From Roseimicrobium sp. ORNL1 (GTDB lineage Bacteria; Verrucomicrobiota; Verrucomicrobiia; Verrucomicrobiales; Verrucomicrobiaceae), in contig NZ_CP049143.1 of assembly GCF_011044495.1 (NCBI RefSeq), positions 3,844,001 through 3,908,000 of the forward strand: a DNA stretch of 64,000 nucleotides, given 5' to 3'. This document shows positions 1 to 64,000 of this stretch, one piece after another. Numbering within the stretch: the stretch's first letter is position 1; each line of letters starts with the position of its first letter. The position numbers and the translations under genes were made by a program. The notes beneath the pieces were generated by a model. It did no database searches and was not told where the DNA came from. It saw only the letters and a list, made by a program, of their open reading frames with translations.

Positions 1-281
1 TCTTCGCACTCCTCCACCGCACCCAGAAGCCCCCTGCCGGCGTTGTTGACGAGTACGTCAAATCGACCTGCAAAACCGATAGCTTCCCTAACGCTCTCCG
101 GGTCTGTAACGTCCAGTTCCAGAATGCGGCATCGCTCACAGGCTGACCAGGCGAATCCAGCGAGGTCGGACTTGTTCCTTGCTGTCGCAATGACAGAATT
201 GCCAGACTCAAGAGCCTTTTTGGCGAGAGCTTGGCCAAGGCCGCTGGAGCAGCCTGTAATGAACCAGGTTTTCAGAGACAT
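1..281 (-). CDS. short-chain dehydrogenase/reductase (SDR), N-terminal part, cut by the window edge
   Basis: The minus strand reads from an ATG at 281 off the left edge, giving 93 residues. It opens with a Rossmann nucleotide-binding motif (TGCSSGLG, matching the SDR TGxxxGxG) and reaches the SDR signature NNAG near residue 80, after an acidic turn (LDVTDPES) that in SDRs contacts the adenine. The family consists of NAD(P)-dependent oxidoreductases. Basic residues after the second strand (ATARNKSDL) favour NADPH. The catalytic Tyr-Lys pair would lie outside the window, so substrate and completeness cannot be judged. It lies 21 bp downstream of the crtN-like stop on the same strand, so co-transcription with the carotenoid genes is possible. 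Confidence 0.85.
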   Translation of the reverse strand, partial: MSLKTWFITGCSSGLGQALAKKALESGNSVIATARNKSDLAGFAWSACERCRILELDVTDPESVREAIGFAGRFDVLVNNAGRGLLGAVEECE

Positions 282-302
282 TGTACTGACTGGTGTTAGG
301 AT

Positions 303-1787
303 TCACGCGAGATCCTCCAGAAGGAGTCGTGAGCTGATCCTGGCGGATTCAAATATTACCGGCAGCCCGCTCCCGGGGTGAGTTCCACCTCCTACAAGAT
401 ACATCCCATCAAATTCTTCAAATCGGTTTCTCGGCCGAAGGTGCAACATCTGGGAAAAACTGTGGGCGAGATTGAAGGTCGCACCTCTGTAAATGTCCAC
501 CTTCTGTTCCCAGTCTTGAGGTGTGATGATCCGTTCAAAGCGGATCCGTTTCTCAATATCCGGAACCCCAATTTTTGCCAGTTGCTTAAGGGCAAGCGAG
601 CGGTAGCGCATCTTCTCTTTGTTCCAGTCTACATTAGGATGCTGATGGGTAACGGGTAGAAGGACGTAAAGGGCGCTGTGGCCGCGCGGGGCCATGGTGT
701 CATCAGTCGTAGCTGTGTTGGCAACATAGAATGATGGGTCGTCCGAGAGCACGTGCCGCTCCTCAATATCCTGCAGGTTACGCCGGTAATCCTTGGCCAC
801 ATAGATGTTGTGGTGCGTGAGATTCTCGAAGCGACCTTCAACTCCTAAATACAACATGAAAGTGGAGCATGAATACCGCTTACGAGATAAAGTAGCATCA
901 CTCCACTTTCTTCTAAGTTGTGGCGCCACCAGTTTGGACATTGCGTGAGCAAAATCCGCGTTCACCACAACGGCATCAGCGAGTTCCTCGCCATGCTTCG
1001 TGCGGACGCCTACAGCACGCTTACCTGTGAAGATGATCTGTTCGACTGCGGTATCGAGATGAATCTTCACACCAAGCTCACGGGCGATCCTCGCCATATT
1101 CTCGGTGAGGGCGCTACAACCACCCGTGGGGTGCCAGATCCCGTGTTCGTATTCCAGGAAGGAAAGGATGGAGAACAGGCTTGGGCACTGGAAGGGCGAC
1201 ATCCCTAGGTACTTGGACTGAAATGTGAATGCCAGTTGAAGGCGCGGGTCATGAAAGAAATCCGCAAGCTCCTGATGAAGGGACTTCCAGGGCTTCAGGA
1301 ACGGCAGGACAGCGAGAAGACGGGCGCTGAGAAGGCTCGTCCAGCCTTGGAAAGGGGTTTGCAGACACGGGGCGAACTTCTCAAGCTTCACCCGATTGTG
1401 AGCCATGAATTGGCGGAATCTCGGAGCGTCTTCGGGCGACAGACGCGCGATCTCTGAACACATCCGTTCTATGTCTGAGGTAGCGTTAATCTCACCTCCG
1501 GCTCCAAAAGTGATCCGGTATTGCGGGTCCAGTCTTTGCATCGGCACTTCGGTAAAGAGGTCTTTGCCGACTGCTTGAAAGATCTCCTGCAGAACTTGGG
1601 GATACAGAAAGAACGTGGGCCCCAAATCGAAGCGATAACCATCACCTTCGATGCATGAAGTGCGCCCTCCCACACGGGGTTGCTTCTCCAAAACCGTGAC
1701 CTCAAGCCCTTCCTTTGCTAATAGCATCGCAGTGGCAAGCCCCCCCGGGCCAGCTCCAATGATCAATACGCGTTTAGGTTTCGCCAT
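303..1787 (-). CDS. crtN: CrtN-like C30 carotenoid desaturase (phytoene desaturase family)
   Basis: A 494-residue FAD-dependent amine-oxidase-fold protein. The N-terminus has the dinucleotide-binding motif GAGPGGLATAMLLAKEG followed by VGGRTS and FDLGPTFFLYP, all typical of CrtI/CrtN desaturases. The C-terminus carries the family signature (VGGGTHPGSGLPVIFESA). The ATG at 1787 is chosen because the FAD motif starts a few residues later; a GTG-initiated extension to 1985 would add 66 basic, non-conserved residues. In C30 pathways this enzyme introduces double bonds into dehydrosqualene (4,4'-diapophytoene). The assignment to diapophytoene rather than phytoene is inferred from the crtP, crtQ, crtO and aldH neighbours. 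It sits 71 bp downstream of the aldehyde dehydrogenase gene on the same strand. Confidence 0.85.
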   Translation of the reverse strand: MAKPKRVLIIGAGPGGLATAMLLAKEGLEVTVLEKQPRVGGRTSCIEGDGYRFDLGPTFFLYPQVLQEIFQAVGKDLFTEVPMQRLDPQYRITFGAGGEINATSDIERMCSEIARLSPEDAPRFRQFMAHNRVKLEKFAPCLQTPFQGWTSLLSARLLAVLPFLKPWKSLHQELADFFHDPRLQLAFTFQSKYLGMSPFQCPSLFSILSFLEYEHGIWHPTGGCSALTENMARIARELGVKIHLDTAVEQIIFTGKRAVGVRTKHGEELADAVVVNADFAHAMSKLVAPQLRRKWSDATLSRKRYSCSTFMLYLGVEGRFENLTHHNIYVAKDYRRNLQDIEERHVLSDDPSFYVANTATTDDTMAPRGHSALYVLLPVTHQHPNVDWNKEKMRYRSLALKQLAKIGVPDIEKRIRFERIITPQDWEQKVDIYRGATFNLAHSFSQMLHLRPRNRFEEFDGMYLVGGGTHPGSGLPVIFESARISSRLLLEDLA

Positions 1788-1858
1788 GCGATTCTTCCTA
1801 CGCCACCGGCGGCGAACTGGATACCATCCCGCTAAAGATATTTTTCTGCCCTGGGGTT

Positions 1859-3265
1859 TCAGCGTCCCAACAGAAAGCGTCCGGCCTTTTTCAACATCGT
1901 CAGCGAAGTCTTCATAGGGGGGTAGCGGAACGCTGAGTCGAAGCGGAATCCGCGGTTCATGACCGCCCGCTGGTGTGAGAAACACTCAAACCCGTACTTT
2001 CCATGGTACATCCCCATCCCGCTTTGTCCGAGCCCTCCGAAGGGAAGACATTTTCCCATCATGTGCAGCAGTGTGTCGTTAACGCAAACCCCCCCCGAGC
2101 GGACCTCTCGGAGAACGGCGTCCTGAGTTTCCTTGTCCTCCGTGAACAGGTACATAGCCAAGGGAGTGGGGCGGCTGCGTAGGTACGATATCGCTTCCGC
2201 AATCTCGTCGAAAGTCGCCACGGGAAGGATGGGTCCGAAGATCTCCTCCTGCAAAACAGGATCATTTTCGGAAACATTCGTAAGGATCGTAGGGGAAATG
2301 TACAAGTCACTTGCTTCATGGTGCCCGCCGTAAAAGGTCTCGCCTGAAGCCAGATAGCCAACCAGCCGCTCATGCTGCCGCCGGTTGATGATCCTCGAGT
2401 AGTCAGCGCTGCGGCGCGGATCTTCGCCGTAGAATTCCTTGATGCTTCTACTCAGGCTCTCCAGGAATTGTTCTTTCACCCGGCGGTCCACCAGGACGAA
2501 ATCCGGGGCGGTGCAGGTTTGGCCGGCGTTAAGGAATTTCCCCCAGACTATGCGCCGCGCCGCAATTTCGATGGGAACGTCCGCACAAACAATGCAAGGC
2601 GACTTGCCGCCCAGCTCAAGAGTTACTGGTATCAATCGATCAGCTGCACAGGCCATCACTTCGCGCCCGCGCTCGGTGCTTCCCGTAAAGAAGATCTTTT
2701 GGAATGGTTGCTTCAGGCATGCGGCGGCCACAACGCCATCACCTTCTACGACGGCCACATACTCCGGAGGGTAGATGGACGAGACGAGCCTCGCGATGGC
2801 CTCAGAAGTGGCGGGTGACAGCTCTGAAGGCTTCAGCACTGCGCAGTTTCCGGCGGCAATCGCGCTGACCAACGGGGTGAGTATAAGCTGGAGTGGATAG
2901 TTCCATGGCCCCATGATGAGGACCACGCCGTATGGCTCCTGCTGGCAGCTCGACCGTGCAGGCCACGCCAGCACAGGAGTGGGCACCCGTCTGGGCTTTG
3001 CCCAGCGGCCTATATGCTTCATGGCATAGGCTGCCTCGCTTTCCACGAATGCCACCTCGGCGAGGTAGGTCTGCTCCGGAGAACGGCCCAGGTCCCGATA
3101 TACGGCTTTTAGAAGGTCGTCCCCGTGCGCGGAGAGTCCCTCAAGCAGTATCGAGAGCATGTTCTGCCGGAAACCGGTCGGACGAGTAACGCCGGACCGG
3201 AAAAAATTTTTCTGGCTCTGAACGATTTTTGTCAGGTCCACGATCAACCGTTGGTGGGATTCCAA
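1859..3265 (-). CDS. aldH: class-3 aldehyde dehydrogenase, probably carotenoid aldehyde oxidising
   Basis: A 468-residue ALDH3-type enzyme. Visible motifs are GPWNYPLQL (cofactor and oxyanion region), FTGSTERG (nucleotide binding), the general-base Glu in LELGGKSP and the catalytic Cys in AGQTCTAPD. The C-terminus has a hydrophobic/basic segment (LTMLKKAGRFLLGR) like membrane-associated ALDH3 members. In C30 pathways a dehydrogenase of this kind oxidises the terminal aldehyde (4,4'-diaponeurosporenal) to the carboxylate that CrtQ then glycosylates; this role is inferred from context. No ATG precedes the conserved N-terminal segment (QSQKNFFRSG), so the start is the TTG at 3265 or a near-cognate codon just inside it. 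Only 18 bp separate this start from the divergent ATG at 3284, so the promoters must overlap coding sequence. Confidence 0.87.
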   Translation of the reverse strand: MESHQRLIVDLTKIVQSQKNFFRSGVTRPTGFRQNMLSILLEGLSAHGDDLLKAVYRDLGRSPEQTYLAEVAFVESEAAYAMKHIGRWAKPRRVPTPVLAWPARSSCQQEPYGVVLIMGPWNYPLQLILTPLVSAIAAGNCAVLKPSELSPATSEAIARLVSSIYPPEYVAVVEGDGVVAAACLKQPFQKIFFTGSTERGREVMACAADRLIPVTLELGGKSPCIVCADVPIEIAARRIVWGKFLNAGQTCTAPDFVLVDRRVKEQFLESLSRSIKEFYGEDPRRSADYSRIINRRQHERLVGYLASGETFYGGHHEASDLYISPTILTNVSENDPVLQEEIFGPILPVATFDEIAEAISYLRSRPTPLAMYLFTEDKETQDAVLREVRSGGVCVNDTLLHMMGKCLPFGGLGQSGMGMYHGKYGFECFSHQRAVMNRGFRFDSAFRYPPMKTSLTMLKKAGRFLLGR

Positions 3266-3283
3266 CGTATACGAAAGCGAGTC

Positions 3284-4066
3284 ATGAAAAGGCGCATCGT
3301 TCTACCTCTTTCCGGACTGGCGTTGTTTCTGGTGTTTTCGGGCACTGCGCTGGTGGCATCTGCATCTGAAGTTAACAAGGGAGTGCGAGAGTTCCGAGAG
3401 GCTTACGCGTCATGGAACGCTGATGCTTTCGCACAGGCCGCGGGTACAGTCTCTAAAGCCGCAGCGAGTGACGGTGCTTCCGCCGAAGTGTACCACTGGC
3501 TTGGGGTGATTCAGTTCCACCAGATGCTTCAAAAGCGGAGTGAGTCGGGAAGCAGTGCGTCGACACCTGCGGTGGTAAAATTCCGCGAAGCGGCTATCGA
3601 GACGCTTACCCGTGCACTTCAAAAGGATGCGAAGGATGCTGAGGCACACGCCATGCTTGGAACGATGATGGGCATGAAGGTGGATGGCATGCTAAGCGGG
3701 CTCCGCTTTGGTCCCTCCATATCGCGGCATCAGGACCAAGCTCTGGCACACGGCACGGACAATCCTAGGGTGCAATACCTCCTCGGCGCCGCAAAGTATC
3801 ATACAGCCAAGGACAAGGATGGCTTTGAGTCTGCCCTTAAGTCTTTGCAAACTGCGGAGCGTCTCTTTGAAACCGAGAACAAGGAGCCGGCAGGCGAAGA
3901 AAATGCTCGGTGGGGCTACGATGCATGCCTGGTATTTCTGGGCCGTACCGAGGAAGCGCTCGGGAACCGGGAGAAGGCCGCCGGCTACTTCCGCAAAGCA
4001 CTTTCTGTCCGGCCTAACGACGATGGCGCCAAAGAAGGACTGAAACGGACTGCCAGTTCAACCTGA
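3284..4066 (+). CDS. secreted TPR-repeat protein in the carotenoid cluster
   Basis: A 260-residue protein. The ATG at 3284 is chosen because it starts directly with a signal peptide (MKRRIVLPLSGLALFLVFSG, cleavage likely after ASA). The mature part is helical with tetratricopeptide-like repeats: helix pairs around YHWLGVIQFHQM, AHAMLGTMMGM, RVQYLLGAAKYHTA and a clear TPR at the end (ALGNREKAAGYFRKALSVRPND). No catalytic motif is seen. It ends 10 bp before the crtP-like gene and probably shares its transcript. It may be a periplasmic scaffold for pigment enzymes or pigment delivery, but that is only inference; it is not part of the known staphyloxanthin gene set. Confidence 0.75.
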   Translation: MKRRIVLPLSGLALFLVFSGTALVASASEVNKGVREFREAYASWNADAFAQAAGTVSKAAASDGASAEVYHWLGVIQFHQMLQKRSESGSSASTPAVVKFREAAIETLTRALQKDAKDAEAHAMLGTMMGMKVDGMLSGLRFGPSISRHQDQALAHGTDNPRVQYLLGAAKYHTAKDKDGFESALKSLQTAERLFETENKEPAGEENARWGYDACLVFLGRTEEALGNREKAAGYFRKALSVRPNDDGAKEGLKRTASST

Positions 4067-4076
4067 CCCAGGACCT

Positions 4077-5561
4077 ATGCCCCAGAGGAAAGCAATTGTG
4101 ATCGGTGCTGGGCTCGGCGGCATTTCTGCGGCCGTATCCCTCAAGCAGGAAGGATATGAAGTAGCCATCTTCGAGAAGAACAGCCAGATCGGCGGCAAGC
4201 TCAACGTGCACAGGGAGCGCGGCTACTCTTTCGATCTTGGGCCTTCCATCCTGACGCTTCCACACATCTTTCGGAGGCTCTTCGAGAGATCGGGAAAGAA
4301 TCTGGAGGATTATATACCTATCCGGACAGTAAGGCCTCACTGGAGGAACTTTTTTGAGGACGGCACAGTCGTGGATTTGTATCCGGAGGCGGACAAAATG
4401 GCAGCGGAGGCGCTAAAGGTCGGCGAACCGTACGAGAACGTGGAGCGATTTTTGAAGTATTCAGCGGACCTCTATGACCTTACGAACGATGGTTACTTCG
4501 AGCAGGGTCTCGACAATTGGCGCGAATTCGGAAAACACTATGGGCTGTGGAAATTTCCTCAGTTCGATCTGTTTCGCAACATGCACAGCGGAGTTGCGTC
4601 GCACTTCGACACCCGCTATTTCAGGGACGTTTTTGATTTTTTCATCAAGTATGTTGGCTCGTCGGCGTTCCGCGCTCCTGCCTTCATGAACTCGATGGCG
4701 ACGATCCAGTTTCGCTACGACCTCTGGTATGTAGATGGAGGGCTCTACAACATCGCTGTTGGCCTGGGCCGCCTCATGGAGGAACTGGGAGTAAAGGTGC
4801 ATCTGGAGTCCGCTGTAGAGGAAGTGCGCCGTGAGGGAGGCAGGGTTACCGGTATCGTGGTCGGTGGAGAATTCCATGCGGCCGATGTGGTGATTTCGAA
4901 CATGGAAGTCATTCCGGCGTACAAGGAACTTCTCGGTGAAGAAGGGGCCTTCACGCGCAAACTTGAAAAACGCCTGGAGCCAGCTTGTTCAGGACTCATC
5001 ATAGATCTGGGGCTGGACCGTCAATACCCTCAACTGGCTCACCACAATTTCTTCTTCAGTGATGATCAGCGCGAACATTTTCGCACGGTGTTTGAGAAAC
5101 GCGAATTACCCCACGACCCCACCCTCTATGTGGTTGCTGCGTCCCGAACGGATGCAACGGTGGCCCCACAAGGATGCGACGCTCTAAAGATCTTGCCGCA
5201 CATCCCCTACATCGACGACGAACACCCGCTCAGCCGAGCCGACTACGAAGCCCTCAAGGATCGGGTGCTGGAAAAGCTGGAGCGCATGGGACTTGAGAAT
5301 TTGAGGCAACATGTCGTGGTCGAACATGTTTGGACACCGCTCGACATCCGCGAACAGTACAACTCGAATAAAGGTTCCATTTACGGGGTAGTGAGCGACC
5401 GCTGGAAGAATTTGGCATTCAAGGCACCAAAACAGAGCAGCAAATATCCCAATCTTTTCTTTGTGGGAGGTTCGGTTAATCCCGGGGGAGGGATGCCGAT
5501 GGTAGTGCTGTGCGGACAGAATGTGGCCAAGAAGGTGGTCGCCTGGCATGCGCAATGTTGA
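4077..5561 (+). CDS. crtP: CrtP-like C30 carotenoid oxygenase (CrtNb, diapolycopene/diaponeurosporene oxidase)
   Basis: A 494-residue member of the phytoene-desaturase/CrtI fold, paralogous to the crtN-like gene at 303-1787. It begins with the FAD motif IGAGLGGISAAVSLKQEG and IGGKLN, then FDLGPSILTLP. The C-terminal signature is FVGGSVNPGGGMPMVVLCGQ; NPGGG-type ends with PxVxLSGQ are typical of the oxygenase branch (CrtP/CrtNb) rather than the desaturase branch. Such enzymes oxidise terminal methyl groups of C30 carotenes to aldehydes. The start at 4077 follows an AGGA sequence at 4070-4073. It overlaps the next gene by 7 bp (ATGTTGA), suggesting translational coupling. Which of the two paralogues desaturates and which oxidises is judged from C-terminal motifs and gene order only. 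Confidence 0.83.
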   Translation: MPQRKAIVIGAGLGGISAAVSLKQEGYEVAIFEKNSQIGGKLNVHRERGYSFDLGPSILTLPHIFRRLFERSGKNLEDYIPIRTVRPHWRNFFEDGTVVDLYPEADKMAAEALKVGEPYENVERFLKYSADLYDLTNDGYFEQGLDNWREFGKHYGLWKFPQFDLFRNMHSGVASHFDTRYFRDVFDFFIKYVGSSAFRAPAFMNSMATIQFRYDLWYVDGGLYNIAVGLGRLMEELGVKVHLESAVEEVRREGGRVTGIVVGGEFHAADVVISNMEVIPAYKELLGEEGAFTRKLEKRLEPACSGLIIDLGLDRQYPQLAHHNFFFSDDQREHFRTVFEKRELPHDPTLYVVAASRTDATVAPQGCDALKILPHIPYIDDEHPLSRADYEALKDRVLEKLERMGLENLRQHVVVEHVWTPLDIREQYNSNKGSIYGVVSDRWKNLAFKAPKQSSKYPNLFFVGGSVNPGGGMPMVVLCGQNVAKKVVAWHAQC

Positions 5562-6601
5562 TACTGCTCGCCATTACTCTGGTGTTGTGGTCAGCAGGAT
5601 TTGCCCTTCTGCCAAAGTTGAAGCCTGCCCATTGTCGGAATGGCCCGCCCGCTGGAGGAATAGAACTTAGTGTCAGCGTCATTGTTCCTGCGCGGAATGA
5701 GGAAGAGAACTTGCCGCGTCTGCTGGCATCGCTGCAGCACCAGTCACACGCATTGCACGAGATCATCGTGGTAGATGACGAGTCAAGCGACCGAACCGCA
5801 GAGATAGCTGTAGAGTTTGGAGCAAGGGTAGTTAGCTCAGCTCCACTCCCCGCCGGATGGCGAGGCAAACCTTGGGCTTGCCATCAGGGCGCGAATGTTT
5901 CCCGCGGAAATCATCTGCTCTTCATGGATGCAGATACTTGGGTTGAAGCGAATGGAATTCAACGTTTGCTTGATGCCTACCAAGGCGGCGCATTGTCAGT
6001 GGGGCCTTGGCATGCGGTTAAGAAACTTTATGAGGAACTCTCATTGTTTTTCAACCTCAACATGGTCCTTGGCACAGTACCTCAGGGGTTGTTCGGACAA
6101 GTACTCTTGGTAGACCGCAAAAGTTACGTCAGTGCAGGAGGCCACGAGGTTGTAAGAAGTTTCGTGCTTGAAAACGTGATGCTCGCACAGCATTTCCATA
6201 AAGGGGGCGTACCGGTTCTGAGCATGCTTGGGAAGGGACATATTTCATTCCGTATGTACCCTCATGGCTTGTCAGAGCTGGTGCGAGGTTGGAGTAAAGG
6301 ATTTTCCTCGGGTGCCAAACGCACGCCGGGGCGGACTCTTGCTCTTAGCATTGCCTGGATGTCGGCTCTGATGCTCGCCCCGCTAGGCTGGATAGTATCG
6401 GGAGAACAAGGTTGGAGTGTAGTCTATCTGCTGTTCGCGGCGCAGATTGCCTGGATGGGCCGACTAGTGGGCAGTTTCAGGCCACTTGCCTCGCTCCTCT
6501 ATCCCATCCAACTTTTGTTTTTCTTTGGTGTCTTCGCGATGTCCCTGACAAAGCTGGGAAAGACCATAGGCTGGAAGGGGCGCAGCTTCGATGCACGTTG
6601 A
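5555..6601 (+). CDS. crtQ: CrtQ-like family-2 glycosyltransferase (carotenoid carboxylate glucosyltransferase)
   Basis: A 348-residue membrane-associated GT2 enzyme. It has an N-terminal transmembrane helix (LILLAITLVLWSAGFALL), then the GT-A core (VSVIVPARNEEENLPRLL, VVDDESSDRT) and a DxD-type motif in LFMDADTW. The C-terminal half has two or three further hydrophobic helices (ALSIAWMSALMLAPLGWI; LLYPIQLLFFFGVFAMSL). CrtQ esterifies glucose to 4,4'-diaponeurosporenoate at the cytoplasmic membrane. The ATG at 5555 is chosen because it overlaps the crtP stop and begins directly with the membrane helix; a GTG at 5510 would need a 45-bp overlap. Its 3' end overlaps crtO by 11 bp. Confidence 0.85.
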   Translation: MLILLAITLVLWSAGFALLPKLKPAHCRNGPPAGGIELSVSVIVPARNEEENLPRLLASLQHQSHALHEIIVVDDESSDRTAEIAVEFGARVVSSAPLPAGWRGKPWACHQGANVSRGNHLLFMDADTWVEANGIQRLLDAYQGGALSVGPWHAVKKLYEELSLFFNLNMVLGTVPQGLFGQVLLVDRKSYVSAGGHEVVRSFVLENVMLAQHFHKGGVPVLSMLGKGHISFRMYPHGLSELVRGWSKGFSSGAKRTPGRTLALSIAWMSALMLAPLGWIVSGEQGWSVVYLLFAAQIAWMGRLVGSFRPLASLLYPIQLLFFFGVFAMSLTKLGKTIGWKGRSFDAR

Positions 6602-7082
6602 GCTTCCAATTCTCTGGATCATTTTTCTGAATGTTGTCGGCTGGCTGGCAATTCAGTTGGGCTTGGCATGGTTGTTCACAAAAATGCCTGCGCGATGGTT
6701 CCCACCACCCGGAATTCCAAGCTGGGAGCACAACGGGAACATATATCAGCGTGTGTTCCGAATCAAAAAATGGAAAAAGCATCTGCCGGACGGGGCATCG
6801 TGGTTTAACGGCGGTTTCACCAAACAAAAGCTTTCCAGTTCGGAACAGGCCTACATCCGCCGATTCATGCAAGAGACTTGGCGAGGCGAGATATGTCATT
6901 GGACGGCTCTTGCGTGCACTCCCTTATTCTTAACGTGGAATCCGTTGGGGGGAGACTGTGTTGTCATTGTCTATGCCATCGCATCGAATGTCCCATGTGT
7001 ATTTGTTCAACGCTACAATCGTGCTCGCCTCAGTCGCATCATAGCGGTAGGAAACCACGCTCATACACCGGCATCGCGTTGA
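6591..7082 (+). CDS. crtO: CrtO-like glycosyl-carotenoate acyltransferase
   Basis: A 163-residue integral membrane protein, close to the usual length of CrtO (about 165). An N-terminal helix (ILWIIFLNVVGWLAIQLGLAWLF) is followed by WFPPPGIPSWEHNG and YQRVFRIKKWKKHLPDG, the polar block typical of the family, then two more hydrophobic segments (CHWTALACTPLFLTW; DCVVIVYAIASNVPCVFVQ). CrtO adds a fatty acyl chain to the glucose of glycosyl-diaponeurosporenoate, the last step of staphyloxanthin-type synthesis. It overlaps crtQ by 11 bp and closes the plus-strand operon. Confidence 0.85.
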   Translation: MHVELPILWIIFLNVVGWLAIQLGLAWLFTKMPARWFPPPGIPSWEHNGNIYQRVFRIKKWKKHLPDGASWFNGGFTKQKLSSSEQAYIRRFMQETWRGEICHWTALACTPLFLTWNPLGGDCVVIVYAIASNVPCVFVQRYNRARLSRIIAVGNHAHTPASR

Positions 7083-7459
7083 CGCTGTTGCTTTATTGGA
7101 AGAAGTCAGTCACTTTAATGTGGCCCAAATCAAACCGGCTGTCCCAGTTATATGGATCTGACCGCGGGCCATACATGCGAGTTGCTTGCGTATTCACCAT
7201 TGTGAGTCCTCATGCGTCTTGCCACCGCGGGACGAATGCTCAGCTAGTCAGTTTAGCGAATGGTGGGTGCCGCATGTTCTTTGCGTCGGTCCACTCAAAA
7301 AAGGTTACTTCCACCTTCACGACGGACTTCACCCAACGGCATTTCTTCTTCTCATCACCCGGTGAGCGACCCCACCGGGCTTTGCCTCTTTCGGTCAGGT
7401 CATAGAAGGGGGCAGGTGGTTGGTTGAAAAAAAGCATCTGTATCATCACAGCAGCCTTG
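7083..7459. other. gene-poor segment between the carotenoid operon and the IS element
   Basis: Apart from the ligase-like remnant on the minus strand (7240-7404), no credible gene or RNA is seen here. Plus-strand open frames in this stretch lack recognisable motifs. The segment marks the transition from the carotenoid cluster to the mobile region. Confidence 0.5.
7240..7404 (-). pseudogene. remnant of a LigD-type ATP-dependent DNA ligase (C-terminal OB-fold end)
   Basis: The minus strand codes for a short stretch that resembles the last part of LigD/ATP ligases: a KKCRWVK block, then KVEVTFFEWT and MRHPPF, which correspond to the family pattern KKCxWVKPELVxxVxFxEWTxDGxLRHPxFxGLR. The reading frame stops shortly after MRHPPFAKLTS, before the usual end, and nothing of the ligase catalytic domain is present. 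Upstream the frame runs into the IS5-family element that starts 56 bp away. It is most simply a scar of a ligase gene lost by deletion or insertion. The similarity is judged by eye. Confidence 0.45.
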
Positions 7460-8314
7460 GGTCGTGTCTGAAAACCTGTATTCAAGACCTTAGCCAGTCA
7501 ATCACTGCGGCGAAGTGGATAAGGGAAAGGAAGTTCTGAACGAGCTTATCAAGACGGGTGGCGGTGCAGCCCCATCCCTTCAAGCGGCAGAAGAAGTTCT
7601 CCACCCGGTATCGAGTGCGGTACAGTTTCTTGGGGATGCGCACCTGGTGTTTGCGGTTCTTCTTGGTGGGGAAGCACGGCTGATGACCCAAGGCGCGTAG
7701 TGTGTCCCGAAGTTTGTCATCGTCAAAACCCTTGTCCCCCACGATGCGCAGATTACATCCCGTTCTGATTAGGTTGACCACATGACGTCCTTCGTAAGCC
7801 TGTCCTTCAATGAGCGTTGTGTTCACCAATCGACCTCGGGCATCGGTCAGAGCCATGAGCTTGGTGTTGCGTCCACCACGCGTCTTTCCCATGGCTTGTG
7901 CGGCAGCCCCGCCAGCGGGATTGGCCGCGCATTGGTGCACCAAGATGTGGGTGCCATCCACCAGGCGCACCGGACCGCGGACTCGGCGCGTGAAGACCTC
8001 CAGGATTTTGAACCAAAGGCCTTCCTTGGCCCAGCGGCTGTGCCAGCCGTGAATGGTGGAGTACGGCCCGAACCCCTCTGGCAGGTCACGCCAGGGCCCT
8101 GCGTTGCGCAGGCGATAGAACAGGGCCTCCAGTAGCAGGCCCAAGTCGGTGCGAGGCCGCCCGCCTTGATTTACCTGGGCACCACCATTTTTGTGAGCCG
8201 CTTTTTCCTCGGCTCCCACCAGAGAAATCGAACTTTCATGTCGTTCCTATGCTGCCACTAAATACCCTATGAGCAACGTTATTTAGGACTCATTTGAGGT
8301 TTTCAGACACGACC
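7460..8314 (-). mobile_element. IS5-family insertion sequence with perfect 18-bp inverted ends
   Basis: An 855-bp element with one transposase gene. Its ends are identical inverted repeats, GGTCGTGTCTGAAAACCT at 7460-7477 and the reverse complement at 8297-8314. The transposase stop codon lies only 5 bp inside the left repeat. The flanks share only a 2-bp TG (7458-7459 and 8315-8316), so a target duplication is not securely defined. Perfect ends and an intact gene suggest recent insertion. Confidence 0.85.
7482..8219 (-). CDS. IS5-family (IS427-like) DDE transposase
   Basis: A 245-residue transposase. The N-terminal DNA-binding part has the family block GGRPRTDLGLLLEALFYRLR followed by GPWRDLPEGFGPYSTIHGW. 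The catalytic triad is visible as Asp in LVDGTHI, Asp in VGDKGFDDD and Glu in YRVENFFCRLKGW. The tail (FLSLIHFAAVIDWL) is also typical. No in-frame ATG exists upstream; the first usable start is the GTG at 8219, and an in-frame TAG lies at 8247-8249. The gene appears intact and fills the IS. Confidence 0.9.
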   Translation of the reverse strand: MGAEEKAAHKNGGAQVNQGGRPRTDLGLLLEALFYRLRNAGPWRDLPEGFGPYSTIHGWHSRWAKEGLWFKILEVFTRRVRGPVRLVDGTHILVHQCAANPAGGAAAQAMGKTRGGRNTKLMALTDARGRLVNTTLIEGQAYEGRHVVNLIRTGCNLRIVGDKGFDDDKLRDTLRALGHQPCFPTKKNRKHQVRIPKKLYRTRYRVENFFCRLKGWGCTATRLDKLVQNFLSLIHFAAVIDWLRS

Positions 8315-8704
8315 TGGACAGCTCAGGAACCCCGTTTCCAAGCCTGCCCGCAGGGATTTTAGAAAAACGGGGAAGATTCACTCTGGCCGTCCGAAAGGCT
8401 CGAATATGAAAAAGCCCTTTCAATTGTGAAAATGCCGCCGATTACTTCTAATGGAGGCCACAGAATGCCTGACCAGGAATCCCGCACCATCGTAGGACCG
8501 TAGAGGCGCACTGCGAAACGGGTGCTTTCGCTGATCAAGGGTCTGATTTTCAAACTCAAAGTTGCGGACAGTCGACCGAATAACCTAATGTCCTAGCCCA
8601 GTGCCGCCCACTGTTAGGCCAATTTCAGAATGTCGCTTGGTGGCGGCCGCCCCCACCACTGCAAGACTCTATTAATCGATTCTACCTGCATTTTCAAATT
8701 CCCT

Positions 8705-8734
8705 CCAGATTGTCAGTCTCGGCGCTCAATCTGG
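8705..8734. repeat. 8-bp perfect inverted repeat flanking a GTCTCGGCGC box
   Basis: CCAGATTG at 8705-8712 pairs with CAATCTGG at 8727-8734. The loop contains GTCTCGGCGC (8716-8725), which recurs exactly at 8782-8791 as a direct repeat. Part of the structured non-coding segment. Confidence 0.6.
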
Positions 8735-8792
8735 TGCCTTTTTAAAACCCCTTGTAATTCTGACATCACAACTGGCGGGAGGTCTCGGCGCC

Positions 8793-8924
8793 AATTCGGA
8801 CGCTTCGGACGGTACTTACAGTGCTTCAGGCGAGTGAACGTGGACACCCGGTTCACTCGTAGGCGTCGAGTGGACCTCGCCTCCCTTAACGGGGATCCCT
8901 TGGTAAGCGTCCGAAACGTCCGAA
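8793..8924. repeat. paired TTCGGACG tandem boxes in inverted orientation around a hairpin
   Basis: The left arm (8795-8812) has two tandem copies of TTCGGACG. The right arm (8907-8924) is GCGTCCGAAACGTCCGAA, the inverted version; the arms match at 16 of 18 positions when reverse-complemented. Between them lies a perfect 9-bp hairpin, CGAGTGAAC (8831-8839) and GTTCACTCG (8851-8859). The symmetry resembles iteron-type origins, recombinase arm sites or a structured RNA. Confidence 0.6.
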
Positions 8925-9068
8925 CCCTCGCGCAGTGATGACTGTACACCGTGGGCAACAGGCAGAACAGGGGGCTCAAGTGCCTGCATGCTTGACCTTC
9001 TGCCTCATCACAAGGGTGACGACTACCTGCTTACAAGCGGGAACCCTTGCCCACCAGCCAACGAAAGC

Positions 9069-9082
9069 CCCTTTCTGAAGGG
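9069..9082 (-). terminator. short hairpin downstream of the M41-like gene
   Basis: CCCTT (9069-9073), TCTG loop, AAGGG (9078-9082), 18 bp beyond the stop at 9100. No clear U-run follows on the minus strand. A further inverted pair CAAGGGT (9011-9017) / ACCCTTG (9043-9049) lies just beyond. A terminator role is plausible but weakly supported. Confidence 0.3.
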
Positions 9083-9099
9083 AGGACCCGTTTCAATCA

Positions 9100-9696
9100 T
9101 TAAGATGCTTCATCTGGATATCTAAGTCGAAGCAGACCCGCGAAGGATGGGGCAGATAGGTGTCCATGCCTTTTCAATATTGAACCGGCCTCTTTAATAA
9201 AGTCTCTGTAGGGTATGAGCATATCCCTGGCCTTGAACAAAAACCGCATCAGGGATTCATCCACCGACTGCATCCTTACGCCATTGCGCGGACAAGGCCC
9301 GACCCTCATCCACGGCACCTTGCCGATCAATTCACGCGCCTCATCGAAATCTTGCCCGCGGCATTTCGGCAGGTTGATCTGAGCAGCGGTCCTGAAAGGG
9401 CCCACTTCCCAAGCGAAACCAGCCAACGTCACCAGTAGCGAATCCTCATTGGAAATCTCCTCTCCGGTACCCTCGCAAAGTCCACCAGTTTCAGACACCC
9501 AAAGATTGGTAACTTTCAAGCCACGGAGCCACCTCATGACACCGTGCGCAACCTCGTGCTCGGCAATAGTTTGAATACCCACCGGACGAGGTGACGCAAG
9601 GCTGTGCGTCCGGCCACGGCTTGCACCAGTGGCCCCGGCACTCCTCTTGCGCCGAGACGCAGAAACGGGTGATGCTTTTTCATTCTTCGTTGTCAT
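9100..9696 (-). CDS. orphan M41-like (FtsH peptidase type) HExxH protein of the mobile module
   Basis: A 198-residue protein from an ATG at 9696. After a basic, low-complexity N-terminus (residues 1-40, many Lys/Arg/Ser) comes AEHEVAHGVMRWLRG, an HExxH zinc site at residues 47-51 in the form seen in the FtsH/M41 peptidase domain (xxHExAHxV). A Gly-rich stretch and LVTLAGFAWEVG follow, similar to the region after the M41 metal site. There is no AAA ATPase part and no membrane segment, so this is not a normal FtsH. Similar stand-alone M41-like proteins occur in mobile elements with unknown role. It ends the minus-strand module that includes the D5 helicase and the integrase. Confidence 0.6.
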   Translation of the reverse strand: MTTKNEKASPVSASRRKRSAGATGASRGRTHSLASPRPVGIQTIAEHEVAHGVMRWLRGLKVTNLWVSETGGLCEGTGEEISNEDSLLVTLAGFAWEVGPFRTAAQINLPKCRGQDFDEARELIGKVPWMRVGPCPRNGVRMQSVDESLMRFLFKARDMLIPYRDFIKEAGSILKRHGHLSAPSFAGLLRLRYPDEAS

Positions 9697-9762
9697 AACA
9701 GAATGTTGAAGCTGGTCATGCTTGTTGGTAATCAGAGCCCGACCTACTCAGCTATAAACGCC

Positions 9763-11622
9763 TCATTTGTCGGATTCTTGGTCCTCGACATCACTACAGC
9801 AGGCGCCGTTGACATGGTCAGCGGGGGTCGTAAGCCTGACGTGCTTGAAGCCGCGCTTGGCACCCCCATCGCGAACGATGTCGTTCCGTCTATTTGCTTT
9901 ATGAATCTCCGCCATGAGTGGCCCGAGCGCCTTCTGGACTTGTCTTCTGGGTTTTGCTTCCCATCTCTGCTCATCACAGAAGCTCTCGTATGCATCGAGA
10001 AGTTCCTCTACAGTAATACGTGCATCATCCTGGGGACGCACGCGAGTGTCCACGAAGATACGCAACGAATCGCTCGCTCGGAGAATTCTCGTCACGCGTT
10101 CCTTCTGCTCATCTGTGACGGGAAACTCACTCATGCTCAGGATTTCCATCGCACCGTCAATCATCCAGTTCAGGATGCCGCTGCCTTCTTGGAGTAGCAG
10201 CACCCTATCGAAATCCCGAATTTGCTTGGCGGCTCTGCGCGTGAATTCGATGATGTGCATCCGCCTCTCCCATGCGGATGCCTCATTGTCACCTTTCACC
10301 CTCAGCTGAAGATCGCTGTTCGTCAGAATTAGGATATTGACCTCACCAACGACCACACTTTTTGCACCACCCTTCTTCTCGCTAGCCAGTTCATCACCAC
10401 CTACCAGTGCCTTGATGACATTCGCTCCACGTTCGAAGAGGAATCTGTCGTCGACATCTGCCCCAATCAGGAGCGACGCTTTGCCCAGGTCGTCGAGTTC
10501 AAACCGCTCCCCTAGCAACGAGGTGCGCAGTGGCTTAATGTTCCGCTGGCCAATGACGGCTCGGATGATGCGTTCGATAGTCCCCTTCCCGCTCCCCCCG
10601 GGACCACTGAAGACCAGGAAGTTCTGGAAGATGTTGCGGCCAAGCAGGAACTGCCCGCAAAAGAGCTGGAGCATCTTCACATCCTCATCGCTCATGGCGG
10701 GACGGACTAGCTTGTCCAAAAAGTCGGGGCATCGAGCAGTGTCATCGTAAGTGAAGGGGATCTGGTACGTGCTGTAGAACGTATGCGCGAAGTCCCGCAA
10801 AGTGGGCGGGGAGGAGTTCAAATCCAGCATGCCATTCTTCACATGAAGGACTCCCATCGGGGGCCGCGAGAAACCCTCCGGAGCGAGGGCATGAGCTTCC
10901 AGATCGTTGAGCACCTCGTTCAGCCGGTATGGAGAGCGTTTGTCACTGAGAACCCTCTGCTCCAAGGCTTGGGAGTACTTGCGGAGATACTTTGCCAATT
11001 CAAGGCGAAGTTGCGCTTTGGACTCAGCACTCCACAGACCAGTCGCTTTGTCGTAGCTATAGAACTTACCCTCACCCGGGTAATACGTCACAAGGGTCTC
11101 ATGGGCATACCTTGCCGTCCAATAGTGCGGATCCCAATCTATAACCAAAGACCCTTCCCTATTGCAGATGAACGGATCTCCAATCTCCCTCAGATGCTCA
11201 TCGCTGATATGCCCCCGTTCAGGCCATACCGATGCGACCTGAATCTCTCGACGCCCATTCCCGTTAGGCGTATCACCACACTGTTGCTCACCGTTTCCTG
11301 TGGCGGAGCCCCGTGAACTGGGCGTGATCTCCTCGGTGGCAGATGCGCCGGGCGATGGGTTTAGCACATCTTCCCTGGCTGCTAGAGCAGCCCTGAGCTC
11401 TTTACTCTGGAGGAGAGCTAATCTTTCGAGATGGTCATCGGTTACTGGGGATAGCGGTGGATGTTCAGGTGAAGGCTGTCCGCTAGGATTGAGCGGGTCA
11501 TTACACTTTCTATTTTGATTTACATTTTCAATGGCTTGAATGTTCATTGACTGAAAGACTTTGAAATTTTTGGGCACGACGAGGCGCACGAGCGCAGCTC
11601 GCCGCAGGCATAGGGATGCCAT
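9763..11622 (-). CDS. D5/P4-type phage-plasmid primase-helicase (SF3 helicase)
   Basis: A 619-residue protein. Residues 1-120 are polar and probably disordered. The middle contains a D5_N-like region (VKNGMLDL, YDDTARCPDFLDKLV, MLQLFCGQFLLG). An SF3 helicase domain follows, with Walker A GPGGSGKGT at about residue 339, LLIGADVDDR as Walker B-like strand, and NILILTNSD plus WERRMHIIEF as motif C and sensor region. The C-terminal part (ITVEELLDAYESFCDEQ) matches the winged-helix end of P4-type replicases. No archaeo-eukaryotic primase catalytic domain is obvious at the N-terminus, so it may act only as helicase. The ATG at 11622 is used; an ATG at 11547 would remove 25 residues and is about equally likely because neither has a Shine-Dalgarno site. 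Confidence 0.85.
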   Translation of the reverse strand: MASLCLRRAALVRLVVPKNFKVFQSMNIQAIENVNQNRKCNDPLNPSGQPSPEHPPLSPVTDDHLERLALLQSKELRAALAAREDVLNPSPGASATEEITPSSRGSATGNGEQQCGDTPNGNGRREIQVASVWPERGHISDEHLREIGDPFICNREGSLVIDWDPHYWTARYAHETLVTYYPGEGKFYSYDKATGLWSAESKAQLRLELAKYLRKYSQALEQRVLSDKRSPYRLNEVLNDLEAHALAPEGFSRPPMGVLHVKNGMLDLNSSPPTLRDFAHTFYSTYQIPFTYDDTARCPDFLDKLVRPAMSDEDVKMLQLFCGQFLLGRNIFQNFLVFSGPGGSGKGTIERIIRAVIGQRNIKPLRTSLLGERFELDDLGKASLLIGADVDDRFLFERGANVIKALVGGDELASEKKGGAKSVVVGEVNILILTNSDLQLRVKGDNEASAWERRMHIIEFTRRAAKQIRDFDRVLLLQEGSGILNWMIDGAMEILSMSEFPVTDEQKERVTRILRASDSLRIFVDTRVRPQDDARITVEELLDAYESFCDEQRWEAKPRRQVQKALGPLMAEIHKANRRNDIVRDGGAKRGFKHVRLTTPADHVNGACCSDVEDQESDK

Positions 11623-12272
11623 ATAGGGGCGATAGATTTGAGGGCCTGGAGGACCTCAGTGAGAGCCCATGGCAGGAGGCCAGGGCCTTGGGCACGCCTA
11701 TCACATCCGATTAATCGGCGGAGACGTGGATTATGGAGTGGTCAGTTCTGGGTCAGGATTTGGTGTTTGTTGGTGAAGTTGATGATCTATTTCCTTCACG
11801 TACACCATGCTTCCGACGTGACCGATATGGCCTCTTCTGTACTGTGCCAACCTTGCTGTTGCCGAAGCACCAGCGGGTATGGAGATTCTTATGCATGACT
11901 GCAGGAAGTCAATAGAATTTGAAGCTCCTCGTTTCCAAGAAAGGAGCAGGTGCGCGGGCGATTTCTTGGATCGCCCGCGCACCTCCTTTGAGCAAAGTCA
12001 GAGGGCGTTCCGGGTGTGGAACAGCAAGCGTCTGAAGACGCCATTACCCCGGTCGCCCTGCCCTCCCTCCATCCTGCCCCGAGAAGCGCGCAGCAGACCA
12101 GTCCTTGATGAAGCACGGGCCTTCCCCTTTGTACTCACCACCTGCCCCTAACACTGCTCAGACTACGCCACCTCCAGGCACAGCCGGTACTCCCTCAATA
12201 GCACCGGCTCCTGCCCCTGCGAGTACTTGTAGGAATCCCAGCCCTCAGGAAGCCCTGGCGTATACAGGCAAC
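11623..12272. other. 650-bp intergenic region in the mobile module
   Basis: No open frame with recognisable content is found. The segment holds the D5 gene promoter region and one strong 15-bp hairpin (11948-11984), annotated separately. Confidence 0.5.
11948..11984. repeat. perfect 15-bp hairpin, GC-rich
   Basis: AGGTGCGCGGGCGAT (11948-11962), loop TTCTTGG, then the exact reverse complement (11970-11984). AAAGG before and CCTTT after the stem can extend it past a small bulge. It lacks a U-run on either strand, so it is not a standard terminator. It lies about 290 bp beyond the stop of the gene II-like initiator and could be a replication origin hairpin or an RNA element. Confidence 0.6.
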
Positions 12273-13313
12273 TTAAGGTTCCAGGATGCCCGGATTGTTC
12301 GTCATAAACTTAAGAAGCTCGTTCTCTGCCCATGGATTAACCACCTCTACGACCTTCAGTCGCTGCAGGGAAGGGACCAAGCTGGACAAGTCGAATGATC
12401 GGAGTACCACAGACTGGGCCTCCCTCCTTAATGCAGAAGCCCGCGATGGATGATGCTGCCGATGTGTAATGTATCGTTCAAGGATGAAACGATCCCGAAG
12501 CGCTTCCGAAGCGAAAAAACTCGCTAAGGAAGTCGTGGATGTGCTGGAATGATTACCCAGGTTTGTGAACTCAAGCACGAGGTCACGATACACACGATAC
12601 GCTTCATCGAAGGGGAATGACTTTAATCCGACCTTTGGGTCTACTCCGAAGGTCTTGGCCACGTACCCTTTCGACTCAAGCTTCAGTTCAATGCGGCTTA
12701 CCTCGGAACCGACTGAAGGAGTTATAGAGCACACGCCAGAGGCATTTTTGTACCGTGTCTTTGGTTTCTCCCATTTCATCTTGTCATAGATGGTGACAGT
12801 GAATCTATTTCCCTGGAACGCAATGTTTCCATTACCGAACAGATCCGGCCCTCCATAAATGCGTGGATGTCTGGCATTGTGGAGCACACCCCTCAGAGTG
12901 CTGACAGGGTGATTATACTGCCAGACCAAGTCTATCCGACTAATATGACCCTTATCAATAGTTGATGACTCACCTTTCACAATTGATTCGATACCCGGAT
13001 CTGCAATGAATTGCAGTACTGAATCAAGTCTGCGCAATGCAACCGTGAGGTCGGCTGCATTACGTATTAACCTTCCATTGTGTCCATACAAGAGCTTGGG
13101 AAGTTCACACTGGATACTCGTGATGTAATTTTGTGTCCCACTAGATAACCTGATGCCAATCAGTGGTAAAGACCAGTGTCTTGTGGAAGTAGTACAGGAA
13201 CCCTTAGTTTTACTTCTGTTAGTACTTTTGCGATTCGGGAATAGGGATTGCAGTTCAACTAATCTGTCGGGTAGATATGGTATGGAGCAGGTCCAAGATA
13301 AGGTGTCTATCAT
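12273..13313 (-). CDS. rolling-circle replication initiator-like protein (phage gene II/X family-like)
   Basis: A 346-residue protein from an ATG at 13313. It starts with MIDTLSW, as replication proteins of the filamentous-phage gene II/X type often do (short beta strand with IDT). Two strands carry regular acidic/basic patterns (ISRIDLVWQY and VSRIELKLESKG), and TVTIYDKMKWEKPK resembles the YxK-containing region of these nickases. Family proteins nick the plus strand at a double-strand origin to start rolling-circle replication. The match is by pattern only; the catalytic Tyr and His residues cannot be fixed with certainty. Its location between the D5 helicase and integrase genes supports a replication role for the element. 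Confidence 0.5.
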   Translation of the reverse strand: MIDTLSWTCSIPYLPDRLVELQSLFPNRKSTNRSKTKGSCTTSTRHWSLPLIGIRLSSGTQNYITSIQCELPKLLYGHNGRLIRNAADLTVALRRLDSVLQFIADPGIESIVKGESSTIDKGHISRIDLVWQYNHPVSTLRGVLHNARHPRIYGGPDLFGNGNIAFQGNRFTVTIYDKMKWEKPKTRYKNASGVCSITPSVGSEVSRIELKLESKGYVAKTFGVDPKVGLKSFPFDEAYRVYRDLVLEFTNLGNHSSTSTTSLASFFASEALRDRFILERYITHRQHHPSRASALRREAQSVVLRSFDLSSLVPSLQRLKVVEVVNPWAENELLKFMTNNPGILEP

Positions 13314-13387
13314 ACTTATGAATTACTGAAAATGTTTGTAAAAGCAGCGTTAATACAGCACGCGCATTCGGCGATGCGCTGGGACTA

Positions 13388-13417
13388 GCGGTGCCAAGTC
13401 CTTGAACTTGGCACCGC
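13388..13417 (-). terminator. strong 12-bp hairpin after the gene at 13460-14155
   Basis: GCGGTGCCAAGT (13388-13399), loop CCTTGA, ACTTGGCACCGC (13406-13417). It starts 43 bp beyond the stop codon at 13460. No U-tract follows on the minus strand, so termination would be imperfect; it may instead stabilise the 3' end or sit in the leader of the initiator gene (13313). Confidence 0.45.
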
Positions 13418-13459
13418 CTTCCTGTATGCTTACAGTTGAGCGGGTATTGCCCGTGTGAG

Positions 13460-14155
13460 TCAGAAAGTCCTGATGGACACGACTGCCCCCGTGTCACCCA
13501 AGGCACGTTCAAGTGACTCAGCGAACCGAGACGATGCGTCGGATGTTGCTTGTTCAAGCCAGATGAACACTTTCGATGCCAGCAAGTGGGGTACGTATGG
13601 CGCGATGGGCAACATGGTCGATCGGAGCGCGACCACACGGGAACCAGGGCGCTCCTCTCCTGCGTCAATGAGCTTAATGGCCAGCGCCTCGCTTTCAGAG
13701 ACGTGCAAGGTATCCGGGCAGGAAGGTTTGGCATCCCATGCCCTCCATGGTGCGCGGGGACAGCCAAACTTCATTGTGTCTGGGAAGCCGGGATAAGGCT
13801 TGCTGACAAATACCGCGCCACTGTAGATGAATGCCAATCTGTCCGTAAACAGGGCATCATCTATGAGACCCGGCCGTCCATTCCCAAGTGTGCCGACGGT
13901 TACAAATTGAGTGCCTTGCGGCACAATCCCCAACGTAGCCGGTTGCTCTTGTGCCAGGGCATTTATCGTGGCTGTGCCTACGCCGAGGCTCTTTGCCACA
14001 CGCTCTTGGAGCGTGGGATTGTGCTTAAGCATTAGCTGCCACTGTTGTGCTTCGGTGGTTATCTTTTTGTCATCTATACTAGCACTTCCGGCGTGGTTCG
14101 TTTCGGAGAAGAGGTGAATGGCTTGAGCGCCACTTTGATGTAATTGATTATTCAT
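13460..14155 (-). CDS. unknown mobile-element protein with a possible N-terminal HTH
   Basis: A 231-residue protein not recognised as a known family. The N-terminal third contains HNPTLQERVAKSLGVGTATINALAQ, whose spacing resembles a helix-turn-helix of a sequence-specific regulator. The rest is mixed and includes SGAVFVSKPYPGFPDTMKFG and, near the C-terminus, RVVALRSTMLPIAPYVPHLLASKVFIWLEQA, which may form a hydrophobic core. The ATG at 14155 overlaps the stop of the upstream small gene as ATGA, so the two are probably translated together. A plasmid/phage control or accessory role is only a guess from context. Confidence 0.6.
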   Translation of the reverse strand: MNNQLHQSGAQAIHLFSETNHAGSASIDDKKITTEAQQWQLMLKHNPTLQERVAKSLGVGTATINALAQEQPATLGIVPQGTQFVTVGTLGNGRPGLIDDALFTDRLAFIYSGAVFVSKPYPGFPDTMKFGCPRAPWRAWDAKPSCPDTLHVSESEALAIKLIDAGEERPGSRVVALRSTMLPIAPYVPHLLASKVFIWLEQATSDASSRFAESLERALGDTGAVVSIRTF

Positions 14156-14409
14156 ATTGATACTGGTGGTACGGCATCAGAGGACGAGTCCGCGATGCAT
14201 TGCTGGGTGTTTGTGGTTCGGTCGGGGACTTCCCTGGCGCCATGCTCTATGGCGTCGGCGGTACGGAAGTGAGTGCTACCGCCGGTTAAGACGATCGGCT
14301 CGAAGCCTGGCAACCACGGTCCGGCATCCCGGTCGGCGTGGCTCAATTTGGCTGATGATGATTGGCGAGGCCCTTTTCGGGCCTTGCGGGATTGATTTGT
14401 CTCTTTCAT
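14152..14409 (-). CDS. small basic protein of unknown function, coupled to the next gene
   Basis: An 85-residue open frame from ATG 14409 (upstream ATGs at 14460 and 14520 would lengthen it). The N-terminus is very basic (MKETNQSRKARKGPRQSSS) and the centre has PWLPGFEPIVLTGG. No family is recognised. The main evidence that it is real is the 4-bp ATGA overlap with the following gene and its position inside an otherwise unbroken minus-strand run from the integrase. A chance frame remains possible. Confidence 0.4.
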   Translation of the reverse strand: MKETNQSRKARKGPRQSSSAKLSHADRDAGPWLPGFEPIVLTGGSTHFRTADAIEHGAREVPDRTTNTQQCIADSSSDAVPPVSI

Positions 14410-14702
14410 ATTCTGCGTTGCGCGCTTTTCACGAGGGCGCGTCTCGCCACGAAAAGGCATGGCAATGCCCGTGTGGTTTTTTGGGGGGGGGAATGCTGGG
14501 CGATGGACGCCGAGCATCATTTCACACCGGGACCTTCAGCTTTGAGCTGAGGCCGCTTTCGGTCGTGGTAACAGTTGATCTTTTGCTGGGTGTTACCCAG
14601 ACCGGGGACCTGAATGGCCGCCTCCACCTGCACGCCCGCAAGCGGGCAGCCGGTCAAGATATCAGCGGTGGTTTTACCCTACCTTTTCTGATGTAGTTAT
14701 CA

Positions 14703-14900
14703 CTAGTTCACCCCAGTGAAGGAGTCTTGTTCGACGCGAATCACGTCAATTAGTCGGTATCTGATTCGATGCGCGCTGAGTCTGATGGAGGGAAGGGAGC
14801 CACGACGTTCCGCACGCTTGACCGTCTCGGGGTGGCACTTCCACCTTTCCGCAACTTCCTTCCTCGTAAGCAACTCGCAAATCGGATTCACTTTTGTCAT
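14703..14900 (-). CDS. excisionase-like helix-turn-helix protein
   Basis: A 65-residue protein consisting of little more than a winged HTH of the excisionase/MerR-like type: LLTRKEVAERWKCHPETVKRAERRGSL, then a short wing SIRLSAHRIRYRLIDVIRVEQD. Such proteins bend DNA at attachment sites and steer the recombinase to excision, or act as small repressors. The ATG at 14900 is preferred because the preceding 46 codons of the open frame are unlike the family. It follows the integrase gene on the same strand, 134 bp downstream. A small GC hairpin, GCCCGC aa GCGGGC, lies at 14634-14647 beyond its stop and could terminate the transcript. Confidence 0.75.
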   Translation of the reverse strand: MTKVNPICELLTRKEVAERWKCHPETVKRAERRGSLPSIRLSAHRIRYRLIDVIRVEQDSFTGVN

Positions 14901-15034
14901 TTCAATTCTGCATTGTCCAAAGGACAGCGGATCAATCGCCCCGGCTTCATAGGGCCGCAAGGCAAAAACATAAGAAAATGCGATATGTATTGTTATGCCA
15001 AATGTTATGTATACCTCGGAGGGGGCAGGTCTTC

Positions 15035-16381
15035 TCAACTTTCCAGAGCACTTGTTGGCGGCACTAGGAGGCTACCGAGACCTGTAGTAACCCGCTTCTT
15101 ATGGTCAGCGTAGAACTTGGCTGTAATGTCAATGGTCGAGTGCCTCAACACGCTCTTGGCAGCAAGAATGCCCGACGAAGTGGCGATGATCGAGCCGCAC
15201 TCCTTTCGCAACTGATGAATCGGCTTTCTTCCGTCCACCCCATGCGCCTTCAGCCAGACTGCGAGCCGTCGAAAATGGACATTTGCCCGGTAGTATGCGT
15301 TCTTCCGTTTGTGGTAGTTTGGCTTCTGCTGGCTCTCAATCACGAAGGGACCAGTGGCCTTTTTCTTCCACTCTTTCATCATTTCAGCTAGTCCTTCATC
15401 AAGCGCTACGGTTGCTTCGCTCTCGTGGCTTTTGGGTTGAAAGTGCTCGGTGGTCTCAATGGAGATGGTGCCACCCACCACATCCACTTGGCGCCACTGT
15501 AGCGTATCGACTTCAGCTTTTCTGAGCCCGCACAGAAGGCCAAGCATTAAAATCTTGAACTGCTCCAGTTTGGCTGGATTTCCTGCGAGTTCTGCCAAAC
15601 CAGCATTGACTAGAGCGGTTGGATCGACGCGGCTTTTGTAACTCTGCACCTTCTGTGATACTTCCATGCCCGAAAAGGGAAGAGGATCTGGGAGCACGAT
15701 TTCAGGCATGGTTTCGAGTAGCGTCCTTAAAGTCCTTTTTGAGAATAGGCTCCGGGCGTTTCTTATAAGCGCTGATGCCGAATTTTCGGCTCTCCGCCGC
15801 GCGTCTGGAGCATCCCCTGCCCTTTCGATGTACCTTCTCCTCCAATCTGCCACCGTCGCAGGTGACAGCAAATCGAGCGACAAAGCATCAACGGCCCTTC
15901 TCCACTCCTCGGTGTTCAGTGAATCGGCCCGGCCCTTTGACTTACCTCTGGCATGCTTGCTACGGATTGCCGCCACATCGGAAGCGATCGTTCGTATTGC
16001 CTGACTGTATGCCCTCAAGGTGGAGACGCGTACTTCTGCCAGGTTTTGAACCGCGGTGAGCAGCAGACCTACTGTTGTTGGGGAAGGTGGCTTCGGGGCT
16101 TTCTCAGGGCGAAATTGCTTTAAAGTCTCGTCCCAGCCCTTGGCGACCAAGCTGAGGTAGAGCCGGGCGGCCTTCTTGGCTGCAGCATCCTTGTTTGCCG
16201 TCTCTAGCGAGAAGCGCATCCGACGCCCCCTGTACGAAAGATGGACTCCGAAAGTCAGACACCTTCCAGGCATATCCACCCTTTCAAGCCAGTGCCTGTA
16301 GTCCGTCTTTGCAAACCGACGCACCCCGGCCGCTTCCTTGGTTTGCATTTGGTTTGCATTTTGTTTGTTCACCTGTGTCAT
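15035..16381 (-). CDS. tyrosine recombinase (integrase) of the tRNA-Leu-associated element
   Basis: A 448-residue phage-type integrase. The N-terminal part includes an arm-binding-like beta region (LTFGVHLSYRGRRMRFSLET) and a SAM-like core-binding domain around residues 100-230. The catalytic domain shows Arg I in GLLCGLRKAEVDTL, the HxxR box in IHQLRKECGS, a His in LRHSTIDITAKFYADH and the Tyr nucleophile in that same segment (KFY). It starts with ATG 16381 and the element's tRNA-derived end lies about 105 bp upstream, the usual place for an attachment site next to int. Confidence 0.92.
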   Translation of the reverse strand: MTQVNKQNANQMQTKEAAGVRRFAKTDYRHWLERVDMPGRCLTFGVHLSYRGRRMRFSLETANKDAAAKKAARLYLSLVAKGWDETLKQFRPEKAPKPPSPTTVGLLLTAVQNLAEVRVSTLRAYSQAIRTIASDVAAIRSKHARGKSKGRADSLNTEEWRRAVDALSLDLLSPATVADWRRRYIERAGDAPDARRRAENSASALIRNARSLFSKRTLRTLLETMPEIVLPDPLPFSGMEVSQKVQSYKSRVDPTALVNAGLAELAGNPAKLEQFKILMLGLLCGLRKAEVDTLQWRQVDVVGGTISIETTEHFQPKSHESEATVALDEGLAEMMKEWKKKATGPFVIESQQKPNYHKRKNAYYRANVHFRRLAVWLKAHGVDGRKPIHQLRKECGSIIATSSGILAAKSVLRHSTIDITAKFYADHKKRVTTGLGSLLVPPTSALES

Positions 16382-16486
16382 GATGTGTTCGCTTGTGTTG
16401 GGATAAAATGCTCCATTTCCCTACGTACAGCAACGAATGGTGCACACCTTAGCAAACACGACCAAACACGTCAAAACGACATGTCA

Positions 16487-16543
16487 CAAGACTCAAAATC
16501 TTGTGTCCGCGAGGACGTGTCGGTTCGAGTCCGACCGCCGGTA
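16487..16543 (+). other. 3' fragment of tRNA-Leu(CAA): attachment-site end of the integrated element
   Basis: The sequence folds as the 3' half of a tRNA-Leu: anticodon stem CAAGA/TCTTG with loop CTCAAAA (anticodon CAA at 16494-16496), a long class-II variable arm (GTCC gcga GGAC), T-arm GTCGG-TTCGAGT-CCGAC, 3' acceptor strand CGCCGGT and discriminator A at 16543. No matching 5' half (acceptor strand and D-arm) exists upstream, so it is not a complete tRNA gene. Integrases that use tRNA genes leave such a 3' copy at one end of the element. The intact tRNA-Leu should lie at the other end, to the left, and is not in this window. Confidence 0.82.
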
Positions 16544-16559
16544 CTTTGTTGAAAGAGAG

Positions 16560-16890
16560 TCAATTACTTCCCGATTCATGCATGCGCCGCTCGGGTTTAC
16601 CGGGGCGCATGGGCAAAACTGGCTGACTGCGTTTCAGTGCCTGGACTTGGGTCTTCTCATCAACACATAGTACCAAAGCGTTGGCCGGTGGATCCAAGGA
16701 GAGACCCACTACATCGTGTACCTTGTCGATGAAATAAGGAGCGCTGGAGAGCGTGAAATTCTCACTGCGATGCGGTGCCTCGCCAAAGGTACGCCAGATA
16801 CGGCTCACCGTCTGGCGCGAAGACCCCACCGCTTGACCATCTCACGTGTGTTCCAGTGGGTCGCTTCCTTGAGGGTGCTTTCGAGAGACT
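16560..16890 (-). pseudogene. IS630-family transposase remnant (frameshifted, truncated)
   Basis: The minus strand codes for typical IS630 pieces: LESTLKEATHWNTREMVKRW in one frame, then, after a frameshift near 16820, QTVSRIWRTFGEAPHR, VVGLSLDPPANALVLCVDEK (first catalytic Asp) and TQVQALKRSQPVLP in another. The frame ends at 16560 soon after the first catalytic region, so the second Asp and the Glu are missing. It is a dead fragment lying next to the attachment-site end of the integrated element. Confidence 0.8.
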
Positions 16891-17197
16891 GTCTGGTACA
16901 CAGCCAAAGCCTCAAACTTCACCCCCAATTTCCGACACGCCTTCCTCCAATTCCCGAAACGATTTGACCTGCCGGGTTTGATAAAAGGGCGATGAGAACA
17001 TCGCCCCACCCCTTTCCTTGGTTCCAAATGTAATTGAACAAGATCTTGTTCCTGGCGCTACATCTCCTGGAACTCACGTACCGGCCTCGTCTGTAGAGTT
17101 TCCAGGTTCGCCCAAAAGCATCCTCCCTCCGGGACAAAAAACACGCTCATTCTTGGTCGTGAACTGACAAAAGGTGACTTCGACAACAGCGAGCCGG
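16891..17197. other. intergenic region between the IS630 remnant and the Tat-exported protein
   Basis: No gene is supported here; the short open frames on both strands have no recognisable content. It may contain further decayed IS DNA. Confidence 0.5.
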
Positions 17198-18274
17198 TCA
17201 AGCATAGACACGGAAATTTTTGTCTGATGTCACGGTATTCACACTTTGGTACTCCTGCATGGTGAGGAATGTTTTCAACTGGCTGCTTCCCCCCAGTGCA
17301 TACGCAGACACACGGTACACGCCGTCAGTTGGACTCTCAGCACCCTTGCAAAGGGCGTGCCATATCACTCCGTTCGTAATTGAGGCAGGGTGACGGGATC
17401 GGATCCTGGCGTAATTGTTCGGCAGACGAAGTGAGTCAAACCCGAACTGCGATTGCAAGGTGCTACGAACAAGGGGGCGTGTGAAGAGCTGCCCGATGGT
17501 CTCTGGAGAGGAAACCTGGCTCGCCAACGACAGGCACTGCAGGAATGCCTTTGCGATTGTCTCCGCCTCAATCTTCGTGACGACCTTTCGGGCCAGCAAG
17601 GCCTGCAGGGCCGCCTGATCACGCGCAGACGGTGTCAGGTTGAAGGAAATCGTTTCCAGATTCGCCTGGAACAGCTCTTCGTAGTTGTCGGTATGACGCA
17701 CCCTCTTCAGCAGCGCGGACTTGCCACGAATCGCCTTGTGCGGATCGCTCAGTTGTTTGAGAGCAGGATCATAAAGCAACGCTTCATGAGCGAATACTAC
17801 GGGCTCACCGCTCGCTCGCATGCCCGCCCAGGTCTCCTGGACCCGCTTCTGAAAAGTCTCCACCAGCAGGAACTCGACTTCGAACGTGGTATCAAGATGG
17901 TTGAAGGAGATCTTGTTGCCCATCGCCATCCCATTGCTCACAGGTGAACCCTTTGCCGTGAGGCGGCCCTGAAACTCATCAAGATCGTTGATGGATGCAA
18001 TCAGCTGGGTGCAGCGATAGTTGCTGGACGTTGTCTTCCCTGCCACTGAGCCACCCACCAGATACACCTGGTTGGTGAACGTACGGAGGAAGGTCAGGAT
18101 GGCCTTGTCTGCTTCCGTGAGAGAAATCTTGTCCGCCTGTCCTTTTTTCAATGACGGCCCAGTCGCCTTTTGGTCAGTCGCTGACGCAGCTTCTGCCACA
18201 GTCGGAATGCCTGAAAGAACAACAGCTCCGGATGCACCTAAACTTACGGCTAAAAACTGGCGTCTGCGCGGCAT
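17198..18274 (-). CDS. Tat-exported protein of unknown function, next to the tail-collar cluster
   Basis: A 358-residue protein. The ATG at 18274 is chosen because it starts a twin-arginine signal peptide: PRRRQFLAVS, hydrophobic stretch GASGAVVLSGIPTV, cleavage near AEAA. GTG/ATG codons upstream would only add a non-signal extension. The mature part contains no motif known to me; a GG-rich block near YLVGGSVAGKTTSSNYR and a Lys/Ala-rich helix region (QALLARKVVTKIEAETIAKAFLQ) are visible. It is divergent to the unknown gene at 18654. A Tat-exported protein beside tail-collar proteins suggests a secreted or envelope function; the rest is unknown. Confidence 0.75.
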   Translation of the reverse strand: MPRRRQFLAVSLGASGAVVLSGIPTVAEAASATDQKATGPSLKKGQADKISLTEADKAILTFLRTFTNQVYLVGGSVAGKTTSSNYRCTQLIASINDLDEFQGRLTAKGSPVSNGMAMGNKISFNHLDTTFEVEFLLVETFQKRVQETWAGMRASGEPVVFAHEALLYDPALKQLSDPHKAIRGKSALLKRVRHTDNYEELFQANLETISFNLTPSARDQAALQALLARKVVTKIEAETIAKAFLQCLSLASQVSSPETIGQLFTRPLVRSTLQSQFGFDSLRLPNNYARIRSRHPASITNGVIWHALCKGAESPTDGVYRVSAYALGGSSQLKTFLTMQEYQSVNTVTSDKNFRVYA

Positions 18275-18653
18275 GGGAAAATAAACTTGAGGAGCGCACA
18301 TCAGTAGCTCTTCGCGCTGACAGAACAAGCAGGAACTAGGCCTTTAGACAAAAATGCAACGTCATTGGATAATGGAACGCATAAAGATTTGCAACCCTGT
18401 CCATGTTTCCGTCTCAGTCGTTCATCCATGCACGCTCCATGAACGGCATTCGCGTAAACGGCAATTTACGCACCCCAGCCTCCAGTGCCTTATGCACACT
18501 CAGGGTAAATTGTAATTCATTATAAGTATGCAGCCAAATTTTCTTTGCATAAGATATTTGAACGTGAAGGATGCGCAGTCGCTTCGAAACGGTTTCGTTT
18601 CGAATGTACCGACTACACCAGCCAAACCCGATTAAGCACCGCACGAACCCTAT
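18275..18653. other. divergent intergenic region with a 7-bp palindrome
   Basis: This 379-bp stretch separates the Tat-protein gene (minus) from the 18654 gene (plus) and must hold both promoters. GCGTAAA (18452-18458) and TTTACGC (18465-18471) form an inverted repeat with a 6-bp spacer, a possible operator. No gene is supported. Confidence 0.45.
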
Positions 18654-19181
18654 ATGAGCGCTTCAGGCAACATTCCCTTCACGGTCAAATCGCCCCGGAA
18701 TACCAACGGTCAAATCGTGGCGGTCGTGGGAGGCACCACCTATTTCCCAAATCCCTACACCAACAATTCATTCTGGTTCCTTATCCTCGACCGGACGACA
18801 CTGCAAGTGGTGTTCAATGTGGTGCAGCAGTCCAACACCACACTTCCGGCCGGCATTGAGCAGTACAACGATCCGCGCTACCTCCTCATCGTGGCCACTA
18901 CTTCCCTGAGCACACTCCGAGTGCCTCAAGGGCCGCTGTATGCCTATTTGCTGGACAACGGCGCCGGCGTTGCCTTGAAGAGGCTCGAACAGATCAGCGC
19001 TCAGTTGAACTGCGGAGAGATTGGCTCTCTCGCCTACTGCCTCGTGGACATCCTGGGAGAATCCTCATCCCTTGGCCTCGAAGCCAGCGCTTATGACGGC
19101 ATCGGTCCAGTGATGACGCTCCAACTCATGCCGGTGGTCACCAGCGGAACGACCTATTGGACTCCCATCACGCTGAGCTAA
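18654..19181 (+). CDS. unknown protein of the tail-collar cluster
   Basis: A 175-residue protein from ATG 18654. It appears to be a compact alpha/beta protein: FWFLILDRTTLQVVFNVVQQ, RYLLIVATTSLSTL and a Leu-rich helix (ALKRLEQISAQLNCGEIGSLAYCLV) followed by DILGES. The pattern of a 'value kept in a record, then a number or interval' is faintly like ILEI-type domains, but that is weak. No signal peptide is seen. It is followed by the GT4 gene after 60 bp and probably forms one transcript with it. Confidence 0.65.
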   Translation: MSASGNIPFTVKSPRNTNGQIVAVVGGTTYFPNPYTNNSFWFLILDRTTLQVVFNVVQQSNTTLPAGIEQYNDPRYLLIVATTSLSTLRVPQGPLYAYLLDNGAGVALKRLEQISAQLNCGEIGSLAYCLVDILGESSSLGLEASAYDGIGPVMTLQLMPVVTSGTTYWTPITLS

Positions 19182-19241
19182 ACAGCGCCAGGCGGGCCAC
19201 AAGTGTGCCCAACACGCCACCGCCCGCCGATTCGTTTACAC

Positions 19242-20471
19242 ATGCTCAGCTCCAAACCGAAACTCGTAGCCCTGGGCTGGCACGCTCCAGGCACGGGTTT
19301 CGGCCGGGTCATGGGTGAGGTCTTGCGGTCAGCATCGAATACATGGGAGGTTCACCATGTGGGCATCGGTTACCAGGGACCGCGTGTGGATGAGGCCTGG
19401 TCACTCCACCCGACGAACCTCAAGGGTGGCGACACGTTTGCTGCTTTTGAAGCGAAGCGCATCATCGAAGAGGTTCGCCCGGATTGTGTCTTCATCCTGC
19501 ATGACATCTGGATGATGTCATACTACTTCGAGGTGCTGGAACCCGGCAGTCTAGGCTGCCCCGTGGTGGTCTACTTCCCTCTCGATGGACGCATCACGGA
19601 TGATTCCCTGGTGGCACCACTGGCAAAGGCATCTCACGTCGTGACCTACACGCCTGGAGCGGCGGCTCAGGTCCGCGCTGGATTCCAGCGCTTGGCTGTG
19701 GACTCTCCGCCGGAGGTCAGCGTCGTACCTCACGGGGTGGATCTGCAGGCATTCCATTCGTTGTTTGCCCCCGATGACCACGAAGCCCAGGCTGCTCTAA
19801 AGCAACAGATCTTCGGCCCGCTTCCAGATATCAAAACGTCCTTCATCGTTTTGAACGCGAGTCGCCCCGCGCGAAGGAAGTGCCTGGATGCAACCCTTCG
19901 AGGCTTCGCAAAATTCGCAGAAGGCAAACCTGCCAATGTGAAGCTGTGCCTGCACCATGCCATCTCCACTGGCGAACACGCGCGTGAACTCCGGGATCTG
20001 GCAAGCTTGCTGGATATATCCCATCGAATCGTGTGGAATCCCCTTTCCAGCACGAGCGGTCCACTCACCGACGCGGAACTGAATCGCCTCTACAATGGGT
20101 GCGATGTTGGATTGAATACCTCCTCCGGTGAAGGTTGGGGTCTCGTCAGCTTCGAGCATGCAGCTGCAGGTCGGGCCCAGATTGTACCCCGGCACAGTGC
20201 CTGTGAAGAGCTGTGGGAGAACGCGGCCTGCTTCATCGAACCGGCATGGCGTGGAGTGCCGGAATACTCGCTGCTGGAGATGGCTGAAGTGGGAGCGGAA
20301 GGAACAGCCGAAGCACTGGAACTTCTCTACCGCGACCGCGAACTGCGCGAACGGCTGGCTCTTGCAGGAGCGCAAAGAGCACGCCATCCGGACTGGCAAT
20401 GGCATGCGGTGCGGCAGCGCTGGGAGGCCTTGTTCACCAATACCCTTGAGCAGTGTGCCTCAAGGCAATGA
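19242..20471 (+). CDS. GT4-type (GT-B) glycosyltransferase
   Basis: A 409-residue glycosyltransferase. Visible GT-B features: an N-terminal donor/acceptor strand (KLVALGWHAPGTGFGRV), VVPHGVDL at the linker to the C-terminal domain, LNASRPARRKCLDATLRGF, and the GT4 acidic motif region NTSSGEGWGLVSFEHAAAGRAQIVP, including the E-x7-E type site. The ATG at 19242 begins directly with the first strand; a GTG at 19203 would add 13 residues. The acceptor is unknown. It lies between two cluster genes, so it may glycosylate a secreted collar protein or a surface glycan. Confidence 0.8.
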   Translation: MLSSKPKLVALGWHAPGTGFGRVMGEVLRSASNTWEVHHVGIGYQGPRVDEAWSLHPTNLKGGDTFAAFEAKRIIEEVRPDCVFILHDIWMMSYYFEVLEPGSLGCPVVVYFPLDGRITDDSLVAPLAKASHVVTYTPGAAAQVRAGFQRLAVDSPPEVSVVPHGVDLQAFHSLFAPDDHEAQAALKQQIFGPLPDIKTSFIVLNASRPARRKCLDATLRGFAKFAEGKPANVKLCLHHAISTGEHARELRDLASLLDISHRIVWNPLSSTSGPLTDAELNRLYNGCDVGLNTSSGEGWGLVSFEHAAAGRAQIVPRHSACEELWENAACFIEPAWRGVPEYSLLEMAEVGAEGTAEALELLYRDRELRERLALAGAQRARHPDWQWHAVRQRWEALFTNTLEQCASRQ

Positions 20472-20517
20472 ATGAATGAAGGGTGGAATTCAACGGCACC
20501 GTCGCTATTCATACAGC

Positions 20518-20829
20518 ATGCACACCGTTCTCGATCACGACTACTTCGCCCCTTTGGTTGGAAAGTCTCTCCCCATCAGTTCTCAAGGCAAATCCATCGG
20601 GGAGCTGAAGCTGGATGCCGTCGAGGTACTTCCAAAGCACAACCGGCATCAGGGGGATGATATCCGCCCACAGCCGTTTTCCCTTCTGTTTACCAGCGCC
20701 CCTGAACTGAGGATGAACCAGGGCATGCTGGACTTTGCACTCTCGAACGACCGGATGGAATCTATTTTCATCGTCCCACTTGGACCGGCCCCCGACAAGC
20801 GATGGAAGTACGAGGCGGTCTTCAACTGA
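20518..20829 (+). CDS. DUF6916-like small protein of the tail-collar cluster
   Basis: A 103-residue protein. It starts HTVLDHDYFAPLVGKSLPI, has a central FSLLFTSAPE strand and ends IFIVPLGPAPDKRWKYEAVFN, which matches the DUF6916 pattern (FAPxVG ... FSLxFxG ... FxVPxGP ... YEAVFN). The function of the family is unknown, but its members are found next to microcystin-dependent/phage tail-collar proteins. The ATG at 20518 fits the usual short N-terminus; an ATG at 20476 would add 14 basic residues. Its end overlaps the convergent GNAT gene by 8 bp. Confidence 0.65.
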   Translation: MHTVLDHDYFAPLVGKSLPISSQGKSIGELKLDAVEVLPKHNRHQGDDIRPQPFSLLFTSAPELRMNQGMLDFALSNDRMESIFIVPLGPAPDKRWKYEAVFN

Positions 20830-21340
20830 CGGCTGCGGGGCGGCACTCCATCAGGTCGTAGTACCCGTGTTCCCCGATCCTCGAAAATCCAAGCCGCTGG
20901 TAAAGACGCATCGCCGGATTCTGTTTCTCCACATGAATGGTGACCGGCTTATTTGACTTCGAAAGCAAGTCCTTGAGGATAGCCGTGCCTATCCCCCTCC
21001 CCCGCGCTTCGGGAACGAGAGCGATATCCACCACCCGAATCTCGTCACTTCCCTCAAATGTATAGAAGCGTCCGATGGGGTGACCGTGTTCAAGGATGAT
21101 ACGAAAGATGGCGCCGTGGCTGAGGTAGTGCTGCTCGTAGTGCGCTGTTTGCGCCTCGAACTGCTGCTGGAGAAAGGCTCGAATCATCTCCGGAGACCAT
21201 CCAGTCACACTCAGCTCTTCCAGACGGGTGCTGATATACAGCTCACTGAGGAAGGCACGATCCTCCGCCGCGGCATCACGAAATGTGAGCTCCAAGGCGG
21301 AAAGCACTTCTGGCATGAATTCAGAAGACCGCTGAATCAT
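20822..21340 (-). CDS. GNAT-family N-acetyltransferase
   Basis: A 172-residue GNAT protein. The acetyl-CoA-binding motif A is clear as VDIALVPEARGRGIGTAILKDLL (RGRGIG as the pyrophosphate loop), followed by VTIHVEKQNPAMRLYQRLGFSRIGEHGYYDLM, the usual motif-B end. The acceptor substrate is not predictable. It begins 62 bp after the last tail-collar gene on the same strand, so it is probably co-transcribed with the three collar genes and may modify them or a cluster product. Confidence 0.85.
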   Translation of the reverse strand: MIQRSSEFMPEVLSALELTFRDAAAEDRAFLSELYISTRLEELSVTGWSPEMIRAFLQQQFEAQTAHYEQHYLSHGAIFRIILEHGHPIGRFYTFEGSDEIRVVDIALVPEARGRGIGTAILKDLLSKSNKPVTIHVEKQNPAMRLYQRLGFSRIGEHGYYDLMECRPAAVS

Positions 21341-21402
21341 GCCGCGAAGCTGCCATATACTGAACGGTTGCGTCCACTCACTTCCAATCTGCGATGCACC
21401 AA

Positions 21403-21927
21403 TCAGCCCCGGGGTGGGAACACACCCTGCAGTGCAATGTTGAAATAAAAGGTGAGAAACGGCTGGAGGTTGTTGTGCGGCGCATCGCCACCGGCTGGCG
21501 CCAAGGCCTCAGGAGCCATGGTCACGAGAGGTGCTCCTGCAGGCGGAAGGTAGGGCGAGGCACCGATGACGCGTGCAAGGGAATTACCCTGCGGAGTAGC
21601 GCTGTCTGCCGGTGGTACCTGAGCGTTGAGCGCATGGCTGTGGTTCGGAATCTCGCTCTCCAGGAGAGTGACGGTTTCTGAACCACCCGTTTCGCCCAAG
21701 TCGTGCAAGCTCAGCCCGGGGCCCTGTCCAGGATGCATGGGAGCGCGACCCTGAAGATCAGGAAGAGCGAAGTTGGATTTGCCATTGCCCCCGTAGGTCG
21801 TTCCCAAGAGGGAGAAGAGCGCCGTATTCTGCGAAAGCGGCAGGAGTTGGCCATCACACCAGGCCCAGCCTCTGGGCGCGAAGTTGAAAGGGAAGATGCG
21901 GATTTCTGCAACAAAAGGATCAGCCAT
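21403..21927 (-). CDS. phage tail-collar (MdpB-like) protein, third of a tandem trio
   Basis: A 174-residue protein with the tail-collar pattern: MADPFVAEIRIFPFNFAPRG, WCDGQLLPLSQNTALFSLLG, TTYGGNGKSNFALPDLQGRAP. It then has a Thr/Gln-rich segment with NHSHALNAQVPPADSATPQGN and ends LQPFLTFYFNIALQGVFPPRG. Such proteins carry the collar/receptor-recognition fold of phage tail fibres, and in bacteria they are often called microcystin-dependent proteins. There is no signal peptide. It is paralogous to the two genes upstream, separated by a 45-bp gap. Confidence 0.9.
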   Translation of the reverse strand: MADPFVAEIRIFPFNFAPRGWAWCDGQLLPLSQNTALFSLLGTTYGGNGKSNFALPDLQGRAPMHPGQGPGLSLHDLGETGGSETVTLLESEIPNHSHALNAQVPPADSATPQGNSLARVIGASPYLPPAGAPLVTMAPEALAPAGGDAPHNNLQPFLTFYFNIALQGVFPPRG

Positions 21928-21972
21928 CGGAGTATGGGTGGGAGATGAAAGGTTGAGTACGCGACACGCCGA

Positions 21973-22476
21973 TCAGGTGGGCGACGGGAAGATTCCAAAC
22001 AGCGAGATGATGAAATTGACGCAGAGGTAAGGTTGAAAATTGGTGTGGGGCTGGCTGCCGCCTATGGAGGAAATGGAAGCAGGCGCCATGGGAGCGCCGC
22101 CGGGAGTTGTCTGGTAAAGGTCGAATGTTCCAGTCTGAGCCAGGAGATTGGGAGATGGGTTGGCATCCGTGGCCACATTCGTGCTGGCCAGCAGAGGATG
22201 GCTGTGAGCAGGAATCTGACTTACCGTCAGCGTGATCTCTTCGGCCCCACCAGTCTCCGCAAGAATGAAGCCATTTCCCTGATGGATTGGGACGCGACCA
22301 CGCAGATCAGGAAGAGCGAAGGTGGACTCACCGTCTCCTCCGTAAGTGGTGCCAATGAGTTGGAAGAGCGTTTCGTTCTCCGAAATGGGAAGCGGTTGCC
22401 CCTCGCAAAACATCCATCCGGCAGGGGCGAAATTACCCGCGAACATTCGAACTTCACCGACGTAAGGTTGTGCCAT
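21973..22476 (-). CDS. phage tail-collar (MdpB-like) protein, second of a tandem trio
   Basis: A 167-residue paralogue: MAQPYVGEVRMFAGNFAPAGW, FCEGQPLPISENETLFQLIG, TTYGGDGESTFALPDLRGRVP, IPAHSHPLLAST and the end FQPYLCVNFIISLFGIFPSPT. It differs from its neighbours mainly in the middle, as expected if the three subunits are specialised parts of one assembly. It starts with ATG 22476. Confidence 0.9.
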   Translation of the reverse strand: MAQPYVGEVRMFAGNFAPAGWMFCEGQPLPISENETLFQLIGTTYGGDGESTFALPDLRGRVPIHQGNGFILAETGGAEEITLTVSQIPAHSHPLLASTNVATDANPSPNLLAQTGTFDLYQTTPGGAPMAPASISSIGGSQPHTNFQPYLCVNFIISLFGIFPSPT

Positions 22477-22521
22477 GGGAAAGTGAGTGTGTGAAAGATT
22501 GGTCCGGTCGTGTAATGCGAA

Positions 22522-23022
22522 TCAAGTCGGCGACGGGAAGATGCCCTGAAGGGCGATGCAGAAGTTGAGCGTCAGGAAAGGCTGCATGTTGAGGTGCGCC
22601 TGGCTGCCGCCGACGTTCGACACGGACGGAGCTCCCATCGCCACCAGGTTGGTTGCCTGGCTGTAAGCCGGAAGATTGTTCTTCGCGAGAAGGTTGTTCG
22701 CGGGAACAAGTGCGGTACCCTCGTTTGAAGTGGCGTTCAGGACATGCGTGTGAGTCGGAATCTCCGCAATGGACAAGGTGTGAGCCGCCTCGCCACCACG
22801 TTCTCCAAGAGTGTGATTGGAACCCACATGAATGGGCACCCGGCTCCTGAGGTCAGGGAGGGCAAAGTCCACGCGCCCATCACCGCCAAAAGTAGTTCCC
22901 AACAGCGAAAAAAGTCCCTGGTTCTGGTTAATGGGAAGCAACCCCCCATTACAGAACGCCCACCCTTTGGGAGCGAATGCGAATGACATGATGCGAATCT
23001 CGGAGAGGAATGGCTCGGCCAT
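22522..23022 (-). CDS. phage tail-collar (MdpB-like) protein, first of a tandem trio
   Basis: A 166-residue paralogue: MAEPFLSEIRIMSFAFAPKGW, FCNGGLLPINQNQGLFSLLG, TTFGGDGRVDFALPDLRSRVP, IPTHTHVLNATSNEGTALVP and MQPFLTLNFCIALQGIFPSPT at the end. It is the first gene of the minus-strand operon (trio plus GNAT), starting 140 bp downstream of the giant adhesin gene, so it probably has its own promoter in 23023-23162. Confidence 0.9.
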   Translation of the reverse strand: MAEPFLSEIRIMSFAFAPKGWAFCNGGLLPINQNQGLFSLLGTTFGGDGRVDFALPDLRSRVPIHVGSNHTLGERGGEAAHTLSIAEIPTHTHVLNATSNEGTALVPANNLLAKNNLPAYSQATNLVAMGAPSVSNVGGSQAHLNMQPFLTLNFCIALQGIFPSPT

Positions 23023-23162
23023 AATCGAGGTCTTAAGTTCTATTGGAAAAAGTGCAAGCTAAGCAAAATCCTATTTCAAATACCTGACAGAAAAACCACA
23101 TTCATAAACCGCTGTCGACAATGCCGCCCCACAACATTTGGATCGAATAAGCGTACTTCCGG

Positions 23163-26100
23163 CTATCGAGCGGCTGAAAGACGGGGCTTCTTGCTGACAC
23201 GGATTTTTTTCGCAGGAGCTTCTTCCTTCTTCGCCGGTGTCTTGTCCGTCGGAACCAGCTGGACGGTCGGAGGCGTGAAAGGCAGGCTGAGGCCCGGAAG
23301 GGTTGCCTGCGGTGCAAACCGCACCGGAGTGAGCACGAGGGGATTCATCACGCCGTGCATCCCGTCACCGCCAAACCGGTGGGCAGGATTCACAACTCCG
23401 TTCTTGAAGACGCCCTGTACGGGAACATGGAAGGCACTGGGCTGGCCATTGCCATGCACCGGAGCTGGGACTTGGTAGAGAAGCGGCTGCAAAGCAGGTG
23501 CGGCACTTCCCGTCGGGATGGAAAGCACACTGCCAGCAGCCGGCAGAAGGCGCTGACCGGTGCCCAGATAGCCATTCATCAAAGGACCACCCACTCCAGA
23601 GCCGTATGCGTCATCGAAGCCGATGACGTGTCCCAACTCATGCATGATGACAGTGAGAGCATCGATGTAGCCAGCAGCCCCGCCCGTGCTGGTGGCCGTG
23701 AGGCTGAGCCCAGTGCCGGCGAACTCCGCATCATCCCATGGTGTGGCATCCACGAACCAGATATTTCCGGACGCGTTCACCGAAATGTAGATCTGGGAGC
23801 CGTCCGCAGCGCCGAGATATCCACCCGGCAGAGAATCTGAGAGCGTGAAGGTGGCGTTCTGAAGCAGGGTGAGTTGGCCGCCGGTCAGCCCTGTAGCGAT
23901 CCAGCGATCTACGGCGGAAGCGCCCAGCAGATCCAGTTGTGCCTGGGTTAGCAAGTTCCCTCCTGCAGCAGAGCTTCCACCGGCTGCGAGGAGAAGGGGC
24001 GGAAGATTGATGGGACCCGGGATGAGACCCACGCCTGCATTGGCACTTGAACTCCCCGTATTCGTACTGGTCAGCTGGGCTGTAGCATTGGCGCTGGCTG
24101 GAGCGGTGTCGACCAAATCGAGAGTCGTGACTCCAGTCTCCAGCAGGGCAATGTAGGTGGAAACAAGGTCGAAGCTCGTGCCTGCTGGCACAGCATTGTT
24201 ACGAATGTCTGCCCTCATGGCATGGCCGGACACACCGGCGACATTGGTCTGCACGAAGATGGCCGCCAGAGGAAAGTCAGCAGCACCTCCACCCGGACCG
24301 AAACCAAGGTGGACGTGATCGATGGTGTTGTTGGTGATGGTGACATCCGACGTGCCGATGCCATTCCGGCCAATCACTTCGATGCCGCGACCATTGGGAG
24401 TTTCAAAGATGTCATTGTCGTCGATCAGGATGCGGCTGGAAGCATCACCATTGAGATTAACGCGGATGCCATTGCCCAGGACCGAACCGGAACCGGCGAT
24501 GTTGTTATCCCCAATCACGTTACCCGTGATGCGGATATAGAAGTTCCCTGTAGTTCCGGCGCCCACTGCGGTGAAGAAGTTCATGGCCTGGGAATTGTGG
24601 CCCAACATCGTGTTGTTCGACACCGTGGCAGTGATGTTCGAGGTCTGCGCCTTGGAGATGTCCACGGCAATTTCCTGGCTGTTGCCTGTGCCCGTATCGG
24701 AGAAGGTGTTCCCCGAAACCGTCAGCGAGGAAATAGTCGCTGTATCCGCCGTGGTCACCTGCATCCCGATGACCACATTGTTCTGCACTGTGTTCGTGGA
24801 GAAGGTACCCGTGGTGAGCACCGAGGTACCCCGGAACTGCATGAGCACGCCGTGGTTGCCCGTAGCCAGATCATTGCTGCTGAAGGTGCTCCCAGTAATG
24901 CTCATCGAGGCCAGGTTCGTGCTGAGGTTGTCCAGGTCGAGGTTATTATGGGCATTTCCGGTCACGCTGGTATTTGTGATGGTGAGGGCGCCAGAAATGT
25001 TGTCCAGCTCCACGCCTTCGTCCGTGGTGGAGTTGCCATTGTTGGTAACATTCAGACGATTGAGGGTAAGTGTATTCACCGTCGTCGCCAGGATGCCATC
25101 GTCGCCACCATTGATGATATTCATGTGGCTCAGATTCACGTTCGAGGTGGAAGTGAGGCTGATACCCGAGCCGGTGGTGCTCTGAATGACACCACCCGTG
25201 CCATTGTTTGCGGCAGCGCCGTCGCCTGTAACGGTGAGTCCACCGGAGGAACCGGTGTTGTTCAGGACGATGCCGTTGACCGGATCAGCGGCAGCGTTGT
25301 TGTTGCCAGCGGAGATGCTGCGGAAGATGACGTTGGCCGCGCCAATGTTCGTATTCGCGATGTTCAGCGCCGTGGCAGAAGTGGAGTTGATGGTGTTGTT
25401 GGATCCGGTCAGAGTGATCGTCCCGCCGCCGACGGCCTGGAAGCCGGTGCCGGTATTGGAGATGATGTCAAGCCCACCGCCACTGATCGCAGTAGTGCCG
25501 CCGGTAACGTTCACGCCGATGCCCGAGCCGGTGGCAGTGACATCGAGCCCGCCACCGGAAAGCGCCAGGCTGACGCCGTTGAGCACGACCCCCGTACCGG
25601 TGGTGGTGCCGATGGTATTCGTGGTGCCTGAGATGCCGATGGAGCCGCCACCGGTGGCGGTGAAGGCGTTGTTGGTCGTGGTGCTCAGGTTCAGGCCGCC
25701 GGTGAAGTTGATGGTGGCTCCGGTGTTGCCGGTCAGGTTGATGCCCTGGCTACTGTCGGTGATCGCGCCGCTAAAGGTCACCGTACCGCCCGTGTGGTTG
25801 GTGATTTCCACGGATCGAGACGCAGCACCGCTGGTGGTGATGGTGCCGGCATAGGTGAAGTTGCCGTCGCCGCCATTGATGTCCACCCCGCGGGTGGAGG
25901 CGTTCACAATGGAGCCACCGCTCGCGGTGAAGAAGCCGCTGCCCACGGTATCGAGCAGGATGCCATTGGCCGCGCCATTGGTTGAAATGCTGGCAAAGGT
26001 GATGCCATTCGCGCCGATGGTGGTGTTGGCGATATTGACTGCCGTGCCAGTGGTCGTGGTGATTGAATTGCCGGTGCCCTGAACCGTGATGGTACCACCG

Positions 26101-29100
26101 CCCGTGGCCGTGAAGCCTGTGCCGGTTGTGGTATCGATATCGAGGCCGCCGCCGGTGAAGTTGATGGTGGTGCCAGTGTTGGTGGTGAGGGAAATCGCGT
26201 TGTTGACACCCGTATTGAAGACTTTGCTGGTGCCGGTGAAGTTGTAGGTGCCGCCGGTGTTGCTATCCAGCAGGAGCCCCAGGCTGGTGTCCGAGAGCGC
26301 GCCGGAGAATGTCACCGTTCCCCCGGTGTGCCCGGTGATGTCCACGGAGCGCGCTGCTGCACCCGAGGTGGAAATCGAGGCGCCAATAGTCACGTTGCCG
26401 CTGCCGCCGTTGATATCCACGCCCCGGCTGGTGGCGGTAATGGCACCGCTGCCAACCGTGAAGTCGTTTGCGCCCACCACGTCGAGTATGATTCCGGCGG
26501 CGGTAGTTCCCGTGTTGATGGATGCAAAGGTGATGTCATTGGCACCGATGGTCGTGTTCACCATGTTGAACGCCTGTCCAGTGGTGGTGGTGATGGTATT
26601 GCCAGTGCCCTGGACCGTGACGGTCCCGCCGCCGGTGGCCGAGAAGCCGGCCAGCGCGGTGGTATTGATGACCAGGCCACCATTGGTGAAGTCGATCGTG
26701 CCGCCTGTGTTGTTGACCAGGAGCACAGGGGTCGTGGTCGTTGCCGTGAAGGCCTTGCTGGTGCCGCTGAACGTGACCGTGCCCCCCGTCACACTGGACA
26801 CGGCGATGCCGCCACCCGCCGTGGAGTTGATGTTACCCGAGAAGATGACGTTTCCAGAGGCGCGGGTGTTCACATTGACCACCCCGCCGCTGTTGTTGGC
26901 AAGGGCGCTGGCGATGGTCACGGTGCCGGTACCTCCGGTGACTACGACCTCGTCCCCGGCAGAGCCCTGGATGGTGCCGCCATTACTGGTGAAGCTGCCA
27001 CTGCTGCCGGACACGAGGAGGGCATTTCCTGCGGCGCCATTCTGGTCAATATTGGTCTGGGCAAAGGTGACGCTGCCCGTCGAGTTCAAATAACGGATGC
27101 CCACGCCAGTAGCGCTGGCTGCGTTTGTAATGGTGGTATTGCCAAAAATTAGGGTGCCACTGGAGGAGTCAATGTCGATGCCGAGCGCCGAGCCGGTGCG
27201 ACCTGCGATATTCACAACCCCAAAGTTGGTATTCCCGGTGCCATTGATGTAGATGCCCGCAGTCGAACGGTTGGAAATGGCGGTGGTGCCGGTGACCGTG
27301 AAGGCACCCGTGCTGCCGGTATTAACGAGGGAGACGCCTCTGAGCCCGGAAGCCGTATTGGCGGTGATGCTGTCAAAGTTGATTCCCGCAGCACCGATGG
27401 TGATGCCGTTCAAATCCACAGCAACGCCCGTGGTGGTGGTGGTGGTATTCCCCGTGCCCTGAACAGTGACGGTGCCGCCATTGGACGCGAGGAAGCCAGT
27501 GCCCGAAGTGGTGGTGATGGCGAGTCCGCCACCGGTGAAATTGATGGTCGCACCGGTGTTGGTATTGAGGGTCACCGCCGTATTGCTGCCCGTGGAGAAT
27601 ACCTTGGAAGCACCACTGAAGGTGACAGTACCGGCGGCAACGGAAGTGACGCCCATGCCGGAGCCAGTGTCGTTGATATTTCCCGAAAAGGTGACATTTC
27701 CCGCGCCGACCCCTCTACTGGACACGCTGATGGAGCCACCGGAGGTATTGGTGATGGCACTGGCGATATTCACGATACCGGTGCCACCAGATACATTGAC
27801 TTCAAACCCACCGCTTCCCTGAATAGTGCCGCCATTGCTCGTGAAGGAACCATTGCTACCGAGGACATGGATGCCATTTCCCGTCGCGCCATTGTGATCA
27901 AGGTTAGTCTGGGCGAAGGTGGCGCTGCCCGTTGAGTTCAGGTAGAGGATGTCGGCACCAGTCGAGTTGCCGGTATTGGTGATCGTGGTATTGCCGAAGA
28001 CCAAGGTGCCACTGCTGTTGCTGATACTAATGCCAATTGCAGTTCCGGTGCGCCCCGTAATATTCACAACACCGAAGGTGGCATTCCCTGAACCGGCGAT
28101 GTCGATGGCGGTGGCACCGCGATCTGATATCGCAGTAGTACCGGTAACGGTGAACATGCCCGTATTGCCCGTAGAGTTCAGGAAGATGGCGGTGTTGCTG
28201 CTGGGACCCGTGGCCGTGATGCTGTCAAAGGTGACACCACCGGCACCGATGGTGTTACCAAGGATAACAGCGCGTCCACCGGAGGTGGTGATGGTCTCCG
28301 CACCCGCAGTAGCGGCTACGGTGACAGTGCCACCGGAGGAGGTAACGAAGGCGTCGCCGGTCGTGGTGGTAAGGTTCAGGCCTCCATTGAAATTGAAGGT
28401 CGTGTTGCTGGCCAGATCGATGGCGTTGGCTGTCCCAGTGCTTGCGGAAATGAGGCCACCGAAGGTGATGGTGTTACCTGTATTGCTGATGGCAGAGACT
28501 GCCTGCGCGGAATTGTTCTGGGTTATCGTGCCGTTGTAGGTGACGTTCGCCGTGCTGTTCTGGACATTGAATGCTATGCCGGTGGGGCTGGTGATGGATG
28601 TGCCCGTGCCGAAGCTGAAGGTGCCGGAGGAACCGTTGAGAATATCGATACCCGCATCGCCACCATTCAGTGTGGTAGTCCCGTTGAAGTTGTAGGTACC
28701 ATCCGCATTGTTGAAGAGGATGCCGGTTCCATTGGTGGCACTGAGCAGAGAGCCAGACTGGAACTGCAAGGTACCCACGCTGTGTCCGCCGGAGACGCTC
28801 AGCAGCGCGGCGTTGTTCGCCTGGGTCATGCTGCCACTGTAGTTCAGCGCGATCGTGCCCCCATTCACGGAGAAGGTGGCTCCCGAGGCACCGCTGAGAG
28901 ATCCGGTGCCGAAATTGAGTGAGCCTGTCACACTCGTGAGCGAGACGGCATTCACGCCACCACCCGACGTCACGCTGTTGAATCCAAGGCCCGCAAGCGT
29001 ACCGGTGTTCAGGGTCATGGCACCACCCAGCGCATTGTTGATGACCATGCCATCGATGGCGAGCGAGCCAAAGCCTGTGCCGACGATGGAAGTACCGCCA

Positions 29101-32100
29101 TTGCCCAGGATGAAGTTGGAGAGGGTGTTGCCCGAGTTGAGCGTAAGCGTGGAGACTCCCGCATTGGAAAGGACAGTCGCCGCACCGGCAGCGTCCGTGA
29201 AGTTCCCGCCGCCTGGCACAAAGGTGTCGCCGATCACGTTTACCGGTTGCACACCACCAGCCACGACGACCGTCCCGCCATTGCCGAAGCCCGCGAGCAC
29301 GGTGCCGGCACCGAGATTCAGCGTGCTGGCACCCAAGTTGATGCCTGCTGCGTTGTCATTCACGAACACCACAGTCTTGTTCGCGAGAATGGCCGCAGTG
29401 TTGTAGCTGGCCAGGAAGGTAGCCGTGCTGATGCGGTTGTTTGGATTGCCTCCATTGGCCGCTCCGGCCGCATTCGTGCCCACGAAGATGTAGTTCGGAT
29501 TTGTCCCTTCAAACGTGGCCAGACCCGTGAAGAGCACACCGCGGAACTCATATCGCCCCTGGGTGGTGGGATTGGTGCTGACGAGATTGCTGGTGTCGAG
29601 TGTGGTCCCACCTGAAATCACAGCGATGGAACTTCCACTGTTGACCGGAGTCTGGTTGCCGTAGACGAAATTCGCTCCAGCGGAGCCATCCGTCGCATCG
29701 CCCAGCTTCACGCCGGTAGCCACACCGCTGATAGCGGCCGTTTCCCCGGCATCCTTGGCCAGAAGGATGTTCGGCGTGGCGGAGTTCGCACCATTCGGAT
29801 TGAGCGAACCGCTCAGGTCAATGCCGATGCTGCCAGCCGTATTGTTCCCCGTAAGGGAGAAGTTGTTCGTCTCGAATCGCACGTTCGAATCGCGGAAATC
29901 AATCCCACGACCCGCTCCGCTGTACGTGATGTTGAGAGCACCAAAGTTGTAAGTGCCGGTGGCAGCATTCGCATTGATGCCCGTACCGGTGATTCCCGAG
30001 AGCGTGGTGGTGCCCGTCGCGGTGAAGGTGCCGCTATTCGCTCCGAAGCGGAAGCCGGTGGCCACCGGCCCCGTCAGAGTGATGTTCTGGAACTGGAAGT
30101 TGCCCGACGAAGCCTGCACGTCGATGCCGGTGGTGGCGATGTTGGAGAGCGTCGTGGCGCCGGTGACGGCGAGCGACATGTTGTTGCTATCACTCCGGAT
30201 GCCGATACCGGCCTCAGCGACGTTCAGCGAAGCGAAGGTGATGGAACCACCTGTGATTCCAGCGACGGTGAGATAAACGCCCTCAGTGCCACCAGAGCCA
30301 ACAGAACCGGCAGTGCCAATGGTGGTAGCACCGAAACTCGCGATGCCTTCATAGGCGCCTGCGGTGATGCCGTACCGGGAAGATGCGGAGTTTGCCATAT
30401 CCACCGTGAGGGTGCCGATGGTGGTGCTTCCAGTGTCATTGGTGGCTCCCGGTGCGCCGAGTTGGACGCCCGCCAGTGTAGTGCCGTTGATGTCTACGTT
30501 GCCAAAAGTCTTGTTTCCGGTACCCATCAGCCTGAGCCCATATGCCGCCCCGGTGACCGTGACGTTGCCCGCAAATGCCACGGTGCTGTTGACAGAGCTG
30601 ACACCACTCTCCGTCAGGTTTTGCATCGTGGAGGTCCCCGTCACCGAAAAACTGCCGGTGCTATCCACCACATAGACCCCTCGCGATCCTCCGGTGATGT
30701 TCAACGAACTGGCTGTGACCACGGCCGCAGAGTTGGTGACGTAAACATTGTTCGAGGCAATTTGGGTGCCCGTCATCACGACAGTACCGAGATTGACTGT
30801 GCCTGTGGTACCGGTGCCGATGACGAGGGCGTCACCTGGAGAATTCACGACTCCCACATTGGTGCCGCCCTGGTTGAACGTGAGATTCAACGCCGTGTTG
30901 GTGAGGGTCAATGCGGCGCCATTGGTAACATTCACAGCGCCATCAGACATACGCAGTGCGAACGATGAATTGCTGAAGAGACCATTCCCATTCGTATTGG
31001 CGATGTAGGCGATGCCAAAGCCCAACGCGCCGGACACGTTGGTAAAAGAAACGGCCGTACCAGCACTGGTCGCTGATCCAACGGTCTCGATGTAAACGCC
31101 ATTCACCTCCTGGAAACCAGCGATGCCGAGATTCGAGTCGAAGGTGACCGTGTTGTACAGCGCGCCACCGCCCCCGCCGACGGTGAAGTTGTTGTCTTCA
31201 TGCCGGGTGACAAAGAGAGTGCCCGTACCTGCCGCACCATTGACCACCATTCCAGCGCCATTCACCGAATTAAGGGATGAGTTGGCGAGGCGGAACTCGA
31301 GATTGCCGGTGCCGCTCTTTACCACTTCCAGCCCATTGCCAGCGGAAGCGGAAATGGAGCTCTCGACAAGCAGCGTCTGCTGGGCAGCCCCAGATTGGGT
31401 GTAGAAGATGCCCTTCCCGGCCACGTTGCTCCCTGCACCCACATTGACGGTGAAGATGTCGATCGTGCGAGCGGTAGCATCGTTCATGAGGACGTTGATG
31501 CCATTGCCGGCCACCGCTCCCGTGCTGGCGATATCCACACTGTTGGCTCTTCCGATGGAGCCGCCCGTGTTGAGCATATTCACCCCGTGCCCCCCCACGC
31601 TATTGATAGATCCATCACGCAGGTGAACAGTGCCCGCATTGCTCAGGAGCACACCATCACCCGTCGAGCCCGAGATGGTGATGAGATTGAAGCCCGTGGT
31701 GCCCGTGACATTCGTCATGGAAATGCCGTTGGTGCCGCCAGTGCTGGTCACGGAGGAGAAGTTCATGGTGCCACCGTTGATCGTGGTACCGTTCAAGGTG
31801 ACAGCCGTGGCTCCCGTAGCACTGATGGTAGGTGTGCCATTGGCACGGAAGCTCACCGCGCCCACATTGAGGCCAGCACCGGCACTCGTGGCGATGTCTA
31901 GATCTCCAAAGGTGACGGTACCGCCTGTACCCGCAAGAGTCACGGCGGTGGAGGCCGCATTGTTGAAGCCGGTCACACCCACATTGCCAAAGCTGATGGT
32001 ACCGCCCGTTTGACCGGTGACCTGAATGACCGTGGCAGTGGAATTGGCATTGGTGAAGTTGAGTCCCGAAGCAACGATATTGCGTGCACCAGCACCGATT

Positions 32101-35100
32101 ACAAACGCACGACCAGCCACACCATCCAACGTGCTCACATTGCCGATGGTGACCGTGCCCGTGCTGGCAGTGGCGGCATCGATATCGAACGCCGTGTCTC
32201 CTGCGGTGCGCGTAATGGCGAGATCAAGGAGACTCACCGCAGCAGCATTTCCATTCAAGGTGACTGCGGTATTCCCCACGGTGCTGAGGGAAGCCCCCTC
32301 CAATGAAAAGAAGCCACCAGTAGTGCTCCCCACGGAAATGCTGCGTCCCATGAGAGTGCCGGTGCCCTTGCTAATGGTGAAATTGCCAGTACCTCCCGTG
32401 ACGTTGATCAGCTGGCCACCCGAGGCATTGATGTTGTTGTTATTCATCACCACATTGCCAGCCATGTTGGCAAAGCTCAGGCCGCGACTTGTGGACTGTA
32501 CATTGCCCATCGTCACCCCCTGAATGGAGATGCCGGCGGCGTTATTGAACCCAACAGCAAGCCCATCAGACTGGATGAGATTAAGCGGATCCTGTGCGCC
32601 GCCCTCGCCCGTGAGAGTGATGTTGCTCACCGTGTTCGACCCGAGGAGCGTGAACACACTCGAACCAGTCAGACCATTGGTGATGGAGAGGGTGCCATTG
32701 CCAGAGTTTGCGCGTGTGACGTTCCCGCCGAGCGCACCGAAGTTTCCAAGCACACGATTCGGCTGCTGCAATCCGTAGGCAATGCCTGCACCGTTGTCGA
32801 GACCAGCGACGGACTGGTTCGCAGCCACCGTGAAACCATTGGCCCCAAGGGCAGAGAAGTTATACGTGCCATCCAGGAAGCCGAAGGTCAGCGTGCCGGT
32901 AAGCGCATTCGCGTCCGCAACGCTATACGGATTCGACAGCGAGCCATCACCCACACCATTCAACGCTGTGGCGCTTACGAACACCGCACCGCCCGGTGCA
33001 TTCGGGAAAAGCGCGGTGCCAGTCAGTGTGACGTCATTGAAGTTATAGACGCCGGGGCTGTTAGGCGCCGGGTCGAGGCCGAGTGCGGCCACCGTCGTGG
33101 TGGCAGAGATGGAAGATTGCAGGTCATTGCCGCTAAGACCATCGCCGAAGACAAAGTTCGCATTCGCCGCGGTGCCGGAGGTGGCGCCAATCTGCACACC
33201 AATGGAAACATTCGAAATAGAAGAGCCAGCCGCAAAGGTAATGTTTCTCGTCCCTGTGGTGCTGGAAAGGTCAATGGCCGTACCAGTGCTTCCATTGGCA
33301 CTGTTATTGATGGTCGTGACGCCGAAAGCCGCAGTGACATTTGCCCCCGTGAAGTTCACACCGATGCCGCCAAAGTCGGTGATACCAACAGTACCCAGCA
33401 TGCTGATCGTGGGATTTGAGGTGAGACCACTGAAATCGATGCCATCACCAGTCGTATCTGAAATTAGCGTTGCACCGCCTGCTGCTGTACCGAAGGAGCC
33501 GGTGTTATTCACCAGGCGGATGCCATCGCCGCCAGCGGTGGTGATGTTGATGCTGGTCAGGGAAACGTTCCCGCTGGAATTCTGCACCACGAAACCATGG
33601 CTGCCCGCGTTGGTCACATTGAGGGTGCCAATGGTCACACTGCCTGCCACACCATCAAAGATGACCCCGGGATTGCCTGCGCCGCTGTTCGTGCTGGTGA
33701 CGGTGCCAAAGGTGAGATTCGTGGTGAGCGGATCGAGATTCAACGCGGTGCCGCCTGAGGTATTGACCGTGCCACTGCCTGCACCGCCAAGGGAGAAGGT
33801 GGTGGTCTTGGCATTCACCAGGAGGCCGGTGCCTCCGGAGTTGAAGATATTCAGCGTGCCATAGTTGAGGTCGCCGGTGGGATTCTGGAAGTTCAGACCA
33901 TCGCCGATGACACGGTTGCCAGTGCCCTGACCGATGTTCCAAGTGCCGGCGTTGACCTGCTGGATGCCTCCCGTAGTGGGGTCTGCGTCAAAGGTGACGC
34001 GATTGAAGAGCACACCGCCTTCAGTATTGTTGCCGATAACGGTGCCACCGTTGAGGGAAGTGACGGTGACGGAATTCAGCGCCTGTCCCGTGATGCTGAT
34101 GGCCTTCGCACCCGTGGTGGATTCGTAGGTGTTTCCGTTGAGGGCGATCCTCAGGGGGCTCCCTGCACCATGCCCGGCTTGGAACGCATTTAGAGTCGCG
34201 CGGATGTTGCTGTTGGAAATCGATATCGTGCGAAGCCCGCCCGAAATATTGCCTACAAGGATGCCATTGCTGCTAATGGCAAAAGAAGTGTTGTTTCCAA
34301 TCGAAAGGTTGTTCGCCGTCAGGTTGGAACCGTAAACGCCAATCGCCGCATGCGTGGTCCGATTGATGGAACCTCCGTTGATGGCGATTTGGCCGGCATT
34401 CGTGCTGAGGTAGACAGCGTCGGCGTTCGAAATGTTGTTGATGTCAATGGACGAGAACGTGACGCTGGCGGGAGCCGCTACGTCACTGACCTGAATGGCG
34501 AAGGTCGTGTTCCCGGTGAGCGTGACCGTATTGTTAAAGGCAATCGTGCCGGCATTGACATTGTCGATATAAACCCCACGGGTGCCGCCGGTCTGGTTGA
34601 TCAGGCCTGAGAACGTGATGGCGCCGCCAGTGATGGCACTGGTGGTGCCGATTTGAACGACTTGACCTCCATTGGGTCCGGAGATGCTCGCCGTCACATT
34701 GACGGTGCCCGCCGAACCATCGATTTCCACTGCCTGCGGAGACAAACCGGCACTATTCTGGATAATTGCTCCGCCGATGTTCACCACACCCGTGGCAAGG
34801 AGAGAATCAATATCCAGAACATCGCTGGCGCCATTCATGGTATGGGTGCCGCCAATCACCGTGAAAACACCGGCATTCGCTGCAAGGTTGAAGTTGTCCC
34901 CACCTCCGCTGGTCACAGATACATTGCTCAACTGAATGACACTGCCGTTCACCTGATTCTGAACAAACACAGAAGCATCGCTGGACGGGGCGTTGATCGA
35001 ACCACCATTCACATTCACCGCACCCGTCGCACCGATGATTTCGAGGCTGCGGCCGTTGACGTTGCTGATGTTCACAGAACCAAAGGTGACAGCACCGTTG

Positions 35101-38100
35101 GCGCCGGAGAGGGCAATGCCTTCATCGTTGGAGCCGGAGATGGTAGTCAATCCTTGGAAGTCAAAGGCTGCGGAGGAACCGGCGATGCTGATGGCATCGG
35201 CGGCGGTGTTATTGCCATTGACGGTCGTGGTACCAGTCACGGTCAGGGAAGTGCCTCCAACATTATTGATAGCGACGCCTCCGTTGGAGGCACCGGTCAC
35301 CGAGATGGAGTCGATGGAAACCACGCCAAGGGTGATGCCATCAAGATCCAGCGCACGTCCCCCGGTGGTGGTGAGATTCACGGTTCCCGCAGCGCCGATG
35401 CCCAGCGTGCCCCCGCCGGTGGCGACCAGGGCCGAGCCCGTGGTGGTCGTCAGGCCAAGATTGCCACCGAAGTTGATGGTAGCACCGGTGTTGTTGGTGA
35501 GCGAAACTGCGGTGGCAGTGCTCGTACTGGCGGTGACTGCACCGTTGAAGGTGACGGTTCCGGCCGTCTTGTTGGAGATGGCAACGGCCGTCAGGGCGTT
35601 GTTCTGAGTCACGCTGCCATTCACCGTAACGTTGCCCGTCCCACCCGCGACCACGAAGGCATTGCCAGTGGCGGAACCAGCGATCGAGCTGGCAGCGTCG
35701 AAGGTAATGGTGCCAGCACCGCCAGAGATGTTCACCGCATTGACTCCCGTGCTGGTGATGGAAGTACCGTTGATGTTAATGGCCGTGGCTGCCCCCATGC
35801 CGGAGACACTGAGACTATTGAGCGTGGCCCCGGTAAGGGTGACACCGCCGCCGGTCATGTTGCCGATGGTGACTCCTCCCCCCGTGAGCGTGCCGGGAGT
35901 GTTGCCGACATCAGGCAGTGATCCTTTGCTGATGGTGATATTCGCCGTGCCACCGTTGATGGCAGCGAGCAGCGTGGAGGTGCCGGCGGCGTTGATGTTG
36001 TTCCCCTGCACGGTGACCGTGCCAGTGGTATTGATGAAACTCAGCGCGGTATTGCCGGTGGCGAGACCACCGATGGTCACGCCATTCACGATCATACCAC
36101 TGCCTGCGTTGGAGGAAATGAGGCTGGTGGTATTGGCAGAGCCCGCCAGCGTGATGTTGGATACCGTATTCGATCCAGCGAGGGTGAAGATGCTGTTTGC
36201 AGCGCTGTTGATAATGCTCAGGGTCCCATTGCCGGTGCTGGCGCGGGTGGCTGAGCCGCCGAGTATGCCGAAGTCACCGGAAATGTTCACCGGCTGGGTA
36301 GTGCCATAGATGATGCTGGCACCATTGTCGAAGCCAGTAGCGGACTGTCCACTGCCGAGGCTGAAGGCAACGCCTCCATTGAGCGTAGCGAAATCGTAGT
36401 TCCCGTCGAGGAAGGCAAATGTGCCAGCAGTGGCGATCGCATCCGCATCAGCAACACTGTAGGGATTCAGCAGAGAACCATCCCCCACCCCATTCACCGC
36501 CGTGGCGCTGACGAACATCGCACTGCCTGCGGCCGCGGGGAAGCCCGCCATGCCGGTGAAGTTTACATCCTGGAAGTTGTAGGTGCCAGTCGCTGCCAGA
36601 CCGACGGCATTGACGGTGATTGCCGCGTTGATGGAGGACTCCTTGTCGATGACGCCTTCGCCATCACCAAAGGTGAAGAGAGCATTGGCCGAGGTGGCCG
36701 TTGTGCCGCTTGCGGAGAGTTCCACACCCACCGCCACATTGCTGATGCTGGAACCACCGGCAAAGGAGATGGCATTCCCTGTGGTGTCGCTCAGGTCAAT
36801 GCCCGTGCCAGTTCCACCATGGAGCGCATTGCTGATGGCGGTGACGCCAAAGGTGGCATTCACTCCGGAGCCGGTGAAGTCGATGCCCGTTCCGTTAAAC
36901 CCATTGATGGTCGTGGCACCGGCCGTGAAGCTGCCACCCGCGCTGCTGAAGACCATGCCCCTGCCACCCGCATTGGTGATGTTCACCGTGCCAGCCGTCA
37001 CTGCGGCGGTGGAGTTGTTCTGCAGGTAGGCCGCGCCATTCGTGTTGGTAATGGTGACATTCCCCAGATTGAGCGTTCCCGCGACCTCATCCAGGATGAC
37101 GCCGCCCGTGGTGCTGTTGGTAGAGCTGACGCTGGAGAAGGTGAGATTGACCGTGAGCGGGTCGAGATTCAGAGCAGTGCCATTGATGGTATCCACGGCG
37201 CCCCCGGTGTTGCCCAGGGCGAACGAGGTGCCCAGGCCTTTGGTGTCCACAAACAGACCAGTGCCATTGTTGTTGAAGATGTTGAGCGTGCCAAAGGCGA
37301 GATCGCCCGTGGGATTGATGAAGCGGGCGCCATCGCCAAAGACACGAGCACCCGAGCCCTGACCGATGTTCCAGTTGCCTGCTGCCACCTGCTGAATGCC
37401 AGCCGTAGCGCCATCCGAGTCAAAGGTAACACGCTCGAAGTTGATACCTCCACCAAAGCCATTGCCAATGACAGTGCCGCCAGCCATGGAGCGAATGGTG
37501 GTGGAGTCCGCGCCGGAGCCGACGATGTTGAGAGCCTTGCCTGCTGCCAGCGTGCTCGCATAAGTATTCCCGTCCAGGATGAGCGTGAGTTCTCCCGCAG
37601 CGCCGGAATCGGTAGTGGAAATGCCATGAATCTGCGCGCGAATGCTGTTGTTGCTGAGGTTCACCACGCGCGCCGTGCCGTCATTGTTCTGTACCACGAT
37701 ACCGAAGGTCGGAGTGGCAAGTGAAGTGTTGTCGCCAATGGTCAGGCTGGTGGCCGTGAGCGTGGTGTTCTGGCTGAAGATGCCCTCCGCCCCCGTGCCG
37801 TTGATGCTGCCATCGAGCAGGCTCACAGTACCGGCATTGATGAGAGAAACACCACGCGCGGTGGGGGATGTGATGGAGATGTTGCCGAAGGTGTGCGTAG
37901 CCGCCTTGGAGTTCTCGATATGAATGGCGGTGCCGGCAGTATTGGTCGCAGTGACGTTCGCAAACTGGAAGGTTCCAGCGTTGTTCAGCAACTGGATGCC
38001 ATTCCCACCCGCAGTGGATGCCACGGTTCCGGCGAATGTGACAGTCCCGGTGCCGTGATTGAGAATCTGGACTGCGAAGCCGGTGCTGTCTGTGATGCTG

Positions 38101-40646
38101 CCCGCATAGGTGACGTTGGAGTTACCACCATTGATGAAGAAGGCGTGACCCGCCGGATTCGTGATGCTGGTGCCCGCACCAAAAGCAAAGGTGCCATCAC
38201 TGCCATTCACCAAATCAATGCCGGCATCGCCACCATTGAGGGTGGTGGTCCCGAGGAATTGATAGGTGCCATCGGCATTGTTGAACAGCAAACCATCACC
38301 ACCCGTGGCAGAGAGATTGCTCGCCGCGGTGAAGGCCACCGTGCCCGTGGAGTGGTTGATCGCCTGCAACAGACTGCCGCTGTTCTGAGAAATGCTGCCG
38401 GCATAGGTGATGTCTGCCGTGCTGTTATCCACCAGCAGGCCCTGTCCCGCGCCATTGGCGATGGAGGTTCCCGCGCCGAATCCGAAGTCGCCAGCGGAGC
38501 CATTGAGGATGGCGACTTTCGCGCCGTTGGTCAGAGTGGTGGTGCCGAGGAAGTTGTAGGTGCCGTCCGCATCGTTGAAAAGAAGGCCCTCACCCGCGGA
38601 GGCGTTGAGCGTGCCAGTCTGGAAGACCACATCACCCGAGTGTCCGGCGAGAGCAGTCACGAGAGCCGCGTTGTTCGCCTGGGTGATATCGCCAGCAAAG
38701 GTCACATCCGCCGAGCCCCCTTCCAAACGGACGGCGGCATTCGTGGCATCATCAATCGAGGACGCGGTATCAAATTGGTACGTGCCGGTGGCTCCGATGA
38801 AATTCAGTCCCGAATTCCCACTGCCGGTGATATCCAGATTCTGCGCCAGCAGGATGGTGAGCACATTGCCGCCGGTCACTTGCACGCCATTGTTGGCTGC
38901 TCCATTCACCGAGACATCGACCAGCGCGGCAGTGCCACTTACGTTGTTCAACGAAATGCCGTGAGTGCCGGCATTCTGGATGGCCACCTGATCCAGCTTC
39001 AGGTTGGTGACGTTGGTTGCCAGAATGCCTTCCGCTCCCGCGAAGCCTCCGGTGATGTTGTAGGCGGTGACTCCAAGGGTGTTGATGTTGCTGGCACTGA
39101 ATCCGCCTGTCAGGTTGGGAATAGCACCCGTGCCGAAGCTTTTCCCGCCCTGCCCCGCAATGAGTCTGCCACTGCTGACGAAGTTCACACTGCCAAGGTT
39201 GGCGGTGACGTTTTCCGCATAGCTGGCGGCTCCACCTTGGGTGTACACATTCCACACGCGTCCACTACTGTTGCTGTTGGTCCCGGCGATATTCGCGCCC
39301 GCTTGGATGGTATTCACCGGCAGTTCCGCCGTGCCCGTGCCTGTCAGACTGCCTGTCTGGATGCCATTGCCCGTGGCTGCTCCGTTGTTCACGAAGATCA
39401 CGTCATCCATGAGCACGATGCGCTGGTTGGTCTGCTGCAGCACTCTGGTCACGCGCTTCACATTGGTCTTCGTCGAGGCGACCCGTACGTCTTCGTCGAA
39501 GGTCTTCGCGAGCTTGATGGCGGCATTCTGCCGGCGCACCGGCTCGGCCAAGCGCTCGATCAGGTGACGGCGGCGCGGCTTGAAGGAGTCACCAACACGA
39601 TCCCAGAAGTCCTTGCCATCGCCCAGATCACCAGCCTCGAAGGGCATCTGCAACTGCAGACCCACGGTCCAGTCACTGCCGGTCAGACGGGGGTCCTCAT
39701 ACCAGGTGCCGTTGAGAATCAGAGCGGGCACAGGCCGCACCTCCACGCCCGCCTTCCAGCCCTGCACATTTCCGGTGCCACCTGTTTGAGGACCGAAGGG
39801 CTGGTTGTCAAAACTGTAGTAGCCGCCGATGAGCCGGAGATCGAAGTAACGATCCACCCCCGGGACAAGGAGGGCCATCTCAGCATCCCAACCCTCCATG
39901 CCCTCTTCATAACGGCGGAAGAGCCGCTCGATGGTCGTGCTGGTCGTCCGCGTCGTGGTGGTGGCGTACGTCGCCAGGTTCACGTCCTGCGCGATGGTGT
40001 TTCCTGTGGCATACGGATTGCCATAGCCATTGCCCGCCTGGAACGTGTTCGTGCTGGAGCTGCTGGACGTAAACGTGCTCCGCGTGCGGGTCTGCTCCGC
40101 CAGCTGTTTATCCGACAGGGGAATATAATAATTACCCCGCAGTTCCACATACCGCGTCTGGAGCTCCGCCCCCACGCCTAGCTGCCAGAACTGGTTGTTG
40201 GCCTCGGTGTCCAACATGTCGATGAAGATATTCGTGCCAATCGCAACGCCTTCTTCAAGAAAGCCCGCCTGATGGCCATCGTGCATGGTGAGGGCAGAGA
40301 GCGATTGATCACCAAACAAGTAGCGATACCCCAGGCCAAGACTTGAGACCACTTCCCCACGTTCTCCCCAAGAAATGTACGGCTCCAAAAAGAGAGATCC
40401 ACCGCTCAGGGTATTGTCCGCGCCCAGAGTGCTCCACACCGGCGCCACGATGGAGAAGTTCCCGTCAGTATAGGCATCGTTGGTCTTGATCCCACCATTG
40501 AGGGTCCCCAAATACATCGGGTGCACAGGAACGATGTCGACGGCTGTGATGTCGGCCTTGGGCGGCCCCGAATACACAAAGGTGGTAGCAATGAGGGTGA
40601 TCGCACTCACAACAGCGCGAAAAGTTTTATTTCGAAACGAATTCAT
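23163..40646 (-). CDS. giant inverse-autotransporter adhesin (about 5,827 aa) with distal zincin metalloprotease domain
   Basis: The ATG at 40646 starts a signal peptide (KTFRAVVSAITLIATTFVYS). Residues about 44-330 form an inverse-autotransporter (intimin/invasin-type) beta-barrel: SLGLGYRYLFGD, WQLGVGAELQTRYVELRGNY, RLIGGYYSFDNQPFG, GWKAGVEVRPVPALILNGTW and DWTVGLQLQMPF. RRRHLIERLAEPVRRQ follows, as after such barrels. The passenger, about residue 400 to 5,460, is built from Gly/Thr/Asn-rich parallel beta-helix repeats. Three modules of about 150 residues (FVSATAxNGVGDGSLxNPYSVADA) recur 3.5 kb apart. The distal end (from about residue 5,570) is a zinc protease-like domain with HELGHVIGFDD at 5,669-5,679 and a Met-turn-like LMNGYL, followed by a Pro/Lys-rich tail. 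Secretion of the passenger to the surface by the N-terminal barrel is the expected topology; protease activity is untested. An in-frame TTG lies 6 bp upstream of the chosen ATG. Confidence 0.9.
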   Translation of the reverse strand: MNSFRNKTFRAVVSAITLIATTFVYSGPPKADITAVDIVPVHPMYLGTLNGGIKTNDAYTDGNFSIVAPVWSTLGADNTLSGGSLFLEPYISWGERGEVVSSLGLGYRYLFGDQSLSALTMHDGHQAGFLEEGVAIGTNIFIDMLDTEANNQFWQLGVGAELQTRYVELRGNYYIPLSDKQLAEQTRTRSTFTSSSSSTNTFQAGNGYGNPYATGNTIAQDVNLATYATTTTRTTSTTIERLFRRYEEGMEGWDAEMALLVPGVDRYFDLRLIGGYYSFDNQPFGPQTGGTGNVQGWKAGVEVRPVPALILNGTWYEDPRLTGSDWTVGLQLQMPFEAGDLGDGKDFWDRVGDSFKPRRRHLIERLAEPVRRQNAAIKLAKTFDEDVRVASTKTNVKRVTRVLQQTNQRIVLMDDVIFVNNGAATGNGIQTGSLTGTGTAELPVNTIQAGANIAGTNSNSSGRVWNVYTQGGAASYAENVTANLGSVNFVSSGRLIAGQGGKSFGTGAIPNLTGGFSASNINTLGVTAYNITGGFAGAEGILATNVTNLKLDQVAIQNAGTHGISLNNVSGTAALVDVSVNGAANNGVQVTGGNVLTILLAQNLDITGSGNSGLNFIGATGTYQFDTASSIDDATNAAVRLEGGSADVTFAGDITQANNAALVTALAGHSGDVVFQTGTLNASAGEGLLFNDADGTYNFLGTTTLTNGAKVAILNGSAGDFGFGAGTSIANGAGQGLLVDNSTADITYAGSISQNSGSLLQAINHSTGTVAFTAASNLSATGGDGLLFNNADGTYQFLGTTTLNGGDAGIDLVNGSDGTFAFGAGTSITNPAGHAFFINGGNSNVTYAGSITDSTGFAVQILNHGTGTVTFAGTVASTAGGNGIQLLNNAGTFQFANVTATNTAGTAIHIENSKAATHTFGNISITSPTARGVSLINAGTVSLLDGSINGTGAEGIFSQNTTLTATSLTIGDNTSLATPTFGIVVQNNDGTARVVNLSNNSIRAQIHGISTTDSGAAGELTLILDGNTYASTLAAGKALNIVGSGADSTTIRSMAGGTVIGNGFGGGINFERVTFDSDGATAGIQQVAAGNWNIGQGSGARVFGDGARFINPTGDLAFGTLNIFNNNGTGLFVDTKGLGTSFALGNTGGAVDTINGTALNLDPLTVNLTFSSVSSTNSTTGGVILDEVAGTLNLGNVTITNTNGAAYLQNNSTAAVTAGTVNITNAGGRGMVFSSAGGSFTAGATTINGFNGTGIDFTGSGVNATFGVTAISNALHGGTGTGIDLSDTTGNAISFAGGSSISNVAVGVELSASGTTATSANALFTFGDGEGVIDKESSINAAITVNAVGLAATGTYNFQDVNFTGMAGFPAAAGSAMFVSATAVNGVGDGSLLNPYSVADADAIATAGTFAFLDGNYDFATLNGGVAFSLGSGQSATGFDNGASIIYGTTQPVNISGDFGILGGSATRASTGNGTLSIINSAANSIFTLAGSNTVSNITLAGSANTTSLISSNAGSGMIVNGVTIGGLATGNTALSFINTTGTVTVQGNNINAAGTSTLLAAINGGTANITISKGSLPDVGNTPGTLTGGGVTIGNMTGGGVTLTGATLNSLSVSGMGAATAININGTSITSTGVNAVNISGGAGTITFDAASSIAGSATGNAFVVAGGTGNVTVNGSVTQNNALTAVAISNKTAGTVTFNGAVTASTSTATAVSLTNNTGATINFGGNLGLTTTTGSALVATGGGTLGIGAAGTVNLTTTGGRALDLDGITLGVVSIDSISVTGASNGGVAINNVGGTSLTVTGTTTVNGNNTAADAISIAGSSAAFDFQGLTTISGSNDEGIALSGANGAVTFGSVNISNVNGRSLEIIGATGAVNVNGGSINAPSSDASVFVQNQVNGSVIQLSNVSVTSGGGDNFNLAANAGVFTVIGGTHTMNGASDVLDIDSLLATGVVNIGGAIIQNSAGLSPQAVEIDGSAGTVNVTASISGPNGGQVVQIGTTSAITGGAITFSGLINQTGGTRGVYIDNVNAGTIAFNNTVTLTGNTTFAIQVSDVAAPASVTFSSIDINNISNADAVYLSTNAGQIAINGGSINRTTHAAIGVYGSNLTANNLSIGNNTSFAISSNGILVGNISGGLRTISISNSNIRATLNAFQAGHGAGSPLRIALNGNTYESTTGAKAISITGQALNSVTVTSLNGGTVIGNNTEGGVLFNRVTFDADPTTGGIQQVNAGTWNIGQGTGNRVIGDGLNFQNPTGDLNYGTLNIFNSGGTGLLVNAKTTTFSLGGAGSGTVNTSGGTALNLDPLTTNLTFGTVTSTNSGAGNPGVIFDGVAGSVTIGTLNVTNAGSHGFVVQNSSGNVSLTSINITTAGGDGIRLVNNTGSFGTAAGGATLISDTTGDGIDFSGLTSNPTISMLGTVGITDFGGIGVNFTGANVTAAFGVTTINNSANGSTGTAIDLSSTTGTRNITFAAGSSISNVSIGVQIGATSGTAANANFVFGDGLSGNDLQSSISATTTVAALGLDPAPNSPGVYNFNDVTLTGTALFPNAPGGAVFVSATALNGVGDGSLSNPYSVADANALTGTLTFGFLDGTYNFSALGANGFTVAANQSVAGLDNGAGIAYGLQQPNRVLGNFGALGGNVTRANSGNGTLSITNGLTGSSVFTLLGSNTVSNITLTGEGGAQDPLNLIQSDGLAVGFNNAAGISIQGVTMGNVQSTSRGLSFANMAGNVVMNNNNINASGGQLINVTGGTGNFTISKGTGTLMGRSISVGSTTGGFFSLEGASLSTVGNTAVTLNGNAAAVSLLDLAITRTAGDTAFDIDAATASTGTVTIGNVSTLDGVAGRAFVIGAGARNIVASGLNFTNANSTATVIQVTGQTGGTISFGNVGVTGFNNAASTAVTLAGTGGTVTFGDLDIATSAGAGLNVGAVSFRANGTPTISATGATAVTLNGTTINGGTMNFSSVTSTGGTNGISMTNVTGTTGFNLITISGSTGDGVLLSNAGTVHLRDGSINSVGGHGVNMLNTGGSIGRANSVDIASTGAVAGNGINVLMNDATARTIDIFTVNVGAGSNVAGKGIFYTQSGAAQQTLLVESSISASAGNGLEVVKSGTGNLEFRLANSSLNSVNGAGMVVNGAAGTGTLFVTRHEDNNFTVGGGGGALYNTVTFDSNLGIAGFQEVNGVYIETVGSATSAGTAVSFTNVSGALGFGIAYIANTNGNGLFSNSSFALRMSDGAVNVTNGAALTLTNTALNLTFNQGGTNVGVVNSPGDALVIGTGTTGTVNLGTVVMTGTQIASNNVYVTNSAAVVTASSLNITGGSRGVYVVDSTGSFSVTGTSTMQNLTESGVSSVNSTVAFAGNVTVTGAAYGLRLMGTGNKTFGNVDINGTTLAGVQLGAPGATNDTGSTTIGTLTVDMANSASSRYGITAGAYEGIASFGATTIGTAGSVGSGGTEGVYLTVAGITGGSITFASLNVAEAGIGIRSDSNNMSLAVTGATTLSNIATTGIDVQASSGNFQFQNITLTGPVATGFRFGANSGTFTATGTTTLSGITGTGINANAATGTYNFGALNITYSGAGRGIDFRDSNVRFETNNFSLTGNNTAGSIGIDLSGSLNPNGANSATPNILLAKDAGETAAISGVATGVKLGDATDGSAGANFVYGNQTPVNSGSSIAVISGGTTLDTSNLVSTNPTTQGRYEFRGVLFTGLATFEGTNPNYIFVGTNAAGAANGGNPNNRISTATFLASYNTAAILANKTVVFVNDNAAGINLGASTLNLGAGTVLAGFGNGGTVVVAGGVQPVNVIGDTFVPGGGNFTDAAGAATVLSNAGVSTLTLNSGNTLSNFILGNGGTSIVGTGFGSLAIDGMVINNALGGAMTLNTGTLAGLGFNSVTSGGGVNAVSLTSVTGSLNFGTGSLSGASGATFSVNGGTIALNYSGSMTQANNAALLSVSGGHSVGTLQFQSGSLLSATNGTGILFNNADGTYNFNGTTTLNGGDAGIDILNGSSGTFSFGTGTSITSPTGIAFNVQNSTANVTYNGTITQNNSAQAVSAISNTGNTITFGGLISASTGTANAIDLASNTTFNFNGGLNLTTTTGDAFVTSSGGTVTVAATAGAETITTSGGRAVILGNTIGAGGVTFDSITATGPSSNTAIFLNSTGNTGMFTVTGTTAISDRGATAIDIAGSGNATFGVVNITGRTGTAIGISISNSSGTLVFGNTTITNTGNSTGADILYLNSTGSATFAQTNLDHNGATGNGIHVLGSNGSFTSNGGTIQGSGGFEVNVSGGTGIVNIASAITNTSGGSISVSSRGVGAGNVTFSGNINDTGSGMGVTSVAAGTVTFSGASKVFSTGSNTAVTLNTNTGATINFTGGGLAITTTSGTGFLASNGGTVTVQGTGNTTTTTTGVAVDLNGITIGAAGINFDSITANTASGLRGVSLVNTGSTGAFTVTGTTAISNRSTAGIYINGTGNTNFGVVNIAGRTGSALGIDIDSSSGTLIFGNTTITNAASATGVGIRYLNSTGSVTFAQTNIDQNGAAGNALLVSGSSGSFTSNGGTIQGSAGDEVVVTGGTGTVTIASALANNSGGVVNVNTRASGNVIFSGNINSTAGGGIAVSSVTGGTVTFSGTSKAFTATTTTPVLLVNNTGGTIDFTNGGLVINTTALAGFSATGGGTVTVQGTGNTITTTTGQAFNMVNTTIGANDITFASINTGTTAAGIILDVVGANDFTVGSGAITATSRGVDINGGSGNVTIGASISTSGAAARSVDITGHTGGTVTFSGALSDTSLGLLLDSNTGGTYNFTGTSKVFNTGVNNAISLTTNTGTTINFTGGGLDIDTTTGTGFTATGGGTITVQGTGNSITTTTGTAVNIANTTIGANGITFASISTNGAANGILLDTVGSGFFTASGGSIVNASTRGVDINGGDGNFTYAGTITTSGAASRSVEITNHTGGTVTFSGAITDSSQGINLTGNTGATINFTGGLNLSTTTNNAFTATGGGSIGISGTTNTIGTTTGTGVVLNGVSLALSGGGLDVTATGSGIGVNVTGGTTAISGGGLDIISNTGTGFQAVGGGTITLTGSNNTINSTSATALNIANTNIGAANVIFRSISAGNNNAAADPVNGIVLNNTGSSGGLTVTGDGAAANNGTGGVIQSTTGSGISLTSTSNVNLSHMNIINGGDDGILATTVNTLTLNRLNVTNNGNSTTDEGVELDNISGALTITNTSVTGNAHNNLDLDNLSTNLASMSITGSTFSSNDLATGNHGVLMQFRGTSVLTTGTFSTNTVQNNVVIGMQVTTADTATISSLTVSGNTFSDTGTGNSQEIAVDISKAQTSNITATVSNNTMLGHNSQAMNFFTAVGAGTTGNFYIRITGNVIGDNNIAGSGSVLGNGIRVNLNGDASSRILIDDNDIFETPNGRGIEVIGRNGIGTSDVTITNNTIDHVHLGFGPGGGAADFPLAAIFVQTNVAGVSGHAMRADIRNNAVPAGTSFDLVSTYIALLETGVTTLDLVDTAPASANATAQLTSTNTGSSSANAGVGLIPGPINLPPLLLAAGGSSAAGGNLLTQAQLDLLGASAVDRWIATGLTGGQLTLLQNATFTLSDSLPGGYLGAADGSQIYISVNASGNIWFVDATPWDDAEFAGTGLSLTATSTGGAAGYIDALTVIMHELGHVIGFDDAYGSGVGGPLMNGYLGTGQRLLPAAGSVLSIPTGSAAPALQPLLYQVPAPVHGNGQPSAFHVPVQGVFKNGVVNPAHRFGGDGMHGVMNPLVLTPVRFAPQATLPGLSLPFTPPTVQLVPTDKTPAKKEEAPAKKIRVSKKPRLSAAR
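29098..29552 (-). repeat. adhesin super-module 3 (diverged)
   Basis: Encodes YEFRGVLFTG, IFVGTNAAGAANGGNPNNR and ends with GNTLSNFILGNGG. It is clearly the same unit but more diverged; it starts 3,495 bp after module 2. Confidence 0.6.
32596..33047 (-). repeat. adhesin super-module 2
   Basis: Encodes YNFNDVTLTG, FVSATALNGVGDGSLSNPYS and ends with SNTVSNITLTG. It is very close to module 1 and starts 3,535 bp after it in the reading direction. Confidence 0.7.
36133..36582 (-). repeat. adhesin super-module 1 (GVGDGSL-NPYSVADA unit)
   Basis: Encodes YNFQDVNFTG, FVSATAVNGVGDGSLLNPYS and, at its end, the strand pattern SNTVSNITLAG. About 150 residues. It resembles the caps that restart a beta-helix in autotransporter passengers. 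Confidence 0.7.
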
Positions 40647-41651
40647 CGCCAAGAGTGAGGAAAATTTTTACCCTGATTGGAGCACTTGCCGCCGGTAGAT
40701 GCCTTAGCGCAATCAGGAGCACGCGCTATTTAGGGTTGCTTGCGCCAAACTCAACTCACTTGAAGAAAGTCTTATTCAACCGGGAATAAACATTTATTGC
40801 CACTGGCATTATCCGTTCGTGTATACGCAAAATGCCCGATAAAGACATCGCTTTCGCCCCATCGAGGCAGCCCACACGCACACCCGAGTGAGTAAATATT
40901 CACCCCTGGCTCACCGCACCGCACCGCGAACTGCAATTGTCAAAAGCGCCTTCAGATGCTGAGAGATGGCAGCCGATTGCTATCGTCTTGTAGCCATTGA
41001 ACCCCACTCCTGAAGTCCCCTTCGCTGATTCTTCTCCAAGGTCAAGGGGCGCGCCAATGCATTCACATGCATGCCGAACAGGGCCATGACCAAAGGAAGG
41101 CCCTCTCTCCGCTTCTCCCTCATGGAATCGACTTTCAACATCATGTCCGTTCCGTCCGTACTCCCCTTCCCCCAAGGCTTGGCATAAGGTCTACTGCGTC
41201 TCTGAGTGACTGAAGCTCTGCATGGGAGTAGCCGGCATTCGTCTCGGCATCCGCCTACGATTTGTACGGGAGCTAAGCCCGTATCACCGCAGAGAGGAGT
41301 ACTCCCAATCCCGGCCTATCGACAGCTTCGCTGTTCGAGCGGCATTTGGAAGTGATTGCACGCGTAGTGTGTCGCAGGAGGCCGTTGGGCTGCATGGATT
41401 CCGTGCTTGTCCGCCATATGTGCCCCGATGGATTTGCGCAACGCAGGGACTGGCTTGGCGTCTGCAATTCCCTTGCACGCAGCCAGACCCGGGGTGCGCC
41501 AAGTTAATGAAAACGAGGGCCGCCCAAAAGCTCAACAAAGCGCACGCCCCTGTGTGCGTTTCAATGTCGCACACATAGCTGGTCCCCCCCTCGCGCGCCA
41601 TTTCTGCCGCATCATCCTTGCGTACACTTTTGGCTTCGCAAGCCGGTCGGG
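40647..41651. other. about 1 kb non-coding DNA between the adhesin gene and the polysaccharide locus
   Basis: The open frames here (for example on the minus strand near 40900-41175) have no signal peptide, motif or coupling and are not credible. The segment contains the adhesin promoter region and the 3' end of the polysaccharide operon. No tRNA, clear ncRNA or strong inverted repeat was seen. Confidence 0.5.
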
Positions 41652-43064
41652 TCAGCAGGCGGAGCGTGGCGACTTCACGACGTGCAACACCGTGCGGAGG
41701 ACAATGGTGAGATCCATGGTAAGCGTCCAGTGTTTCAGGTAGTCGAGATCCGCCGAAATGCGCTTCACGATGTCTGCACTGTCCACGGTCAAGCCTCTGA
41801 ACCCTCGAATCTGGGCCAACCCCGTGATGCCAGGCTTTGCGAACTGACGCATCCGATACCTCCGGTCCTGCTCGTAGAATTCCTCGTCGTGCAAGGTCAG
41901 GTGAGGACGCGGGCCCACCACGCTCATCTCACCGAGCAGCACATTGATGAACTGAGGCAACTCGTCCAAGCTCGACCTCCGCATAAACTTCCCAAAGGAG
42001 AATACACGAGCGTCACCATGCGTGGCCTGTTGATGCTCAGGACCAGAATCCACATGCATCGACCTGAACTTGTACATGACGAACCTTTCGTTGTGCAGGC
42101 CACTACGCACCTGACGGAAGATTAGAGGACCACGTGACTGGCGCCAGTGCGCGATCTTGACGATGAGGCCAACTACGGGCAGCACAAATAGCACCACCGG
42201 GAGAGAAACAACGATGTCGAAGGCTCGCTTCAGCACGCGATTCGCGGGTGACTCCAGGGGTTCCTCGTGCATTCCCATGATGGGAAGTCCGTTCAAATGG
42301 TGGAACACCGCGCTTCTCGCAATCTCTGGCTCCAGATCATAAGCAACCAAGAGCCTGGAACCTGCATTCTCGCACGCATCACGGAGCCGCAGCAGTTCAT
42401 TCCCATTCGGCAGCCCTGAATAAACCAGCAACGAAGGGCGGTGCTGATCCAAGATGCCTTCCAACTGATCAAGATAACCGAGATGCTGCAAACCGGAGAC
42501 TCCCCCTTCGGTATCGCTACTGTTGGAGATATAGCCCGTCAGTTCGATTCCGCAGTGCGTCTGGGGCTCCAGCAACTCTTTCACCCGGTTGACTGCAACA
42601 TTCTCCCCGGCGATAAAGGCCCGCTGCATGCGGCATCCCCTGAAGAAACGCGATGCCAGCCACCTCGGCATCCTCTTGCTCGCCCAGTACAAAAAGAAAA
42701 GGAGGAAGACCAGGTAACCGACAAGGAACACGCGCGAAATCACCATGTCCTTGAAGGTCAGCGAAAAGAAACCCATGGCCAGCAACACTGTCACCGTCTG
42801 GACAAACGCGACCCTGACCGCATTCATCCTGCTCTCCATTCCTTGTGACATGAACCCCGTCCAACGCCTGCACCTGAGGAAGTCCACCATGAGTGCACCC
42901 ACGATCACGACATTATAGACTAGATATCGCTCCAAATTAAGCGTCCACTGGTCCCGCAAGACCACATAGCATAACAGCAGAACCCAGAAAAGAACGAGCG
43001 CGCCACTGATACTCAGCGCCAGCTGAACCGCTTGTAAACCTTGAACTCGTTTTGCTACCAACAT
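41652..43064 (-). CDS. priming sugar transferase (polyprenyl-phosphate glycosylphosphotransferase, WbaP/EpsE type)
   Basis: A 470-residue membrane protein. Four or five N-terminal helices (LSISGALVLFWVLLLCYVVL; VTVLLAMGFFSLTFKDMV; VGYLVFLLFFLYWA) precede a Rossmann-like CoA-binding region (RAFIAGENVAVNRV). The catalytic C-terminus starts with the re-entrant helix RAFDIVVSLPVVLFVLPVVG and contains KFRSMHVDS, RSSLDELPQFINVLLGEMSVVGPRP and KPGITGLAQIRG, all hallmarks of bacterial sugar transferases. It transfers a sugar-1-phosphate to undecaprenyl phosphate, the first step of repeat-unit assembly. It is the last gene of the minus-strand locus. Confidence 0.95.
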   Translation of the reverse strand: MLVAKRVQGLQAVQLALSISGALVLFWVLLLCYVVLRDQWTLNLERYLVYNVVIVGALMVDFLRCRRWTGFMSQGMESRMNAVRVAFVQTVTVLLAMGFFSLTFKDMVISRVFLVGYLVFLLFFLYWASKRMPRWLASRFFRGCRMQRAFIAGENVAVNRVKELLEPQTHCGIELTGYISNSSDTEGGVSGLQHLGYLDQLEGILDQHRPSLLVYSGLPNGNELLRLRDACENAGSRLLVAYDLEPEIARSAVFHHLNGLPIMGMHEEPLESPANRVLKRAFDIVVSLPVVLFVLPVVGLIVKIAHWRQSRGPLIFRQVRSGLHNERFVMYKFRSMHVDSGPEHQQATHGDARVFSFGKFMRRSSLDELPQFINVLLGEMSVVGPRPHLTLHDEEFYEQDRRYRMRQFAKPGITGLAQIRGFRGLTVDSADIVKRISADLDYLKHWTLTMDLTIVLRTVLHVVKSPRSAC

Positions 43065-43183
43065 ATCGTTCTCAGCCTCCTGACGACACTAGAAATTTTT
43101 TATCGCATTTTCTTGGGCAATGGAGTTTTTCGAATAACGGCTAAACCTTCATTCACGCAACGAAAAATTACAATAAAAATTTA

Positions 43184-45319
43184 CTAGGCAGACCCGTAAA
43201 CTTTCCTCTCGCCATGGCTCGAGGAATAGTAGTAGTACTGTCCCGCCGCTGCTGCAGGCATCCGGTTCAAAACGATGCCAGCAGGTATCTTGTCCGTCTT
43301 TCGCAGCGCCACACTTGCACGCATGACCGCATACGCGGGGGTCTTGTGCGAACGCACCACCAGGCAAATGGTGTCCACATGCGGAGCAACGACAAGCGTG
43401 TCTGAGACGGCCATGATGGGCGCCGAATCGATGACCACCTTGTCATAGCGCTCCAACAAATCCCTGATAAGCCTCGGGAGCGATTTCCCTGACAAGAGTT
43501 CAGACGGATTTGGCGAACGAGAACCAGCGGGGAGCACGTCAAGATCCGCCACCGGCGTGGACTGCAACACCTCATCCAAGGCACACTGCCCCGCCAGAAC
43601 ATCCGAAACCCCGATGGGAGCGGCTTTGCCCAAGAATACCTCAGAGATGGCGGGCTTGCGAAGGTCACAATCCACCAACACCGTCTTCAGGCCCTGCTGT
43701 GCCAGCGAAACAGCAAAGTTGCTGGCACAAAAAGTTTTGCCCTCGGCTGGCAGAGCACTCGTAAACATAAACACGCGCCTCTCATCGAACCGTCCTAGAA
43801 GCATAATCGCGCTTCTCAAAGTACGGAAGCTTTCCGAGACCGGACTGTTCTTCTGGTGCACGATCTCAAGGTCAGGAAGCGGGTTCTTCCGTGCACTGGT
43901 CTTCTTGGCAATGATCGCGGTGAGCACAGGCAGTCCGGTCATGGTCTCCGCCTCCGCTACCGCCTTGATTGAATTATCCAGGAAGTGAAGTCCCAGAGTC
44001 AGTCCCAGTCCGAGGACAATGCCCCCAATGGACCACTGCAGCAGAATTTTTCGCTTATCCGGACGGACCGGCGCATAAGAGGCGACCGCAGGCTCCACGA
44101 TCTCAACGCTGTCAGTCTCGAACCCTTTTGAAACATCGCTCTGCTTGAGGCTGGACAACACACCATTGAACACGGCGATGTCCTGTTCGACATCACGCTT
44201 CAACCCATCGTATTCGACCTGCGTCTTCCCAAGAGTATAGGTATCCTTCTCCTGATCCTGGAATTCTTTCTCAATACGAGATTCGGTCTCCTTTGCGGTC
44301 TCATACTGCTCCTTCATGGTCGCAGCAGCACGCATGGCCGCCGCTGGAAGCTCCCGTTTCGCTGCCTCAACGCGTGCCACCTGGTCAATGTGTCTGGGAT
44401 GTTTCTCCCGGTAGCGGGCTGAAATGGCCCGCAGGTTCGCTTCCTCCTGAGCCCACCGCTCCTGAGCCAGGCGCACGTCCGCGTTCTGCGCGATGCTTGG
44501 GACTTTCAGCAGGTCCTCGGCATTGCTCTGGCCTTTGAGTGCGCCTGCCATGTCCACCTCAAGTTGCATACGGCGACTACGTGCCTCGTTCAGTCGCTCG
44601 TTGAGTTGTTTGAAGCGGGTTACAACAATATCCTGATCTTTTTCCAAGGACACCAAACCTGTCCTTTCTCGAAACTCTTGAAGCGCAAGCTGCGAGCGAG
44701 AGACTTTTTCCTTCAGCCGCGTTGCTTCCTCCATGAGCATCTGGTTCGCCATCTGGTTGGAGCGATTCCGCGTTTCAATCGTGAAACGCAGATATTCTTC
44801 AGCAACTCCATCCGCCAGCTTCCTTGCGGTCTCCGGATCTGTGTGCTCGGCTCTGATATCAATCAGACGCGTGCGTCCGCGCACGCCGCTGGATACGCAA
44901 CCTTGCAGACGGCCCACGACAACATCCAGCGGGTTGGCATCGCGCCCGGCAGGTCTGGGAAGAAAGACAAAGTCCCTGTCCAGCTTGAGCCGGATGGCCA
45001 CTCGCTGCAGCATGGTACGGCTGTTCAGCGTCTCAATCAAGGTATTGAGAGACTGCTCATTCGACAGGTCGTCCTGCTGCACAGTATCCAAGGGCATGAT
45101 GCGGCGGGGAGACTCAAACTGCAGCACCGCCCTGGATGCATAAATAGGAACCGCCTTATTCGACTGATAAGCCGCATAGACCACACCAGCGATCGCAAAG
45201 AGAATGATGAGCCACAGGCGCTCCTTCAGGGCCTGGTAGTACACTCTCCAGCTCAGCCCTTCGCCGCTGCCCTTGACGTCATCCTCGTCGTCTTCGATGT
45301 CGGAGTTCTTGGATCTCAT
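43184..45319 (-). CDS. Wzc/GumC-like polysaccharide co-polymerase with bacterial tyrosine kinase domain
   Basis: A 711-residue protein. An N-terminal transmembrane helix (LWLIILFAIAGVVYAAY) leads into a Wzz chain-length domain (VPIYASRAVLQFESP) and a long periplasmic coiled coil (about residues 180-380). A second helix follows (WSIGGIVLGLGLTLGLHFLD). The BY-kinase part has Walker A SALPAEGKTF at about residue 520, A' LVDCDLRKP and Walker B KVVIDSAPIMAVSDT. The C-terminus carries a Tyr cluster (QYYYYSSSHGERKVYG) for autophosphorylation. It controls chain length and export of the exopolysaccharide together with the Wza-like protein encoded just upstream. Confidence 0.95.
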   Translation of the reverse strand: MRSKNSDIEDDEDDVKGSGEGLSWRVYYQALKERLWLIILFAIAGVVYAAYQSNKAVPIYASRAVLQFESPRRIMPLDTVQQDDLSNEQSLNTLIETLNSRTMLQRVAIRLKLDRDFVFLPRPAGRDANPLDVVVGRLQGCVSSGVRGRTRLIDIRAEHTDPETARKLADGVAEEYLRFTIETRNRSNQMANQMLMEEATRLKEKVSRSQLALQEFRERTGLVSLEKDQDIVVTRFKQLNERLNEARSRRMQLEVDMAGALKGQSNAEDLLKVPSIAQNADVRLAQERWAQEEANLRAISARYREKHPRHIDQVARVEAAKRELPAAAMRAAATMKEQYETAKETESRIEKEFQDQEKDTYTLGKTQVEYDGLKRDVEQDIAVFNGVLSSLKQSDVSKGFETDSVEIVEPAVASYAPVRPDKRKILLQWSIGGIVLGLGLTLGLHFLDNSIKAVAEAETMTGLPVLTAIIAKKTSARKNPLPDLEIVHQKNSPVSESFRTLRSAIMLLGRFDERRVFMFTSALPAEGKTFCASNFAVSLAQQGLKTVLVDCDLRKPAISEVFLGKAAPIGVSDVLAGQCALDEVLQSTPVADLDVLPAGSRSPNPSELLSGKSLPRLIRDLLERYDKVVIDSAPIMAVSDTLVVAPHVDTICLVVRSHKTPAYAVMRASVALRKTDKIPAGIVLNRMPAAAAGQYYYYSSSHGERKVYGSA

Positions 45320-45356
45320 CGCTTTATAGGGGTGAATTCAGATAATGGGCCGGCTC

Positions 45357-46043
45357 TCAAAAGAATCTCTCAGCCACAGTGATGACGTCACCAGGCAGGC
45401 ACAAGAAAATGGCAGTCTTGGCATCCTCAGTTTGCTCCTTGGCGTCGACCTTGTGTACCTGCTCCCTTCCATCCACCACACGCTTGACGGTGACTCTGGA
45501 GGGACTGGCCAATCGTGTAAAACCTCCGGCCTCAGCAATAACCTGGGTGATAGGCATCCCGTCGAGAGGAATCTCGATAGGGCCCTGCTTGTTGAAGTGC
45601 CCGAGCAGCGTAACCGTCGCCTTGCGTTGTTCGGCGAGCAAGATCGTCACCACCGGATTGACAAGGTAGTCCTTGTTATATCTCTGCGTAATCGTTCCGA
45701 CCGCTTCATTCACGGTCATCTTTGCAACGGCAACCGAACCAATCAATGGCATCCTGATGGTGCCATCTTCAGCGATCCTTACATCGGTGTTCAGATCAGG
45801 CTCACCGAAGACGCTGACGACGATGCGGTCCGAGGGATTCAACCGATAGGTACCGGAAACCGGCGTTGCTGCCGGCTCCCTAGGCGCGAGCGTCGGGCGC
45901 TCGACCAGTTCTGCCACCGGCGGCGCAGGCTCGGGAATAAGGACTGGTCGTGGCACTTGCCCCACAACGACCAGTGGCCCGGCTGTCAGCATGCACGTCA
46001 GAGCGACAACCTTAAGTTTGGCGACGGATGCATTATTTTTCAT
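45357..46043 (-). CDS. Wza-like polysaccharide export protein (Poly_export + SLBB)
   Basis: A 228-residue periplasmic/outer-membrane protein. ATG 46043 starts a signal peptide (MKNNASVAKLKVVALTCMLTAGPLVVVG); the upstream alternative at 46079 would overlap the barrel gene. The export domain is visible as YRLNPSDRIVVSVFGEPDLNTDVRIAEDGTIRMPLIG, followed by an SLBB-like fold (ATVTLLGHFNKQGPIEIPLDG, TQVIAEAGGFTRLASPSRVTVKR). There is no obvious lipobox Cys. It forms the outer-membrane exit for the polymer with the Wzc-like protein. Confidence 0.9.
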   Translation of the reverse strand: MKNNASVAKLKVVALTCMLTAGPLVVVGQVPRPVLIPEPAPPVAELVERPTLAPREPAATPVSGTYRLNPSDRIVVSVFGEPDLNTDVRIAEDGTIRMPLIGSVAVAKMTVNEAVGTITQRYNKDYLVNPVVTILLAEQRKATVTLLGHFNKQGPIEIPLDGMPITQVIAEAGGFTRLASPSRVTVKRVVDGREQVHKVDAKEQTEDAKTAIFLCLPGDVITVAERFF

Positions 46044-46075
46044 GTTACTATGAAGGAGAAAGTTTGAGGTGGCAC

Positions 46076-47398
46076 TCAAAAGGCAGCGTTCAAGGTGACC
46101 CCCATCCAGTTGCGCTCAAACGACGCTGCACCGAAACCCTCGGAATCATTGACGCTCAGTTGATATAGGAACGAGAGGCTGAGGCGCTCATTCAAAGCAT
46201 AGGTAATGTTCGGACGGACGTAATAATACCTGTCTTCGCGGGTGGCTGGGAACCGGTTGCCGTAGGTGATGGCAACATAGTCAGCAAACTCATACCCAAC
46301 ACCAAGCCCGATACGCGTCCGCTCTGTGAGGGCGTGCGTGATGTCCAGCGAGATACCAGTACTCCAGTACGCCTGCTTGCGAAGCGCGGCCGCAGGATGA
46401 AAATCGCGATAAGTACTAAGCTTGGCACTGGTCTTCCCGTCCCCGAGAAGATCGTAGTCGACATCGATGGAGAACGTAGGTGTGTACTCTTGCTCGTACG
46501 CGGTGTCGTTCATCTGCACACCCGCAGTTCCGCTCAAAGTAAGCCGGGACGCGGCAGCCCAAGTTGCGCGAAGATTCAAATCGTAGCTGTTGTAACTGGC
46601 TGGTCCACCCACTTCGCTGAATCTATAGTCCGGCGTTCCATCCACTTCGGTGTAACCATAACCAACACCAATGCCAAAGGACGTTTTCGGCGAAAACTGG
46701 TAGTCGGCAAATGCCGAGGCCGAGTAACCCATCGAATCCGAGAACCCTCCGGTGTATTCGCGAAGAATCGTTGAAAATCCCACCCCTACAGTGGTCTTTG
46801 CCCCAATGATATAAGATGCTCCTACAGAGAGTTGGGCGCCATCTCGCTTGAGACGCGTTCCCACATCCACATCGTTTCCATTCACCGTCGCCCAACTCAG
46901 GTTAAGATATGCTCTGGCTTTCGCCCCGGTCCATAGCAACCTGAATGCAAGCGCTTGATTGATGGCGTCGTCGGTCTTCCCCTGGATATACCACTGCTTC
47001 TCAATGTTATAATAGAGAGTGGCAGCAAGGCCAGCATCGTTCGGACCGAAACTAAGGTCAAAACTGGGATTAACGCTGAAGTAGTAGTCACCGACAGGCT
47101 CCTTTGTCTCCCCATCGTCCAGGAACAAATTGTCGTCGTACCAGATCCCCACCATCAAACGGCTGTCCAGCTCCCACATTCTCTTCTCCACCACATAGTC
47201 AAGTTCGTCCCCATCCCACACATATTCTTCGGGACCCGACGCCGCCGCGCTCTTGTTGAAGGGAAACAACATATCCCGCACCGAGTCCTGTCTGACCTTG
47301 GTCACCACTTCAGCGGTTGCTGGGCACATCCCAAGAAGCGCCAGTGCCAGAGCAATTGCCCTGGCATGGATGGATGTGTCTTGGAAGTGTGTGCCCAT
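46076..47398 (-). CDS. outer-membrane beta-barrel protein of the exopolysaccharide locus
   Basis: A 440-residue protein with a signal peptide (ARAIALALALLGMCPATAEV) and a mature part of alternating hydrophobic/aromatic strands, such as MVGIWYDDNLFLDDGE, YYFSVNPSFDLSFGPND, GVGYGYTEVDGTPDYRF and the C-terminal strand FERNWMGVTLNAAF ending in Phe. This matches the outer-membrane barrels (BBP2-type) found next to exosortase/EPS genes, thought to aid polymer export. It is transcribed with the Wza-like gene, 32 bp upstream of its start. Confidence 0.85.
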   Translation of the reverse strand: MGTHFQDTSIHARAIALALALLGMCPATAEVVTKVRQDSVRDMLFPFNKSAAASGPEEYVWDGDELDYVVEKRMWELDSRLMVGIWYDDNLFLDDGETKEPVGDYYFSVNPSFDLSFGPNDAGLAATLYYNIEKQWYIQGKTDDAINQALAFRLLWTGAKARAYLNLSWATVNGNDVDVGTRLKRDGAQLSVGASYIIGAKTTVGVGFSTILREYTGGFSDSMGYSASAFADYQFSPKTSFGIGVGYGYTEVDGTPDYRFSEVGGPASYNSYDLNLRATWAAASRLTLSGTAGVQMNDTAYEQEYTPTFSIDVDYDLLGDGKTSAKLSTYRDFHPAAALRKQAYWSTGISLDITHALTERTRIGLGVGYEFADYVAITYGNRFPATREDRYYYVRPNITYALNERLSLSFLYQLSVNDSEGFGAASFERNWMGVTLNAAF

Positions 47399-47449
47399 TA
47401 GGTATCGCGGTATTGCCGAATTTTTCGTGTTTGGTTTAATTGAAGAATC

Positions 47450-48466
47450 TCAACCCGGTGTTGACTCCGATGCGATGTCAGTGGGAACCCTCAGCTCCTT
47501 CTGTTTCCATTCCGGAAACAACTGATCCTCCATGATCTGTGGAATGGTAGGCACCGTCTCCTTTAGCAGGGTAAGATTAATCCGGTCCAGCAAGTTGGTG
47601 AACCCGATGCGCATATTCCTGGAGACCGAAGTTACAAAGCCCGACACACCAGCTTGGAACAGATCTCTTGCAGACCTCACCAGATTGAGATCTGCGGGCG
47701 TAATGAGGTTGTTATGCCTGTCGCCATTGGCGTCGATGAGAATGACTCTGCCTACCGTAAGATCTACGATGCGTATCTCCCCAGGAAGGGGCTCAGCCGG
47801 ATCACAGGCAAGCACGGACTGCACCTCCTTATCAGTTCCAACCGGAGCAAAGCCTTCCAAGTTGTCCAAGAACATAATCTGCCCCGGAAGCAGCTTGATT
47901 TCGCGCCCATTGATCACTACGTAGACGACGCCTGAGTACACGCCAACCCGTGCGGAATCGTCGGACACCCAAGTCCCCCAGCTTGATCCGTCAGCGTGCA
48001 CATAGCCCCAAGGCACATCGAGCCGCAGGTGGGTGGTCCCCTCCTCTGGCTTCCACTGTGAACATTGCACATAACCGCCTTTGAGGCCTCCAATAGACCG
48101 ACGCTCCGCGATCTTGCCGCCATCAGTGATGAGCTCAAGTTTCTTGGCTCGAAAAGTCGTATCCTTTCCAAGCACCACCACCTGCCCAGGCACGGGAAGA
48201 AATACCGCGGCAGATTCGGCACCTGTTTGAAGGAGCTGGCCTGGGTTTACGAATTCGTGATATTCCTCACCTCCCATTGTCGCCTTGCCACGGCGAGCAT
48301 CCTTCCCCTCTGTTTCCAGTTTGCCCTCGAGAGCGTCCACACCATCGATGGCCATTTCCCCTTTTCTCGCGACCACCTTGCCTTGCACCTCGTCACCGAG
48401 AACACTACCAGTGGCAAGCGCCATCACACCCACGATAAACAATGTGCTGGCGAAGGAAGATTTCAT
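47450..48466 (-). CDS. FecR-domain periplasmic protein of the exopolysaccharide locus
   Basis: A 338-residue secreted protein. A signal peptide (SSFASTLFIVGVMALATGSVLG) is followed by a FecR-like beta-sandwich (GQLLQTGAESAAVFLPVPGQVVVLGKDTTFRAKKLEL, then RVGVYSGVVYVVINGREIKLLPGQIMFL). The C-terminal third is helical (LVRSARDLFQAG). FecR-domain proteins are frequent in exosortase/EPS gene sets; their exact role there is unknown. It begins at ATG 48466, with a possible sigma-54 site just upstream. Confidence 0.8.
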   Translation of the reverse strand: MKSSFASTLFIVGVMALATGSVLGDEVQGKVVARKGEMAIDGVDALEGKLETEGKDARRGKATMGGEEYHEFVNPGQLLQTGAESAAVFLPVPGQVVVLGKDTTFRAKKLELITDGGKIAERRSIGGLKGGYVQCSQWKPEEGTTHLRLDVPWGYVHADGSSWGTWVSDDSARVGVYSGVVYVVINGREIKLLPGQIMFLDNLEGFAPVGTDKEVQSVLACDPAEPLPGEIRIVDLTVGRVILIDANGDRHNNLITPADLNLVRSARDLFQAGVSGFVTSVSRNMRIGFTNLLDRINLTLLKETVPTIPQIMEDQLFPEWKQKELRVPTDIASESTPG

Positions 48467-48485
48467 ATTTGCGACAGGAGTGTTA

Positions 48486-48500
48486 GCAATCTGCGGACCA
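48486..48500 (-). promoter_or_regulatory. weak candidate sigma-54 promoter before the FecR-domain gene
   Basis: Read on the minus strand: TGGTCCGCAGATTGC. It keeps the invariant GG and GC at the right distance and a TTGC -12 box, but the -24 box deviates (TGGTCC instead of TGGCAC). The transcript would start only about 10 nt before the ATG at 48466, which weakens the call. Confidence 0.3.
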
Positions 48501-48615
48501 ACTTTTGCAAGGGAATGGAAAACGATATGATGGGGTTACTGGCATTTCACACCATCACACACATCCCCTGCGGGACGCTCTAAAAGCACTTGTCGCTCGC
48601 GGAAAGTGCTTGAAC

Positions 48616-49287
48616 TCATTTCAGGTCATGTTCGATACAATATCGCACAACTTCCGCAAGTGACTGAATGTCAAGTTTACGAAAAAGACGCGTGCGATAA
48701 GTGCTTATCGTCTTGGCACTCAAGGACAGTTCGGCAGCCAGCTCTTTGATAGCCACGCCATGTCCAAGTTTTCGCAGTATCAAAAATTCCCGGTTCGAAA
48801 GTTTCTCATGTCGCGGCCTCTCTTCTCCCTGGCGTACATTTGAGACAATCTTTTGCGCAATTTGCGAGTTGAAGAACTTTCTTCCACTAAACAGTGCTGA
48901 GATTGCAGCAGTAAGTTCCTCAACGCCGCTCTGCTTTTCAACAAAGGCCCATGCCCCGCGCCGGACAGCTTGCACACCATAGTTGGTGGCGTTATTCGCA
49001 GTATGGACAAGGAGCGGAATGGATTTTTTAAAATTTGAAATCTCATGAATGAGTTCCAGACCACCTTTGCCAGGAAGCAGCAGTTCAAGGATGACAAGAT
49101 CAATCTCCAGCTCCTGCCTCAGCAACTGCATCGCCTGTGCACTATCCGTGGCCATAAGCACCTTGCAGTCCTGAAACCTCTGGGAAATGATCTGGCGCAC
49201 CCCTTCCCGGACGACCTCATGGCTATCAACCACTAAAATAGTCTTTTGTGATGCAATTTTATCGTGCCTGTGCGCCATGGAACTCAT
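48616..49287 (-). CDS. LuxR/NarL-type response regulator with Glu at the phospho-acceptor position
   Basis: A 223-residue protein: receiver domain (about 15-135) and LuxR-type HTH at the C-terminus (KLSNREFLILRKLGHGVAIKELAAELSLSAKTISTYRTRLFRKL). In the receiver, the expected Asp of the DLVILDLxLPG motif is Glu68 (DLVILELLLPGKGG). The acidic metal-binding pair is reduced to one Asp (VVDSHEVVREG, Asp21 followed by Ser). Thr95 and Lys118 are kept. A Glu mimics phospho-Asp in several engineered receivers, so it may be permanently active or regulated differently. It is 9 bp downstream of the TPR gene and likely controls the polysaccharide genes. Confidence 0.9.
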   Translation of the reverse strand: MSSMAHRHDKIASQKTILVVDSHEVVREGVRQIISQRFQDCKVLMATDSAQAMQLLRQELEIDLVILELLLPGKGGLELIHEISNFKKSIPLLVHTANNATNYGVQAVRRGAWAFVEKQSGVEELTAAISALFSGRKFFNSQIAQKIVSNVRQGEERPRHEKLSNREFLILRKLGHGVAIKELAAELSLSAKTISTYRTRLFRKLDIQSLAEVVRYCIEHDLK

Positions 49288-49296
49288 CTCAAGACC

Positions 49297-51171
49297 TTAT
49301 GGGGTTCCGGAAGGCGTGATGGGCACTGCGAATCTCTCAAGGAGCTTGCGTTCGCCGTCCCTGAGGGTGGATTGATCGAGGCCTTGAACAATCGTGGCAG
49401 CCTGATCCTTCTGACCGTTCGCCGCTAAAACCGCGGAACGGACCGCCCGCCAGCCAGGACTGATTTTCGTCCAGTCGAGGGTGATGCCTTCGTAGGTTTT
49501 CTCGGCATCCTTAAACTGACCGGCCTGCAATTGAGCCAGGGCCAGCGAGGTGCGGTAGGCAAGAACTTCGGGCGAGTCCTTCGCCAGGCTCAGAACGGTT
49601 TGACTCGACTCACCGAGTTTGCGGCCATCCAGAAGATTGAGATAAGCCAGGTCGTTCTGCGCTTCACGCACGCTCGGAAAGCGGGCAAGCATCTGCTCAA
49701 GGACATCGCGAAGCATCGAAGACTGCTTGGGATCGGCTGACAGGCATCGGACAAGGCCCAAGAATGCCGGCATGGCAGTCGACTCAAGCATGGTGTGCTT
49801 TTGATAAATCGAAGCAGCCCGGTCCTGTTCGCCAAACTTCTCAAGATAGCTGGCTATATAAAATCCTTGGGGAGCCGGCGCTTTTTCAGCCAGCTGCAGC
49901 ACCACTGCCATGCGCTGCTCCAACACCGCCGGTTCGCTCTTCATCTCCTTCGCGGCGCGCCACAGGAAAAGTCTGCCCAGGGACTCCTCGATCGGAACGC
50001 CCTTTGCATCCAATAGGATCGTTTCAATTTCGGCCCATTTGTTCGCCGACGCCATGGCGTCCATCTTGATGAGAAACCAATCCCGGGAAGGTTTCTCTGG
50101 GGTCATCTGTGATTCCGCAAGCTTCTGCGCACGTTCAGGCTGCTTCCGGGCATTCAGCCACCTGGCCAGATCCAAACGGGTTGGCTCCGTTGCCTTCTTC
50201 GACTCTTCAATAAGCTCATCGAACAGGCGTTGAGCACTATCCTTGTCCAAAAACATCTCAAGGTCCGCGGCAACAAGCCGGGCTTCCCAGCGTTCTTCGC
50301 CAAACCATTCGCCAAGCGATTTCAATATTTCCCGGGCCTTATTCGTATCCACCACCTCACGCACCGGGACCAGAGTGACATAAAGTCGAGCCAGCAGCAG
50401 GCTGGCTTCCCGACGGGAACTCGCATCCTCGGATTGGGCACAGGTGTCCAGCAACGCAACCACCTCTTGAGCGGTTTGCGTGAGTCCGGCTGAATTTGGG
50501 CGCACTGTATCCAGCAACAGTTTTGCCCTGGTGAGGTTGAGCTTTGGGTTCGCGGATATAACCGGCTTGGGAGGCGGGGCCGTCGGAGAAGCTGAAGCAG
50601 CCACTTCTTCTTTGGCCGCTGCAGCACCACCTGTCCATTCCAATGCCCGCTTCGTATCTCCAACGCGGATCAGGTAGTTCGAGCACAACTCGGAAAGCTT
50701 GTCGTCTGATTTGGTCGCAGGATCCTTGAGAGCCTTTTCAAACTCAGATTGGGCGATGGAGATTACGCCCGTCCCAAGAGCAGCCTCAAAGAATTCGATC
50801 CTGTCCTCCCGACTGGCATCGGAGCCAGTGGCGAGACGGTATTTGAACTGCAGTGATTCTTGAGGTGAACTCGCGTAGTCGTGAGCCATCGCCTTCAAGA
50901 CCTGCTTGTCATAGGGGCTCAAGCCATAGGCCTGAAGCAGCTTGTCACGCATTTCCACTTCGTTGCCCGCTTGCTTGTGCACCGCGGCGAAGTCCACGAG
51001 CTTATGCGCTCTCCATGTCTTTATCCGACTAACCAGATCGGGTCCGAAACAAATCGCCACAGCGACAACAATCAAGACAGGCACACCCATCCAGATCAGC
51101 TTCGGGAGAACATTTCTTCTGAAATGTTCTCCCGGCGTGAAGTATTCAGGAGCTTTGCTGTCGCTTGGCAT
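49297..51171 (-). CDS. membrane-anchored TPR protein of the exosortase/EPS locus
   Basis: A 624-residue protein. Residues about 25-48 form one transmembrane helix (KLIWMGVPVLIVVAVAICFGPDL), after a short cytoplasmic N-terminus. The rest is helical and shows tetratricopeptide-type units (AAVHKQAGNEVEMRDKLLQAYGLSPYDKQVLKAMAHDY; ALAQLQAGQFKDAEKTYEGI). An Ala/Pro linker (AAAAKEEVAASASPTAPPPKP) divides two TPR halves. Such TPR proteins accompany exosortases and EPS assembly and are thought to organise periplasmic complexes. Start at ATG 51171. Confidence 0.85.
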   Translation of the reverse strand: MPSDSKAPEYFTPGEHFRRNVLPKLIWMGVPVLIVVAVAICFGPDLVSRIKTWRAHKLVDFAAVHKQAGNEVEMRDKLLQAYGLSPYDKQVLKAMAHDYASSPQESLQFKYRLATGSDASREDRIEFFEAALGTGVISIAQSEFEKALKDPATKSDDKLSELCSNYLIRVGDTKRALEWTGGAAAAKEEVAASASPTAPPPKPVISANPKLNLTRAKLLLDTVRPNSAGLTQTAQEVVALLDTCAQSEDASSRREASLLLARLYVTLVPVREVVDTNKAREILKSLGEWFGEERWEARLVAADLEMFLDKDSAQRLFDELIEESKKATEPTRLDLARWLNARKQPERAQKLAESQMTPEKPSRDWFLIKMDAMASANKWAEIETILLDAKGVPIEESLGRLFLWRAAKEMKSEPAVLEQRMAVVLQLAEKAPAPQGFYIASYLEKFGEQDRAASIYQKHTMLESTAMPAFLGLVRCLSADPKQSSMLRDVLEQMLARFPSVREAQNDLAYLNLLDGRKLGESSQTVLSLAKDSPEVLAYRTSLALAQLQAGQFKDAEKTYEGITLDWTKISPGWRAVRSAVLAANGQKDQAATIVQGLDQSTLRDGERKLLERFAVPITPSGTP

Positions 51172-51265
51172 GACGGCTTCCTTTTGTACCTATTCTGTGT
51201 TTCGTTGAAATTGTGGGCTTATTGACGAGGAGGATGATTCTCTAAACGATGCTTTAGGTTTTTTC

Positions 51266-51301
51266 AAGACATAAATCATCCTTTATGTCTTAATTTAAGA
51301 C
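51266..51301. repeat. two overlapping palindromes between the PEP-CTERM and TPR genes
   Basis: AAGACATAAA (51266-51275) / TTTATGTCTT (51282-51291) form a 10-bp perfect stem with a 6-base loop. GTCTTAATTTAAGAC (51287-51301) is a second palindrome that shares bases with it. Neither is followed by a U-run in the minus direction. They may mark a regulator-binding site for the TPR gene or an RNA switch between two stems. Confidence 0.5.
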
Positions 51302-51366
51302 TCAATCGCCTCGACTAGCTGGCAAACAGAGTTGCGTCAGCAGTCAGAGGCGATCCTTCGCAGACC

Positions 51367-52662
51367 TCATGCGAACGTCGGACGCAGCGGCTGCAATGAA
51401 CTGCGGCGAACTCGGGCGAAGAAGGAACGCTCCCTCCAGAACACCACACCCACCAGCAAAAGCACCGACATCACTGCCGCAGGCTCGGGAACCGGCATGA
51501 TATCTCCGACCGGAACCACTTCACCCCCTATGTAATAACCACCGTTGGTGAGAATCTTCGTCTGGCCGTTGTCGGAATAAAAGATAATGTTGTCCGTGAC
51601 CGTGGTGTTCGGACCAAGCTGGGTGTTCGCCGAATAGACGGCAGGTCCAAAGCCCATGCCGGTATCGTCCTCACCGATGTACAGGTGATCGAAGCCCGCG
51701 GTGTAGTTCCAAATTTGCAGCACGCCGCCCCAAGCGCTCACATCGGAGGCAGAGAAGAACAGGGTGCTACCACCGCTGCCGAAGTCAATGACAGACCCTA
51801 CCGTCACCGTGAGGGTTCCGATAGTCTCGGTGTATCCAGCGTTCCCCATGGCCAGCGTGCCTCCGTCGAGAGTCAGAGCAGTGGTGTCACCGATATCCCC
51901 ACCATTGATCATGAGCGTTCCCGTATCCACCACGACCGAGGTGGTAAGCAGGCTCGCTCCGGTATCCAATCTCACCACGCCATCATGACCGTAGGTGCCT
52001 GAGTTGATCTGTGTCACCGAAGCGCCCGCGCCCGTGACGTCACCAGAGTATGAAACAGTAGCACCCGTAGTCGCACCAAGATAAGCCGTAACGCCACCCG
52101 TGACCACGAAGTCACGACCAATGGAGTTGTTACCGGAACCGTAGAATCCAACAAGTCCAGCGCTGGTTCCGCTGATATTCACCGTCCCACCGGAGGGATT
52201 CACGCTCGTGTTTGCTCCGGTCAATCCCACCAACATATCCCCCGTAGCCTCTTTCCTCAACGTGAGCTGACCTGCACCAATAACCCCTGCGCCGCTTAAG
52301 GTAAATTGCTCTGCTGGAGCAGCGGCAGATCCCCTGACAAGATGCAGGCGCCCTTCAAGATTTACGGTTCCTTGAACAACCAAGCTACTATTCGCCTGAT
52401 CCGCGATGATTCGTGTCGGCACGGTTCCACTGGACACCACCCCAACGTCGAGCGCAGTGACCGTACCAGCACCGAGATTGACATTTTCAGTGGATCCCAC
52501 CACGGGAAAATTTGCGGTATCTCCGTTGGCCCACGTGAGACCACCCGTCCACGCACCAGGAGCCGTCCAATTCGAGTTTGCAGTGTTCCACGTCAAATCC
52601 GCCGCGTGAGCATTGCTTGCCACCGCAAGTCCCGCTATCATCAGCCAGTAAGATTTCTTCAT
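51367..52662 (-). CDS. PEP-CTERM surface protein, probable substrate of the exosortase
   Basis: A 431-residue protein. It has a signal peptide (KKSYWLMIAGLAVASNAHA) and a repetitive Gly/Thr/Ser-rich beta-helical body of the autotransporter-like type (SLVVQGTVNLEGRLHLV; TALTLDGGTLAMGN). A sorting signal follows: PVPEPAAVMSVLLLVGVVFW, then RER. The PEP motif is at residues 392-394. Unusually, 19 more residues follow the basic stop (SFFARVRRSSLQPLRPTFA), with several extra Arg. It is encoded directly downstream of the exosortase gene on the same strand and has its own sigma-54-type promoter. Confidence 0.9.
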   Translation of the reverse strand: MKKSYWLMIAGLAVASNAHAADLTWNTANSNWTAPGAWTGGLTWANGDTANFPVVGSTENVNLGAGTVTALDVGVVSSGTVPTRIIADQANSSLVVQGTVNLEGRLHLVRGSAAAPAEQFTLSGAGVIGAGQLTLRKEATGDMLVGLTGANTSVNPSGGTVNISGTSAGLVGFYGSGNNSIGRDFVVTGGVTAYLGATTGATVSYSGDVTGAGASVTQINSGTYGHDGVVRLDTGASLLTTSVVVDTGTLMINGGDIGDTTALTLDGGTLAMGNAGYTETIGTLTVTVGSVIDFGSGGSTLFFSASDVSAWGGVLQIWNYTAGFDHLYIGEDDTGMGFGPAVYSANTQLGPNTTVTDNIIFYSDNGQTKILTNGGYYIGGEVVPVGDIMPVPEPAAVMSVLLLVGVVFWRERSFFARVRRSSLQPLRPTFA

Positions 52663-52755
52663 AAGCCAGAGTGTGATTCTTAGGTTGACCTTGTCAGTTC
52701 AGGGAGATTGTTCGACGTGGTGATTGATTTGAACGGCTAAATCATCGGTTAAAAC

Positions 52756-52797
52756 TGAATCTAGGCAAAGATTCATTTGTAGTCTTTGGACTACAAA
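52756..52797 (-). promoter_or_regulatory. two adjacent hairpins in the leader of the PEP-CTERM gene
   Basis: TTTGTAGTC (52776-52784) / GACTACAAA (52789-52797) is a 9-bp perfect stem. Directly next to it lies TGAATC (52756-52761) / GATTCA (52770-52775). They fall just after the predicted start site of the sigma-54 promoter, so they would form the 5' end of the messenger. This is typical of elements that stabilise mRNA or control translation. Confidence 0.45.
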
Positions 52798-52831
52798 AAC
52801 CTCGACATCCATTCAGACTCAAGCCGCCCAC

Positions 52832-52846
52832 GCAATTGCCGTGCCA
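52832..52846 (-). promoter_or_regulatory. sigma-54 promoter of the PEP-CTERM gene
   Basis: The minus strand reads TGGCACGGCAATTGC, a perfect match to the -24/-12 consensus TGGCAC-N5-TTGC. Transcription would start near 52820, leaving a leader of about 158 bases before the ATG at 52662. Sigma-54 control of PEP-CTERM genes is known from the PrsK/PrsR systems. No NtrC-type activator is encoded in the window. Confidence 0.75.
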
Positions 52847-52936
52847 GTCTAAACAGAGACTTATAAAAGTTCCTTGTATGGAAGTGTGTAAAGGTGCCAT
52901 CGTTCGATTGTCAGCTTTGCGGAGTACGGAAAATCT

Positions 52937-54565
52937 TTAAACCTGAGGCTGTATACTTGTATAGCTCCTCAAAAACTTTTCGACTTCCTTGCGAGCGTCT
53001 TCTTCCGAGAGATTCCCCCACACACCGATTTCCACCAGACGCTGGCCTCGGTTCCTGACTCCCTCCCACGCGAGCTCAAGTCGGCTAAACACCGTGTTGT
53101 CGTACCTTCGCTCCATCTTTTTGGAAGGCCGATCATCCAACAAGGCGTAGTAAACGTGCACGGTTTCGGTGCCATCGCGAAAGCGAAAGGTCTTTACTGG
53201 TAACGCCAGGGCATCTTGACGAAATTCCCAAGGGGACAATTCTGCCTGCATCTCCAGTCCCAGGCCGCTCAAGCAGGTTCGGGGATCATGCATCGACGCA
53301 AGCTGCGGCGAGTTTTTGCCGGGTGCCCATCGCAGATACCATGCCTGTACCCGCTCCCCGTGGGACCCTTTCCAAGATCCCGTCCAGCCTGCGTCGTGAC
53401 GCAAAGTCATCGCGACTTTGTCAGACATCCTCTTCGTCGCAAATCCAGGGTATGACGTAGGCTGTTGGACCTGCCAGGAAAGAGGGGCTTCCGCGTGCGC
53501 TTCGCCCCTTGCGAACCACCAGGCGCTGAATACAAAACCAACGACGACGACTGCAGTCAGCGCTGCGAACCAGCGTCCCGTCGGCACGAACCAGCGACGA
53601 GTGTCATCACCAGAATGCCTGTAGATGCGCTCGCTTAGATCGCCCGTCACCAGCCACTTTCGGCTTGGCAGTCGTGTCAGACCCACGGTCGCCAGCCACA
53701 ACGCGCAGAAGTTGGCAGCAAGGATTGTATAACCTGCGGAATCATGCCAGCCCTCTACGGCTTCGAGACCCTGCGTCGCGGCCACCGCGGCAAGCCAATA
53801 GGTGCGAATAGCATTGGTCGCAAGGGCAACCCCTACCCCTCCAAGCAAAAGCACCAATCGGCGCGTTGCTCCCAACCGATACATCTCCCCCAAGAAAATC
53901 GAGAGCATGAGGGTTCCTTGTAGGGAGTAGATTCCACTGCAGGCTTCGTCCACGCCGACCGTGCCGGTGGGCAGCACCACGAGATTCCCCCTGCGCATGG
54001 CCGCAATGCCATCCCAGAGCAGGCCCTCAATGGCGATCCCTGCATTCTTTTCCATCAGGTAGTGCATGACGGGAGCGTCAATCGGACGCGGCCACGGCAC
54101 TGCGACAAGAAAGAAGAGCAACGGAATTGAAAAGTGCCACGCTACGCGCCAGCCTGCGGCGAGGTACACGCCTATCCAGGTAATCACGATCGCCTGACCT
54201 GCAATGACATACCCCAAGGGACGCCAGTCGGGATTCGCAACGCGAATGACGATCAGGGGAAAATAGAGGAATATCAACGCGCCCAGCGTAATGGCGGCCC
54301 TCTTCCGATCCTCCTTCCAGCCAAGAGACGGCGCGGGGGCGTCCGTGAGCCTCAGCCGGACGAGGTAGAGCATCAAGAGAGGCACAACCCAGCCATAGCT
54401 GTACTGATCGCTCAGGCTCCAGTCCGTTGAAAGGTGCCAGATAGGTACACCCCAGACAACGATCAACCCAACGATCGCAGGCCACCAGCGCCGCACCGAA
54501 TGGCGAATCCCTTCACCGGCGGGGATCGTCTCTTCAGGCCACAGATTAGCTTGTATGCGTTCCAT
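52937..54565 (-). CDS. exosortase fused to an EpsI domain
   Basis: A 542-residue protein. The N-terminal 300 residues form a polytopic exosortase: Cys209 in DEACSGIYSLQG, Arg254 in NAIRTYWLA and His274 in GWHDSAGY make up the expected Cys-Arg-His active site. A further transmembrane helix (WFAALTAVVVVGFVFSAWWF) leads into a periplasmic EpsI-type domain of about 170 residues (SWKGSHGERVQAWYLRW, ASMHDPRTCLSGLGLEMQ). Exosortases cleave PEP-CTERM proteins and hand them to the cell surface, usually together with exopolysaccharide. The gene lies upstream of the PEP-CTERM gene and downstream of the GT2 gene (37 bp). Confidence 0.92.
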   Translation of the reverse strand: MERIQANLWPEETIPAGEGIRHSVRRWWPAIVGLIVVWGVPIWHLSTDWSLSDQYSYGWVVPLLMLYLVRLRLTDAPAPSLGWKEDRKRAAITLGALIFLYFPLIVIRVANPDWRPLGYVIAGQAIVITWIGVYLAAGWRVAWHFSIPLLFFLVAVPWPRPIDAPVMHYLMEKNAGIAIEGLLWDGIAAMRRGNLVVLPTGTVGVDEACSGIYSLQGTLMLSIFLGEMYRLGATRRLVLLLGGVGVALATNAIRTYWLAAVAATQGLEAVEGWHDSAGYTILAANFCALWLATVGLTRLPSRKWLVTGDLSERIYRHSGDDTRRWFVPTGRWFAALTAVVVVGFVFSAWWFARGEAHAEAPLSWQVQQPTSYPGFATKRMSDKVAMTLRHDAGWTGSWKGSHGERVQAWYLRWAPGKNSPQLASMHDPRTCLSGLGLEMQAELSPWEFRQDALALPVKTFRFRDGTETVHVYYALLDDRPSKKMERRYDNTVFSRLELAWEGVRNRGQRLVEIGVWGNLSEEDARKEVEKFLRSYTSIQPQV

Positions 54566-54602
54566 CGGTTTTCACAGACCGACGGCAGCCGGCCGGCGGG
54601 AG

Positions 54603-55466
54603 TCAGCGATCTAAAGCACGATTCACCCGGTTGCGCCACTCAAAAGTCTTAACCACGCACAAATATTCATAAAACCCATGAAGACGGGCAAAATGGTAGC
54701 CTTCCGCTCCATCCAGAAACCCCCTCTGCCATACGTAGACATAGAGAAATCTCAAAAAGGGTCTTCCCCAAAGCTTCTGTGAGAAAAGTTTGAGACGTCT
54801 GCGCCAGCTGACCGTGCCATGCTGGAGCGCGGCGGAACTGTTCTCGTTCTGTTCGCACGCCACCCGGGCTTCCCAGTTGGCGTACCGGTTGTGTTTCTCC
54901 ACAAAAACATCCACTGTAGGAAACGCATAGTGGTCCATCTCCACCTTGAGCCGCCCAGTCGTGCCGGACTTCATGACCACATGCTCGTGCACCTCGTTGT
55001 CACCGCTCATGGTGTCAGCGTCGGTGAGCTTTTCATACCTTCCATATTGATGCCTGAAAAGGCGGAGATTCCAATTGGGATAGTACGAATGCTTAAGCCA
55101 CCGGCCGAGAAACATGAAGCGCCGGTTGATCCAGTACCCATTCACATCCCGTGAATTCCCCGTCACAATGGCGCGGAACTCCTCTTCAGCCTCGGGGGGC
55201 AGGACCTCGTCCGCATCGAGGATGAAAACCCACTCGTGCTTCCACGGCACATTCTCCAGCGCCCAGTTCTTTTTCTTGGGCCAGGTGCCTACCAGGTGAA
55301 ACTGCACCACTTTCGCCCCATGCGACTCAGCGATGGCTTGGGAGCCATCGGTACTGGAGGAATCCACCACCCAGACCTCGTCAGCCCACGAAACTGAAGC
55401 CAGGCAACGGGGAAGATTAGATGCCTCGTTCTTGATGGGAACTAAAATGGAGACGGGAACTTTCAT
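54603..55466 (-). CDS. family-2 glycosyltransferase (WaaE/KdtX-like)
   Basis: A 287-residue GT2 enzyme: VSILVPIKNEASNLPRCLASV at the N-terminus, WVVDSSSTDGS, and the DxD-type FILDADEVLP. The middle part HSYYPNWNLRLFRHQYGRYE and VHEHVVMKSGTTGRLK is typical of LPS-core type GT2 (WaaE) members. It overlaps the VanZ-like gene by ATGA (55464-55468), showing tight coupling. It probably adds a sugar to the exopolysaccharide repeat unit. Confidence 0.88.
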   Translation of the reverse strand: MKVPVSILVPIKNEASNLPRCLASVSWADEVWVVDSSSTDGSQAIAESHGAKVVQFHLVGTWPKKKNWALENVPWKHEWVFILDADEVLPPEAEEEFRAIVTGNSRDVNGYWINRRFMFLGRWLKHSYYPNWNLRLFRHQYGRYEKLTDADTMSGDNEVHEHVVMKSGTTGRLKVEMDHYAFPTVDVFVEKHNRYANWEARVACEQNENSSAALQHGTVSWRRRLKLFSQKLWGRPFLRFLYVYVWQRGFLDGAEGYHFARLHGFYEYLCVVKTFEWRNRVNRALDR

Positions 55467-55891
55467 CAGTCGGAGGTTTTGCTGGATGGAGCAATGAGGT
55501 GGCGCACAAAGTCGACGCAGGGCCAGGCAGCCAGGATGCCGAGTCCGCCGGCAAGGATGTCCTTAAAATCAAACCATCGCCTCGGAATCGGAATCTGAAT
55601 GAGTTCCATGACCACGATCACGAGGGTCATCGAGGCCCAGAGTTTCCATTTGGAACCCTTCACGCCCTGGGGCCAGGTCATGAATCCGGCGAACCCCAAG
55701 CTCCAGAAGCCGATGAAATTCTTCCACTGGTCATGCATGTCAAACCATGCCGTTACGCTGCCCGGCATCCACTGTTCCTCTTGAATCGCGGGATTCGGCT
55801 TGAAGCTGAGATAACTCAATACGATCAACAAGAGCAAAAAAAACCACCTCCAAAGCTTGGGGTGGATTGCGTTGGTCAGAATGTACCTCAT
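55466..55891 (-). CDS. VanZ-like membrane protein
   Basis: A 141-residue protein with about four hydrophobic helices (WRWFFLLLLIVLSYLSFKP; KNFIGFWSLGFAGFMTWP; LWASMTLVIVVMELIQIPIP; ILAGGLGILAAWPCVDFV) and the VanZ-type arrangement of charged residues (DMHDQWKNFIGF, RRWFDFKDILAGGLG). VanZ-like proteins often accompany exosortases and polysaccharide genes; their biochemical role is unknown. It starts at 55891 and overlaps the next gene. Confidence 0.85.
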   Translation of the reverse strand: MRYILTNAIHPKLWRWFFLLLLIVLSYLSFKPNPAIQEEQWMPGSVTAWFDMHDQWKNFIGFWSLGFAGFMTWPQGVKGSKWKLWASMTLVIVVMELIQIPIPRRWFDFKDILAGGLGILAAWPCVDFVRHLIAPSSKTSD

Positions 55892-56183
55892 TCAATAAGA
55901 ATGCGGGAACCTGCCAAAGGAAATCCCGAAAGCAAGCATTCAGATGGCCTGCTTATGAATGCTGGAACTTCCGCAGGATCCTTATCGTCCTGCTCCAGCA
56001 AATCTCGGAGCATCATGACTCCGGGACACGCCCCACATCTTGACTGTACAAAGGCGCTCCGCTTCGGTATCCCAACTCGAGTACAACTGCGAGAAAGATA
56101 CCTTCAGGGGGGGAATGACAAACCAGATGTGCGTATTTCCTGCCCGCCTGCTGCGAGAACCTCGCAGGAACAAAATCCATCAT
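55892..56183. other. 292-bp gap between the acyltransferase gene and the VanZ gene
   Basis: No gene is supported. It is the largest gap in the right-hand operon, so a separate promoter for the VanZ-GT2-exosortase genes is likely here, but no clear sigma-54 or sigma-70 site was identified by eye. Confidence 0.4.
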
Positions 56184-56756
56184 TCAGGATTCGTGAGCCT
56201 GCCACTTCCCGAGAATCCTTGCTGGATTTCCCGCTACTTTGGCTCCTGCGGGCACATCGCGGCTGACCACACTGCAGGCTCCAACAATAGCGCGTTCGCC
56301 AACAGAAACTCCGGGCAGAATGAATGCCCGAGCCCCAATGAACGCATGGGCTCCCACCACAATGGGAGCGGTGCGCAAAGGCAGGGCATCATCCACAAAG
56401 TCGTGCGTGCCCGTGCAGAGGTACACTTCCTGCGCTATCGTGGCCCGTTCCTTGATCACAATTGGCCCCAAAGCATAGGCATGAGCGCCGTCCCCCAGAC
56501 AGGCTCGATCATGCAGCGTAAGATTCCAGGGATGTGTGACCCTCGCCCGCTGGTGAACAAAGGGAAGCCCTTCCAGCGTGGCGCCAAACATTCTCAACCA
56601 TAGCAGGCGCCAGCGATTCAAAGGCTTGGGAGTCCACCGGCAGCAAAATGCCCAGCAGAGATCCCAAAGCACCACCTTGATGCGCAGCCCAACCGACCAC
56701 GGACTGTCAAAGGGCGTCTCCTGGAGATTTTGTTCGGGTTGGGGCAGTGAACTCAT
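56184..56756 (-). CDS. WcaF-like hexapeptide acetyltransferase
   Basis: A 190-residue left-handed beta-helix transferase. The N-terminus (ETPFDSPWSVGLRIKVVLWDLCWAF) and the closing repeats (IVVGAHAFIGARAFILPGVSVGERAIVGACSVVSRDVPAGAKVAGNPARILG) match colanic-acid-type WcaF acetyltransferases; THDFVDDALPLRTAPIVVG holds the catalytic His region. It acetylates sugars of the exopolysaccharide. ATG 56756 is preferred over the ORF start at 56798 because it lies one base after the stop of the upstream GT4 gene (TGATATG). Confidence 0.88.
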   Translation of the reverse strand: MSSLPQPEQNLQETPFDSPWSVGLRIKVVLWDLCWAFCCRWTPKPLNRWRLLWLRMFGATLEGLPFVHQRARVTHPWNLTLHDRACLGDGAHAYALGPIVIKERATIAQEVYLCTGTHDFVDDALPLRTAPIVVGAHAFIGARAFILPGVSVGERAIVGACSVVSRDVPAGAKVAGNPARILGKWQAHES

Positions 56757-56757
56757 A

Positions 56758-58002
56758 TCAATGCGATACCTTGACTGCCAGTGTGGATAGCAAAGCAAAG
56801 TCCTTCAAAAACATGGCGGCAACGCGCTCGGGCGCATGTGAAGTTCTCACTGCCAGTGCCGCTTGAGCCAGGCGAGTTCTTTCATCCGCATCCACCATGA
56901 GTTTTTGCAAGACTTCCGCGAGGTCTGCCACTCCGCTCTCACCCTCCACTCGCACAATCCGGCCGTTCACACCATCGCGAATGAAGTCCCTGAAGCATTC
57001 AAGGTCAGACACCACCGGCACCGCGCCTTGAGCCATGGCCTCCAGGGGAGCAACTCCAAAAGTTTCTCCCGTCCTGGCAAGCGATGGGTAAACAAAGATC
57101 GCGGCTCGCTGATAGTAGTCGCGAAGAAGGGCGGGATCATGTACTGGCCCGGTGAAGGTCACAGAGAGCCCCTCGGCATGCTTGCGCAGGCGGTCCATCC
57201 ACGATTCTCCACCTCCTCCCTCCGCGGCACTCCACGGTCCCACGATTTCAATTCGCCATCCCTCCCTCACCAGGACACTGCGCACGGCTTCTACCCGCAA
57301 CGCATCAAGGAAGAGCTCGATTCCCTTTTCAGGATGTAACCGGCCTGCATACAGCAGAACTTTCTCCTTTGCCCCCAATCTACCGTCGTCGCCAGATCCC
57401 TGGCTCTCGGGAAGTGGATTGGGAATCACACGGATCTTCTCTTCGGTGCCCGGCACTTCGGCCAGGATCGCGTCTCTCACTGCGGAGCTGACCGTGTGCC
57501 AGCAGGCCGCCTTCCGATACCAGCGCATCTGCCCCTTGGGCATCCGCTGCACACTCACGACTAGAGCCCCCAGGTGCCGTGCGCCTGCCAGCAGCAAAGG
57601 CGCCCAAAACGTGTTCGTCACCAAAATGTCAGCAGCGGGAAGTGCCTTCCGTGCCCTCAAGGTGTAAAAGAGATCCAGCACCTTGAGCCAGGCAAGACTT
57701 CTTGGCGTATCACTTCCCGGGACTCTGAGATAGCGCACCCCATCCACCACTTCTTCCGCGGGAAGCGACGGATGACTGCGTGAGACGTGCGTGACCGTAT
57801 GTCCGGCCGCAGCGAATTGACGCCCCATCTCATGCCATACCTTCTCCACCGCGCCCCCCATGAGGGCTGGCACAGGCAGAAACGCCCCCTGCAAAATCGT
57901 GATGCGCATCGGGCGCTCCAAAGGCGGCGCCGCTTCATCTGCCGATGCGCGGATGTCTAATTCAGGCGCAGCAATCCGATTCATCAAAATCGTTTTTTCC
58001 AT
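56758..58002 (-). CDS. GT4 glycosyltransferase
   Basis: A 414-residue GT-B enzyme: MRITILQGAFLPVPALMGGAVEKVWHEM at the N-terminal strand, VIPNPLPE linker, LLYAGRLHPEKGIELFLDAL and the acidic site region SLARTGETFGVAPLEAMAQGAVPVVSD. About 30 residues before the first strand are extra (MEKTILMNRIAAPELDIRAS...), so the true start could be an internal ATG (MRITIL). It is translationally linked to the acetyltransferase gene downstream. Confidence 0.9.
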   Translation of the reverse strand: MEKTILMNRIAAPELDIRASADEAAPPLERPMRITILQGAFLPVPALMGGAVEKVWHEMGRQFAAAGHTVTHVSRSHPSLPAEEVVDGVRYLRVPGSDTPRSLAWLKVLDLFYTLRARKALPAADILVTNTFWAPLLLAGARHLGALVVSVQRMPKGQMRWYRKAACWHTVSSAVRDAILAEVPGTEEKIRVIPNPLPESQGSGDDGRLGAKEKVLLYAGRLHPEKGIELFLDALRVEAVRSVLVREGWRIEIVGPWSAAEGGGGESWMDRLRKHAEGLSVTFTGPVHDPALLRDYYQRAAIFVYPSLARTGETFGVAPLEAMAQGAVPVVSDLECFRDFIRDGVNGRIVRVEGESGVADLAEVLQKLMVDADERTRLAQAALAVRTSHAPERVAAMFLKDFALLSTLAVKVSH

Positions 58003-58026
58003 CAGGCAATTGCCAGGTTCATCAGC

Positions 58027-58800
58027 TCACGTGTGCAGTGGAGGCATGCGATCCTTCCAACGAGCCATCAGCCAGCCCAGACGGGCTGCGTTTGCATAGC
58101 GTGGCACGTAGCTCGCCGGTGCGGAGATGATCCTCAGCAGCCAGCCCAGATACAAACGATCAGCCCACGGTGGAATCTCTGCCTGTCCTCCACTCAAAAA
58201 TGCAATGGCAGCACCGGTGCAAATGATGGCCGGTCGATAGGAGAGCCTGTTCCGGAGCCACACTCCCAGGGGCTCTTGAATCCCCCCACCCACGTTCAGG
58301 ATTACCCACTGCGGCTTCCTGGCTTCCAGGATCAATGCGAGGGCCTCATCCTGGATCGGCGCATTTTCATTTCCACTCGTGCGATACCTCGGGGCCAGAT
58401 AACAATCTTCGTCGGTGAGATGGTCAAAGCCGCGCCCACGCAAGTACGTCATGGTGCGAACCTTTTCCGCCTCGCTGGGCATAACCCAGAATGTAGCGCC
58501 GTCTCTACGAAGCTCCGTCTCATCCAAAAGCGCCCTCAAGAATGCCAATCCGGAAAGCCTGCGCAGCGGGTTCTTTGGATCCGTCTGCCCCAAGAGTCGC
58601 AATAGCAGCACCATGTATCCGCTGTCAGGCAACACCAGATCCGCCGTCTGCACTGCCTCGCGATAAGTTTGGTCACGGACAAGATCCACTGCCAACCCTG
58701 GTCCAGACGGTGCCACTACGAGCCCGCCATTCGCGGCACTGCGCACGGCACCATCGACATCGCCGTCATAAAATGGGATTCCGAGGATGGTATGAGGCAT
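58027..58800 (-). CDS. WecG/TagA/CpsF-family (GT26) glycosyltransferase
   Basis: A 257-residue GT26 protein. Visible elements: HTILGIPFYDGDVDGAVRSA (start), LVVAPSGPGLAVDLVRDQTYREAVQTADLVLPDSGYMVLLLRLLG and LNVGGGIQEPLGVWLRNRL with AIICTGAAIAFLSG, the core motifs of the family. It transfers ManNAc- or glucose-type sugars to lipid-linked intermediates. ATG 58800 is preferred over a TTG at 58836 because the family starts at about this point. Confidence 0.9.
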   Translation of the reverse strand: MPHTILGIPFYDGDVDGAVRSAANGGLVVAPSGPGLAVDLVRDQTYREAVQTADLVLPDSGYMVLLLRLLGQTDPKNPLRRLSGLAFLRALLDETELRRDGATFWVMPSEAEKVRTMTYLRGRGFDHLTDEDCYLAPRYRTSGNENAPIQDEALALILEARKPQWVILNVGGGIQEPLGVWLRNRLSYRPAIICTGAAIAFLSGGQAEIPPWADRLYLGWLLRIISAPASYVPRYANAARLGWLMARWKDRMPPLHT

Positions 58801-58825
58801 CAGGCAGACAGGGTACAACGATAAT

Positions 58826-60058
58826 TCAGGCAACAACCGGCGCTTTCTCCAAAGCAGGCTTTCCAGATGAATCCGTCTGCACTGACAACAAGGAAATCAA
58901 ATGGCGTGCGGCAGCCTGAATTTCAAACCGACTCTCAAAACTTCTACGAGCCTGTTGCCCCATCGCCTCTCGTTGAGAGTCGCTCATGAGCGCCCATCGG
59001 CTCAACATCCCAAGCGTATCAGCCTCGGTATCCGAACCAGAGATGCCAGCGCCGTCATCGATGATCTCACGCCAGATATTCACTTTATCGGAGATCAGAA
59101 CAGGGCGACTGCAGGCGAGAGCCTCCACCACGGAGATGCCAAAATTTTCCTGATGGCTTGACAACACAAATGCCTCACACCCCTGGATGGCCCCCCACTT
59201 GATATCACCTCTAATCAGCCCGGTGAATGTCACGGAATCCGAAAGTCCGCGCCGGACAACCTCCTCCCTCATGTCCCTCTCATGTTTTTCTGCATCGCCT
59301 GAACCCGCGGCGGCTCCCGCAATCACCAGATGCAGATCAGCAGCAGCCTTTTCCTGCGCCTTCAATGTAGCAAAGGCCCCAATCAATAGGTCGAGTCCCT
59401 TTTTGGGATGAATCCTCCCAAGGAACAGGAGGAATCTCTTACCTCTGAGTTCTGGAAACGCCCCGTACAGGCTCTCGAGTTGGCGAGTCCCCTCCAATTC
59501 CGGAGCTCCAATGCCCAAAGGTGCAACCATCTCATGGCATCGATAGAGACCGAACGATTGACGAGCCATGTCACGCTCAGTCTCGCTCGTAAAGAGAACG
59601 CCCCGGGCGTCACGCAGGACTCTATACTCTCCCCACGGCCAGTAGAGCCACTTCTTCAAGTGCTTGAGCGGATGCTGCTGTTTGAACCACGGATCCAGCA
59701 TGCCGTGAGGAAAGACGAAATAGGGCGGTGCACCTGCGCCTCTCGCATGAACCGCCCGCCGGACCGCAAGGCCGCCATACTGCCACAATCCATGCACCAC
59801 CACAGCATCGTAGCCGCCCAGATGGTCCTGCAACCAGGGCAGCATCTTGGGTGAGTAGCCGTATCCTCCCGCGCGCGTTCCCAACCAATGAACGCCGCAA
59901 GGCAGCGCCATGGAAGTACCCTCCTCGGACTGCGGATCCAAAACGGCCACTTCGTTGTGCACTCCCTCCGCAGCCAATCCACAACAGAGCGATCGCACCG
60001 CCTCGGCAGTACCGCCGCTGGCGATGCTGAGTGAGCGTGTGACGTGGAGAAGGCGCAT
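58826..60058 (-). CDS. GT4 glycosyltransferase
   Basis: A 410-residue GT-B enzyme. RLLHVTRSLSIASGGTAEAVRSL at the start is typical of WcaI/GT4 enzymes; further motifs are VVHGLWQYGGL, PYFVFPHGMLDPWFKQQ, LFLGRIHPKKGLDLLIGAF and SSHQENFGISVVEALACSRPVLISD. ATG 60058 is used; a TTG at 60085 would overlap the upstream gene. It probably adds a repeat-unit sugar. Confidence 0.92.
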   Translation of the reverse strand: MRLLHVTRSLSIASGGTAEAVRSLCCGLAAEGVHNEVAVLDPQSEEGTSMALPCGVHWLGTRAGGYGYSPKMLPWLQDHLGGYDAVVVHGLWQYGGLAVRRAVHARGAGAPPYFVFPHGMLDPWFKQQHPLKHLKKWLYWPWGEYRVLRDARGVLFTSETERDMARQSFGLYRCHEMVAPLGIGAPELEGTRQLESLYGAFPELRGKRFLLFLGRIHPKKGLDLLIGAFATLKAQEKAAADLHLVIAGAAAGSGDAEKHERDMREEVVRRGLSDSVTFTGLIRGDIKWGAIQGCEAFVLSSHQENFGISVVEALACSRPVLISDKVNIWREIIDDGAGISGSDTEADTLGMLSRWALMSDSQREAMGQQARRSFESRFEIQAAARHLISLLSVQTDSSGKPALEKAPVVA

Positions 60059-60074
60059 CGTGGAATGCAGGAAA

Positions 60075-60743
60075 CTATTCAACAAACCCCGTAGTGCGAT
60101 GAAAATACTTCGCGTCGTTCGGAAGGGACTTCACCGGCTTCGCGGGCACTCCTGCATAGAGCTGGTATTCCTCCTGCCACGCTTTGTTCAAGAGCGACTT
60201 GGCTCCCAAGACTGAACGGCTTGGCAATGCTGCTCCGCCCAAGAGCGTGCAATCTGTCCCCACAAAGGCATAGTCACCAATCACAATCGGCTTCGAATCC
60301 TGGCGGCACTCGATCACGTCGATGCTGTGCGTCAGGAACTGTGAACCGTATCCCGCGACGGTGGTGAACGCTCCAATTCCGATGCTATGGGTGCAATCGA
60401 AATGATGATTTTTGGTAATGGCAGTATGCTCACCCAAGACCAGTTCAGGCGCGCGGTCACTTTGGTGAGAGAAATGCTTGCCGTCATCCACCGGGTACCC
60501 CGTGATCCAATTCCCCCGTGCAATGGAAGCGTAGGCGCCCAACTGAACCTTCTGCAAGTGGATGGCCACATTCCCGTGACCAATGCTGGAATGGGGGCCC
60601 ATGACCAATTCCTTGGGGAAGATCCATGACAACCCAATCGCTGCAGTCGGATGCAGTTTGTAGCCAAAGAAGAACTGCAATGCCGGACGTTTGAGGAACC
60701 ACGGCAACGGCACCAATAGCAGCCGGAGCAGATTACGCAGCAT
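60075..60743 (-). CDS. hexapeptide-repeat acyltransferase
   Basis: A 222-residue protein. A membrane-proximal N-terminus (MLRNLLRLLLVPLPWFLKRP) precedes left-handed beta-helix repeats (PTAAIGLSWIFPKELVMGPHSSIGHGNVAIHLQKVQLGAYASIARGN, then VIGDYAFVGTDCTLLGGAALPSRSVLGAKSLL) and ends YAGVPAKPVKSLP, the usual closing motif. Its donor is probably acetyl-CoA; the acceptor sugar is unknown. It overlaps the upstream GT4 gene by 11 bp. Confidence 0.85.
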   Translation of the reverse strand: MLRNLLRLLLVPLPWFLKRPALQFFFGYKLHPTAAIGLSWIFPKELVMGPHSSIGHGNVAIHLQKVQLGAYASIARGNWITGYPVDDGKHFSHQSDRAPELVLGEHTAITKNHHFDCTHSIGIGAFTTVAGYGSQFLTHSIDVIECRQDSKPIVIGDYAFVGTDCTLLGGAALPSRSVLGAKSLLNKAWQEEYQLYAGVPAKPVKSLPNDAKYFHRTTGFVE

Positions 60744-61920
60744 CTTCGAGAGCCTCCATATACATTCTCTCGTAGTGATCGAGCATATCCGCCATCCTGA
60801 ATCGATCGAGATTCGAGGTCCCGCGGCCAATCAGTTGCCGCCTGAAGCCTGCTTCTTCGACCTTCAAGACCGCGGCAGCGATCCCTTCCGTGTTGTTTCC
60901 TGCAACGATGATGGCCCCATCACCAGCCACTTCTGCCAGTGAGGTGTTGTCAGCCGTCACCACGGGACAACCGCACGCCTGACCTTCCAGGATGGGCCAC
61001 CCGAATCCTTCGCACCACGAGGGGAACAGCAACGCATGAGCTCCCGCATAGACGGCACACAGGGCTTCGTCAGAGAGATTGCCCAATTCACGCACCCGGC
61101 TTTCCAATCCCAGGCTTCTCGCAAGCTCCCGTTGGTGAGGTCTCAACATCTCCCCGGCAAACACGATATTCCCCGTCCAGCGACTTCCCAGCAAGGCCAT
61201 TGCTTTGAGGATGCCTTCGCGATTCTTCCGCTCCTGCGAGGAACCCACATGCAGGACATACGGCGCATCATGCACTCCGAGCGCTTGAAGCTGCTGCTGC
61301 GTCTCCTGCGCTGGAGGTGAGCGGAAGACTCCACTGAACCCAAGGAGTATTGTCCGCAGGGTCCTCCCTGGCGGCCTACCTGTGAGCCGACTGAAGTCCG
61401 CTCGGGTCGCGTCCGAATCGCAGGCTACGTGCGGTATTTTCGACAAGCCGTCCAGAATGGACGCCTGCAATCTCTTCCCCATGGACGAGGCTGGACAAAA
61501 GGTAGACTCGCCCAGCGCACCTCGCACCGCCAGAAGGTCATGGCACGTCGCAACTATGGCTCGTGACTTGATCGCACGATGGTAGGGCGCATTGGAGTGG
61601 TCACAGATATGCGCCACATCGTACTCTTTTGAGACGCGTTTCAGTCGCGGCGGGAAGAGCAGGTACTTGTCCACATAGCCCGCCCACTTGGCCATTCTGC
61701 TGTCGGGCCTGAAACGAGCTCTGACTCGCTGTTCGGGCTGGATACGCTGCACTTGAAATCCCCGCGTTTGGAACCCTTCGAGGATGCCGGCGAATCGTAG
61801 CATGCTCTCCTGCTTGTCCGGCGGATAGTTGGAGACCAACAGCAGCCGCAAGGGCTTCCGCATCGACGACCTTTCGCGGGAGATTACTTCGGGGGTTCCA
61901 GTCTGCATCTTTCCAGTCAT
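60733..61920 (-). CDS. GT4 glycosyltransferase
   Basis: A 395-residue GT-B enzyme. The start has LRLLLVSNYPPDKQESMLRFAGIL after about 23 extra residues; then VAHICDHSN, YVLHVGSSQERKNREGILKAMALL and the acidic-site region FPSWCEGFGWPILEGQACGCPVVTADNTSLAEVAGDGAI. ATG 61920 overlaps the Wzy-like stop as ATGA, evidence for a polycistronic unit; an internal ATG before RKPLRLLL is also possible. Confidence 0.9.
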   Translation of the reverse strand: MTGKMQTGTPEVISRERSSMRKPLRLLLVSNYPPDKQESMLRFAGILEGFQTRGFQVQRIQPEQRVRARFRPDSRMAKWAGYVDKYLLFPPRLKRVSKEYDVAHICDHSNAPYHRAIKSRAIVATCHDLLAVRGALGESTFCPASSMGKRLQASILDGLSKIPHVACDSDATRADFSRLTGRPPGRTLRTILLGFSGVFRSPPAQETQQQLQALGVHDAPYVLHVGSSQERKNREGILKAMALLGSRWTGNIVFAGEMLRPHQRELARSLGLESRVRELGNLSDEALCAVYAGAHALLFPSWCEGFGWPILEGQACGCPVVTADNTSLAEVAGDGAIIVAGNNTEGIAAAVLKVEEAGFRRQLIGRGTSNLDRFRMADMLDHYERMYMEALEDAA

Positions 61921-63257
61921 CCCTGCACTCCTTTTGGCTCCCCAGAATCTGGCAACTGCGGTTCGTCATTTCTGGCCTGCTCGGGCTCCGCACGTCGGAC
62001 CGCCTTCTTCTTCTTCGGCCGTCCCACCTTCACCGAAGCCAGGCACAATCCCGCAGTGAATGTTGCGAATCCCTGGGTGGTCGCAATGCCCCATGAACCC
62101 ATCAGCACATTCATGCCACCCGCCCCAAATAGGAGCATCGGCAGGAGATTGCCATAGCGCAACGCACCCCAACCCTGTCTCAGCATCTGAATGCATATTC
62201 CCAATCTGAGAACAAAAAAGATCGATCCGAAGACAATGCCCATTTCATGAAAAATCCGCCCTAACTCCGTTTCCTGCCCCCCGCCAAATCCTCGCTGCCC
62301 CGTCGTCAGAAAGTGGCCCACAAGGGTGCCAGTGCCGATACCATGCCCCATGATGGGAGCTTCTTGAGCAGCCCACATCGGGTAGTCGGCCATGCCTGCC
62401 ACGCGTTGCAGAGAACTGCTTACGACGGAGTCACCCCCTGATGAATCTTCAAATCTTTGAGAAAGCTGGCGTTGTCCCTCTTCAAAAAATTCCGTGCTGG
62501 AGAGCCCCGCGGCCCCCAGCCCAATGACCCCCAGAAGCGCCAGGGCTCCACGAGCAGCGGACCCGCTCACAAGACTTAGGCCCACGAGCATCACGAAGAC
62601 GATGCCTACCGACAAAATGCTGCTCCGGCTACCTGACACCGCAAGAGACGCAAGGACTGCCATAGAACACAGGATCCTCAGGGTCCATCCTCCCTTCTTT
62701 GCCGATACAAACGAGTTTGCAAGGAATGAGGCCACCAGGGCGCTGTAGCACACCATGCCGCTTACAAAGGAAAACGTGCCTGCGGGCCGGACGGTGCCGT
62801 ATTGGGTGTTCATGCCGCCCATGTTGATCCAACTCCCCTGGGGCGATCGGAACTGTTGCACCACCAGCAAAGCCATAGGAATCATCAGCCACATTGACCA
62901 CTTCCCAATCTTCATCACATTCTCTGCGGAAAGAGCCCGCTGCATCACGTAAATGAGGGGGAGATGCAAAAAGTTCGCCCTCAAGCCGTAAACGGTGACT
63001 AGAATCGGACCGTCTCCCGCTACCGCACCGTACATACCGGTGACCAAAGCAAGCATGATTGTCGCACCTACCGCGGTGTTCTTTGGAAAGATTCCAGCCT
63101 GTCCGGCCAGCAGGTAGATTAGTATGACCACCGGGTCCCTGACGAGGAGCAGGAGATTGCTAAGGCTGGGCAGTACCCAGAATCGCAGAGCTCCTTCAAA
63201 AACAAGCAGCGCGAAATACAAAAATATCAATCTCCGTACTGCAATGATGGCACTCAT
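61917..63257 (-). CDS. Wzy-like O-antigen/EPS polymerase
   Basis: A 446-residue polytopic protein with about ten hydrophobic segments (LIFLYFALLVFEGALRFWVL; TLRILCSMAVLASLAVSGSRSSIL; IVFVMLVGLSLVSGSAARGALALLGVIGLGAAGL; GSIFFVLRLGICIQML). A large loop (FFEEGQRQLSQRFEDSSGGDS) and GHGIGTGT resemble the periplasmic loop of O-antigen ligase/polymerase proteins (Wzy_C). The tail is basic/acidic and soluble. It is presumably the polymerase of the exopolysaccharide. The family diverges strongly, so the role is inferred from topology and neighbours. Confidence 0.8.
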   Translation of the reverse strand: MSAIIAVRRLIFLYFALLVFEGALRFWVLPSLSNLLLLVRDPVVILIYLLAGQAGIFPKNTAVGATIMLALVTGMYGAVAGDGPILVTVYGLRANFLHLPLIYVMQRALSAENVMKIGKWSMWLMIPMALLVVQQFRSPQGSWINMGGMNTQYGTVRPAGTFSFVSGMVCYSALVASFLANSFVSAKKGGWTLRILCSMAVLASLAVSGSRSSILSVGIVFVMLVGLSLVSGSAARGALALLGVIGLGAAGLSSTEFFEEGQRQLSQRFEDSSGGDSVVSSSLQRVAGMADYPMWAAQEAPIMGHGIGTGTLVGHFLTTGQRGFGGGQETELGRIFHEMGIVFGSIFFVLRLGICIQMLRQGWGALRYGNLLPMLLFGAGGMNVLMGSWGIATTQGFATFTAGLCLASVKVGRPKKKKAVRRAEPEQARNDEPQLPDSGEPKGVQG

Positions 63258-63284
63258 GAGTAGAACGATCAGGCCAGCGTCAAT

Positions 63285-64000
63285 TCAATGCGCACTTGCT
63301 TGCGAAACTGTGTCCTTACGAATGATACCCAGTGATTCCAAGATGATCCCTGCATAACGCTCCCAAGTGCACGCCCTCGCCACGTCGGCACACGACGACC
63401 GCATAGATTCCAAGTTGCCGCGGTTGTCTGCAAACCATGCAATCTTCTCAGCGATGGCTTGAGGTGCTCGAATCGGCACAACAAACCCCGTCTCCCCTTC
63501 CCTCACCAGATCTTCTCCACCTGTGTTTGGAGTAATGATAAGCGGCAACCCGCAAGCCAGTGCTTCTTGTTGCACCAGAGCACGTCCTTCCACAATGGAA
63601 GGCAATACCAACACATCGCAGGAGCGCATCAACTCAAGCACCTGGCGGTGAGGACGGGTTTCCTCCAGGGTGAATGGGACATTCTGTGCGCGATAAAACG
63701 CAAGCGACTCCACCGGACTTCCCATCAGAAGGAGTTCCACATCGGATCTCCGTAGCACGCGCATGGCTTCAAACAGATCAGCGAGTCCCTTCCTCTGCGA
63801 CAGCGACCCTGCGAACAATACGCGCAATTTACCGGACTTCCTCCGGCGAGGAATTTCCTCAGCATCAGGCGCGGTCGCTTCAATGGCCGGGCTGCCAAAT
63901 TCTGCCACCACAATTCGCTGAGTCTCCTTCAGCGAATCAGGAAGAGTCCTTCGCACAAACTGGCTTGGCACCACGATCACATCCGCCAGTTCCAACTCCT
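63285..64000 (-). CDS. GT4 glycosyltransferase, cut by the right window edge
   Basis: The C-terminal 238 residues of a GT-B enzyme; the N-terminal domain lies beyond 64000 and no start codon is visible. The GT4 core shows LRVLFAGSLSQRKGLADLFEAMRVL and the acidic site in LVLPSIVEGRALVQQEALACGLPLIITPNTGGEDLV. It is 27 bp upstream of the Wzy-like gene, so the operon continues past the window. Confidence 0.88.
   Translation of the reverse strand, partial: ELELADVIVVPSQFVRRTLPDSLKETQRIVVAEFGSPAIEATAPDAEEIPRRRKSGKLRVLFAGSLSQRKGLADLFEAMRVLRRSDVELLLMGSPVESLAFYRAQNVPFTLEETRPHRQVLELMRSCDVLVLPSIVEGRALVQQEALACGLPLIITPNTGGEDLVREGETGFVVPIRAPQAIAEKIAWFADNRGNLESMRSSCADVARACTWERYAGIILESLGIIRKDTVSQASAH

Follow-up and report, generated by a model that had tools for sequence, protein, structure and literature searches.

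The segment at 9100–16381 of the window, the 64,000-nucleotide stretch of Roseimicrobium sp. ORNL1 DNA that was analysed here, is probably the right arm of a capsid-less integrative element inserted at tRNA-Leu, which most likely replicates by the rolling-circle mode after excision. The assignment of the product of 12273–13313 as a predicted replication initiator is well supported, because structure comparison, profile comparison, and catalytic residues group it with the gene II and Rep_trans nickases. The features of this region are as follows.

9100..9696, minus strand: small putative zinc metalloprotease with a HEVAH motif, the last of the seven genes
9763..11622, minus strand: D5-type SF3 helicase (Pfam, PHROGs, Walker A)
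11945..11987, no strand: long hairpin, a candidate origin, downstream of the initiator gene
12273..13313, minus strand: predicted gene II/Rep_trans-like nicking replication initiator (or relaxase), by structure, profile, and conserved residues
13388..13417, no strand: 12-bp perfect hairpin immediately before the initiator start, a candidate for an origin or a regulatory site
13460..14155, minus strand: ORF B, a protein with no significant family match of its own in Pfam or PHROGs
14152..14520, minus strand: ORF A, likewise with no significant match in Pfam or PHROGs, overlapping ORF B by 4 bases
14703..15038, minus strand: HTH/excisionase-like protein (Pfam, PHROGs), the true start of which is perhaps internal
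15035..16381, minus strand: tyrosine integrase (Phage_integrase 1.4e-11; PHROG integrase 8.8e-20)
16489..16548, plus strand: attachment (att) site, an exact 60-bp repeat of the 3' portion of tRNA-Leu(CAA) together with the next 4 bases

All seven reading frames of the module described in an earlier note on this DNA were found at their positions on the minus strand. Its claim that structural and packaging genes are absent also agreed with the scans, as none of the seven proteins had a significant match of this kind in Pfam or PHROGs; the sole such family listed was a terminase-small-subunit family for the HTH protein, which was not significant at E 0.32. The integrase has the motifs GLR at 285 and HQLR at 389 and the residue Y424, and the HTH protein matched HTH_17 at 3.1e-5, which is below the Pfam cut-off, and a PHROG excisionase family at 1.4e-5. 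The 9100–9696 product had been labelled M41-like; its HEVAH sequence is a zincin motif, but the only match was a sub-threshold one to M50B (0.0042), which does not bear out the label. PADLOC gave nothing useful for this protein, the 13460–14155 product, or one gene of a related element in genome G025.

The integrative nature of the element, which had been proposed from its gene content, was supported by the att repeat that brackets the interval. The integrase adjoins a direct repeat derived from a tRNA gene, an arrangement that is also present in G025 and in a second related genome, G064. The repeat at 16489–16548 extends to 66 bp with one mismatch, and it matches an intact tRNA-Leu(CAA) gene located 88.8 kb to the left of the window copy; no other repeat equally long and equally alike was reported in a blastn self-comparison of 102 kb. 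Besides tRNAs and one group II intron, a search of the window and relatives with Rfam returned a tRNA match at the att site that was below threshold. Neither the att site nor the second arm near tRNA-Leu had appeared in the earlier note. This left arm, which lies beside tRNA-Leu and outside the window, encodes a PD-(D/E)XK nuclease, an ATP-dependent ligase, a polymerase III beta-type clamp, and a DUF932 protein. The limits first given for the element, 9100–16381, thus have to be revised to those of its right arm only, with the other arm about 71 kb off. The intervening DNA is probably not part of the element core, and the present mobility of the element in this genome is doubtful because of the distance between the arms. 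A simple inversion was rejected as the cause of the split, since the two att copies point the same way and the right arm lies ahead of its own copy. Tandem elements were also rejected, since the interval had no third att-like copy beyond chance matches of 9–14 bases.

The product of 12273–13313 had no significant family match in Pfam or PHROGs, and its family was not recognised by Pfam, PHROGs, or NCBIfam in single-protein library scans. Its structure model, built from five sequences, had a pLDDT of 72, compared with 41–62 for the other models, and its best match in BFVD was an Inoviridae G2P with an E of 5.5e-8 and a TM of 0.44, which is less than 0.5. Foldseek against the PDB found nothing below 1e-3, and PDB sequence searches gave nothing useful. 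In a second look at Foldseek's PDB candidates by VIA-align, the top three of 995 chains were two staphylococcal Rep chains and RepSTK1 (Z of 9.7, 9.5, and 9.3; rmsd of 5.4, 5.7, and 4.1; 213, 215, and 186 aligned), and the next was TBP with a Z of 7.3. This match indicates the crescent sheet fold of Rep_trans for a model that is of moderate quality. Furthermore, hhalign of the 31-member initiator family with seven inovirus gene II proteins gave 89% with an E of 2.2e-6, demonstrating profile similarity to the gene II family, and seven other families reached at most 1.1%.

Within the initiator family, Y176, K178, R207, and E209 are invariant (31/31), position 128 (D128) is acidic, D or E, in 30/31, and of the 24 rows that have a letter at D3, 23 show D. 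Y176 is predicted to be the nucleophile, K178 the lysine, and D3, D128, and E209 the metal ligands, matching the nucleophile, lysine, and metal ligands of Rep_trans as described in excerpts of PMC4797284. The Tyr-x-Lys, R-x-D, and R-x-E motifs and the N-terminal Asp are arranged as in solved Rep proteins, a correspondence made by order and motif and not by residue-level superposition. The initiator resembles the Rep_trans initiators (staphylococcal Rep and RepSTK1) and MOB_T relaxases in its fold (VIA Z 9–10), Tyr, Lys, and three-carboxylate metal site; unlike them, it is missed by PF02486 (Rep_trans), and its motif I does not keep the second Asp, where the window protein has Q132. Across the family, the best of nine members scored 0.043 with PF02486, which reached the family in none of 93 genomes. 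Its likeness to filamentous-phage gene II/X (inovirus G2P) lies in a distant profile similarity, the aligned GHN, R-I-D, Y-x-K, and R-x-E motifs, and the best BFVD match. It is unlike G2P in that the identity is about 12%, it resides in an element that is inserted at a tRNA gene and brings its own helicase, and no virion or morphogenesis gene was recognised nearby; coat and morphogenesis (Zot/pI) genes of the inovirus prophage type were not found among the proteins scanned. Taken together, these results uphold the proposal of a gene II-like initiator, for which structure prediction had been suggested as a check. The only sign of a second initiator in the same genome was a match with an E of 0.0046 at C1:12990.

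It might also be considered that the gene II-like protein serves as a relaxase for transfer, as do the Rep_trans-related MOB_T proteins; the element would then be an integrative mobilizable one relying on a borrowed conjugation apparatus, with replication secondary. MOB_T relaxases have the same active site as Rep_trans and work in integrative elements (excerpts of PMC6499999 and PMC7563843), and an integrase, an HTH protein, and a nickase with no transfer-apparatus match among the scanned proteins would suit such elements. However, unlike the integrative mobilizable elements with Rep_trans-family relaxases described in excerpts of PMC7563843, this one has an SF3 helicase, a beta clamp, a ligase, and an exonuclease, of which the helicase, clamp, and ligase argue for replication, and no coupling protein match was found among the proteins scanned. 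The window initiator, which matched neither PF02486 nor an HTH family, begins at its catalytic domain (MIDT), whereas a RelSt3-type MOB_T relaxase has an N-terminal HTH according to the same excerpts of PMC6499999; this argument is weak because NicK-type MOB_T relaxases are also devoid of the HTH. On balance, we consider a relaxase role unlikely.

The helicase matched D5_N (2.6e-9) and DUF5906 (4.2e-11) in Pfam and a primase-type PHROG family (1.9e-49), with the Walker A motif GPGGSGK at 340. Its first approximately 165 residues had no match and no primase domain was found by Pfam, so that the fusion of a primase to D5_N/SF3, as in D5/P4-type primase-helicases, was not seen. Because a nickase can plausibly team up with an SF3 helicase within a single rolling-circle scheme, and because no primase match was seen in the D5 protein, the earlier suggestion of two replication strategies in one element was an over-reading. 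For the rolling-circle element that we favour, its anatomy suggests that the tyrosine integrase and the HTH protein would excise the DNA between the 60-bp att copies. The initiator, whose distant relationship to gene II protein and Rep_trans nickases and whose catalytic residues are shown by the comparisons above, would then nick a putative origin near its own gene using Y176, and the SF3 helicase would unwind from the nick, replacing or joining a host helicase. The clamp, ligase, and nuclease of the left arm may aid synthesis and resolution, and the product would be a circular or single-stranded copy, which could re-integrate or move via the transfer machinery of another element.

With respect to the origin, the hairpin at 11945–11987 has a stem that is perfect over 15 bp and reaches 18 bp if one mismatch is allowed. 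The folding z was −6.6 for 11930–12000, a stretch picked once this hairpin had been noticed; in four of five close relatives, the DNA downstream of the initiator gene also folds strongly. The folding z was −7.1 for 13380–13430, likewise picked after its hairpin was seen, and a stem of this kind upstream of the initiator start was present in three of six close members. In G064, G045, and G039, the initiator is followed by twin hairpins, which did not recur in this form in the window (12120–12260, z −0.9) or G025 (z −0.2), and the assignment of a candidate origin near the initiator is therefore weak.

Other bacteria of this order contain related elements. In G025, the same tRNA gene is occupied by a compact element of 32.5 kb, which is bounded by tRNA-Leu(CAA) and an exact 55-bp att copy, ends with an integrase, and has the initiator (33%) and D5 helicase (43% identical over residues 107–614 of the window protein) as neighbours; it also carries a Y-family/Pol III alpha fusion. 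The initiator/D5 pair thus recurs once elsewhere, in G025, but D5 is not a constant companion, being present in only 2 of 31 neighbourhoods. These represent 31 of 33 initiator places, excluding a third place in G251 and a weak one (G220:C3), and they contained S, an unlabelled family, in 13, the nuclease in 12, DUF932 in 11, the clamp in 9, the ligase in 8, and the integrase in 5; in 415 kb of control DNA, six profiles of this kit gave one match in total (nuclease, 9.4e-10). The initiator gene was less than 4 kb from a tRNA or att site in 14 of the 31, compared with a mean of 5.9 and a maximum of 12 for random large ORFs of the same neighbourhoods (5000 draws). Both element ends were identified in only three, many neighbourhoods being cut by contig ends. 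The relative orientation of the HTH protein near DUF932 in G000 differs from that in G025 and G064, so the HTH gene there is not collinear.

The whole 88.8-kb interval could instead be a single large genomic island carrying some 71 kb of cargo, in which the replication genes are incidental passengers. The att repeat brackets all of it, and 19.6 kb of the interior is 97.5% identical to a congener whereas the similarity at the tRNA flank is only about 76%, indicating that the interior block moved recently. However, the D5 and DUF932 genes are about 3 kb apart in G025 compared with 73 kb here, and no relative of either arm was found on the 99-kb contig carrying the matching block of the congener, making such an island an improbable account.

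P4/PICI-type satellites combine an integrase with a D5 primase-helicase. The present element is like them in its integrase and D5 helicase and unlike them in that D5 has no primase match, a gene II-like initiator is present instead, and no capsid-related gene was recognised. A degraded prophage or phage satellite, with capsid genes lost or helper-supplied, would fit gene II, D5, clamp, and nuclease as phage replication genes, the phage relatives of D5 and the nuclease (23–28% identity among the matches listed), and the matches of the clamp, ligase, and nuclease to PHROG replication families, but it is very unlikely, given that no significant head, terminase, or tail match was found among the scanned proteins of the right arm, left arm, G025, and G064 part (three proteins only, one an endolysin-type amidase), that searches of 50,697 phage records and 2.9 million viral contigs did not find the initiator at the sensitivity applied, and that nothing speaks positively for the satellite option of the earlier note except that some genes have distant phage relatives. 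Viral-contig searches using D5 or the nuclease and a plasmid search using the initiator were also fruitless.

For the tRNA-inserted element with rolling-circle replication, a broader and more tentative possibility is that it belongs to an unnamed capsid-less lineage of Verrucomicrobiota, whose initiator shares descent with gene II and which may be partly host-independent by virtue of its own partial replisome, consisting of a beta clamp, an ATP ligase, an exonuclease, an SF3 helicase in some, and the polymerase fusion in G025. No such element in this phylum was named in the titles and abstract openings of the open-licence literature searched. This analysis provides a likely function and active site for a protein family that standard libraries do not recognise, and it connects the replication of filamentous phages with elements inserted at tRNA genes in a different phylum. 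It also raises the testable question of whether a gene II-type nickase can cooperate with an SF3 helicase and a clamp encoded by the same element in place of host helicases.

All seven minus-strand genes that the earlier note had named at 9100-16381 (the right arm) were present. Searches of Pfam and PHROGs identified an integrase, an excisionase-like HTH protein and a D5-type helicase (9763-11622, minus strand; D5) among them and gave no significant family match for the other four. The HEVAH zincin motif of the protein described as M41-like (9100-9696, minus strand) is real, the assignment to M41 being without library support. The reported lack of packaging genes was borne out for the seven, the sole packaging family listed by PHROGs being a terminase small subunit for the HTH protein, with an E value of 0.32. 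Beyond the integrase gene, 108 bases from its start, we found an att copy at 16489-16548, which exactly repeats, over 60 bp, the 3' part of tRNA-Leu(CAA) and a further four bases. The intact tRNA-Leu(CAA) gene is located at C1:3771653-3771737 of the same contig, the only one of this 7.96-Mb genome, and the two att copies, which have the same orientation, are separated by 88.8 kb. A left arm, located outside the window next to the intact tRNA, encodes DUF5131, an unknown protein called S, a PD-(D/E)XK nuclease, a WGR-domain ATP-dependent ligase, a DNA polymerase III beta-type clamp, DUF932, a C39-type peptidase and an HTH protein. An IS5-family transposase (7460-8314) with 18-bp exact terminal inverted repeats lies close to the right arm's inner edge, and 16560-17137, immediately beyond the att site, resembles on visual inspection a remnant of an IS630-type transposase, with an 89-aa frame without a Pfam match. 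Outside the element, three similar-looking small proteins (21403-23022), of which one was scanned and contained a Phage Tail Collar domain (1.7e-27), adjoin a 5829-aa giant ORF (23163-40652).

The product of 12273-13313 (minus strand) had been proposed as a replication initiator, and structure prediction favored this, inovirus G2P and Rep_trans structures leading the matches to an AlphaFold model of moderate quality (pLDDT 72.4, pTM 0.69). The best BFVD match was inovirus G2P (5.5e-8, TM 0.44), and a Foldseek search of the PDB was negative. In a second look with VIA, for which a best Z of 7-8 is typical of models without a clear Foldseek match, three Rep_trans structures came first (Z 9.7, 9.5 and 9.3; rmsd 5.4, 5.7 and 4.1), followed by TBP (Z 7.3), which also has the Rep_trans sheet topology according to Carr et al. 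(PMC4797284). Profile-profile comparison related the family to seven inovirus gene II proteins at 89% (E 2.2e-6), whereas none of seven control families exceeded 1.1%. In Rep_trans, according to Carr et al., the nucleophile is Y191, accompanied by K193; R140-x-D142 and R212-x-E214 are strictly conserved, and D46, D142 and E214 are the metal ligands. The same authors point to similar motifs in Phage_Cri proteins. Under a correspondence based on motif order, not residue-level superposition, the predicted active site of the initiator comprises Y176, K178, R207 and E209 (invariant in 31/31 members), D128 (D or E in 30/31), R126 (R in 24/31) and D3 (D in 23/24 members that are not gapped at this position), whereas Rep_trans D146 is without a conserved counterpart (Q132 in the window protein).

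Relatives of the initiator were found, its own genome included each time, in 9 of 142 related genomes by a single-sequence search, with matching genomes listed under the same family as ORNL1, and by a nine-row profile in 26/288 genomes of the order and 6/387 genomes sampled from the phylum. The initiator family was also found in four named records: two are Verrucomicrobiaceae bacteria, one is a Prosthecobacter and the fourth bears the title Akkermansia muciniphila. None were found in phage, plasmid and viral collections at the sensitivity used, and Pfam Rep_trans retrieved nothing from 93 genomes of the order, with a Bacillus subtilis positive control detected.

As for the expectation that the genes occur together elsewhere, the initiator-D5 pair recurs in one relative, G025, where both genes (33% and 43% identical) adjoin a tRNA-Leu(CAA), with DUF932, clamp, ligase, nuclease and S in succession on the opposite strand. 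This element is ~32.5 kb from repeat to repeat, with 90 bases between the integrase end and a 55-bp exact att copy; with the integrase as reference, the initiator block and the block from S to DUF932 have the opposite orientation to those of ORNL1, a pattern that the HTH gene does not share. Its extra genes encode a SRAP protein, an S24 peptidase and, adjoining these, a 1414-aa protein in which a Y-family polymerase (IMS) is fused to PHP/Pol III alpha (L091:3675-7919). It also carries Druantia/Dnd-like genes, which are probably defence cargo; the DruA/SspF-like fusion, SspG-like and DndH/HerA-like genes at L091:8294-17984 could possibly form a mixed defence system. In a second relative, G064, a stretch of ~49 kb, delimited by a 35-bp exact tRNA-Val copy and by the intact tRNA itself, contains the initiator, the S, nuclease, ligase, clamp and DUF932 kit and an integrase, with no match to D5.

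Among 31 neighbourhoods, from the 33 places found by the profile search of the order, S occurred in 13, the nuclease in 12, DUF932 in 11, the clamp in 9, the ligase in 8, the window integrase family in 5 and D5 in only 2, all lower bounds because many neighbourhoods end at contig ends; the profiles of the six families other than D5 gave one match in 415 kb of control DNA (nuclease, 9.4e-10). A tRNA or att copy was found less than 4 kb from the initiator in 14/31, a count that takes in three att copies added by hand, compared with a mean of 5.9 and a maximum of 12 for large ORFs picked at random from these neighbourhoods (5000 draws). Another family, of which one member was scanned and is a radical SAM protein, was near the initiator in 8/31 (e.g., L029:7176-8567). 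ORNL1 has three further D5 helicases (25-26% identical), and no initiator relative was found at their loci; at two of these, the neighbours are an HTH-like protein and a related protein of 362-450 aa. Thus, D5 with a gene II-like protein is a special combination and not the rule for D5.

The D5-to-DUF932 distance is ~3 kb in G025 versus 73 kb in ORNL1, ~71 kb of which lies between the left-arm HTH gene and the zincin gene. Contig C20 of the congener G001 matches 5.6 kb (90.6%) and 19.6 kb (97.5%) of this middle, the latter being C1:3831471-3851030 (of which 1-7030 lies inside the window) against G001:C20:14770-34337. A FAD-dependent desaturase/amine-oxidase-type gene (4077-5561) lies inside this block. 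No relatives of either arm were found on that contig, nor any match to the initiator family in G001. Since the tRNA-Leu flank is only ~76% alike between the two genomes, the 97.5% identity points to recent exchange between species. Taken together, these comparisons suggest that the middle ~71 kb is probably a later insert or exchange and not the element core.

Strongly folding DNA flanks the initiator gene:

11948-11984, hairpin with a 15-bp stem, downstream of the initiator gene
13388-13417, hairpin with a 12-bp stem, upstream of the initiator gene
L026:6578-6708, conserved long-hairpin pair just 3' of the initiator gene of a relative, z -6.9
L024:4328-4458, conserved long-hairpin pair, same position, z -8.2
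L025:404-532, conserved long-hairpin pair, same position, z -3.9

These stretches were picked after inspection. The conserved pair occurs in three relatives (G064, G045 and G039), and G066 folds strongly downstream of the gene with another sequence; folding beyond shuffles was not found in G025 or, in the window, in the part of the downstream region nearest the gene. The flanking hairpins are only suggestive of a candidate origin. A group II intron match (L024:62-147; Rfam RF00029, 67.5 bits) lies on a contig with another initiator copy.

The gene content, the att repeat, the relationship and catalytic residues of the initiator and the recurrence of the genes are direct findings, whereas its activity, the origin and the order of events are inferred. 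In that order, the integrase would excise the element, the initiator would nick it, D5 would unwind it, and synthesis would involve the element's own clamp and ligase. The initiator may act as a transfer relaxase, and any transfer is likewise conjectural. Integrative filamentous phages are known integrative elements with rolling-circle nickases. Integrative elements with MOB_T nickases are also already described (PMC6499999). A limited search of the open-licence literature found no such element named in titles or abstract openings. What seems to be new is a gene II-like family missed by the libraries, its partnership with D5, and a clamp and ligase borne by the element itself.
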